Below are positions 1 to 29,209 of a DNA stretch of 29,209 nucleotides, in pieces. Both the position numbers and the translations under genes were made by a program. The stretch lies in the IMG/VR virus record IMGVR_UViG_3300042090_000847, positions 1-29,209 of that record. One strand, 5' to 3'. This DNA is from a virus. The first letter of the stretch is position 1. The number at the start of each line of letters is the position of its first letter. The notes under the pieces were generated by a model. It saw only the letters and a program-made list of their open reading frames with translations, was not told where the DNA came from and searched no databases.

Positions 1-1
1 C

Positions 2-160
2 TCTGGCGATGGTTCTGGCGATGGCTCTGGCTCTGGCTCTGGCTATGGCTCTGGCTATGCCTCTGGCGATGGTTCTGGCGATGGCTCTGGCTCTGGCTCT
101 GGCTATGCCTCTGGCGATGGTTCTGGCGATGGCTCTGGCTCTGGCTATGCCTCTGGCTAA
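2..160 (+). CDS. Gly/Ser-rich (XG)n repeat protein, 5'-truncated
   Basis: This reading frame enters from the left edge and ends at a TAA at 158-160. All 52 visible residues are a dipeptide repeat in which almost every second residue is Gly, alternating with Ser, Asp or Tyr, with an occasional Tyr-Ala. The DNA is built from 6-base units such as TCTGGC, GATGGC and TATGGC. Its last codons and the downstream leader are identical to those of the next gene, so it is an upstream tandem copy whose start lies outside the window. Glycine-rich SG/YG/DG repeat proteins occur in phage genomes without a known role, and none is claimed here. Repeat length is probably unstable. Confidence 0.6.
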   Translation, partial: SGDGSGDGSGSGSGYGSGYASGDGSGDGSGSGSGYASGDGSGDGSGSGYASG

Positions 161-204
161 AAAAATCGAAAGGAAATCTTCATGAAACGCGATCAGAAGC
201 TGTA
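151..204 (+). repeat. 54-bp direct repeat, copy 1
   Basis: This copy is identical to 463-516, 312 bp downstream. It covers the last codons and stop of the repeat ORF, a seven-A tract, the ribosome binding site AAAGGA, and the start codon plus first codons (MKRDQKLY) of the following gene. It makes each (XG)n gene a cassette that recombination between copies could gain or lose. Confidence 0.95.
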
Positions 205-472
205 TGTAAGTTCTGGCTATGGCTATGGCTCTGGCTCTGGCGATGGCTCTGGCTATGGCGATGGCTCTGGCGATGGCTCTGGCTCTGGCTATGGCTCTGG
301 CGATGGTTCTGGCTATGGTTCTGGCTATGGCTATGGCTCTGGCTCTGGCTATACCTCTGGCGATGGTTCTGGCGATGGCTATAGCTCTGGCTATGGCTCT
401 GGCTCTGGCTCTGGCTCTGGCTATGGTTCTGGCTCTGGCAATGGCTCTGGCTCTGGCAATGGCTCTGGCTAA
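182..472 (+). CDS. Gly/Ser-rich (XG)n repeat protein
   Basis: A 96-aa protein that starts with MKRDQKLYVS and then consists only of alternating X-Gly dipeptides (X = Ser, Tyr, Asp, Asn, one Thr). The start is set by AAAGGA seven bases upstream of ATG. There is no signal peptide, and the chain would be hydrophilic and probably disordered or of unusual extended structure. The first eight residues are shared exactly with the next small gene at 494, which suggests that the repeat was inserted into, or fused behind, a copy of that gene's start. It is the second of at least two tandem copies. The function is unknown. A +1 frame is also open across the repeat but is treated as a by-product of the 6-base unit. 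Confidence 0.65.
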   Translation: MKRDQKLYVSSGYGYGSGSGDGSGYGDGSGDGSGSGYGSGDGSGYGSGYGYGSGSGYTSGDGSGDGYSSGYGSGSGSGSGYGSGSGNGSGSGNGSG

Positions 473-516
473 AAAAATCGAAAGGAAATCTTCATGAAAC
501 GCGATCAGAAGCTGTA
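463..516 (+). repeat. 54-bp direct repeat, copy 2
   Basis: Second exact copy of the segment at 151-204. It joins the end of the (XG)n gene to the start of the 23-aa ORF and carries the same ribosome binding site. Confidence 0.95.
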
Positions 517-565
517 CGCTGCGTTAATGGAGTATATGGATGATAACAATTTCAGGAGAGCGTGA
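494..565 (+). CDS. 23-aa small protein sharing the MKRDQKLY start
   Basis: A very short ORF with the same AAAGGA ribosome binding site and the same first eight residues as the repeat gene before it. It then continues AALMEYMDDNNF and ends RRA. Its TGA overlaps the ATG of the next gene (TGATG), which is typical of coupled phage genes. It probably represents the ancestral, repeat-free version of the duplicated start. It is short enough that translation is unproven. No function is recognised. Confidence 0.45.
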   Translation: MKRDQKLYAALMEYMDDNNFRRA

Positions 566-738
566 TGGGGATTGTTATCGAAGCCAGACGGGTTCAGCAT
601 ATGAATGTAGAATTAGAGCCAAGAGATTTTAGATTGGCGATTTCCAGCCCTGAAAACCTGAGCAAGTTTACCACCGAAGAACTCAAGACAATGATTGAAA
701 TGCTCCACGGAGAGCTTAACGCAAGGGAAAACACATGA
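565..738 (+). CDS. Small hypothetical early protein (57 aa)
   Basis: Starts MGIVIEARRVQHMNVELEP and carries a mixed hydrophilic sequence ending with a helix-like stretch (TTEELKTMIEMLHGELNAR). AGGAG six bases upstream of the ATG at 565 favours this start over the in-frame ATG at 601. It overlaps the gene before it by one base and the SSB-like gene after it by ATGA, so it sits in a translationally coupled early operon. No family is recognised. Its position directly upstream of an SSB-like gene suggests a role in replication or its control, which is inference only. Confidence 0.6.
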   Translation: MGIVIEARRVQHMNVELEPRDFRLAISSPENLSKFTTEELKTMIEMLHGELNARENT

Positions 739-1334
739 CTATCTTGATGCCAAAACAAAACGAATTCGAAAGCGTACCGGCAGGAAGCTACACGGCAGTC
801 TGCTACCGGGTCATTGACCTCGGAACGCAATTCTCCCCTTTCTATCAAAAATCCTCGCACAAGATTATGATTAGCTGGGAATTGTCAGAAAAGATGAAAG
901 ACGGACGGCCTTTCTCTATCCATAAGCGTTATACGCTTTCGGCCGGCAAAAATGCTGCCCTGCGAAAAGACCTCGAAAGCTGGCGGGGAAGGGCATTTAC
1001 GGAAGAAGAATTAGGCACATTCGATATTGGCCGCTTGATTGGGGTCGGCTGCATGATCGGCGTTTCAACCCGTACCGAAGGCGGACAGACCTATTCCGAT
1101 GTTTCCAGCATCATGCAACTTCCGAAGGATATTCCGTCACCAACATTGGAGAATGAGCCGTTTTATCTCTCCCTGAAAGAATTCAAACAAGACTTGTACG
1201 ATAAACTCTCCGACGGCATGAAAGCAGTCATCGCAAAAAGCCCGGAATATCAAGAGCTTAAAGGGGGACATAAAGTGGAGCAAAATACTCCTGACGCTCA
1301 TGATGGATTTGAAGATTCAAACATTCCATTCTGA
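735..1334 (+). CDS. Single-stranded DNA-binding-like phage replication protein
   Basis: A 199-aa protein. The N-terminal two thirds match a phage family that I recognise from its wording: PAGSYTAVCYRVIDLGTQ near residues 15-32, a SWELSE strand, RPFSIHKRYTLS, then LRKDLESWRGRAFTEEEL and LIGVGCMIGV. Such proteins lie in early replication modules and behave as candidates for OB-fold SSB or recombination partners. The protein ends with an acidic tail closing in DSNIPF, very like the DDDIPF tip with which bacterial and phage SSBs recruit partner proteins. A moderate ribosome binding site (AAGGG) precedes the ATG, which overlaps the previous stop. The SSB role is inferred from the family and the tip, not from an obvious SSB domain. 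Missing polymerase genes presumably lie beyond the left edge. Confidence 0.65.
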   Translation: MTILMPKQNEFESVPAGSYTAVCYRVIDLGTQFSPFYQKSSHKIMISWELSEKMKDGRPFSIHKRYTLSAGKNAALRKDLESWRGRAFTEEELGTFDIGRLIGVGCMIGVSTRTEGGQTYSDVSSIMQLPKDIPSPTLENEPFYLSLKEFKQDLYDKLSDGMKAVIAKSPEYQELKGGHKVEQNTPDAHDGFEDSNIPF

Positions 1335-1336
1335 TC

Positions 1337-1534
1337 ATGACTGAAATCAAACTGGAAGATAACGAAAACCATTTGGCCAGCATCGATGTAACCAAAATTG
1401 CCTACAGGCAAACCAAGGACGGGATGCTTGTGACATTCTCAATGTCACCTAATGATAATTTTGGCAAAATAGCCGAATTACCGCTCGGGTGGATCGGGCG
1501 CATTCATGTCACGGAGCCGAATATTGGAATATGA
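1337..1534 (+). CDS. Small hypothetical early protein (65 aa)
   Basis: Starts two bases after the SSB-like gene and ends with an ATGA overlap with the next ORF. The sequence has a beta-rich look (IDVTKIAYRQTKDGMLVTFSM, then LPLGWIGRIHVTEP) and no Cys pairs or membrane segment. No clear ribosome binding site is visible, so translation probably depends on coupling to the gene upstream. No known family is recognised, and its place suggests an accessory to the replication module. Confidence 0.6.
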   Translation: MTEIKLEDNENHLASIDVTKIAYRQTKDGMLVTFSMSPNDNFGKIAELPLGWIGRIHVTEPNIGI

Positions 1535-1680
1535 AGGCCGTATGGAAATACCACGGCACAAGAAAGTTTGAAGATCGAACCGAAGTTTATTGGCAATTGA
1601 TAGAAGTCACGCCAGAGCAATCGCCTCGTTTATCTGTGCCTCTGAATAGGGCTGTACACCATTCTCAAACTGAACGATAG
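1531..1680 (+). CDS. Small hypothetical protein converging on the lysis gene (49 aa)
   Basis: Begins MKAVWKYHGTRKFEDRTEVY. The ATG at 1531 is preferred over an upstream GTG-type start at 1489 because it forms an ATGA junction with the preceding gene. The last 74 bases run tail-to-tail into the 3' end of the minus-strand P5/lysozyme-like gene, so its final 25 residues are antisense-encoded with that gene. It is the last plus-strand gene before the late block. The function is unknown. Confidence 0.5.
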   Translation: MKAVWKYHGTRKFEDRTEVYWQLIEVTPEQSPRLSVPLNRAVHHSQTER

Positions 1681-2011
1681 CCGCCATGAGAAGATCGAGC
1701 TTTATATCGAGCGTCACGTTATAAATATCGTCAGGTCCGGCATTGCAGGATTTGCATACAAAATCAATGTAATCCTGAAGGGGGTTTTCGGAGGAAGGGG
1801 CGAATTTGGTGATATATTGCCGGATCGTGTTCAAGCCATAGATGTTGTAATAATTTCTCAGAAGAACCGCCAGTGCCCGCAGGCCGTAAACCGGATCGGT
1901 AAATTGCTCGAAAGTCCCGTCGGTATTCTGGTCCTCGGGAACCTTGCCTTTCCAGTTTTGATCGCTGATCCGCAGGTTGGCGGGGTTTTTGTTTTGGATT
2001 CCCCTACTCAT
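1607..2011 (-). CDS. P5/lysozyme-like peptidoglycan-active phage protein (probable endolysin)
   Basis: A 134-aa protein beginning MSRGIQNKNPANLRISD, with WKGK, a GTFEQFTDPVYGLRALAVLL block, YGLNTIRQYITKFAPSSEN and a C-terminal FENGVQPYSEAQINEAI. This set of motifs marks the phage family usually annotated as structural protein P5 or lysozyme-like, common in lysis cassettes of Proteobacteria phages. It lacks a signal peptide. Its place at the end of the late block, behind several small membrane proteins, is the usual endolysin position, so I favour a cell-wall-degrading role. I cannot point to a proven catalytic Glu. The start overlaps the end of the upstream 49-aa gene. Confidence 0.7.
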   Translation of the reverse strand: MSRGIQNKNPANLRISDQNWKGKVPEDQNTDGTFEQFTDPVYGLRALAVLLRNYYNIYGLNTIRQYITKFAPSSENPLQDYIDFVCKSCNAGPDDIYNVTLDIKLDLLMAAIVQFENGVQPYSEAQINEAIALA

Positions 2012-2153
2012 TAGCAGTTCCTGATAATTGGATGGTATAAGGATATAGAACTTTTACTGGCTTCTCGCTCATTATCCTGCCTATGAGAAACATTACCACA
2101 AAAAACCAGAGGCAATTAACCAGTATAACCTTGGTATATGGACGGATTTTCAT
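2004..2153 (-). CDS. Small single-span membrane protein of the lysis cassette (49 aa)
   Basis: Starts MKIRPYTKVI, followed by one hydrophobic segment (about residues 9-26, LVNCLWFFVVMFLIG) and a short polar tail. A strong ribosome binding site, GGAGG, lies upstream of ATG 2153. The 3' end overlaps the start of the P5/lysozyme-like gene by eight bases. Size, topology and position fit a small lysis-associated membrane protein such as a holin partner or antiholin. It is too short for a normal inner-membrane spanin, and no family is recognised. Confidence 0.7.
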   Translation of the reverse strand: MKIRPYTKVILVNCLWFFVVMFLIGRIMSEKPVKVLYPYTIQLSGTANE

Positions 2154-2164
2154 AAAAATCCTCC

Positions 2165-2374
2165 TTAGTTGCGAACCCCGGCAGGCTTCGGGAAATCGTC
2201 TGGAGACGAATAGGTCTTGATCGAACCTACCACATGCAGAATTTTCTCGCCCGTCTGTGCGATTTCAATTTGTGCGTCCGAGGCCAGTTTGGTCTGTTTG
2301 AGAAGGTTCACAAGCACGGCTCCAGCGAAATTTGGCAATTGCGCTAGGAGCCATGTGAGGAAGAGAGAAATCAT
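2165..2374 (-). CDS. Small membrane protein of the lysis cassette (69 aa)
   Basis: The N-terminus MISLFLTWLLAQLPNFAGAV is a hydrophobic, probably amphipathic membrane segment. The rest is polar and ends DDFPKPAGVRN. Its ATG directly follows the stop of the upstream 81-aa gene (TAAATG), so translation is coupled. It lies between the two-span holin candidate and the endolysin candidate. A second holin or a holin regulator is possible. The sequence alone does not decide. Confidence 0.65.
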   Translation of the reverse strand: MISLFLTWLLAQLPNFAGAVLVNLLKQTKLASDAQIEIAQTGEKILHVVGSIKTYSSPDDFPKPAGVRN

Positions 2375-2620
2375 TTACGACGAAGCCGGAGGTGTTGCGG
2401 TAGATGCAGGCGCGGAAGGGCTTGCGAGAGCATCCCCCAATAGAGCCGCAACAGCCTCTTGGCCTAATTTCTCAATAGCGGCAAAAAGCTGGGTTTCTAA
2501 AACAGGTAGAATGTCAGTAACGACAACATTATCCACATAATCGACGGCGGTTTTAAGAGCTGAAACAACGGCCTGCTCGGCTTCAGATGCGTCTTGTGAT
2601 ACAACAGTCCAGAAAGACAT
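2375..2620 (-). CDS. Hypothetical small late protein with Ala/Pro/Ser-rich tail (81 aa)
   Basis: The start MSFWTVVSQDASEAEQAVVS at 2620 is chosen because AGGAG lies five bases upstream. A longer frame reaching 2758 would run through the holin gene. The body looks like helices (VVSALKTAVDYVDNVVVTDI, then LFAAIEKLGQEAVAALLGDA), and the end is an ASPSAPAST-type low-complexity tail. There is no clear membrane span. It sits inside the lysis cassette, and the function is unknown. Confidence 0.65.
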   Translation of the reverse strand: MSFWTVVSQDASEAEQAVVSALKTAVDYVDNVVVTDILPVLETQLFAAIEKLGQEAVAALLGDALASPSAPASTATPPASS

Positions 2621-2634
2621 GGTAACTCCTGATT

Positions 2635-2832
2635 TTATGTTGAGGGGTTTCCGCCGTGAGGTATTACATAGACTGCTAAAGTGGACAGAAGAGTACTGAT
2701 GGCAATCCCTATCTCGGCGGGCATAGGGTGTGCCGGAACGAATATATCCCAAAACCAAACGATTATCAATGCCGAAGAACCTACTACTCCAGCGGCTATT
2801 GCCTTGTGATTGCCGGGTGTTTGGTTAGTCAT
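2635..2832 (-). CDS. Putative holin (two transmembrane segments)
   Basis: A 65-aa protein with a short polar N-terminus (MTNQTPGNHK), a first hydrophobic span at about residues 11-31 and a second at about 40-58 (IGIAISTLLSTLAVYVIP), ending HGGNPST. Two spans, small size and position before an endolysin candidate fit a class II holin, which would oligomerise in the inner membrane to time lysis. GGAG precedes the ATG, which overlaps the end of the 63-aa gene by eight bases. The holin call rests on topology and context, not on a specific family match. Confidence 0.6.
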   Translation of the reverse strand: MTNQTPGNHKAIAAGVVGSSALIIVWFWDIFVPAHPMPAEIGIAISTLLSTLAVYVIPHGGNPST

Positions 2833-3016
2833 GTTTATCTCCCAAGTTTAAAACCTGATATGCCCTATTTAGGGCATCCTGTATTTTAACCACGTGCGGC
2901 CTGTCTACCGCTTCTTCGTAAACCACCATCATGATCATCTCTGTCTCCAGATGCTTGCAAATCTCTTTTAACACTGTCCTTAATCTATCCTCTATGGTGA
3001 TAGGATGAGGGGTCAT
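2825..3016 (-). CDS. Small hypothetical protein in the lysis cassette (63 aa)
   Basis: Starts MTPHPITIEDRLRTVLKEIC at 3016, where ATG overlaps the stop of the upstream gene (ATGA). The open frame extends to 3199, but that part is antisense-free shadow of the upstream gene. The sequence is mostly predicted helix with charged residues and a Met-rich patch (ETEMIMMVVYEEAV). No membrane segment stands out. No family is recognised. Confidence 0.6.
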   Translation of the reverse strand: MTPHPITIEDRLRTVLKEICKHLETEMIMMVVYEEAVDRPHVVKIQDALNRAYQVLNLGDKHD

Positions 3017-3384
3017 TTTATGGCCTTTATGATACCTAGAGTAACGCCGATACTTATAAGAAACGTTAAGCAATGAGCGATAATCCCCGAAAACCTGAAG
3101 GCTCCGTTGCGTTCGCTTCTTTCGTCCCATAGAAGATCCAGTTTTTTCCGGTCTTCGGCGCGTCCCTTCAATATATCGGCGACTTTCTCGGCAATACAAT
3201 CTTCTGCGCCACCGATAGTATCGAGGATCTCCTCTTTCATGCCGCGCATATAGAGGAATTGCCGATCGAAACTGTCTTTATCTTCTTTTTTGTGTTCGCT
3301 CAGTTGAAAGGAAAATCCCGAGAGAGCATTCTGAATGCCTCTTTGTTCAGATTCAAGAACAGCCAAACGGGATTCACTATTCAT
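3013..3384 (-). CDS. XhlA-like coiled-coil protein with C-terminal membrane anchor
   Basis: A 123-aa protein. An N-terminal charged helical region (ESRLAVLESEQRGIQNAL and KKEDKDSFDRQFLYMRGMKE) is followed by a single C-terminal transmembrane segment at about residues 100-120 (IIAHCLTFLISIGVTLGII). This topology, a soluble coiled coil with a tail anchor, is that of haemolysin XhlA-type and other small phage lysis accessory proteins. It starts in a TAATG junction with the upstream exported protein. A role in lysis is likely from place and topology. XhlA homology itself is not shown. Confidence 0.6.
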   Translation of the reverse strand: MNSESRLAVLESEQRGIQNALSGFSFQLSEHKKEDKDSFDRQFLYMRGMKEEILDTIGGAEDCIAEKVADILKGRAEDRKKLDLLWDERSERNGAFRFSGIIAHCLTFLISIGVTLGIIKAIK

Positions 3385-3743
3385 TAGTAGCCATCGCTAC
3401 GTTTCGTTTTTACACCATTAACATACGCGATATAGGTTTTACCAAAACCATTACTTGAAAAAGTCTTGCCCGTCGGATCAGAGAAATGTTTATCCTGTGG
3501 GTAGGAATAATCCACTTTGGTAAACATATCTTCGAACGGCTTCTCCCCGGTGGTGTTCAGATAAGGAAACACCCACGCCACGAATACAGCGCCCGTCATA
3601 GCACCTACATTTGAAGCCACACTAAAACCCGCAAGATGAACCAGCGCTGAACCGGAAGGAACACAAAACGGGCAGAATGGATCTGCGTGCACGGGTTTCA
3701 TAAAAGCGAACATCATCATAAGAATCAGGGCTGCTTTTTTCAT
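3384..3743 (-). CDS. Exported protein with CPFC motif
   Basis: The start MKKAALILMMMFAFMKPVHA at 3743 gives a classic signal peptide with a VHA cleavage site. GGAG lies upstream. A longer frame to 3806 would run into the tail-fibre gene and hide the signal peptide. The mature part opens DPFCPFCVPSG, has a moderately hydrophobic segment at about residues 32-60 (NVGAMTGAVFVAWVFPYL) and ends in a polar region (GKTYIAYVNGVKTKRSDGY). The Cys-x-x-Cys pair would be in the periplasm. It lies between the tail fibre and the lysis genes. It could be a membrane-bound periplasmic protein, for example in superinfection control or lysis. No family is recognised. Confidence 0.65.
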   Translation of the reverse strand: MKKAALILMMMFAFMKPVHADPFCPFCVPSGSALVHLAGFSVASNVGAMTGAVFVAWVFPYLNTTGEKPFEDMFTKVDYSYPQDKHFSDPTGKTFSSNGFGKTYIAYVNGVKTKRSDGY

Positions 3744-3771
3744 AGTATTCTCCGTGTTTGAGTTGACTGCA

Positions 3772-4944
3772 CTACGAGATGCGTTGCCATAAGCCAGCTT
3801 GAGCATTAGAAATCACGCCATTTCCTACCACGGTTTGAAGAGCCTTCCATGTTCCTGTCAGACTGTCCGCTGTTGCTACGAATACTGGAGAACTTATTCC
3901 GCTGGAAACCAGGCATGTAAGATTTGCTGCTGAAGTTGTTGATCCCGCTGTTACCGTAACAGAAGTAACAAGTGCTGCCCAAATTATACTTCCAACTCCA
4001 AGCGGAGTCATCAATGGAATGGCCGAACCACTATCCTGAATATTTCCACTGCCATCAAATGATGCCAAATGCCCGGAAGTTAAGGAGCCGGTAACCGTAG
4101 CGACTTTTGTTGTGTTACCGCTTACTGCTGAAATTCCCTGTCCATTGATTTTAAATGTATTTCCGGTTCCTGCCGTATCATAGGTTTTATTGGTTAACGT
4201 GTCAGTGGTGGCTTTACCAATAAGTGTATCTGTAGCTGCTGGAAGGGTAAGGGTTCCAGACGCTGCAACATTAGGATTAAGCGTAGTTGTACCAGAGGTG
4301 CTTCCCGACAGAATAAGGCTTCCCAGCGTACTGGTCGCGGTTCCAAGGGTTAAAGCCCCGCTGCTAATTGAAATTTGGGCATTGCTGGAGACGGCGTTTG
4401 TGCTGGAAGCATAATAAGCCAGTTGACCAGAAGTACCCGAGTTAACGGTTCCGCTCCCGCTTGCGACGTTTACCCATGATGTAACGCCGCTGCCATTGGT
4501 TTGAAGCAGCTGACCGTTCGTGCCGTTAGTGGCGGGAAGAGTAAAGATAGTTCCTGTTCCTGCGGCTGCGGGAACCCCTATAACGCATGAGCCGCTGAGA
4601 GAGCCGTTAAGCTGAATGCCGGAAGCCATAAAGCCGCCGATAACATTCGAAAGACTGGCAAAGAATATCTGTCCGCCCGTAGGTTGATAGAAGCCCGTAG
4701 TCGCATCCCCGGCGACTGAAATGGCTGGAGTTGATGCGCTTCCTTGGTTAACGGAAAGCCCTACCGCAAAAGGTATCAGGGCCGTAGTGGTTTGCTGGCC
4801 GTCCTTTGTAATACATGTGGAAAGACCTGTAGCAAAGCCGTTGTCTTCGCCGTCCATACGCGAAGCGGTAATGTCGATATTGTTGTTTTTGTCATTAACC
4901 CAGTTGTAGATGCGGTTAAATGTGCCTGATCCGTTAAATGCCAA
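3772..4944 (-). CDS. Tail fibre protein
   Basis: A 390-aa fibre. The N-terminal head FNGSGTFNRIYNWVNDKNNN, then ITASRMDGEDNGFATGLSTC, is a conserved virion-binding start of podovirus tail fibres. A GDATTGFYQP motif follows near residue 80, and the shaft is a long repetitive Ser/Thr/Gly/Ala region. There is no S74 chaperone end, unlike the 372-aa protein upstream. The start is a TTG at 4942-4944, supported by a strong GGAGG six bases upstream and by the conserved N-terminus beginning exactly there. It should determine receptor binding. The 3' end reaches 3772, shortly before the exported-protein gene. Confidence 0.85.
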   Translation of the reverse strand: MAFNGSGTFNRIYNWVNDKNNNIDITASRMDGEDNGFATGLSTCITKDGQQTTTALIPFAVGLSVNQGSASTPAISVAGDATTGFYQPTGGQIFFASLSNVIGGFMASGIQLNGSLSGSCVIGVPAAAGTGTIFTLPATNGTNGQLLQTNGSGVTSWVNVASGSGTVNSGTSGQLAYYASSTNAVSSNAQISISSGALTLGTATSTLGSLILSGSTSGTTTLNPNVAASGTLTLPAATDTLIGKATTDTLTNKTYDTAGTGNTFKINGQGISAVSGNTTKVATVTGSLTSGHLASFDGSGNIQDSGSAIPLMTPLGVGSIIWAALVTSVTVTAGSTTSAANLTCLVSSGISSPVFVATADSLTGTWKALQTVVGNGVISNAQAGLWQRIS

Positions 4945-5080
4945 GATTTGCCTCCATATTTGAATTCATGCTACAATAAGGCATGACTTTACTTGCCATT
5001 ATAGGAACAGCGTTCCTACTGGATTTATTTGTCCCACTCATTTGGGTGGTTCTTACTTCAATATTTGATCGATAAATCAT
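4934..5080 (-). CDS. Possible 48-aa ORF filling the gap before the tail fibre
   Basis: Starts MIYRSNIEVRTTQMSGTNKS in an ATGA overlap with the stop of the internal virion protein gene, with AGGA close upstream. It ends 11 bases inside the tail-fibre gene. The tight overlaps at both ends look like phage gene packing, but the protein has no recognisable features and an odd Met-rich composition. The same 133-bp gap carries two short inverted repeats and, on the plus strand, a hydrophobic 30-codon ORF, so it may instead be a regulatory leader. Confidence 0.3.
   Translation of the reverse strand: MIYRSNIEVRTTQMSGTNKSSRNAVPIMASKVMPYCSMNSNMEANLGI
5002..5018. other. Perfect inverted repeat (7-bp stem, 3-base loop)
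   Basis: TAGGAAC and GTTCCTA flank the loop AGC. The repeat lies in the gap between the last internal virion protein gene and the tail fibre. No T-run follows on either strand, so it is not a standard intrinsic terminator. It could be an RNA processing or stability element for the late transcript, or a protein binding site. Confidence 0.5.
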
Positions 5081-6693
5081 TTTCCTAGCACTTTCTGAGC
5101 AAGAATAGATTTTGTTTCCGGGTCGGTGGCGTAGAGCAATTGAGCCAACCTCTCATTTTTTCCTGCCTGAAGAAAATCTTTAATAGCGTTTAAGGACGTC
5201 GCAGCTATTCCATGAATAGAGGTGGGAATTTCTGGCACCCCAGAGGTCAGGGTTTCTGCCGTATTTGATCCCCCCAATCCCCTCTGAGCAAGATCAACCC
5301 TGTTCTTTTCTTGCATAAGCATATCTGCAAATTTTTGTGCTTGTGTTGGATTATCAAGAATAGAGGCAACACTATTTTGGACTTTCCCCGTAGCAATTCG
5401 GGAGGCTGGACTGCCTGTTCCAAGAGGTGCGCCCATGCTTGAATCCGTTAGCCCTTGAGCATATCCAGCTCTTTGGTATGAAAGCTCATTAGGCGACATT
5501 TTATCGGCTGCGAGTTGCATAATGCTATCGGCTTTTTCTCCCGCTGCGCTTTTTGCAAGCTGCCTTCCCATTGAGAAAGCGTTTTCGGCCTGTTTATAAG
5601 CAGCCGAAACATTAAGGGCCTTCTGATATGCAGGATTAAGAGAACCAAGTTTGGAAGTAATTCCAGACTGTTGTTTTTCCAACACCTGATTGCCCGGCGA
5701 TGATGTCGCATTCCCAAACGGATCGCGCTCTACCTGATCGCCGATGTTTCTTTGAATTTGATGCATTGTTTCAATAGGAATATTTTCGTTGAGAGAGTAT
5801 TTTCCGTCTTCCCCCAGAGAAAGTCCCATCTGCTGAGGCGATTTATTTGAATTTGCGAAATCAATGGCCGTTTTTTGAAGGGCTGTTTGTCCTGCTGGTG
5901 TATTAATCACATCTGAAAATTCAGAAAGAGGAACAGTTTGCTGAAATGCTTCCTGATAAAGGGGAGCTGCCTGATCCTTCATTGCTTCAATATTTTGAAG
6001 CATGTTGCTAACATTTTCGGCAGGCTTTATGTTTTCACCAATAATTTCCGCTGTACGTTGGGGGGCAGCGGCCATACGCGCCCGCATGGCATCACGGGCT
6101 TCCTGCATTGCAGGTCCGGTTACCTTCGCTTGGGCTTGAGTTTGCATCCGAAGAGGATCACCCCCTAGTTCACCGGCAAAATCATCTGGACTACTTTTCA
6201 TTAAAGCATCTGCATATTGCTGAGGCGTTATTCCTGCGAGATCAAGCTTTTCTTTGATAAGTTTTATATCACCTGACGTGGGTGTTACTGTACTTTCTTC
6301 CACATCGGGAGCAGCAAGTTTTTCAGAACTTCCTTCGGGGACTGCCGCGAACGGCATAAGGACAGAAGCCAGATTATTAGCGGTTTCCCCAACTTTATCG
6401 GTAATAATAGGAGCGCGGTTTTCTCCCGCATTTGTCCACGGATTTTCCCCATAGACCATTTTAGACAAATGAACCAATGAGTTCACTGGCCCCCTGGCCG
6501 TATCGCCAAGAGCCTCTACAGCCGAGTTTCCAAGATTTTTTAGGGTGGGGTTATCGATAAATGAATTCGGATTTGCAGGAGTAGTCTGTTGCTGTCCATC
6601 AGGCACAAAACTGCTTTGCCATCCCTGCGCCTGTACCGCTGGAGGGGCTTGCGTTGTCCCGCTATCGGGTATGAAGCTATCCTGCCAGCCCAT
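5077..6693 (-). CDS. Internal virion / DNA ejection protein (538 aa)
   Basis: Two copies of a short motif open the protein: GWQDSFIPD at residues 2-10 and GWQSSFVPD at 24-32. A flexible linker follows, then a long, mostly helical body rich in Ala, Gln and Met without membrane spans or known catalytic motifs. Length, composition and place between the tail nozzle group and the fibre match the ejection proteins that podoviruses carry inside the capsid and inject with the DNA. It overlaps the upstream 505-aa gene by one base. The repeated N-terminal motif may dock it to a partner virion protein. That is inference. Confidence 0.65.
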   Translation of the reverse strand: MGWQDSFIPDSGTTQAPPAVQAQGWQSSFVPDGQQQTTPANPNSFIDNPTLKNLGNSAVEALGDTARGPVNSLVHLSKMVYGENPWTNAGENRAPIITDKVGETANNLASVLMPFAAVPEGSSEKLAAPDVEESTVTPTSGDIKLIKEKLDLAGITPQQYADALMKSSPDDFAGELGGDPLRMQTQAQAKVTGPAMQEARDAMRARMAAAPQRTAEIIGENIKPAENVSNMLQNIEAMKDQAAPLYQEAFQQTVPLSEFSDVINTPAGQTALQKTAIDFANSNKSPQQMGLSLGEDGKYSLNENIPIETMHQIQRNIGDQVERDPFGNATSSPGNQVLEKQQSGITSKLGSLNPAYQKALNVSAAYKQAENAFSMGRQLAKSAAGEKADSIMQLAADKMSPNELSYQRAGYAQGLTDSSMGAPLGTGSPASRIATGKVQNSVASILDNPTQAQKFADMLMQEKNRVDLAQRGLGGSNTAETLTSGVPEIPTSIHGIAATSLNAIKDFLQAGKNERLAQLLYATDPETKSILAQKVLGK

Positions 6694-8210
6694 TATCTGA
6701 TTTGACCTCCGGATTGGATTAGATCAGGGAGGTGCCCGGCAGAAACGCGCCCAAGATTTCCCTGCGGATCCACCACACTAATCATACTATCAGGCGAAGC
6801 GTGCTGAGCAATCATCTGTGCCAAGCTCATATCGGAGGGGGCAGCAGGATCGCCGTATTGCCTGCGCTGTTGAGCCAAGGATTTGAGGTTAGAAATATAT
6901 TGATCCTGAAGGCCATTAATGGCATTTATTTTTGTAGGTGCGGGGTCGGCAGGATTTAATCCACTTGCACCGGAAGCGATTGACTCAAGGAATTTATTGC
7001 CGCGCAGTCCTGCTAATTGAGGGCCTAGTTCGCTTAAAACCCCCTGCTTCGTGGCTTGATCGATTATCTGGTTGGCTGTGGCGCGTCCCGGTTCAAACAT
7101 TTGCCCTGCGCCCGTGCGGGCATAGTTGCGGGCATAATCGCCAAATGTGCTTCCGGGTTCTTCCTCGCTAACGCCACCGCCGTAGCTTGAATTTTTAGCT
7201 GCATCGCGCAACTGACTAAATCTCTGCATGGCGCGGGGAAGATTGCTTGCCGCGACATTAAATGTTTTTGTAGCATCCGCTAAATTCTTCCCCGTATCTT
7301 CAGCCTGCGATGCCGCTCCCGCACCAGCAGCTTCCGCCATTTTTGTTTGCCCCGCTTTTGCCGCAGCAAGCCGCGCCTCAAACTGATTGTTCGTTTCACC
7401 CGGCAATGGGCTTGGCATCGCCTGTGGAGGCTGCGGAGGAATAGAGGCCGATGGCGGCGGTGCGGGAATCCCACCGGCAGGAGGAGCGCCAAGGGCTGAA
7501 GCAGGCATAGGGGGGACGGCTTGCGGAGGAATTTGTGCTGCTCCCGGCCCCATAGGCGGATTACCCATAGGAACATTCGATCCAATCGGAAGGCCCATAG
7601 AAGCCCTTTGCGTATCAATGGGCGGCGTAGCCATGCCGTTTTGCTGGCGATAGGCGGCTGCGGCATCCGGAGGAGGGGTTTGCTGCGGAGGCTGTCCGAC
7701 GCCAGGAGGAAGAGTGCCAACAGGCGCATTTCCGGCTGCTGCTGTTCCTACGCCGGTATTGTAGCCCTTCATGCCAGCCGCGTATTGGCCGTATAATTCA
7801 ACGGCGGCGCGGGGACTTCCGCCCATACTTTCGGGCAAGGAGAGACGATTAAAAAGAGCCTGCGTGGGAGGGGGCATAGCTGCCACGATAGGATCGGATT
7901 GCTGAGATGATTGTTGTGGTGCGTTTGGATCAGGTGCAAGTGCGTTTGCAAGGGCTGCATTCGCATCATTCTGCTGGTATTTTCCTGAGACAAGATCGGC
8001 CATCTTCGCCAATCCCTCAAGCGGCGAAATCTTATAACCGACGCCTCCGATGCTTCGGCCCTCCGTGCTAATTGGGGACTGTCCTTGCTGAAGAAGCGCA
8101 TTTGCCATTGCTTCTTGTTGTTGGGCAGAAAGAAGTTTTGCCTGCTGAGCTGGCGTAATGCCCATAGCTTGTGCAGTTAATTGCCACGGGATGGGGCTAT
8201 TATCAGCCAT
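6693..8210 (-). CDS. Internal virion / DNA ejection protein with Pro-rich linker (505 aa)
   Basis: The N-terminal part (about 1-100) is Gln/Ala rich (ITPAQQAKLLSAQQQEAM). Residues of about 160-270 are a long Pro/Ala/Gly linker with repeated PPQ and MP stretches. The C-terminal half is helical and polar (RNYARTGAGQMFEPGRATAN) and ends DLIQSGGQIR. Such low-complexity, disordered proteins are typical of the ejection cargo of P22- and SU10-like phages. It overlaps its neighbours at both ends by single bases, so the three internal proteins are coupled. Base composition of the linker is locally GC-rich, which produces long false frames on the other strand. Confidence 0.65.
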   Translation of the reverse strand: MADNSPIPWQLTAQAMGITPAQQAKLLSAQQQEAMANALLQQGQSPISTEGRSIGGVGYKISPLEGLAKMADLVSGKYQQNDANAALANALAPDPNAPQQSSQQSDPIVAAMPPPTQALFNRLSLPESMGGSPRAAVELYGQYAAGMKGYNTGVGTAAAGNAPVGTLPPGVGQPPQQTPPPDAAAAYRQQNGMATPPIDTQRASMGLPIGSNVPMGNPPMGPGAAQIPPQAVPPMPASALGAPPAGGIPAPPPSASIPPQPPQAMPSPLPGETNNQFEARLAAAKAGQTKMAEAAGAGAASQAEDTGKNLADATKTFNVAASNLPRAMQRFSQLRDAAKNSSYGGGVSEEEPGSTFGDYARNYARTGAGQMFEPGRATANQIIDQATKQGVLSELGPQLAGLRGNKFLESIASGASGLNPADPAPTKINAINGLQDQYISNLKSLAQQRRQYGDPAAPSDMSLAQMIAQHASPDSMISVVDPQGNLGRVSAGHLPDLIQSGGQIR

Positions 8211-8587
8211 TAGTAACTAACCCCCTGATAGTCAGATGGTTGCTGTTGCTGCTGCATGAGCATGTTGGCAAGCGCAAGGTTTTGTTGGGTAGGCCCCACA
8301 CCACCCATATTCTGACCGTTTACATTAGGATTTTGTGCAGCACCCTGCTGCATCGCCTGTTGTGCAATGCCTGCGGGAAACTGCGCGGGCAGTTGGGGTT
8401 GCTGCTGTCCAGCTTGGGCCAGTGCTTTCGATAAAAGAGATGTGCCGGTAGATGTAATGGGATTTGACGCGGCAACCTGTTGTTGTCCGGGCTGAAGCGC
8501 TGCCAATCCCTGCTGGTAGTATTGGTTTAAATTTGATTGAGCGTTTGGGTCGGGTCCGCTCGATCCAGTAAAACTATAGAGGCTCAT
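8210..8587 (-). CDS. Small Gln-rich internal virion protein (125 aa)
   Basis: Starts MSLYSFTGSSGPDPNAQSNL and is dominated by Gln and Ala runs (QPGQQQVAAS, MLMQQQQQPS). There is no membrane segment or enzyme motif. It overlaps the 372-aa gene by four bases (start ATG at 8587 against the stop at 8584) and touches the 505-aa gene at 8210. In podovirus ejection clusters a short protein of this kind often accompanies two larger ones. The role as minor ejection protein is inferred from place and composition. Confidence 0.6.
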   Translation of the reverse strand: MSLYSFTGSSGPDPNAQSNLNQYYQQGLAALQPGQQQVAASNPITSTGTSLLSKALAQAGQQQPQLPAQFPAGIAQQAMQQGAAQNPNVNGQNMGGVGPTQQNLALANMLMQQQQQPSDYQGVSY

Positions 8588-9702
8588 GCCAGCCTCCCGT
8601 AATCCACCATGTCAAAACCGCTTTCATGTCGTATAACTGCTTCAGGAATAATTTTGATAACTTCGTCAGCCATGACGCCAATTCGCTTAATCTGATCCCA
8701 GATATATTCAAATTCATAAAGAGGGATACCGCTTGAAAGTTTCCCAATATTCCGGATATTCTTTTTCAGGCGTCTATCCGATGCCAAAATATTACCAAAT
8801 GCGCTTACGCCGCCAGCACCGGGCACTGCAGCGCCAAGCAAGGAAGTACCTAAACCAAAAAGGCCAGTTAACGAAGAATTGCTTGCCCCTACTTGTGCAT
8901 TATAAGAATTAAGCTGATCCTGATAAGCGTTTTGATATGCACCGATTACATTCGTCGGCGCTGCTGTGCTTGGGCTTGCACCGCTAAACTGCGGCAATGT
9001 GGGCTGCGTACCAGACATGAGCGACGAATAGAGACTAAGCGGCTCTTGATATTGTTGGGTGTATATCTGCGCTTGTTGCGCCTGATTTGCCAAAGCCGTA
9101 TTTGAAAGTTGTGATTGATAAGCGGCTCCACTTCCGACTGCCGTGTCCATCGCGTTTGAATAGGCTTGCTGTTTCTGTAGCCCATAATTCTGCATGGCAG
9201 TATTATAAGCTGCGCTTCCTTGGGGAATTCCTTCGTTAGCTAACTGGCTTTGAAGTTGGGCCTGTTCCTGTGAGAACTGAGGATCAAGGTATTGTGTCTG
9301 TTGCTGATAAATCGAGTTTTCATCATTGGTCAGATCGCCCTGTAAATCCTGTTGTGTTGGCGTTTGAGAAACGTTAGCCGCAAGATTATACGGCGTGTTC
9401 TGCATATTCGTGACATTATTAAGCGCAGTCGTTGCAGTGGTGCCTTGCTGTTGGACGTTGGCTTGATTGGTAGAAAGTATTTGCTGTTCAGCCGGAGATA
9501 AGGAAACATTCCCTGTAACGCTCGGCTGCGCCGCATTCGAGGTATCGACGTTATAGGAAATGTCGCCAAGAGGCGTATTCAGGTTTGGGTTTGTGAGCCC
9601 GAAGTTGAATAACGCGGTAGCTTGATTACTGGCGGTTTGGGCTGCGCCCTCAGCCGTAGGATCTGGTGCTGCTGGTGCTGATGGTGCTCCGCCAAGGCTC
9701 AT
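8584..9702 (-). CDS. Virion protein with C-terminal S74-like chaperone domain (372 aa)
   Basis: The N-terminus (PDPTAEGAAQTASNQATALF) and a Gln-rich helical body up to about residue 270 look like an internal or tail-associated virion protein. A short hydrophobic Gly/Ala segment (LFGLGTSLLGAAVPGAGG, about 280-297) follows. The end, from ASDRRLKKNIRNIG at 306, then GIPLYEFEYIWD and RIGVMADEVIKIIPEAV, matches the intramolecular chaperone (Peptidase S74) domain of tail spikes and fibres, which trimerises the protein and cuts itself off at the Ser of the SDRRLK motif using a nearby Lys. The domain here is only about 65 residues, so it may be a shortened form. It overlaps the GNAT gene upstream by 53 bases. 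Confidence 0.75.
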   Translation of the reverse strand: MSLGGAPSAPAAPDPTAEGAAQTASNQATALFNFGLTNPNLNTPLGDISYNVDTSNAAQPSVTGNVSLSPAEQQILSTNQANVQQQGTTATTALNNVTNMQNTPYNLAANVSQTPTQQDLQGDLTNDENSIYQQQTQYLDPQFSQEQAQLQSQLANEGIPQGSAAYNTAMQNYGLQKQQAYSNAMDTAVGSGAAYQSQLSNTALANQAQQAQIYTQQYQEPLSLYSSLMSGTQPTLPQFSGASPSTAAPTNVIGAYQNAYQDQLNSYNAQVGASNSSLTGLFGLGTSLLGAAVPGAGGVSAFGNILASDRRLKKNIRNIGKLSSGIPLYEFEYIWDQIKRIGVMADEVIKIIPEAVIRHESGFDMVDYGRLA

Positions 9703-10132
9703 CTAACCACTCACATTCATGCCGGAGCATGCTGTAAATTGCGCTATCTTTTCCTGTGTAATGAGCATTACGAGCTATCCCTTCGAGCTTAAAGCCCAGA
9801 CGCTCGGCAAACTCCCTTGCCCTTCTATTGGGCTTGGCGATGCTCAAAGCGACCCTCTTCACTTTAAGTTGAGAGAAGGGATATGCAAATAACGGCTTAA
9901 TGATATGCCTTAGGGCACATCTTTTGTCAAGTGAAGCTCCGCTGATTTCAATGGAGATTGGTAATCCTAAAATACAAGTGCGATAGTTATTATAAATAAC
10001 ACCACCCCTTATTTGGCCATTCTCTTGAATTCCTATCGCTATATACGGCCTAAAATATTTAAAATCTGGAATTCTAAGTTTTTCAGCAACCCATTTTCCG
10101 ATAAGCTCATCTTTGCCGTAAACAAGATTCAT
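9650..10132 (-). CDS. GNAT-like acetyltransferase in the tail cluster (160 aa)
   Basis: The core has an N-terminal IAIGIQENGQIRGGVIYNNY strand region, LKVKRVALSIAKPNRRAREF and FAERLGFKLEGIARNAHYTG, matching the GNAT fold with its acetyl-CoA binding loop (N-R-R-A near residues 102-105) and the usual GF..EG ending of the family. Related GNAT-like proteins are common among podovirus tail genes, where substrate and purpose are unknown. ATG overlaps the nozzle gene stop by ATGA. The last 17 residues (after CEWL) are encoded in the overlap with the next gene and may not be conserved. Confidence 0.75.
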   Translation of the reverse strand: MNLVYGKDELIGKWVAEKLRIPDFKYFRPYIAIGIQENGQIRGGVIYNNYRTCILGLPISIEISGASLDKRCALRHIIKPLFAYPFSQLKVKRVALSIAKPNRRAREFAERLGFKLEGIARNAHYTGKDSAIYSMLRHECEWLDEPWRSTISTSSTRSYG

Positions 10133-11667
10133 AGAACGCCGCCCGGCTCATAGACGTAATCAATACTTTGGAGGGAGGCTTTCATACCATTGGTCGATCC
10201 TGACACCCGGAGAGCTGCCGCATAACCTATTCCTCCTACGGCAAGCCAATCTTTATTAAGGGTAGGCGTTCCGCCCCAAGGAGTGATATCCCATGGGGAC
10301 GAATCCCATGGTGATCCCGATCCGGTAGAAAGGGCCGGGGCTGCCGGTCTGGTATCATTATAATCTGTGTCAAGAATATAAGAAAGTTTTACAATGTCTG
10401 TAGAAGCGATGATCGGACGAACATAGGTAAAATATTTCTGCTGTCCTAACTCTCCGAAATAATTAAAAGACGGCTTAACATCCCATGTAATCGCAGTATT
10501 GTTATCCGAACTTCCGGTATCAGCCACGACCACGGCACCATTTGTCCCAAAATAAAGAACATCCTCCAGAATATCCCAACATGCTGCATTAAAGGCATTA
10601 TTTTCAAAATTCCATGTAGACCATGCGCCCGTAATGGTATTCATGATGTATTGATATTGACGACTATTTTCTGTCTGGGGAACATTGATAATAAGTTTAT
10701 TGCCAAGCGGATAATAGACCGGCTGCCAGCCAAAATTAGCCATATAACTAGCCACGTCATTATTGATGAGATTAATAATATTATAGCTGAAAGCCTGTGA
10801 AAGATTTCTGTCAGTTGTTAATTCCTTGGCAAGAGATATGATCCCATCGGCGCATATGATTACATTATCGCTGCCCATTTTAACAAAACACCTACGTCCA
10901 ACCGGACGCCCGATAACAAATCTTCCGACAAGCGTGAAGGTGGAAGCAAAGCTCGGATCATATCCTTGATAAATGAGAACTTCGCCTTCCGAACTTAAAA
11001 ATACCGCATAGTCCTGAATACCGTTCGTATTATCAACCGTCCATGTCATCATTGCCATGAGATAGCCACCGAGGACCATAAGGGAACTAAGATCAAACAG
11101 CGTAGCAGCGCCCGCGATAGAATTAAGCGGTAGATACCATGCATGAAGGCTGTTTTTTTCCACATACCATAGACGGCTTTGAAAGGCGTTCACATGTATC
11201 AAGTTAGCCGTAGATACGCCTGTAATGGCACTTGTAACCTTCGACCAAGTCGTTCCATCATATTGGACAAGCGCATCGGCCCCATTGACCATATGGAGAT
11301 AATTACCCCCGGGCGTGGCGAAGTTAGTCCATTGCCAACGGTTATTGGTAAAACTGGAAAGTTTTGCACTTCCGACTGCACCCGAAGAGGTGACATCATA
11401 AATAGCGTTATTAGCTGCCGCCACCAATACTTGTGCTGTTGGAGAGCGGTAATGAGCAAGCGTTTCAACCCACCCCGTGATACCTGTCACCCAATTTGTT
11501 GATCCATTACGGCTGTCAACTGAAGTTGGCGTACAAAACATATTATCGAGAACCAATGCGAAATCAGGTGGCATTGATGCGATAGCGTCGCGTGCGTTTA
11601 ATCCCTTAACGGGGGCCGGAACGGAAGTTGTCTTTACGATCTGTTTTTTTGAGGTTTGTTGAAGCAT
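10129..11667 (-). CDS. Tail nozzle / DNA stabilisation protein
   Basis: A 512-aa protein beginning with a basic stretch and VPAPVKGLNARDAIASMPP, then LVLDNMFCTPTSVDSRNGS. These are hallmark words of a podovirus family that matches the SU10-like nozzle and P22 gp10-like packaged-DNA stabilisation proteins. The middle is made of repeated beta strands (for example LIYQGYDP, VIICADGIISL, YQYIMNTITGAWSTWNF) fitting a beta-propeller. A Trp-rich patch, SPWDSSPWDITPWGG, lies near residue 455. It would close the tail tube. AGAGGAAAAG precedes the ATG. Its start overlaps the 48-aa ORF. Confidence 0.8.
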   Translation of the reverse strand: MLQQTSKKQIVKTTSVPAPVKGLNARDAIASMPPDFALVLDNMFCTPTSVDSRNGSTNWVTGITGWVETLAHYRSPTAQVLVAAANNAIYDVTSSGAVGSAKLSSFTNNRWQWTNFATPGGNYLHMVNGADALVQYDGTTWSKVTSAITGVSTANLIHVNAFQSRLWYVEKNSLHAWYLPLNSIAGAATLFDLSSLMVLGGYLMAMMTWTVDNTNGIQDYAVFLSSEGEVLIYQGYDPSFASTFTLVGRFVIGRPVGRRCFVKMGSDNVIICADGIISLAKELTTDRNLSQAFSYNIINLINNDVASYMANFGWQPVYYPLGNKLIINVPQTENSRQYQYIMNTITGAWSTWNFENNAFNAACWDILEDVLYFGTNGAVVVADTGSSDNNTAITWDVKPSFNYFGELGQQKYFTYVRPIIASTDIVKLSYILDTDYNDTRPAAPALSTGSGSPWDSSPWDITPWGGTPTLNKDWLAVGGIGYAAALRVSGSTNGMKASLQSIDYVYEPGGVL

Positions 11668-11752
11668 CTTTTCCTCTAATAAGGTATGATTTTACCTCAT
11701 GAATAATACCATATTCATCGGCAACCAAAACTTTTTTGATTAGATTTTTCAT
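11606..11752 (-). CDS. Possible 48-aa ORF between adaptor and nozzle genes
   Basis: The ATG at 11752 directly follows the adaptor stop (TAGATG), giving MKNLIKKVLVADEYGIIHEV, then KSYLIRGKDASTN and a basic end. It reads 62 bases into the nozzle gene in another frame. The exact abutment to the upstream stop and a beta-strand-like first half favour a real small gene that covers an otherwise unexplained 85-bp gap. No family is recognised. Confidence 0.45.
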   Translation of the reverse strand: MKNLIKKVLVADEYGIIHEVKSYLIRGKDASTNLKKTDRKDNFRSGPR

Positions 11753-12742
11753 CTAGCTTCCAAAACCCGTGTCCGGAACATTCTGCTGGTTTAATAATCT
11801 TATGCCACTCGCACTCGCGTTAAGCGGCAGGCTTCTATTGCCCCCGTCTCTCGCCATTATACGCTCAACCAAAAGATCATAGGTTCTTTTTTCTTCGCCG
11901 TAATCAAGCCCTTTGGCCCTTTTATACCGCCATATAATGCCAAGAGTTATGCATTCGTCATCGAGACAATAATTATCCGTATCAGCGGTCCATTTTGTTT
12001 GTAAAATTCCCGCTGTGCCTCCCGTAGACTGGCACCATCCATTTGAATAATACTCATAGACCTCTGAAGAGCCATTATCGCTGGAACTGAAGCCGGGGAC
12101 AGGATCAATTACAAACTGGTTATTATAAATTCTAAACCTTCTGCGGGGACCGGTAGGACTAATGCCTGATTTAAGAACCTGCCATTCCTGCGCATCCAGA
12201 GGACCGAGAAGTTGCCATTTAAAGGCTCTATCCCACCATGTCTGAGACATGAAATAGGCAAAATCAGACGGAAGAGGATAAACAGCTTGACCACAGAAGA
12301 AACTTGCATTTGTGGCTGTCGCAAGTGCATTCACACTCATGGTAATCTGGCTTGAGCTATCCACACTTACGATTGTTGTATCAACCGGAATGTAAGTAGT
12401 GGCATAAGGCAACATCGAGGTTGTAATGCCCGTCGTATTGGTTTTTATATTGGTGACAATAGGAGAACCTAACGTAAAATTACCTGTTAAGCCTGAGACA
12501 GAATTAATCGTAAAAAGATTCTGGCGTCGCAACGCAACCCAACCACCATTCGTACCAAACCCCTGATTATAGAAGTTTTTACCTTCCCGGTTTGCCAGAG
12601 CAAGAAGTTGCACGATCTGGGCGTCAGTATTGGAAATAATCTGGGTGGGAGGATTTTGGCCCAACCCCAGCTCATTATAGACATTCTGAATAATCTGAAG
12701 AAGTGTCAACTTTCCAGAGGAAAAGGCCAGACCATTTCCCAT
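11753..12742 (-). CDS. Head-tail adaptor protein (SU10/P22 gp4-like)
   Basis: A 329-aa protein with TLLQIIQNVYNELGLGQNPP, QIVQLLALANREGKNF, AVYPLPSDFAYFMSQTWWDR, LLGPLDAQEWQVLKSG and LDDECITLGIIWRYKRAKGL followed by DYGEEKRTYDLL. This is the familiar phage adaptor family that binds below the portal and receives the nozzle. An internal beta-rich insertion (about residues 75-150) separates the two helical parts. It lies directly before the nozzle gene, as expected for head completion. Start ATG at 12742 is followed by MGNGLAFSSGKLT. Confidence 0.78.
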   Translation of the reverse strand: MGNGLAFSSGKLTLLQIIQNVYNELGLGQNPPTQIISNTDAQIVQLLALANREGKNFYNQGFGTNGGWVALRRQNLFTINSVSGLTGNFTLGSPIVTNIKTNTTGITTSMLPYATTYIPVDTTIVSVDSSSQITMSVNALATATNASFFCGQAVYPLPSDFAYFMSQTWWDRAFKWQLLGPLDAQEWQVLKSGISPTGPRRRFRIYNNQFVIDPVPGFSSSDNGSSEVYEYYSNGWCQSTGGTAGILQTKWTADTDNYCLDDECITLGIIWRYKRAKGLDYGEEKRTYDLLVERIMARDGGNRSLPLNASASGIRLLNQQNVPDTGFGS

Positions 12743-12745
12743 GGA

Positions 12746-13114
12746 TTAGGCTGTCAGATTGGCCGACCACTGCGTTGAGGTGAGCTTTTTAAACGAAGCA
12801 GTTTTCTTCGTTGTCATATTAAAGCCAGCCCCGGCACCTCCGGCACCAATCGAAGTCGTGGACTCAAAGGGATAAACAAACATAGCGTTGGATGCCCCAT
12901 TGAAAACAACAACTTCACTGCCCGGATCGCAATTCGGAAGAACCACTCCCTTGCCACTTGCGGAAACTATCGAAACATAAGCTGTGCCTCCGGGTATAAG
13001 TGTTCCTGTTCCCAGAGTTGTTCCGGCCGCAGTTAAAGTAGATACTCCCCCACAAATTACATCCGCAACGGCAGGTGGGGTTCCAAGACCCACAAGATGA
13101 TTTTTAATAGCCAT
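12746..13114 (-). CDS. Small beta-rich virion structural protein (122 aa)
   Basis: Starts MAIKNHLVGLGTPPAVADVI and shows alternating strands (TAYVSIVSASGKGVVLPN, EVVVFNGASNAMFVYPF), with TASFKKLTSTQWSANLTA at the end. This pattern belongs to a small protein often found next to the adaptor and nozzle in podovirus-like genomes. A capsid or tail decoration role is likely, but its exact place is unknown. There is no Cys pair or membrane segment. It is separated from the upstream 218-aa gene by eight bases. Confidence 0.65.
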   Translation of the reverse strand: MAIKNHLVGLGTPPAVADVICGGVSTLTAAGTTLGTGTLIPGGTAYVSIVSASGKGVVLPNCDPGSEVVVFNGASNAMFVYPFESTTSIGAGGAGAGFNMTTKKTASFKKLTSTQWSANLTA

Positions 13115-13122
13115 AACGTCTC

Positions 13123-13779
13123 CTATTCAGTTGGTTGAATTTTGGGTCTGCGCCCGCGTTTCTTTGGTTCCTCACTATGACTTCCCATTCTTGCTCCTGC
13201 CTGCAAAGAGGCAATCTGCTGTTCAAGTATTGCCATACGGCGGTCTTTATCTTCATTCTCGCGCATAAGCTTAGAAAGCTGCACTGTAGCCATATTTGGA
13301 TGAAGAAAGGCATCGGCCTGATCGCGCATCTTGCGCCACTCCATGCCGAGCGCCACCGGCCCTGTTTGATCCGTAAGGGCGGCGATTTGCTCAACAGTAA
13401 AAATCTTGGAGGCCTTTAGTTCAAATACGCGCTTTTTATCAAGCGGAGGCCACATCTCAATAGGAGTACCATCGGGAGTTTGTTCTTTAGAACTTTTATA
13501 AGCCTCCCATTGACGCGGGAATCGATGCGTCCATTGGTTGCCGCGATTTCCTTCATCCGCCGTGAATCGGAATTTATTGGTTTTGGTGTTGTCGCCCGGA
13601 AACTGAAGTTCTATACAGATAAAATGCTCAAGAACGACCCGGCCCTCCATTTCTGATTTATATTCGTTTTTTACAAAATCATCGTCAAATGTCGCATAAA
13701 TGCCGGTATCATCGCCAAAAGAAGCCATGGTCCCGTTTTTAGTATTCGGGGGAAGTTTGGCGATAGCAAGATTATCCAT
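13123..13779 (-). CDS. Phage protein of unknown function with basic C-terminus (218 aa)
   Basis: It contains blocks I have met in phage structural regions: EHFICIELQFPGDNTKTNKF, FPRQWEAYKSS, DGTPIEMWPPLDKKRVFELK and KIFTVEQIAALTDQTG. A coiled coil (LMRENEDKDRRMAILEQQIA) follows, and the end, KKRGRRPKI, resembles an AT-hook, a minor-groove DNA-binding motif. This suggests a DNA-contacting or assembly protein, but the function is not known. It is the first gene after the glycosyltransferase fusion and may have its own promoter at about 13.80-13.83 kb. Confidence 0.65.
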   Translation of the reverse strand: MDNLAIAKLPPNTKNGTMASFGDDTGIYATFDDDFVKNEYKSEMEGRVVLEHFICIELQFPGDNTKTNKFRFTADEGNRGNQWTHRFPRQWEAYKSSKEQTPDGTPIEMWPPLDKKRVFELKASKIFTVEQIAALTDQTGPVALGMEWRKMRDQADAFLHPNMATVQLSKLMRENEDKDRRMAILEQQIASLQAGARMGSHSEEPKKRGRRPKIQPTE

Positions 13780-13800
13780 ATTAAGTCCCTTGGGTTAAGT

Positions 13801-13829
13801 ATTTATACCTTTTTTAAAGTAAAAGGCAA
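13801..13829 (-). promoter_or_regulatory. Possible sigma70-type promoter before the 218-aa gene
   Basis: On the minus strand TTGCCT (13829-13824) and TATAAAT (13807-13801) are separated by 16 bases in the 53-bp gap after the glycosyltransferase gene. It would restart late transcription beyond the terminator at 15.26 kb. It rests on sequence resemblance only. Confidence 0.35.
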
Positions 13830-13832
13830 GTA

Positions 13833-15254
13833 TTACATAAGGCTGGCAACATAGGGCAAAAGACCATCTCCATAAATCGTAATCTGCATTCCCATCTTTA
13901 CAAAATTACATGCCGCATGACGGAATTCTTCCGTTTGCGTTGCCATCCATGGCGCACAAGTAAATTTTCTATCATTAACCGTTATTTCCGTAATTTGCTC
14001 ATTATCATTAAGGGGCTGAGCATAAGCATGATTATTGCCGTTCCGGTAACTACTATCATATCCAAATAAGTGAATATCTGAAAACCCGAACAAATGGGCT
14101 AATCCCAAAGCCTTTAGTCCAACGGTGGAACCGCCGCTTATTAAAGCGGCTTGCATCTTTTTCTCTGCTAAAATATCCAATATTCCAGCAATAGAAGGAC
14201 ACCATATAATGATTTTACCGGCTTGCTTATTAAACAATGATGGATGGCATTGAGCCGAATAAAGGAGAAGGGCATCCGTTTTTTCAGGCACGAATTCAAT
14301 ATTTTCTTGCCGGGCATCGAGAATAATTTGTGCATGGGGAGATATGTCGTGCTCACAAAGATATCTAAAACTGTTATTTAAAGCCCATACTATAGCACCA
14401 CCTTCTTGCATGGCTTTTATATAGTGAAGGTTATCTTTTAAACTCGGCCCTCCTCCACATATAATCAAAGGTCTTTCATCATTGGCTTTATATTGGTTGG
14501 AAAGAATCTCATGTCCCGAAGACAGAGAGTTAATAATATTATCTTTTATTGTCTTTTCGTCCGTATTCCATACAGTTCTCCAGCTATGGATTGTTCCGCC
14601 GCCTATTTTCCATACATTCTCAACCCAATTTCCTATAACCTCATGGGGCCTTGGATGACCATGAAAGTAAACAATGCTTGTCCCCATCGGGATACCTAAA
14701 CTGGCCTGAACCTTAAAGCTTGCAAACTGTCCCGGAAATAGATCGTTTAAAATATCAGGTTTTTTATCTTTACGCGCAATCTCTATTAGCTCCTGATCGC
14801 CTCTCGGTAAATCATCAGGAAAGCCCATGTTTTCGAATAATTCCCATATATCATTGGTGGTATTTGCTCTCCACATCATCACCGAATTCTGCCATCTATC
14901 CGGATGATATATATCTCTCAAGAGAGCAAAATCACCTTTATAAGTAATGATATCATCCAAAGGCCCCACAATACAGGTATCAAGACCCATAAACACAATC
15001 TGATCATCATCATCAAAATGCCCGTCTTTAAAAACATAGGGTATATTCCACCATCCCTTTAATTTACCATGCAGTGGGCGTTTTGTAATACCTTCATGAT
15101 AAGGCTCCTCGTCATCGGTAAAACACACGAACGAGGCCTCCACCCCTTTAGCAAGGTTTCTGCCAACCATCTCATAGAGTTTTTCGGTGTATTCTTTACC
15201 GCGTTCACAATAATTATGGGCTTGAACACAAACGAAATGAAGCATTTGACCCAT
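13833..15254 (-). CDS. Glycosyltransferase-DUF115 fusion protein in the virion operon
   Basis: A 473-aa two-domain protein. Residues of about 5-215 look like a GT-A glycosyltransferase: SFVCFTDDEEPYHEG (41-55), DDDQIVFMGLDTCIVGPLDD with an LD-type sugar-nucleotide/metal motif near 91, FALLRDIY, RGDQELIE (151-158) and YFHGHPRPHE (196-205). Residues of about 258-470 match DUF115 (the 6-hydroxymethylpterin pyrophosphokinase MptE-like/Maf flagellin-glycosylation domain): LIICGGGPSLKDN (263-275), WALNNSFRYLCEHDI, GGSTVGLKALGLAHLFG, IHLFGYDSSYRNGNNHA and YGDGLLP. Maf proteins transfer nonulosonic acids to flagellin. The substrate here is unknown; a virion protein or host surface glycan is possible. 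It starts a few bases after a terminator and has no visible ribosome binding site of its own. Confidence 0.8.
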   Translation of the reverse strand: MGQMLHFVCVQAHNYCERGKEYTEKLYEMVGRNLAKGVEASFVCFTDDEEPYHEGITKRPLHGKLKGWWNIPYVFKDGHFDDDDQIVFMGLDTCIVGPLDDIITYKGDFALLRDIYHPDRWQNSVMMWRANTTNDIWELFENMGFPDDLPRGDQELIEIARKDKKPDILNDLFPGQFASFKVQASLGIPMGTSIVYFHGHPRPHEVIGNWVENVWKIGGGTIHSWRTVWNTDEKTIKDNIINSLSSGHEILSNQYKANDERPLIICGGGPSLKDNLHYIKAMQEGGAIVWALNNSFRYLCEHDISPHAQIILDARQENIEFVPEKTDALLLYSAQCHPSLFNKQAGKIIIWCPSIAGILDILAEKKMQAALISGGSTVGLKALGLAHLFGFSDIHLFGYDSSYRNGNNHAYAQPLNDNEQITEITVNDRKFTCAPWMATQTEEFRHAACNFVKMGMQITIYGDGLLPYVASLM

Positions 15255-15256
15255 AG

Positions 15257-15286
15257 AAAAAGGATAGGAAGCATACCCTTCCTACC
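15257..15286 (-). terminator. Intrinsic terminator after the capsid/decoration genes
   Basis: Read on the minus strand, GGTAGGAAG (15286-15278) pairs with CTTCCTATCC (15271-15262), with one bulged base and a six-base loop, and TTTTT follows (15261-15257). It ends the capsid transcript and lies three bases before the ATG of the glycosyltransferase fusion. A terminator directly behind the capsid genes is common in podoviruses and sets high capsid expression. Confidence 0.8.
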
Positions 15287-15310
15287 CTCTTCTCTACTAT
15301 CTTACAAGTT

Positions 15311-15883
15311 TTACGCGCCTTCGAGGGCCGAAAAATTGTAATAGACGTTTACCGTCGAAGCCCCGGCGGAAATCGTAGCCGTATTCTGAGTGCGTGCACC
15401 GAGAATCTGCTGGCCCGTCGAAGATACGAATTTAACACGCCCTGCTGTCGCAGAGATATAAACCGCACTCTGGGGAGAAGCGGCTACGGCTGTTTTAAGC
15501 GTAGCAGCCTGACCGCGAACCAAAAACCATGCATATTGCACAGAGTTAGCATTCGAGGTTACAGCGGTATATGCCAAAGCAACAGCAACACCCGTATTTT
15601 TAGATGTTCCAGCCACCGGAACCAAAACTACTGTATAGTTCTTATCCCATTGGTATAACAGGCCAACCGTAATAGTTGTGCTTACAGGAACAGCGAGAAG
15701 AATAAACGTGGCTTCGCCAAGCGTATTGTCCTGAGCTGTCATCATAGTACCGGGTTTAACCTCAACAGATACGCTCGGAAGAACGTTCGTTGTGCTTACC
15801 CACGGAGCACCGAGGGTTCCAGAAGTCGAAACCACCGAAACATCGGGTACACCGATTTTATTGTCTGCGTTTGTATAAGCCAT
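15311..15883 (-). CDS. Capsid decoration-type structural protein (190 aa)
   Basis: Starts MAYTNADNKIGVPDVSVVST, 12 bases after the major capsid gene in the same strand. The beta-rich sequence includes GTMMTAQDNTLGEATFILLA, TITVGLLYQWDKNYTVVLVP and YAWFLVRGQAATLKTAV, a familiar companion of this capsid type. Position, size and fold suggest a decoration or cement protein on the head surface. No membrane or enzyme motifs are present. The terminator follows it, so it is the last gene of the capsid transcript. Confidence 0.7.
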   Translation of the reverse strand: MAYTNADNKIGVPDVSVVSTSGTLGAPWVSTTNVLPSVSVEVKPGTMMTAQDNTLGEATFILLAVPVSTTITVGLLYQWDKNYTVVLVPVAGTSKNTGVAVALAYTAVTSNANSVQYAWFLVRGQAATLKTAVAASPQSAVYISATAGRVKFVSSTGQQILGARTQNTATISAGASTVNVYYNFSALEGA

Positions 15884-15895
15884 AGTGACCCCCCC

Positions 15896-16876
15896 TTAAG
15901 CGCCAAGGACGGCTTGTAAACGACGGTTTGCAACCGTCATGTTACCAGCAAATCCGATTAGTTTAACCATTGCGTCCTGATTGACCGCAAAGCGTTCATC
16001 GCCAAGCGGCTCAAAGAAACGACCCGTAGCAGGACGGAAGTAAATGTAATCCGTATTAAGGAAATACATCGTGTTCGTCGGCGCACCACCCCCCACACCA
16101 CCGTCAAGTATAACATCGCTTGTCATATATTTAAGCGACTGGAAACCTGCTGCGCCCTCTTCATTGGAATTGATCCGCTGAATAGCCTGCAAGCTCTGCA
16201 AATAGAACTTCCAATAGTTATTATCAGCAATAATCAAGTCAGGAGCATCGGCACCACGGACCTGCTGGACCCATACCCGATCCATATAGTCCAAGATGTT
16301 ACCAGCAGAAGCTGCCGCGCCACCAGTAGTCGCGGAAGAGAAAGCGGTATTCTGCCAGAAGGTATAAGTACCGGCATTAATACCACCCACTGTATTGGTG
16401 TTCGTCGCGGCAACAAGAGCCTGTAGACCACCGATTTGGCGTCCGCCATCCGCTGTACCATCCGAATAACAATCCAGAGAAGTGTTATTTGCCATGGTCT
16501 TTTCAGCGTTGGCAATACGGCCTTCGAGAAGGTCGATGATCGCTTCTTCACCTGAGTTCTGGATCATTTCCAGACCGGAGATAGAAACAGCTACCGCGCT
16601 TTGGGCATAATTGAACTCAGCACCCGTAAACACGTCCGAAGGACTGATATTCAGGACTTCATAGCCCGAATAACGCTTATAGGTGCCGTTTTCAGCGTAT
16701 TCGAGTTCCTGTACGATTGTACGTCCCCCGGATACCATCTTAACCTTGCCCTTTTTCTTCAGGCGGTTAAGCAAAGCATTATTTTTAGTGACGTTATCGG
16801 CCAATACGCCGGTACGGTTACGCAGCGTTGTGGTTACGATTTCCGTCAACGTCGAAGACGGATTAACTAGAGCCAT
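15896..16876 (-). CDS. Major capsid protein (HK97-type family)
   Basis: A 326-aa protein with the conserved words of a phage major capsid family: ALLNRLKKKGKVKMVSGGRT, then VQELEYAENGTYKRYSGYEV, DVFTGAEFNYAQSAVAVSIS, DAPDLIIADNNYWKFYLQSL, QRINSNEEGAAGFQSLKYMT and NTMYFLNTDYIYFRPATGRF. It has no long N-terminal delta domain, consistent with the separate scaffold gene directly upstream. It forms the procapsid shell. Strong expression is expected because a terminator closes the transcript two genes later. The start MALVNPSSTL is preceded by AGGAG. Confidence 0.9.
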   Translation of the reverse strand: MALVNPSSTLTEIVTTTLRNRTGVLADNVTKNNALLNRLKKKGKVKMVSGGRTIVQELEYAENGTYKRYSGYEVLNISPSDVFTGAEFNYAQSAVAVSISGLEMIQNSGEEAIIDLLEGRIANAEKTMANNTSLDCYSDGTADGGRQIGGLQALVAATNTNTVGGINAGTYTFWQNTAFSSATTGGAAASAGNILDYMDRVWVQQVRGADAPDLIIADNNYWKFYLQSLQAIQRINSNEEGAAGFQSLKYMTSDVILDGGVGGGAPTNTMYFLNTDYIYFRPATGRFFEPLGDERFAVNQDAMVKLIGFAGNMTVANRRLQAVLGA

Positions 16877-16901
16877 TTGGTTTATCTCCTAGAGTCATGG
16901 G

Positions 16902-17942
16902 TTAGCCATCCCTAAAAGCCGCAAATTGGGCTTTCAGTTCGGAACGAAGGTCGGGCTGCACAATTCTTCCATTCTTGGTTGCCGCGATACCCGGCGCACC
17001 TCGAAGAGAGGAACCAGCCCTTTTAGCCGCTTCAGCTTTTGCCTTCTTTTCGGCTACCCGCTGCTCATCAACATTAGTCTGTTGAAGGAGAGTGGAGCGT
17101 GTATGAGGATTGGCATGAACCGCTTGATCGTATGCATCTTCCAAATCCTTAGCCGCTCCTCCGCGCAGTAACGCAGCCATATGGGCTTTTACTGCTTCGA
17201 AGTGAACATTCTTGGGGTTTGCAGCGAACGCATCGATTTGCGACTTTATTGCACTATCCTCCTGCTGCTTTTTAAACGCCTTCTCTTGCTCAATCTGTCC
17301 TTTTAGAGCAGCAATTTCCTGCTGCATCTGTTGAAGGGCAGGATGGGCCTGAGGCTGCGTCTGCGAAGCACCCCTAAGATCGGCCCCATATTCCTGAGCC
17401 AACTTAAGGATTAACTGGCCTTTCTCCTGAGGGCTTTTCGTCCTCAGAACATAGGCAGTGTTCAGGTATTGCTCGAAGGCTTTGACAATTTCTCCGCCTT
17501 CGGCCTTAATAAGTGGAAGATAAGGATTTGCGAGGGCCTGAACCTGTCGTCCAAAATTCCTTTCTTCGTCATGTTTGGTAAGTTCTTTATGATAATCATC
17601 CTCGCGCTTGGCGAGGAGTTCCTGAATTGGTCTGGGTAAAGCAGCAAAATCCTTGGCTTTATCAGCCGGAAAGGATTTTGGCATCTTGATTTCAGGAAGA
17701 GTTACTTCTGTCGTTTCACGTGAAACGGTCTTTTTTTCTTTAGGCTCTTTTGTGAATTTCCCAACTTCGTCTCTTTCACGCCCAGTTTTTGGAGTTTCTT
17801 CGGCCTGCTTGGCCTTAACAGTTTCAAGAGCAGTGGCGAGATTTTCTCGAATAGAAACCGGCTCAGCAACGACTGAGGCCTCGGGAACAAGTGCGTTCTC
17901 AAGGTTTTCTTCTTGTGCTTGAATTTCTTCACCCGTTGTCAT
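16902..17942 (-). CDS. Capsid scaffolding protein
   Basis: A 346-aa acidic and Lys/Gln-rich helical protein directly before the major capsid gene. It has a disordered N-terminus (residues 1-85), a central PKSFPADKAKDFAALPRPIQ (about 88-107) continuing to ELLAKREDDYHKELTKHDEE, a Gln/Glu coiled coil near 205-235 (LQQMQQEIAALKGQIEQEKA), and a C-terminal basic region (SSLRGAPGIAATKNGRIVQP). These are traits of podovirus scaffolds, whose basic C-terminus binds the capsid protein during assembly. The ATG overlaps the stop of the gene before it (ATGA). Confidence 0.8.
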   Translation of the reverse strand: MTTGEEIQAQEENLENALVPEASVVAEPVSIRENLATALETVKAKQAEETPKTGRERDEVGKFTKEPKEKKTVSRETTEVTLPEIKMPKSFPADKAKDFAALPRPIQELLAKREDDYHKELTKHDEERNFGRQVQALANPYLPLIKAEGGEIVKAFEQYLNTAYVLRTKSPQEKGQLILKLAQEYGADLRGASQTQPQAHPALQQMQQEIAALKGQIEQEKAFKKQQEDSAIKSQIDAFAANPKNVHFEAVKAHMAALLRGGAAKDLEDAYDQAVHANPHTRSTLLQQTNVDEQRVAEKKAKAEAAKRAGSSLRGAPGIAATKNGRIVQPDLRSELKAQFAAFRDG

Positions 17943-18307
17943 CCCAAAACCTTTTGAACCGCTTCTTTAAGCTGCGGCCTTACGTTAAAATCGCCCTTAA
18001 CTCCCCGTTCCATAGGGGTCTTATATTCCGCGTTGTTCCATTCATTCCCAACCACACTACATCTGCGGGCTTTTACTTCAGCAAGATATTTGCTCTTGCT
18101 GTCGTATTTCTTGCCATCAGCATGAGAAACCATACCGTGTATTCCGCCCGGCAAATCATCCCCAATCACATACGGCGATGATTTAATGGGCTTAGGCTTA
18201 AACTTGCTGTTTTCTTCGGCAATCTTTCTAAACTTTTCTTCATAAAGGACAAAAGCTTGCGCTCTTTGTTCCTTATTCAATTCTCTTAACGGCGTAACAA
18301 GAGACAT
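17939..18307 (-). CDS. Small phage protein with GNE motif (122 aa)
   Basis: Start MSLVTPLRELNKEQRAQAFV at 18307, where ATG overlaps the stop of the upstream gene (TAATG). The frame is open to 18559 but that extension overlaps the upstream structural gene in another frame and is rejected. The C-terminal half, GMVSHADGKKYDSKSKYLAE then RRCSVVGNEWNN, resembles a small phage protein common before scaffold genes, with a K-x-Y-x-S-K-S...GC..VGNE signature. The function is unknown. Confidence 0.7.
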   Translation of the reverse strand: MSLVTPLRELNKEQRAQAFVLYEEKFRKIAEENSKFKPKPIKSSPYVIGDDLPGGIHGMVSHADGKKYDSKSKYLAEVKARRCSVVGNEWNNAEYKTPMERGVKGDFNVRPQLKEAVQKVLG

Positions 18308-18912
18308 TAGATCGGCACTTCTTCCCACTGGAACGAAAACACAAATGCTGAAGTACAGGCAGCGGTAGTGTAAGAAGCCACATACTGACCGGGAGGCACG
18401 ATAATCGACCCATAAAGATCGACAACGATACCGGGCTGTAACCCATAACCAGTTGTGGCAAGAGAACCGACGCTTCCATAAGTTGCAAGAAGGATAGGAG
18501 TAGCAATTGTTGCGCTGGCGCTCCCGGTGGCCTTTGAAACAGGCCCACCGATCAAGCAATTTTGGGGAACAAGAGAGCCTGCGGCAGCGCCCGATCCCGC
18601 CATAATACCCACAGAACTTGCAACTGCGACAGCCACCTGACCAACGGCAAACCGGCGCATAACAAGATTAACTCCGGAATTTGAGGGGTTGGCTACCGCC
18701 AAGCCGGTAAAGGTAGTCGCCAGACCCGCCGTGGTCGTTACGGCCGCCTGATTGGCAAGAGTAAACATTGTGCCACGATAAGCAGCTTCATATCCCTGCC
18801 CGTGCAACTCATCAACAATCAATTGATTTTGATTGCCTTGGCGGACGGGGTTATTCGATACGCCATCGGCGGTTTTAAGGTTTCCGGTTCCGGTTTGTGC
18901 GCCGATCAACAT
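18307..18912 (-). CDS. Virion structural protein (201 aa)
   Basis: Begins MLIGAQTGTGNLKTADGVSN, then RQGNQNQLIVDELHGQGYEA and AAYRGTMFTLANQAAVTTTA. It ends SFQWEEVPI, with IIVPPGQYVASYTT before. This arrangement is typical of a widespread structural protein in phages of this class, with an N-terminal arm, a beta-sandwich and the EEVPI tail. A minor head protein is likely. The exact role is unknown. It starts 14 bases after the 62-aa gene, with AGGATATC upstream. Confidence 0.65.
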   Translation of the reverse strand: MLIGAQTGTGNLKTADGVSNNPVRQGNQNQLIVDELHGQGYEAAYRGTMFTLANQAAVTTTAGLATTFTGLAVANPSNSGVNLVMRRFAVGQVAVAVASSVGIMAGSGAAAGSLVPQNCLIGGPVSKATGSASATIATPILLATYGSVGSLATTGYGLQPGIVVDLYGSIIVPPGQYVASYTTAACTSAFVFSFQWEEVPI

Positions 18913-18926
18913 AAGATATCCTTTGG

Positions 18927-19115
18927 TTAGAGAAGTTCAGAGAAGTTGGGATTAATTTGCATGTTGGTTGGTTGAGTAAAAAAGGTGTAATCCTCATCGG
19001 TAATTCCGGCAATTTGCTTTAAAATATAAGTTTGAATTACCAGTTGTTGGTAAATCCTCTCAAGAGGACTTGAGCCAACTTGCGCAAGAGGTTCTGTATC
19101 GGGAGTTACAGGCAT
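18927..19115 (-). CDS. Free-standing copy of the PLERIYQ module (62 aa)
   Basis: The sequence PLAQVGSSPLERIYQQLVIQ, then TYILKQIAGITDEDYTF (residues 9-45), matches the last part of the SGNH hydrolase just upstream in 28 of 37 positions. The remaining tail, FTQPTNMQINPNFSELL, is unique. Small proteins with an LERIYQ-type start and ILKQ helix occur in this part of phage genomes. I read the module as a helical virion-binding or oligomerising domain. Only a weak ribosome binding site is visible, with a 64-bp gap upstream that may hold a promoter. Confidence 0.7.
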   Translation of the reverse strand: MPVTPDTEPLAQVGSSPLERIYQQLVIQTYILKQIAGITDEDYTFFTQPTNMQINPNFSELL

Positions 19116-19128
19116 TTAAGACCCAAGT

Positions 19129-19160
19129 AATTATTTTCTGAATACTATCCTTTTATTTAA
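19129..19160 (-). promoter_or_regulatory. Possible weak promoter upstream of the 62-aa gene
   Basis: In the 64-bp, AT-rich gap after the SGNH hydrolase gene, the minus strand reads TTGCGC, 16 bases, TAGTAT. The boxes are poor matches to the sigma70 consensus. It is listed because the gap is unusually long for this operon and lies before the capsid genes. Confidence 0.2.
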
Positions 19161-19179
19161 AAAGCGCAAGTGTAAAATA

Positions 19180-20457
19180 TCAATGTCCAATAAAAGTGTA
19201 ATCCTCATCAGTAATTGACGCAAGCTGCTTAAGTATTAAAGTGTTTATGAATATTCTCTGGTAAATCCTCTCAAGAGGGGTGGCACCCACTTGGGCAAGT
19301 GGCTGTGCGTTAAGGGGAAGAGAAGGAACAAATCCTTTTGGAGGATAAACGGGAATAGAGGGAGCAGAAATACTTTGAAAAAGATTGATAGAATTAAAGA
19401 CAGTTGGAGCATATACGGCACTGTATCCTGATTCATTGGGGTGAAGGCTATCGAACATATAACCATTAGAATTTGCTGTTGCCCAACTGCCGAAAGCATC
19501 ATAAACGTCGCACACCGCTAGGTTATTTGAGGCCGCTAAAGTATCAATCACCGCTAAATAACTTTGTTGTACAGGAATACTAATACCGCCGCTTGGGTTT
19601 GTGGGGCTTGGTTTAACAAGCAAAACATCGCCACCCGATGCAAGCGCCGCCGTAATTAAATCCTGCATATATGTTGAATAATTAGTGGTTCCAATACTAT
19701 TATTCCAGTCATTAATACCAAGGTCGATAATTGTTAGGGCTTGCCCCATATAAGCCAATCCATTGCATGGGCTATAATTATTTGAAAGATCACCATCAGC
19801 CGTCCACGTTTTTGAAGATGATCCCGTCCATCCACAGTTAATCATCGATACCCATGATTTAGAGCTATCATAGGCTTCCGCGCCGACGATATATACACCC
19901 CCTCCCGTACTCCAATTGATATTAAGTGTATTTGAACCGAGAGTGCCGGTGATTGTTGCGTTGCTGACTTTTGAAGCTCCCTGTGTATTGACGGTGGTAT
20001 TTGAACCGCCGTTGATGTTCATCGTAAACGACCCGGGGTTAAGCCCTCCGGCGGTGTCTTGAACATAAAAGACATTGAATGTATCGACATTCACAGTAGG
20101 TAAAAATGAAATTGCATTTGTATTCGTGGTGGCCGACATGGGATATCCACCAACTGAAAATGTAGGGTACGCCGCATTTGCCCATGCACTTCCAAACGTC
20201 AGTCGGGTATCAAAATATTGATAACCGACAAAACCGCCACCACTGGTTCCCACCCCCATCCAGCTATTCCATTGAGAATTAATTCCTGCATTATTGAATA
20301 AATCTGAAACAAGCTTAGGCCATGCAAAGGGGGGGATATTACCTCCGGCTGTCGAACCATAACCGAAAGTTGTGCTGTCTCCTACACAAACAACGCGAGC
20401 ATTGCCTGTACCTGCCTTAACACGGGCTAGCGCCGCTGTCCATATTGGCAAACTCAT
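19180..20457 (-). CDS. SGNH/GDSL-type hydrolase, virion-associated
   Basis: A 425-aa protein with the SGNH blocks: VVCVGDSTTFGYGS (22-35, nucleophile Ser28), LTIIDLGINDWNNS (241-254, GxND), and FDSLHPNESGY (335-345, catalytic Asp336 and His339). A beta-rich insertion (about 100-235) interrupts the hydrolase core. The C-terminal PLAQVGATPLERIYQ...TDEDYTF module (386-422) is shared with the neighbouring 62-aa protein. SGNH hydrolases in virions usually remove acetyl groups from capsular or lipopolysaccharide sugars. That function is inferred. There is no signal peptide. It ends and starts in tight junctions with its neighbours. Confidence 0.8.
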   Translation of the reverse strand: MSLPIWTAALARVKAGTGNARVVCVGDSTTFGYGSTAGGNIPPFAWPKLVSDLFNNAGINSQWNSWMGVGTSGGGFVGYQYFDTRLTFGSAWANAAYPTFSVGGYPMSATTNTNAISFLPTVNVDTFNVFYVQDTAGGLNPGSFTMNINGGSNTTVNTQGASKVSNATITGTLGSNTLNINWSTGGGVYIVGAEAYDSSKSWVSMINCGWTGSSSKTWTADGDLSNNYSPCNGLAYMGQALTIIDLGINDWNNSIGTTNYSTYMQDLITAALASGGDVLLVKPSPTNPSGGISIPVQQSYLAVIDTLAASNNLAVCDVYDAFGSWATANSNGYMFDSLHPNESGYSAVYAPTVFNSINLFQSISAPSIPVYPPKGFVPSLPLNAQPLAQVGATPLERIYQRIFINTLILKQLASITDEDYTFIGH

Positions 20458-20939
20458 TAATGCACCCTTTTTTGTTGGTATGGATATTCAAGAGCGAGCA
20501 ATATAGCTTTCATGTCGTCTTCATCCCGCAAGCGCCGAGCCTCTATAGCGGCCTGTCTCATTTCTTCATATAAAGCAGGTAAAGAGGCCTCTAGCTTGGA
20601 AAGCCTCTTTTGAAGAATTGGAAGAATGTCTTCACGGTGCTTTACTTCTATATTTTTAGGCAAAGCTACTTCTTGGATTATTTCCGCTATAGGCTCGTTT
20701 CTGACAAGCTTTTCTATCTGACTGCGAAGCGCCTGCCGCGAGGCAAGTTTATCACGTTCAATTCGTTCAAGTCTTTGATTTAGTTTAGATATTTCTTTTA
20801 AAGAATAATATTTACGTTTTTTCGATCCACCGTCATGGGTATCAGCGGTTGAAACACCCGAGGCATACCCCAAAGAAACCGCCAGATTTATGGTACTAAA
20901 CGAACCGAACCCAAAGGTTGTGATAGATGCGATAGACAT
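20457..20939 (-). CDS. Small virion protein with coiled-coil region (160 aa)
   Basis: The start MSIASITTFGFGSFSTINLA, then VSLGYASGVST, resembles a short N-terminal motif found in phage structural genes beside the next protein (GFGSF, LGYG). A Lys/Arg/Glu-rich helical region follows (SKLNQRLERIERDKLASRQA, then a second helix near 115-150, LSKLEASLPALYEEMRQAAI). It overlaps both neighbours by one base. It is probably a minor structural protein; no enzyme motif is seen. Confidence 0.6.
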   Translation of the reverse strand: MSIASITTFGFGSFSTINLAVSLGYASGVSTADTHDGGSKKRKYYSLKEISKLNQRLERIERDKLASRQALRSQIEKLVRNEPIAEIIQEVALPKNIEVKHREDILPILQKRLSKLEASLPALYEEMRQAAIEARRLRDEDDMKAILLALEYPYQQKRVH

Positions 20940-21883
20940 TAGGTCGCTTCAGTTATTGAAGTAGGAGCACTGGCACTATCAAGAGTATATGTTTTAGCCG
21001 TTGTAGTGCCGTCCCGTTTCTTGACAATCCATGTCGTGCTTGAAGTACTATGCTGACCCAAGAATTGATTAATGCCATACAGGGCTTGCGCCAAGGTGAG
21101 AGCGGCTCCCTGCGCAGCATAGCTTTCCGTCAAGGCACTCGTTCCATCGATCTTTGCCGCACCCCCTGCTGTAATGGCAAGAGAACTAAAATTGGATGGA
21201 AATGCCTGAGTTAAACTATAGCCGGTTTTGTCGTTATTTGTCGTGACCGTCACGCCTGTTGTGACAGAATTGACCGAACCATTAACATTGCCCGTAACCG
21301 TTGTAACACTCGCGGGAGTTGAAGAATTCAGGCTGGTTTTCATCGTTGCCGTGAAGTCACCGGCTGTTGGTGCATTCGTGAGATTGGTGACAGTCGATAC
21401 CGCGCCACCGGAAGTTGTAATTGCACCACTCGAAACAATCGCCGATGCTGCAATATCGTTAAATCCTGTGATATTCGTTGTTTTAGCGATGCTCAAGCCA
21501 AAGGCTACTGATTGATTATCGATTGCAGTAAGCTCAATTTCCAAAACGCAGGGGACCATATTTGTAGCCCCCTGAAGAAGTATGGTTACAAAACGCCCAT
21601 TACCCGAAGCTATAGCAGCATTGGGAATATCAAGTCGATAAAGACCCTTGTTATTAGTACTGTCAATCTCAACAAAACCACCAGAACTATAAGCTCCGGT
21701 GGCGGTTTGTGTAACAAGACTAATTGCTACGGGACTTGTTTTAGGAAATGTATAATATGCCGTAAGGCTTCCAGAATTATATGCAAGACCGGTTAATCCT
21801 GCGCCAGTTGTCACAGAACTATTCTGGATAAAAATATTAATAGTTTGAGATGTCGCCCCAGCGAGAATAGATAATTTAGCCAT
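20939..21883 (-). CDS. Virion structural protein of the SQTINIFIQ family (314 aa)
   Basis: Starts MAKLSILAGATSQTINIFIQ, then SSVTTGAGLTGLAYNSGSLT, AYYTFPKTSP, GGFVEIDSTNNKGLYRLDIP and GATNMVPCVLEIELTAID. These words occur in a widespread phage structural family whose N-terminal half is a beta-sandwich like those of baseplate or fibre-anchoring proteins. The second half is Thr/Ser/Gly-rich and repetitive, ending with QALYGINQFLGQH and a polar tail. It lies between portal and SGNH hydrolase. Surface or fibre attachment is inferred. Confidence 0.68.
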   Translation of the reverse strand: MAKLSILAGATSQTINIFIQNSSVTTGAGLTGLAYNSGSLTAYYTFPKTSPVAISLVTQTATGAYSSGGFVEIDSTNNKGLYRLDIPNAAIASGNGRFVTILLQGATNMVPCVLEIELTAIDNQSVAFGLSIAKTTNITGFNDIAASAIVSSGAITTSGGAVSTVTNLTNAPTAGDFTATMKTSLNSSTPASVTTVTGNVNGSVNSVTTGVTVTTNNDKTGYSLTQAFPSNFSSLAITAGGAAKIDGTSALTESYAAQGAALTLAQALYGINQFLGQHSTSSTTWIVKKRDGTTTAKTYTLDSASAPTSITEAT

Positions 21884-22577
21884 GCATTCCTCCCGTCATA
21901 TCCTGCATTCCTCCTGTTGTATTCATCCATGGGAGAGGGATGATTGTGCCACTTGCTGACGGAGCTTTAAAAGTGGCTATCGATGCTTGAGCACCATCTG
22001 TTGTTGTAAAACTCCATGTAGGGTTAGTTGCCGTTGCAGAGGTTTGCACCAAATAAGACATATAAGCAGCTATGTTAAATGATCCTCCTGAATTAAATGC
22101 TTGTCCGATCGGCGCACTATAACTGCCATTAATCGTAACTGTCCCCACGGCATTTACGGCACTCATTCCCGTTATAACAACCTCATTGTTTACCGATGGA
22201 GTAACACTACCCGGCTGAACCGTGTTTCCATAATTTTGCGTTCCTGTATTTTGTTGATCAAAGGCAGAGGATGTGGCAGTGCCAGAAAATGCCATAATGC
22301 ATATTGTTGGGTTATATGATGAAGTCGAATTGGAAAATGTATGCGAAGCGCTTGTTGTTGGATTTACTACATAATATATCTGCTGATATCCATTAGAAGA
22401 AACTTGCGTAAGATTTGACCATGTATTGCCAACACTATCGGTAATAGTTAATGATGAGTTCTGAGCAGCGGAAATTACCACGATTAGTGTTGCGCCAGTC
22501 GTGTTGATTGCCGGACTCGTAACAGTTGCCGAATTTGTACTAGCGGCGCTCGTTGATGCTATAAGGGAGATCGCCAT
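21876..22577 (-). CDS. Beta-sandwich virion protein with Gly/Met tail (233 aa)
   Basis: The ATG follows the portal stop directly (TAGATG). The sequence is Ser/Thr/Asn-rich, with LIVVISAAQNSSLTITDSVG, NTWSNLTQ, YQQIYYVVNPTTSASHTFSN and ICIMAFSGTATSSAFDQQNT, typical of an Ig-like adhesion or decoration fold. The C-terminus is a short linker with PLPWMNTTGGMQDMTGGMHG. It overlaps the next gene by eight bases. A surface-exposed decoration or carbohydrate-binding role is inferred from fold and place. Confidence 0.6.
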   Translation of the reverse strand: MAISLIASTSAASTNSATVTSPAINTTGATLIVVISAAQNSSLTITDSVGNTWSNLTQVSSNGYQQIYYVVNPTTSASHTFSNSTSSYNPTICIMAFSGTATSSAFDQQNTGTQNYGNTVQPGSVTPSVNNEVVITGMSAVNAVGTVTINGSYSAPIGQAFNSGGSFNIAAYMSYLVQTSATATNPTWSFTTTDGAQASIATFKAPSASGTIIPLPWMNTTGGMQDMTGGMHG

Positions 22578-25049
22578 CTAATGCACCCCTACTATATTTC
22601 CATTTTCATCGCGCATGATCTGTTTAGGGCGCGCTATCGCCTGTGTCAGATTTTGATGAGCATTCATCATGCCTTGATGCGATTGTTGAATACCCTGAAG
22701 TGTATTTCTCAATTCAGATATAACAGTCGTCATTAAATCATTCAGATTGGGTCCAAGAATATCGCCAGTGCTTGCAGGAATTGATGGATCGTTACCGCCT
22801 TCGGCAACTGCCTTAGCCCCGGCCGAAATCTTGGCAACAATAATTTTAGTCTCACTCTCAAGTTTTGCCTTAGCCATATCAAGTTGACCCTGTAGCTGGA
22901 TTTTAAATTTCTCAACCTCGGCATCGACCTTTCCTTGATTGGCATCCACTTGAGCCTGCATGGTCAGTCTCTTCTGTTCATCATCCGATTTCTGTTTTTC
23001 AATTGCTAGGTCTGCCTGTAATCGTGCCTGCCCTAATTGTTGTTCTCCCTGAATTTTCATCATCTCAGGATTCGGCTTCGGGGGACCGTCGGCATCCTTT
23101 TCAAGTTTATGAATTGCAACTTCAAACGCTGTCTCAAGTTCTTTACCCACCTTAAAGCCGCGAATGCCAAATTCCAGCATTTTACCAAGCAATGGCGCGA
23201 GGTCAGGATTCTGCACGGATTGTGCAGCTTGGATAAACTTACCAGCGGCCTCGAGGAATTCAACCCGGGCAGCCTTGTCAGCCTCCTGATCTACCTTGAG
23301 CGTACTATCGGTTTCAATGTCGATCTTGTAGCTTAGCGTAATCTCATCGCGCAGGAGCTTTTCAATCTCTTCCCATGTAGGATTCTCCATTAATTCGTCC
23401 ATGTCCTCTTGATCACATTTCTGGAGCCAGTCGGGCAGTGGCGGAAGCTGAGGTGGTTGGGCGGGCGGCATTCCATGTTGCTGAGGCTGCTGTTTCTGCA
23501 TTTGCGCGAATTGCTGCAAGGTTTTCATTCTGAACTGTACTAATTGCTTCTCGGCCTCAGTTAACAACTGCACACCGCAAATCTTCTTGATGGTTTCTAT
23601 GCTGAAATGATTGGCAATAATCTCGGTGCCAATCTTAACCAAATCCCTGCAAAACCGCCTTACTTGCTCCTGCTTATCGTTAAGGCGCATTGTGCCGAAA
23701 TTGCTTTTGATATTCTGTGCTGTAGCCGTCTCGTCAGGATCAGACTGGCCACGCATAATGTCGGCGGACCCGCTAATCTCATATAAATCCTGCTTTACTT
23801 TCTCACGTGCCTCGTAAAGCCCAAGCAATGTTTGAAGAATTTCCTCCATTGGTAAAAGAGCCATCACGCTCTTTAACCCACCCTTTTCAGCAAAAATAGC
23901 CCATTGTTCGACGGGAATAAGCTGGTTTTCCACTCCCTCGGCCAATAATCGCCCTATACCGGGTGCAGAAGCGTCATAGACGCCAGCTACTTTAACAGCC
24001 CGCGTAATAGCCCCTATACGGCTGGTAATCTCATCCAGTTCGCTGGCTTGGTCTTGCCATTCGATGTAATCAGGGACAGGGATCATATCGTCATTGGCAA
24101 GCGTAGCATAGAGGGGCTTGGGGAACGGCCAGAAATCCTCTAGCTGGAGAGGGTCGTTCTGCTCATCCAAAGGCCCATGCTGATAATCCTTGTGAACCCA
24201 TAAGACCTTTTTATCTTCTTTGTCCCAAATCTCATAAATAGTGGCCTTTTTCTCAACTTCATCATATTTGTTATCCTTTAAATCGTGAGGGGAATAATCG
24301 AGAGTAATATCCCCACCAATTTCCTCTCCAAATCGCTCTTTGAGCTCATCGCGGGTTAAATAGACTTTCCGCCAGCAAGCCGGAACTTCATCCCATGTGC
24401 GGCCGAAACAGTGTCCAAAGTCCTGCCAATGCACATAATCCCAGCAAATTACTTCGTTTTCAATATCCTCGCCTCCAGCATCTCCTGCGTCGGTGTGAGG
24501 ATCGGCTTTTTTTCCAGCATTTCCTTCATCATCTTCAATATTATCGGTGATTTCTTCGCCTTCGTCAGCGACTTCTTCATTCTCATTCTCCGTCTTATCG
24601 TGAAAATGCGGCTCATATCTGGCCCACACAAGACCTCTGCCCGGCAAAAGCCTATCTGTGACTGCCTGTCTTACGGCATCCCCAAAGCTTTCAGTGATAA
24701 AATAAGTAATCGAACGCTCCAGCACCATTGAACTTATGCGGCCCAGATCGTCTTTGTCGCGAAAGCGTCTCTCAATATCAGGTTTGGGGTTTTGTCCGAA
24801 CAGGGCGGGACGGGCGCTTTCAACAACAGACCAGAGAATGTTAAAGCGAGGAACTTTTTGTTCTCGGGGGCTGCGGTCGTCCTTGAACCGCCTGAGTATC
24901 TTTTTGCCCTTTTCTTCCCATTGCTTGCTTTTGCTTTCATAAAACCTTATTTCCTGCACCCACCGCTTAACCTTACGCGCTTCACCCAAAGCAGCTGCAA
25001 GGCCATCCTCATTAGCTTCGGTAGTAACGGAAGAACCCAGACTTGCCAT
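22578..25049 (-). CDS. Portal protein (P22-like, podovirus type)
   Basis: An 823-aa protein with EKGKKILRRFKDDRSPRE, RFNILWSVVESARPALFGQN, then PKPDIERRF near 84-96, and GRGLVWARYEPHF, the N-terminal signature of large podovirus portals. Residues of about 151-199 form an unusually acidic insertion (ENENEEVADEGEE, NIEDDEGNAG). GSADIMRGQSDPDETATAQN lies near residue 420. A Pro/Gln-rich stretch is near 515-535 (QKQQPQQHGMPPAQPPQLPP), and a long coiled coil at about 690-770 (QARLQADLAIEKQKSDDEQK) forms the barrel-like tail. Twelve copies would make the vertex ring for DNA packaging. Start overlaps the large terminase stop (TAATG). Confidence 0.85.
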   Translation of the reverse strand: MASLGSSVTTEANEDGLAAALGEARKVKRWVQEIRFYESKSKQWEEKGKKILRRFKDDRSPREQKVPRFNILWSVVESARPALFGQNPKPDIERRFRDKDDLGRISSMVLERSITYFITESFGDAVRQAVTDRLLPGRGLVWARYEPHFHDKTENENEEVADEGEEITDNIEDDEGNAGKKADPHTDAGDAGGEDIENEVICWDYVHWQDFGHCFGRTWDEVPACWRKVYLTRDELKERFGEEIGGDITLDYSPHDLKDNKYDEVEKKATIYEIWDKEDKKVLWVHKDYQHGPLDEQNDPLQLEDFWPFPKPLYATLANDDMIPVPDYIEWQDQASELDEITSRIGAITRAVKVAGVYDASAPGIGRLLAEGVENQLIPVEQWAIFAEKGGLKSVMALLPMEEILQTLLGLYEAREKVKQDLYEISGSADIMRGQSDPDETATAQNIKSNFGTMRLNDKQEQVRRFCRDLVKIGTEIIANHFSIETIKKICGVQLLTEAEKQLVQFRMKTLQQFAQMQKQQPQQHGMPPAQPPQLPPLPDWLQKCDQEDMDELMENPTWEEIEKLLRDEITLSYKIDIETDSTLKVDQEADKAARVEFLEAAGKFIQAAQSVQNPDLAPLLGKMLEFGIRGFKVGKELETAFEVAIHKLEKDADGPPKPNPEMMKIQGEQQLGQARLQADLAIEKQKSDDEQKRLTMQAQVDANQGKVDAEVEKFKIQLQGQLDMAKAKLESETKIIVAKISAGAKAVAEGGNDPSIPASTGDILGPNLNDLMTTVISELRNTLQGIQQSHQGMMNAHQNLTQAIARPKQIMRDENGNIVGVH

Positions 25050-26422
25050 TATATCCGTTCTCTGTAGTTTACCCCCATATTTTCAGGAAAAAACAGCTCA
25101 TTCGCAGTAATTTCATGTAAAAACCTGGGTTTTTCCTTGGTCTGGTCTTTTACAATACTTGCGTATACTTGTCCAATTATTTCAAAGGCGTCGCAATAAT
25201 GTGAGGACCAATCATGTTTGGGTTTTGCTTTGAATATCTTGTTATCTTCGTCATAGTCATAGTGATATTGGCGCAAAGCATTGATGCCAGATTTGCATGC
25301 ATCCTTATCGAACCAAGCCATATCAAGAACCTTTCGTGCCGCAGATATGCTATTCTGTTGGCTGGTAGCGGCTACAACCCGCATCTTTATTCCAAGAGCG
25401 TGGGCCTGTTGGACGATTGATCTCCCTCCCGCAGCTAAAAGCTTGTTAACTGCATCATGCGGAACATAATGTCCGTTCTCTTTGTAAATGTAAGGCTTGG
25501 AATGAAGTACATTGCAGTAATGCTCAATGTCACACTGGCTATTTTCATAACAATCTATCAAGCGAGCTTCGTTAAACGTCCTTTGGAAGAACCAAATGCT
25601 TGTGGCGTCATCATACCCCAAATCCCATGCGGTCTCTACTGGCAGTTCTGGATCGTAAATATTCGTTGTAAGTCTTCCTTGTGCCTCGGCCCTCTCCATC
25701 CATTCACCATAAACCGCTCCAAGTACCGCACTATCAAAAGAGCAATAATATTCCTGCCTAAAGAGTGAGTTGCCAATACTCTCTCCGTGTTCAGCCGTTA
25801 ATTCGCGCTTTTCTCTGGCAAGCTGCTCTGGGCTGAATACTCCAGTTTGATCGGCTGTTAGTCTTTGGCAAAACCAATCATCCGAATTTTGGGCTGATTC
25901 GAACATAGCCGCTGCATGATTGCGGCCACGCGGAGTAGTGATAAACACGGCCCATCCGTCATTCTCTGCAAAGATCGGTCTGAGATATCCCCATGATAAA
26001 GGATTAGCGATTGCCCATTCAGAGAACACCACGCCAGCCGGCGGCGAACCCACGAGACTGTTATAGTTATCCGATCCCACCACCTGCCATGTGCTACCGT
26101 TCTTGAACTTGATGAACATCTCCTGTTCATTCGTTGACTTGCGAATGTCCTCAGGAAAGGCTTCATCTATCCGTCGTTTGCCGGAATGGGGATTAACCGC
26201 ATTCCAGATGGCTTTACGCGCTTGGGCGGCTTCTGGTAGCATATGCCAATACGTGGCAGCACGTGTGCAAGCGGCCACCGCAGCCCAATGCAAGGCAACC
26301 TCGTCCTTTCCGCTTCGACGATGCCATGTCGCCATAGCCCGCTTTCCGCCAGATTGAAGGTATCGCCAAAGCTCAAGTTGGTATTCTCTAGGTTTCCAAT
26401 TGTAGGGGATATCGAAGGACAC
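25049..26422 (-). CDS. Terminase large subunit
   Basis: A 457-aa packaging motor. The ATPase has Walker A WHRRSGKD (33-40), Walker B GVVFSEWA (130-137) with the catalytic Glu135, and a coupling motif VFITTPRGRNHAA (159-171). The C-terminal nuclease begins at ETAWDLGYDDATSIWFFQ (263-280), with Asp267 and Asp271/272 as probable metal ligands, and continues to KAKPKHDWSSHYCDAFEI, with a further acidic residue. It packages DNA through the portal with the small terminase. The HRRSGKD form of Walker A is typical of podovirus-like terminases. The protein is complete and ends overlapping the portal start. Confidence 0.9.
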   Translation of the reverse strand: MSFDIPYNWKPREYQLELWRYLQSGGKRAMATWHRRSGKDEVALHWAAVAACTRAATYWHMLPEAAQARKAIWNAVNPHSGKRRIDEAFPEDIRKSTNEQEMFIKFKNGSTWQVVGSDNYNSLVGSPPAGVVFSEWAIANPLSWGYLRPIFAENDGWAVFITTPRGRNHAAAMFESAQNSDDWFCQRLTADQTGVFSPEQLAREKRELTAEHGESIGNSLFRQEYYCSFDSAVLGAVYGEWMERAEAQGRLTTNIYDPELPVETAWDLGYDDATSIWFFQRTFNEARLIDCYENSQCDIEHYCNVLHSKPYIYKENGHYVPHDAVNKLLAAGGRSIVQQAHALGIKMRVVAATSQQNSISAARKVLDMAWFDKDACKSGINALRQYHYDYDEDNKIFKAKPKHDWSSHYCDAFEIIGQVYASIVKDQTKEKPRFLHEITANELFFPENMGVNYRERI

Positions 26423-26428
26423 TCAAAT

Positions 26429-26635
26429 TTATTTCTTCCCTAATTTTTTATTAGCCTTCGCTCTAATCTCCGCCAAAGCTCCTGCGCTTAGATTACCCTT
26501 GTTGTATTGTTGGGTTGCTCTAGCCTTTGCATTCGCTGCATGGGATTTATCGGGGATGGGATATTTACGCTCAGAGGGTAAAGCGAATGTAGACTTCTTA
26601 AGGTTATCCCGTTTCTTACTTGTTAATTTTGACAT
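26429..26635 (-). CDS. Small phage protein with ALPSERKYPIPDKSHA motif (68 aa)
   Basis: Starts MSKLTSKKRDNLKKSTFALP at 26635, set by AGGA six bases upstream. A TTG start at 26659 would add eight residues without a better signal. The motif ALPSERKYPIPDKSHAANAK is well known in phage genomes, usually in small proteins or at the end of head proteins. The C-terminus is Lys-rich (IRAKANKKLGKK), so the protein may bind nucleic acid. It lies six bases before the large terminase. Confidence 0.75.
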   Translation of the reverse strand: MSKLTSKKRDNLKKSTFALPSERKYPIPDKSHAANAKARATQQYNKGNLSAGALAEIRAKANKKLGKK

Positions 26636-26708
26636 CTGGTGTCCTGAGTGTTGGGACAAGAATTCTATCTTCCCTTAACTTACTTACGATGAGACCATAC
26701 GTAATCCA

Positions 26709-26885
26709 TTAACACATCTCCTCTGCACGCTTGGTTGGATGACCACCTTTAGCTTTGCCATGCATTCCTTTGGTTGATCCCACTTCAATATATTTTCCAC
26801 GATATGTTTTATCTTGAGTATTTAAAGCCCCCTTATTCCCTTTGTTCTCAACATTAAATTCTTTTTTATGGGAATTTTTAGCCAT
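26709..26885 (-). CDS. Small basic protein between the terminase genes (58 aa)
   Basis: Starts MAKNSHKKEFNVENKGNKGA and continues with a basic, Gly/Lys-rich chain (VGSTKGMHGKAKGGHPTKRA). AGGAG lies six bases upstream of the ATG, and the start follows the small terminase stop by eight bases. It is too basic and polar for a membrane protein. A nucleic acid-binding helper of packaging is possible; the family is not recognised. Confidence 0.65.
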   Translation of the reverse strand: MAKNSHKKEFNVENKGNKGALNTQDKTYRGKYIEVGSTKGMHGKAKGGHPTKRAEEMC

Positions 26886-26893
26886 GGAAGCTC

Positions 26894-27301
26894 CTAGAAT
26901 TTGAGGATATTGACTGTGAAAGTCTGGGAACCCCTCTTATCATCTTCCTCAAACATATTCAAGTGCTTTCCCAATAACTCAAATGACTTAAGTGCAGCGG
27001 CAGGATTAGGTTCGTGGCGCTTGGGAATAGTGTTCTCCGCTGTTATTTTCAGTCCCCTTAAAACATATTCCGCATCTAGTCCCAACTTATCCGCAATGGT
27101 TTGTTTCTTTTTATCTATATAAGCCTTTATTTGAGGCTTTATTAGCAGTTTGTACCCTTGAGCGCAGGCAGAGTTTTTATTATACCCGGCGCGGATAGCC
27201 GCCTGCGTAGCATTGCTATCAATTAGATATTCATCCGCAAATCTTTGTTGCTGGGGGGTTAACATGCCCTTTCTATAATCTTCAGGCCGGACGCTAGGCA
27301 T
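26894..27301 (-). CDS. Terminase small subunit
   Basis: A 135-aa protein of the Terminase_2 type. LTPQQQRFADEYLIDSNATQ, then AAIRAGYNKNSACAQGYKLL, is the conserved DNA-binding helical region (about 14-53). IKAYIDKKKQTIADKLGLDA starts the oligomerisation part, and NPAAALKSFELLGKHLNMFE the C-terminal helix that meets the large subunit. It recognises the packaging site. ATG directly follows the stop of the 59-aa gene (TAAATG). Confidence 0.85.
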   Translation of the reverse strand: MPSVRPEDYRKGMLTPQQQRFADEYLIDSNATQAAIRAGYNKNSACAQGYKLLIKPQIKAYIDKKKQTIADKLGLDAEYVLRGLKITAENTIPKRHEPNPAAALKSFELLGKHLNMFEEDDKRGSQTFTVNILKF

Positions 27302-27481
27302 TTAATCATCGTCCCTATGTTTAACTTTGTCTTCCAGACGCTTTTTGCGTCTTTCATCTGCCCATCTAATATCAGCAGCATTCCGCGCAATTGAAGCCTT
27401 TCTTTCCGAAGAAAGGGATTGACTTCGCGCATTTCCGCCTTTGCGGCCTATTTCCTTAAGATATTCTGTAACTTCACTCAT
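27302..27481 (-). CDS. Small basic protein, first gene of the late block (59 aa)
   Basis: MSEVTEYLKEIGRKGGNARS, then SLSSERKASIARNAADIRWA and a basic end. The pattern GxxGGNARSxxLSxERxxxIARxAAxxRW is a widespread motif of small phage and plasmid proteins, proposed to bind DNA, with no proven role. No ribosome binding site is clear at the start. It abuts the small terminase gene and is probably the first gene of the late minus-strand transcript. Confidence 0.65.
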   Translation of the reverse strand: MSEVTEYLKEIGRKGGNARSQSLSSERKASIARNAADIRWADERRKKRLEDKVKHRDDD

Positions 27482-27561
27482 GGGTTAGTAATATGTTATC
27501 CTTATCGAGCACGCAACAGAGAAATAAGCAATATAATTACTCTATATACCCGAATTATCAC

Positions 27562-27589
27562 TTGACTGCTTACCGGCTTAGTATATAAT
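27562..27589 (+). promoter_or_regulatory. Strong sigma70-type early promoter
   Basis: TTGACT (27562-27567) and TATAAT (27584-27589) are separated by 16 bases in the divergent gap between the first late gene and the first plus-strand gene. Both boxes are near or at consensus. Transcription should begin at about 27596 and read the right-hand early genes. It would be recognised by host polymerase at once after infection. Confidence 0.8.
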
Positions 27590-27623
27590 AGGCATCTCAA
27601 GACAACCTCTCATGGTGCAATGA

Positions 27624-27773
27624 ATGTTGCCAACCCAAAAAGGATGTCACACATGCGGTGAAGAGAATATTTCACCCAACATAGAGGCATTCGAGATCAG
27701 TGGAAAAATAGTTTGCGATGAGTGCGCCGACGAGATTTTCGAGGATAACAGCCAATTCGGAGCAGGAGCATGA
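27624..27773 (+). CDS. Free-standing zinc-ribbon-like protein (49 aa)
   Basis: Starts MLPTQKGCHTCGEENISPNI. Cys8-x-x-Cys11 and Cys31-x-x-Cys34, 19 residues apart, make a small zinc-ribbon. It matches the last 42 residues of the 105-aa protein encoded at 28189, including a 73-bp perfect DNA repeat, so it is a duplicate of that domain without the N-terminal half. No ribosome binding site is visible; a three-codon ORF (ATG GTG CAA TGA) ends on its start codon and might couple translation. It ends in an ATGA overlap with the next gene. Confidence 0.55.
   Translation: MLPTQKGCHTCGEENISPNIEAFEISGKIVCDECADEIFEDNSQFGAGA
27690..27762 (+). repeat. 73-bp direct repeat, copy 1
   Basis: Identical to 28423-28495, 733 bp away. 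It encodes FEISGKIVCDECADEIFEDN and the following SQFG in both zinc-ribbon genes. Perfect identity over 73 bp means a recent duplication or ongoing gene conversion. Confidence 0.9.
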
Positions 27774-28192
27774 AAATGGATATAGAAGAAAAACACGCGG
27801 CTCAGGCTTGCAGTAAGCAAGAGTCTCAGCCCGAACCAACTGAGGAACAGCGGCTAATCAAAGAGGCAATTAGGATACTCGATCTTTCGGAAGGCGCTCA
27901 CCGTAGAGCAACAGCAAAAGGAAAAGAGGCATTCAAAGATGCTTGCTGGAAACTTACGCCAGAGGCGCGAGTGTTCATCGGAAGGCTGTACGACTTTGGC
28001 AAAGAGTTCCATGACACCGATGATAAAGTTTTGTCCTACTGGGAGGAAAACAAAATCAACGTGGTTGAGGCCGGGATGCACATGGTTCCGCATCTTATCC
28101 ATGATCCGATGGTGGAGATTTACATCGTCAGGGCGTTGGGAATTTTACAGGCCGAAGGCGTCCTTCACAACACGGGGGTAACTAAGTCATGA
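27770..28192 (+). CDS. Hypothetical early protein (140 aa)
   Basis: Starts MKMDIEEKHAAQACSKQESQ with an acidic, disordered N-terminus (about 1-35). A helical part follows: QRLIKEAIRILDLSEGAHRR, LTPEARVFIGRLYDFGKEFH, and a C-terminal IVRALGILQAEGVLHNTG. The start overlaps the stop of the zinc-ribbon gene (ATGA) and the end overlaps the next gene (ATGA). No family or active site is recognised. It is inserted between the two zinc-ribbon copies, so the duplication included or surrounded it. Confidence 0.6.
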   Translation: MKMDIEEKHAAQACSKQESQPEPTEEQRLIKEAIRILDLSEGAHRRATAKGKEAFKDACWKLTPEARVFIGRLYDFGKEFHDTDDKVLSYWEENKINVVEAGMHMVPHLIHDPMVEIYIVRALGILQAEGVLHNTGVTKS

Positions 28193-28506
28193 CAACACAA
28201 ACCACCAAAACAGCGATCATCAAAACCGAATGTGTATTTCCACCTATATCTATTAGGGATTTGGACTGGGAAGCAACAAAGGACGGATACGAGCCGGGCG
28301 ATCCACTGGGCCGAGGTTCAACCGAAAAACGCGCCATCAAAGACTTGGCCGAGCAGTATGCCGATAAAACCGGATGTTGTGAAACATGCGGCGAGGATGA
28401 ATTTAGCCCAAACATTGAAGCCTTCGAGATCAGTGGAAAAATAGTTTGCGATGAGTGCGCCGACGAGATTTTCGAGGATAACAGCCAATTCGGAGTTGGC
28501 GCTTAA
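28189..28506 (+). CDS. Early protein with DYEPG-like domain and C-terminal zinc ribbon (105 aa)
   Basis: The N-terminal part (about 18-57) has ISIRDLDWEATKDGYEPGDP, then GRGSTEKRAIKDLAEQ, resembling a small phage domain with a D-W...YEPG-x-P-x-G-x-G-x-T-x-x-x-A-I-x-D-L signature. The C-terminal part has Cys64-x-x-Cys67 and Cys87-x-x-Cys90, a zinc ribbon. Its end is duplicated in the 49-aa gene at 27624. It may be a nucleic acid- or protein-binding early regulator; no function is proven. Confidence 0.6.
   Translation: MTTQTTKTAIIKTECVFPPISIRDLDWEATKDGYEPGDPLGRGSTEKRAIKDLAEQYADKTGCCETCGEDEFSPNIEAFEISGKIVCDECADEIFEDNSQFGVGA
28423..28495 (+). repeat. 73-bp direct repeat, copy 2
   Basis: Second identical copy of the segment at 27690-27762, inside the C-terminal zinc ribbon of the 105-aa gene. 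Flanking bases differ at once (the codons after SQFG are GTT GGC GCT here and GCA GGA GCA in copy 1). Confidence 0.9.
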
Positions 28507-28529
28507 CCCCAACAGCAAAAGGACACCCT

Positions 28530-28745
28530 ATGCGTAAATTCCTCAACAAATGCCTCTGGATCACAATGCCCCCGGCATTCGCCATCGTACTGGCTTTTGC
28601 CTGTAACTGCGCCCTCAAAAGTGACGGGTTTTATATAGGCAATCCTCGCATTACCGTGGTCTATGAGTACGATCACCGTGCTTTCGATGCCGCCACGCAA
28701 GTCGCCAGCAACCGGCTTCCTGTGCCGATGAGGGGGAAGCCATGA
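28530..28745 (+). CDS. Small early membrane protein (71 aa)
   Basis: Starts MRKFLNKCLWITMPPAFAIV with AAGGA upstream. A single hydrophobic segment at about residues 9-28 (LWITMPPAFAIVLAFACNCA) anchors it in the membrane, followed by a polar domain (YIGNPRITVVYEYDHRAFDA). The Cys-rich end of the hydrophobic segment could suggest a lipoprotein-like or signal-anchor start, but there is no clean lipobox. Its stop overlaps the next start (ATGA). The role is unknown; early membrane proteins of phages often act in superinfection exclusion. Confidence 0.6.
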   Translation: MRKFLNKCLWITMPPAFAIVLAFACNCALKSDGFYIGNPRITVVYEYDHRAFDAATQVASNRLPVPMRGKP

Positions 28746-29209
28746 CCCAAACCACCAAAATAATGAAACTCACGAAAAAGCAAGAAGCTCGGTTTCCCGA
28801 GTTCGTGGATAAATGGATCAAGATCGGCCTTTCCACTGAACCAGCTAATCGGGAGAAGTCAGAAAAGGCTATTCGCGGTCTATATGGCTTGGCAAAACTG
28901 AAAGAACCTAAAGTTATCTGGATTCCGTGTCCTCTAAGCGGTGCAATGAGTGCCGTTCTTTATGCCTATATCCGAAATGGGAAAGTGAAACCGAAAAAAG
29001 ACGCGGTTGACAACGCGGTTTACAGCGCGGTTGAAAGAGCGGTTGACAACGCGGTTTACAGCGCGGTTGAAAGAGCGGTTGACAACGCGGTTTACAGCGC
29101 GGTTGGCAGAGCGGTTAACAGCGCGGTTGACAACGCGGTTTACGGCGCGGTTGGCAGAGCGGTTGACAACGCGGTTCACGGCGCGGTTGGCAGAGCGGTT
29201 AACAGCGCG
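28742..29209 (+). CDS. AVxx four-residue repeat protein, 3'-truncated
   Basis: Runs off the right edge after 156 codons. The N-terminal 86 residues are ordinary: KLTKKQEARFPEFVDKWIKI, then GLSTEPANREKSEKAIRGLY, and PKVIWIPCPLSGAMSAVLYA. They resemble a widespread family in which an 'LT..QEARFPEFVDKWI.IGLSTEPANR' domain precedes short repeats. From residue 88 every four residues read Ala-Val-x-x, with xx = DN, YS, ER, GR, NS, YG, HG. ATGA overlap with the previous gene sets the start. The function of the family is unknown. The total repeat length cannot be seen here. Confidence 0.75.
   Translation, partial: MTQTTKIMKLTKKQEARFPEFVDKWIKIGLSTEPANREKSEKAIRGLYGLAKLKEPKVIWIPCPLSGAMSAVLYAYIRNGKVKPKKDAVDNAVYSAVERAVDNAVYSAVERAVDNAVYSAVGRAVNSAVDNAVYGAVGRAVDNAVHGAVGRAVNSA
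29003..29209 (+). repeat. 12-bp tandem repeat (36-bp higher-order unit)
   Basis: Units begin GCGGTT and have six variable bases. Three consecutive units make a 36-bp block: 29003-29038 and 29039-29074 are identical, and 29075-29110, 29123-29158 and 29159-29194 differ from them at a few positions, with a single extra 12-bp unit at 29111-29122. The array continues to the window edge. Confidence 0.95.

Follow-up and report, generated by a model that had tools for sequence, protein, structure and literature searches.

X-Gly array genes of phages: a widespread class with a shared alphabet, rapid turnover and a DUF6948 partner

Tandem arrays at the left edge of the window

The virus contig analysed here over its full 29,209 bases, hereafter the window, has its left edge within an open reading frame (ORF) of the form (X-Gly)n, and a second such frame follows. 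The locus raises the question of what kind of gene this is and what its repeats are for. We found that the window arrays are members of a widespread, undescribed class of phage genes, here called XG array genes. The features at the left edge are:

2..160, + strand: XG array gene, copy 1; C-terminal part with stop, 5' end lost at the contig edge
151..204, + strand: 54-bp direct repeat, copy A; exact match
182..472, + strand: XG array gene, copy 2; 96 aa, stop 470-472
463..516, + strand: 54-bp direct repeat, copy B; exact match
494..565, + strand: repeat-free ORF, start in common with array copy 2; 23 aa, stop 563-565
565..738, + strand: 57-aa ORF; ATG start, also callable from GTG at 562
735..1334, + strand: phage replication initiation protein, NGO0469 family; NCBIfam NF046043, E 1e-59

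The original prediction, made from this DNA alone, described tandem (X-Gly)n ORFs joined by identical 54-bp segments that carry the stop, a ribosome binding site and the first codons of the next copy. This layout was confirmed: the longest exact repeat (151-204/463-516) is 54 bp long and comprises an array end with its TAA, an AAGGA box, and the ATG and opening codons of the ORF that follows. The same start indeed also serves the 23-aa ORF, whose ATG at 494 lies inside repeat copy B and opens the sequence MKRDQKLYAALMEYMDDNNFRRA. Copy 1 (ORF 2-157) reads SGDGSGDG...SGYASG from base 2 and stops at TAA 158-160, and copy 2 runs from ATG 182 as MKRDQKLYVSSGYGYG...SGNGSG. The description of both copies as X-Gly and nothing else was slightly too strong. 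X-Gly units predominate, but three Gly positions of copy 1 are GCC (Ala) codons, and copy 2 has VSS at its start and YTSG/YSSG interruptions. The X codons are TCT (16), GAT (6) and TAT (4) in copy 1 and TCT (24), TAT (11), GAT (6), AAT (2) and four others in copy 2, where Gly is written GGC (37) or GGT (4). By these counts glycine alternates with S, Y or D over many units, and with a TRF score of up to 450 the arrays are far beyond chance.

Downstream, the stop of the 23-aa ORF overlaps the next ATG (TGATG, as read from the sequence), and the 57-aa ORF overlaps the start of the 735-1334 gene (ATGA). These overlaps and the NF046043 match place the arrays directly upstream of a replication gene, which is context of the arrays and lies outside the array gene proper. 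Searches of the window for Rfam families and tRNA genes found none, PADLOC returned nothing for 5 proteins, and positions 1-8000 had no match at the DNA level among 50,697 phage records. A search for the left edge in other contigs found no further copy. The MKRDQKLY-type start, which the original prediction had proposed to seek in related phages, gave no exact match in other viral contigs when searched as a degenerate DNA pattern.

The right edge of the window (28742-29209) also breaks inside a repeat gene, of 12-bp unit and the form (X-X-Ala-Val)n. A contig of the same phage that extends past this edge (L462, record G051) completes a 428-aa repeat protein, and its array diverges partway from that of L463 (G052). 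This gene may be a second hypervariable array with another alphabet.

Spread, alphabet and partner of the XG array genes

A nine-unit DNA pattern and the codon-neutral pattern GYGSGDGSG each gave at least 120 stretches in the viral collection, and the viral contigs with XG arrays number well over 100; cultured phages have them too, Iodobacter phage phiPLPE and phage Ymer among them. Among prokaryote genome contigs the GYGSGDGSG pattern gave a further 65 stretches, spread over many phyla, some of them unrelated proteins or other frames. Most of the loci come from metagenome assemblies, in which repeats can be misassembled. The layout of array, linker and array recurs with other linkers in unrelated viruses: L018 has four identical 73-bp linkers between its arrays, L055 has three of 41 bp, and L007, L097, L163, L183 and L193 are built likewise. 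Among arrays of at least 25 units, the median length was 34 units (range 25 to 69).

Many arrays continue into a C-terminal domain. When loci were selected by this domain alone, the array stood in frame ahead of it in 63/66, mostly preceded by a short ME...I..FL leader, and this in-frame fusion settles the array frame as real coding sequence. The type I domain (LTGSC..GR motif; L120:4775-5236 and 26 relatives, alignment A1) was modelled with a pLDDT of 95.3 and had no convincing PDB match; at the sequence level it weakly matched plant mitochondrial uS5m (E 0.0012). A type II domain (KWKGERWWIVAL...KYGALKREI) is fused to the arrays of L103, L135, L149, L177, L180 and L208 and had no match in the phage records. 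In L092 the fused domain is DUF7666, and the array of L298 follows a similar start. At L003:3647-4453, close to the replication gene of that locus, lies a gene of similar appearance with an IGSSGYSAQ-type repeat. Relatives of the array-linked domain carry automatic names such as Lamprin, E3 ubiquitin-protein ligase and ribonuclease inhibitor (BFVD A0A8S5SZK3 and A0A8S5TKP0; OQ789245.1), which are probably low-complexity or repeat artefacts, and we rejected Pfam matches of the arrays to TrAA12 and keratin-type models as low-complexity artefacts.

The alphabet is narrow. We examined two sets of loci picked without reference to the array, one by the C-terminal domain and one by the upstream gene DUF6948 described below. 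S, Y and D together made up 95% of units in the domain set (46 arrays) and 87% in the DUF6948 set (64 arrays). No array in these sets lacked S, Y or D (0/46 and 0/64), and 2/151 did so in the pattern-chosen set. Mean residue entropy was 1.48 bits in the domain set and 1.46 bits in the DUF6948 set, the maximum for three letters being 1.58, and third-base entropy was only 0.08 and 0.29 bits, respectively, at X codons and 0.12 and 0.33 bits at Gly codons. Between arrays the same residues are spelled with different codons, the third base being T or C and glycine GGC, GGT, GGG or GGA. Among pattern-chosen arrays, the X third base was T in more than 95% of codons in 47/119 and in less than 5% in 62/119, and T usage tracked locus G+C content (r = -0.64). 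S, Y, D and Gly were each written with a single codon in 72/113 pattern-chosen arrays, 30/42 of the domain set and 19/54 of the DUF6948 set. The last figure indicates that the pattern searches favoured intact arrays and that many arrays are older than the pattern-chosen set implied. Ala, one step from both Ser and Asp, was rare (9/2,317 units in the DUF6948 set), and the arrays contain almost no Lys or Arg. Tracts of one letter, (SG)n and (AG)n for example, also occur, in 36 ORFs.

The partner gene was recognised by reading the ORFs upstream of arrays. All ten upstream proteins tested matched DUF6948 (Pfam PF22253, a domain of unknown function), nine of them above the curated cut-off. With a search profile built from 18 upstream proteins, we found that 166 of the 183 arrays with enough upstream DNA are preceded on their own strand by DUF6948 within 700 bp, at a median gap of 28 bp; it lay downstream in 4/177. 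Of the 17 arrays that lack it upstream, five have it at another place in their locus, and seven resemble cellular proteins or frames open by chance. Conversely, all 80 DUF6948 loci inspected, the best 80 of 563 viral relatives, had an array downstream, which in one case was an aged array truncated at the end of its contig. L210 has the two fused as one ORF. A comparison of neighbour families near and far from arrays, made with crude ORF calling, showed no strong enrichment (110/408 near and 110/614 far ORFs) and missed DUF6948. Within one literature collection, we found no paper naming DUF6948 or DUF7666, and searches of the same collection on repeats, glycine and condensates found nothing on XG array genes. 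The S/Y/D alphabet, the DUF6948 partner, the scarcity of synonymous variation and the commonness of the class all go beyond what the original prediction saw.

For the window phage itself, the pairing with DUF6948 is a prediction, since the contig starts within the array. Neither the window nor two fragmentary contigs from this phage (terminase protein 100% identical) show DUF6948. It was found in one of ten records searched, a 39.3-kb virus with a terminase 43% identical, in which an array gene follows directly; three longer records (G056, G058 and G059) had none.

Turnover of arrays and flanks

Eleven phage-isolate records carry DUF6948 followed by an S/Y/D-Gly gene, which is 'hypothetical' where annotated and otherwise unlisted. 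In seven Pectobacterium phages of one genus, the array ORFs measure 270, 258, 222, 222, 204, 162 and 222 bp, lengths that differ by multiples of 6. The flanks of Ymer and Amona are identical over 1,063 bp (560/560 upstream and 503/503 downstream), and their arrays, of 32 and 29 units, are no more alike in order than shuffled ones. The array is the same in the separate isolates Ymer and Abuela, so that its reading is reproducible. The downstream flank of Taid is 100% identical over 450 bp. According to the paper on these phages (PMC11445585), Sabo differs in its downstream gene and the genomes were sequenced by Illumina and assembled with metaSPAdes; a word search of the paper returned no 'glycine'.

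Metagenomic pairs behaved as Ymer and Amona did (L337/L338, L379/L381, L314/L315, L325/L327 and L334/L335). Among the 15 untruncated pairs from all sets with both flanks at least 97% identical, eight had different arrays and seven identical ones, and some of the latter may be a single phage that was sampled twice. Within the least diverged pairs the differences are indels rather than substitutions, and those of L337/L338 and L325/L327 are of whole units. The decayed arrays of L345 and L346 show point changes at the same unit number, which fits a change process that requires intact repeats. Tandem copies recombine too, in that arrays 3, 4 and 5 of L018 have end blocks in common. L137 and L138 match exactly in their upstream flanks and cease to match within the array, as though gene modules had crossed over there. 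Array turnover in relatives is far faster than that of the flanks. The original prediction that repeat number changes was borne out by the whole-unit differences in relatives; its picture of a length-variable protein was right as to length and understated the change, the order being scrambled as well.

In a simulation, arrays gained and lost units in phase by duplication and deletion and also underwent point mutation; indels outnumbered mutation attempts by about 1,000 to one, and a composition rule set by hand kept S, Y and D each at 10 to 65%. The simulated arrays had a residue entropy of 1.45 and a third-base entropy of 0.05, with single-codon arrays in 28/40 and internal block repeats in 9/40; the pattern-chosen sets gave 1.52, 0.08, 72/113 and 27/100. 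Without the composition rule, at least one letter was lost in 39 or 40 of 40 runs. Rapid unit turnover with selection on composition is thus sufficient to reproduce the pattern, though it is not thereby proven, and targeted mutagenesis is not needed for the fit. Recent block duplication as the sole generator was rejected, a significant internal block repeat being present in only 27 of 100 arrays with 25 or more units. We propose that in-phase slippage or recombination would be frequent, on the order of a thousand events per point mutation, that such indels would purge synonymous variants and scramble the order, and that selection would retain all three letters. Since arrays gain and lose entire 6-bp units, they always stay in frame. 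In bacteria, simple-sequence contingency loci likewise change repeat number rapidly by whole units within one gene; however, the 6-bp XG unit never switches frame, and it is order and composition that change, not expression. The array ORFs of the isolates compared all stay open.

Function of the array and its partner

Several other processes could be imagined behind these arrays. Diversity-generating retroelements, or another form of targeted mutagenesis, might write the letters, as the variation sits in the first two bases of the X codon of a phage gene, much as such elements produce it, and one of 50 array-bearing viruses does carry a reverse transcriptase. Yet RVT_1 was present in just that one of the 50 virus records, many of them fragments, and in none of the 11 phage records, the least diverged pairs differ by indels, and the simulation reproduces the pattern unaided. 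We rejected retroelements for the array class on the near absence of reverse transcriptase and regard targeted mutagenesis as extremely unlikely. (The sole carrier is L290, in virus record G025, that of L071; E 4.9e-23.) We likewise hold it quite improbable that the arrays are neutral repeats or assembly artefacts devoid of function. Arrays do break assemblies, lying within 12 bp of the locus edge in 27/164, 6/52, 13/78 and 12/50 cases, as at the left edge of the window, and single-letter tracts exist. However, unselected arrays lose letters in simulation and real ones keep them, the arrays are paired with DUF6948, and one array recurs in both Ymer and Abuela. Nor do we give much credence to a role for the repeat at the level of DNA or mRNA, as a recombination hot spot or RNA structure with the protein as a by-product. 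The break in similarity inside the L137/L138 array would suit it, as would the short linkers, which invite recombination; against it, codons vary between arrays and residues do not, Ala is rare despite its closeness to Ser and Asp, and the arrays are fused in frame to folded domains.

An unlikely but weightier alternative is a binder in which fast reshuffling is itself selected, a variable surface that would supply a phage population with many variants to direct at a target in the host or in a rival. Antibody loops favour Tyr, Ser, Gly and Asp, so the array alphabet is that of binding loops, and turnover is very fast with residue entropy near its maximum. A selected binder should nevertheless hold successful variants for a while, whereas no order is kept even between the closest relatives; array length varies widely, and the constant DUF6948 partner suggests a constant task. 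The suggestion of a surface or binding protein in the original prediction found no support, and order is not conserved in the way that a specific binding site requires.

Composition, by contrast with order, seems to be kept under selection, to judge from the sequences compared. As composition is kept and order is not, we infer a low-complexity chain, not a folded protein or a specific site. The XG protein would be multivalent, with Tyr as stickers, Ser and Gly as spacers and Asp for solubility. By composition, the arrays have the aromatic stickers and Gly/Ser spacers, in no conserved order, of condensate-type domains. They recall the prion-like domains of the FUS type, with their [G/S]Y[G/S] motif, in being Gly/Ser chains with regularly spaced Tyr in which order matters little. 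XG arrays differ from these in their strict two-residue period, in Asp as a third letter and in the near lack of Gln, and we claim no kinship.

The partner DUF6948 is a small protein with a predicted Sm/LSm-like barrel. A monomer model of it (pLDDT 94.5) was searched with Foldseek, and all 50 matches listed were of Sm/LSm type (best E 6e-3). The best realigned structure match had Z 7.1, below the tool's comfort level of 8, with an rmsd of 2.9 over 71 residues; at the sequence level DUF6948 had no PDB match at E up to 1. With such middling scores, the predicted fold is best described as resembling Sm, that is, Sm-like rather than an Sm protein. Some eukaryotic Sm and LSm proteins carry low-complexity, glycine-rich tails. 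The likeness of DUF6948 to the Sm/LSm/SmAP proteins lies in this predicted fold, and in phages the low-complexity part is usually a separate gene. The XG chain might gather or tether its Sm-like partner together with a ligand, possibly RNA, early in infection. Duplicate arrays joined by a linker such as the 54-bp segment of the window could raise the dose, with copies gained or lost through recombination between linkers.

Taken whole, the account of a class of XG array genes, paired with DUF6948, turning over by units and encoding a low-complexity chain selected for composition, stands in our estimate at an even chance of being correct. Its boldest form, that a granule-like system of two genes is spread among phages of many bacterial phyla, made of an Sm-fold DUF6948 protein and a tyrosine-sticker low-complexity protein continually rescrambled in order at constant composition, we put forward tentatively, inclining somewhat against it at present. 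If the account is right, a common and undescribed phage gene pair would join an Sm-like protein to a low-complexity chain, and its numerous independent sequences, alike in composition but not in order, would allow a test of how far composition fixes the function of disordered proteins. The array would also be a very fast marker for distinguishing phage strains, and it would explain why assemblies of such phages, the window included, break at this gene. Should the granule-like system be real, it would be a phage counterpart of eukaryotic RNP granules and a natural experiment on selection for composition alone in a disordered protein.

Follow-up and report, generated by a model that had tools for sequence, protein, structure and literature searches.

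Enzymes resembling either half of the protein studied here are known from bacteria. GlyE of Streptococcus pneumoniae (5gvv) is a GT8-type protein O-glycan extender whose substrate is a bacterial adhesin, and the bacterial Maf proteins (5mu5; PseD) act on flagellin. Maf carries an N-terminal degenerate Rossmann-like domain and a C-terminal helical bundle, and the acceptor rules of Maf-type enzymes are unknown, with no sequon (PMC11339370). Few phages are known to have glycosylated virions. For the mycobacteriophages Che8 and Rita, both glycosyltransferases encoded by the phage and glycans attached to capsid proteins are reported (the excerpt of PMC11256854 citing Freeman et al. 2023); the phage described in the same excerpt has its glycosyltransferase genes near the 3' end of the genome, and the excerpt describes no Maf-like or cement-linked cassette. 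In phage P1, PmgO and PmgQ were both non-essential in a CRISPRi screen (PMC10695390). We found no description of a Maf-like enzyme in phage virion operons in the literature searched, which covered journals and preprints incompletely; homologues from uncultured phages are already present in BFVD as 'MptE-like'.

We analysed a stretch of viral DNA of 29,209 nucleotides, hereafter the window, in which one gene encodes a glycosyltransferase (GT) domain fused to a DUF115 domain. Its features are as follows.

13833..15254, minus strand: GT-DUF115 fusion gene, 473 aa, from open reading frame calls and domain matches
14598..15245, minus strand: predicted GT-A domain, residues 4-219, GT8-like, phrog_1962; homologue of P1 PmgQ
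14979..14987, minus strand: GLD (residues 90-92), replacing the family DLD (DxD metal motif) and paired with Ile71 in place of an invariant Lys
13836..14582, minus strand: predicted DUF115/PF01973 Maf-like domain, residues 225-473, from profile and conserved motifs

The reading frame of the fusion gene is intact, and its true start may be Met4 (15245), because relatives start at this residue. Another contig encodes a protein 100% identical to that of the window and full-length relatives reach identities of up to about 45%, so that chance and assembly error are excluded as the origin of the fusion. The preliminary description had placed a GT-A and a DUF115 domain in one 473-aa protein, and this was borne out: residues 17-216 match the phrog_1962 glycosyltransferase family (8e-30), and residues 244-405 match PF01973 (5.7e-27; 95 bits against a curated cut-off of 34.6). 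An AlphaFold model of the whole chain, made with 55 sequences, has a mean pLDDT of 95.0 and a pTM of 0.84. Its top Foldseek matches are GT8-type enzymes, namely GlyE, the best match, which has no DUF115 domain, and glycogenin, together with Maf 5mu5 (2.2e-8). Fold and family profile were thus both found for the GT half, and the structural match of residues 258-470 to DUF115 on which the earlier account depended is present, in the form of Maf. A domain search identified no membrane-targeting domain in the protein.

PF01973, formerly DUF115 and currently named 'MptE-like', covers Maf as well as the pterin kinase MptE of archaea and related proteins, and the equation of DUF115 with Maf therefore required testing. 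A profile of the phage DUF115 domains matches Maf at 2e-16, MptE at 1.3e-4 and Cst-II at 0.034, so that MptE is not the closest relative within the family. The window protein matches Maf 5mu5 in phmmer (1.5e-5), and its sole NCBIfam match is to the Maf-type PseD (8e-5, reaching 6e-13 in the relative L111). Maf shares with the fusion the central PF01973 domain and its GPS, D, GG-TVG and LFG-D motifs; in the window GGGPS, D313, GG-TVG, LFGYDSS, D400 and H409 are kept, and the catalytic-type motifs are conserved across 55 relatives. Two family residues are changed in the window, H352 to Cys and S334 to Ala, and Maf 5mu5 itself has no His at the H352 position in the profile alignment. The N- and C-terminal domains of Maf are absent from the fusion, the N-terminal half of which is GT8-like and the chain of which ends with DUF115. 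The description of this half as Maf-like thus holds for its profile affinity, Maf being the closest relative, and does not extend to the flanking domains or the flagellar context. Since both of these are absent, the fusion is not a Maf, yet in its working it appears to resemble a Maf-type protein glycosyltransferase to which an extension domain has been added.

The GT half departs from its family at the DxD motif, where the first Asp is lost (D90G, giving GLD) and the second, D92, is kept. Lys71 and Asp90 are present in 62 of the 66 GTs compared, and both are lost in four (the window, L204, L080 and L166). Equivalents of D153 and H198 occur in 66/66, and that of D92 is also retained as far as it was counted. 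The joint loss of Lys71 and Asp90 requires at least two changes on the tree and looks like a coupled subtype switch and not random decay, possibly a switch of the metal site. Because the first Asp of DxD is lost, coupled to loss of the invariant Lys, the GT half of the window may be altered or inactive.

We identified the following genes and signals around the fusion.

22578..25049, minus strand: portal protein (phrog_12082, 1e-197)
15896..16876, minus strand: major capsid protein, SU10/Mx8 type (phrog_9953, 7e-123)
15311..15883, minus strand: p49, 190 aa, beta-rich, predicted capsid cement/decoration protein; candidate acceptor
15253..15297, minus strand: hairpin of terminator type with a trailing U run, lying between the p49 and fusion genes, from folding
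13123..13779, minus strand: p50-like virion-operon protein, downstream border of the slot (phrog_20268; synteny)
12746..13114, minus strand: c7, small Ser/Thr-rich protein of the virion operon (composition, synteny)
11753..12742, minus strand: head-tail adaptor, p51-like (phrog_6013, 1e-44)
10129..11667, minus strand: tail stabilisation protein, p52-like (phrog_5107, 4e-125)
9650..10132, minus strand: GNAT-family protein, conserved beside p52, including in phages without DUF115

This operon, which corresponds to the head module of Mx8/LUZ24-like podoviruses, has the order terminase, portal, scaffold, capsid, p49, fusion, p50, c7, adaptor, tail stabilisation protein, GNAT and S74 protein. The fusion gene lies, as first reported, between capsid and tail genes, with the major capsid (15896-16876) and cement-like (15311-15883) genes on one side and the head-tail genes from 13123 downwards on the other. 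Mx8, Mx9, phiGT1, pCB2047-C, RHph_N2 and their kin share this arrangement over the stretch that starts with terminase and portal, includes capsid and adaptor, and ends with the tail stabilisation protein and GNAT. The hairpin upstream of the fusion gene was identified by folding alone (-24.4 kcal/mol for the stretch, z -4.2) and was not called by a pattern scan. We considered the GNAT gene as a sugar acetyltransferase; this is unlikely, as it adjoins the tail stabilisation gene even where DUF115 is missing, and its counterpart in phiGT1 is annotated as a head assembly protein. Downstream, at 8584-9702, the window encodes a virion protein whose C-terminal part is a chaperone domain of the S74 endosialidase type (PF13884, 4e-9).

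We surveyed the distribution of the fusion with a DUF115-motif scan, giving 67 loci, and a fusion-profile scan, giving 80. DUF115 occupies the same slot, between cement protein and head-tail genes, in 138/138 loci that hold DUF115 and both flanking markers, a count made after removal of known repeats, with at least one contig, that of L042 and L205, counted twice and a true number of about 135. The survey advised in the preliminary description thus shows the fusion and its variants to be common, and syntenic within one phage lineage of uncultured podovirus contigs. Unlike Maf, the phage DUF115 domains have a GT8-like or methyltransferase partner, no flagellin, and a constant place in the virion operon. 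Among the 138 loci, 46 encode GT-DUF115, two the reversed DUF115-GT and nine a neighbouring GT gene, while 81 are without this GT; the reversed order was observed in L133 (2619-4154) and in the slot of L244. Many DUF115-only forms carry a C-terminal methyltransferase, and several GT-DUF115 forms bear Methyltransf_24 or FkbM domains, or an N-terminal GT2. Along a tree built from 102 DUF115 domains there are at least 10 switches of GT state, which, with the existence of fused, reversed and neighbouring forms, argues for functional coupling of GT and DUF115. As judged from these sequences, DUF115 and not the GT is the constant part of the slot cargo.

The sugar-related occupants of the slot comprise Methyltransf_24 and FkbM methyltransferases, GT2, GT8, GDP-mannose 4,6-dehydratase and a hexapeptide transferase, the last in L192. 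In L240, DUF115 shares the slot with a Methyltransf_24 protein, a GT8-like protein and a GDP-mannose 4,6-dehydratase (1e-103); in L268 its companions there are weakly GT-like genes and a gene resembling a methyltransferase. In L202 (6189-7392), where DUF115 was not detected, a slot protein without a Pfam hit resembles a sialyltransferase-type domain by eye and is accompanied by a methyltransferase. In Sulfitobacter phages the slot position, immediately behind the capsid gene, is taken by HNH endonuclease genes (L081 1088-1693 and L082 4989-5564), and the site therefore accepts cargo unrelated to glycans.

A survey blind to DUF115, anchored on capsid and tail stabilisation queries, recovered DUF115 in 39 of 106 slot-spanning contigs, a fraction that rests on the best 80 matches of each anchor scan and so describes the relatives nearest the queries; an alignment of all p52 proteins was too diverse to serve as a scan query. 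DUF115 is absent from the slot of all twelve named phages with this head module (Mx8, Mx9, BUCT555, ppBjS10J-1, ctMlz233, phiGT1, pCB2047-C, RHph_I3_18, RHph_N2, EBPR podovirus 2, Mwe-JY13 and 45A6). Direct searches for DUF115 in four of these were negative, and tblastn of the DUF115 half against 50,697 named-phage records gave no match. The possibility that the fusion came from bacteria was considered as well; searching genomes with its profile, a narrow scan that does not imply absence of the fusion from bacteria, returned one relative, a contig of a Chloroflexota metagenome-assembled genome that is itself this phage module. This contig (JAURLM010000081.1, our L167), a phage head module with DUF115, represents either a possible lead to a host or a binning error.

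The gene immediately upstream of the slot, p49, encodes a predicted beta protein (model pLDDT 79) containing 22.6% Ser+Thr. The 16 leading PDB matches of this protein all come from phage heads, as capsid-cement, decoration or head-fibre base proteins, the best with an E-value of 1.1e-3 and a probability of 1.00, so that no cement match reaches 1e-3. We compared phages with and without DUF115 in pairs matched by capsid similarity, in tests of composition and co-assortment that are only partly corrected for phylogeny. The Ser+Thr content of p49 is higher in the DUF115-positive phage in 23 of 30 pairs (p=1e-3); most of this shift is due to Thr (+2.4 points), and Lys, Gly and Asp also change. No Ser+Thr shift was identified in p50 or in the adaptor, stabilisation and scaffold proteins, that of c7 is not significant, and that of the capsid protein is small (0.7 points, p 0.04). 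At matched capsid similarity, the similarity of p49 tracks the presence of DUF115 in both directions (26/34 and 77/80 focal phages). This two-way co-assortment is absent for p50, the neighbour on the other side, and for the adaptor and scaffold, and the stabilisation protein shows a weaker association in one direction. Linkage through adjacency possibly accounts for part of the association between p49 and DUF115. We infer that p49 is the best candidate for the acceptor.

For the donor sugar, we searched the window and 29 DUF115-positive relatives for NeuB and CMP-synthetase families and found both in one of the 30 contigs, the DUF115-positive, 66-kb L199; the window, a 29-kb fragment, has neither. 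L199 encodes PseB (8.5e-109), PseI (7.3e-98), a WbuX-type amidotransferase (4e-83), WbuZ (8e-51) and a Pse-associated methylase, as well as a PseC-like aminotransferase and a CMP-synthetase-like protein. Since PseB and PseI fall slightly below the NCBI equivalog cut-offs and the last two matches are weak, a pseudaminic-acid pathway is probable on this contig. The Pse-like genes lie about 30 kb from the virion operon, on a stretch that also holds ribonucleotide reductase, helicase and AAA ATPase genes. The same contig (L332, 6464-14772) groups the Pse-like genes with amidotransferase, acetamidino-type and methylase genes, and carries two DUF115 copies flanking p50. In all, counting the GDP-mannose 4,6-dehydratase of L240, sugar-donor genes were found in two relatives. 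A relation of the methyltransferase fused to DUF115 to the Pse-associated methylase was unsupported (hhalign probability 1.3%). The donor would probably be a nonulosonic acid.

From these features we infer an enzymatic activity, its donor and acceptor, and a benefit to the phage. The virion operon of the Mx8/LUZ24-like podovirus lineage would contain a conserved 'glyco-slot', with the fusion gene as its variable cargo. In the cytoplasm, the Maf-like transferase (PF01973, with a putative GT42-type fold) would modify Ser/Thr on a virion protein soon after its synthesis. The sugar attached would most likely be pseudaminic acid or another activated nonulosonic acid, and the first candidate for the acceptor is the cement protein of the capsid, whose gene directly precedes the fusion gene (15311-15883). 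The fused GT8-like domain would contribute one more sugar to that glycan, by adding or supplying it, and in relatives methyltransferases or further GTs would replace or extend this domain. The phage head would thereby acquire a coat of glycans, with donor sugars normally derived from the host. We lean towards this reading, in which the modular cassette of the slot places O-glycans on the capsid surface, the cement protein being the leading acceptor candidate and nonulosonic acid the probable sugar. The virion glycosylation proposed at the outset is thereby supported and extended, with glycan, donor and acceptor standing as proposals. Only tentatively do we generalise to a large, mostly uncultured podovirus lineage with an exchangeable cement and Maf-like cassette, swappable GT and methyltransferase domains and a nonulosonic-acid coat on the head, some members of which would make the sugar themselves.

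Several alternatives were weighed against the glycosylation of the head. The enzyme might instead modify host surface sugars (LPS, capsule or flagellin) late in infection, for example keeping released virions off debris or excluding other phages, with the slot simply a convenient late-expressed site. Bacterial Maf does act on flagellin, and its fold is also that of a Campylobacter sialyltransferase; the slot tolerates unrelated cargo such as the HNH endonucleases, and the upstream hairpin and low GC of the gene are moron-like. We nonetheless consider host modification unlikely, in view of the lack of a detected membrane-targeting domain, the invariable position within the virion operon and the co-assortment with the cement gene. 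An acceptor elsewhere in the virion, such as the tail adaptor, c7, the S74 protein (8584-9702) or the major capsid protein, would imply a role in attachment and not in shielding of the head. In the window c7 and the adaptor contain 22% and 18% Ser/Thr, respectively, but the shift in matched pairs is clear for p49 only and the adaptor lacks co-assortment in both directions, which makes such an acceptor improbable.

Two further readings concern the protein itself. The window copy could be a decaying relic of a GT-DUF115-methyltransferase form that has lost its methyltransferase and whose catalytic residues are eroding, as a C-terminal extension is present in its closest neighbours on the DUF115 tree (in L091 this is a methyltransferase), its branch is long, and K71I, D90G and H352C have accumulated. 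Against this, the frame is intact, the model is confident, D92, D153, H198, GPS, D313, D400 and H409 are kept, and the exact coupling of the Lys and Asp losses resembles a subtype switch; decay is accordingly judged very improbable. Least probable, to the point of being barely credible, is that the DUF115 half is an MptE-like pterin diphosphokinase and the fusion metabolic. This reading draws on the Pfam name, the 'MptE-like' names in BFVD and a fold match in the PDB, to 8sd5 (E 4.7e-6), but the profile comparison favours Maf by 12 orders of magnitude and the partners of the domain are GTs, a sugar dehydratase and methyltransferases. The public name 'MptE-like pterin kinase' on phage proteins may thus mislead.

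Under the preferred reading, glycosylation of the capsid surface, enzyme and likely acceptor would be adjacent and vary together in many natural domain combinations, making acceptor recognition testable in small proteins. Phage P1 perhaps offers a tractable split version. PmgQ, of phrog_1962 type, matches the GT half at 28% identity, and PmgO, annotated as a sialyltransferase and encoded in the same operon, matches the DUF115 profile (hhalign 2e-6), so that P1 seems to hold the GT and DUF115 pair in split form. The P1 pair differs in being encoded by separate genes, in another type of phage and outside the capsid-cement slot. The P1 loci are L328 (1093-1755) and L325 (1474-2175) for PmgO and PmgQ.

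We additionally observed a 4-kb stretch between the portal and scaffold genes of the window (18307-22577), which among the loci compared clusters only with a near-identical contig. It encodes a GDSL-type esterase (19180-20457; PF13472, 8e-18) and two proteins rich in Ser, Thr and Gly (20939-21883 and 21876-22577).
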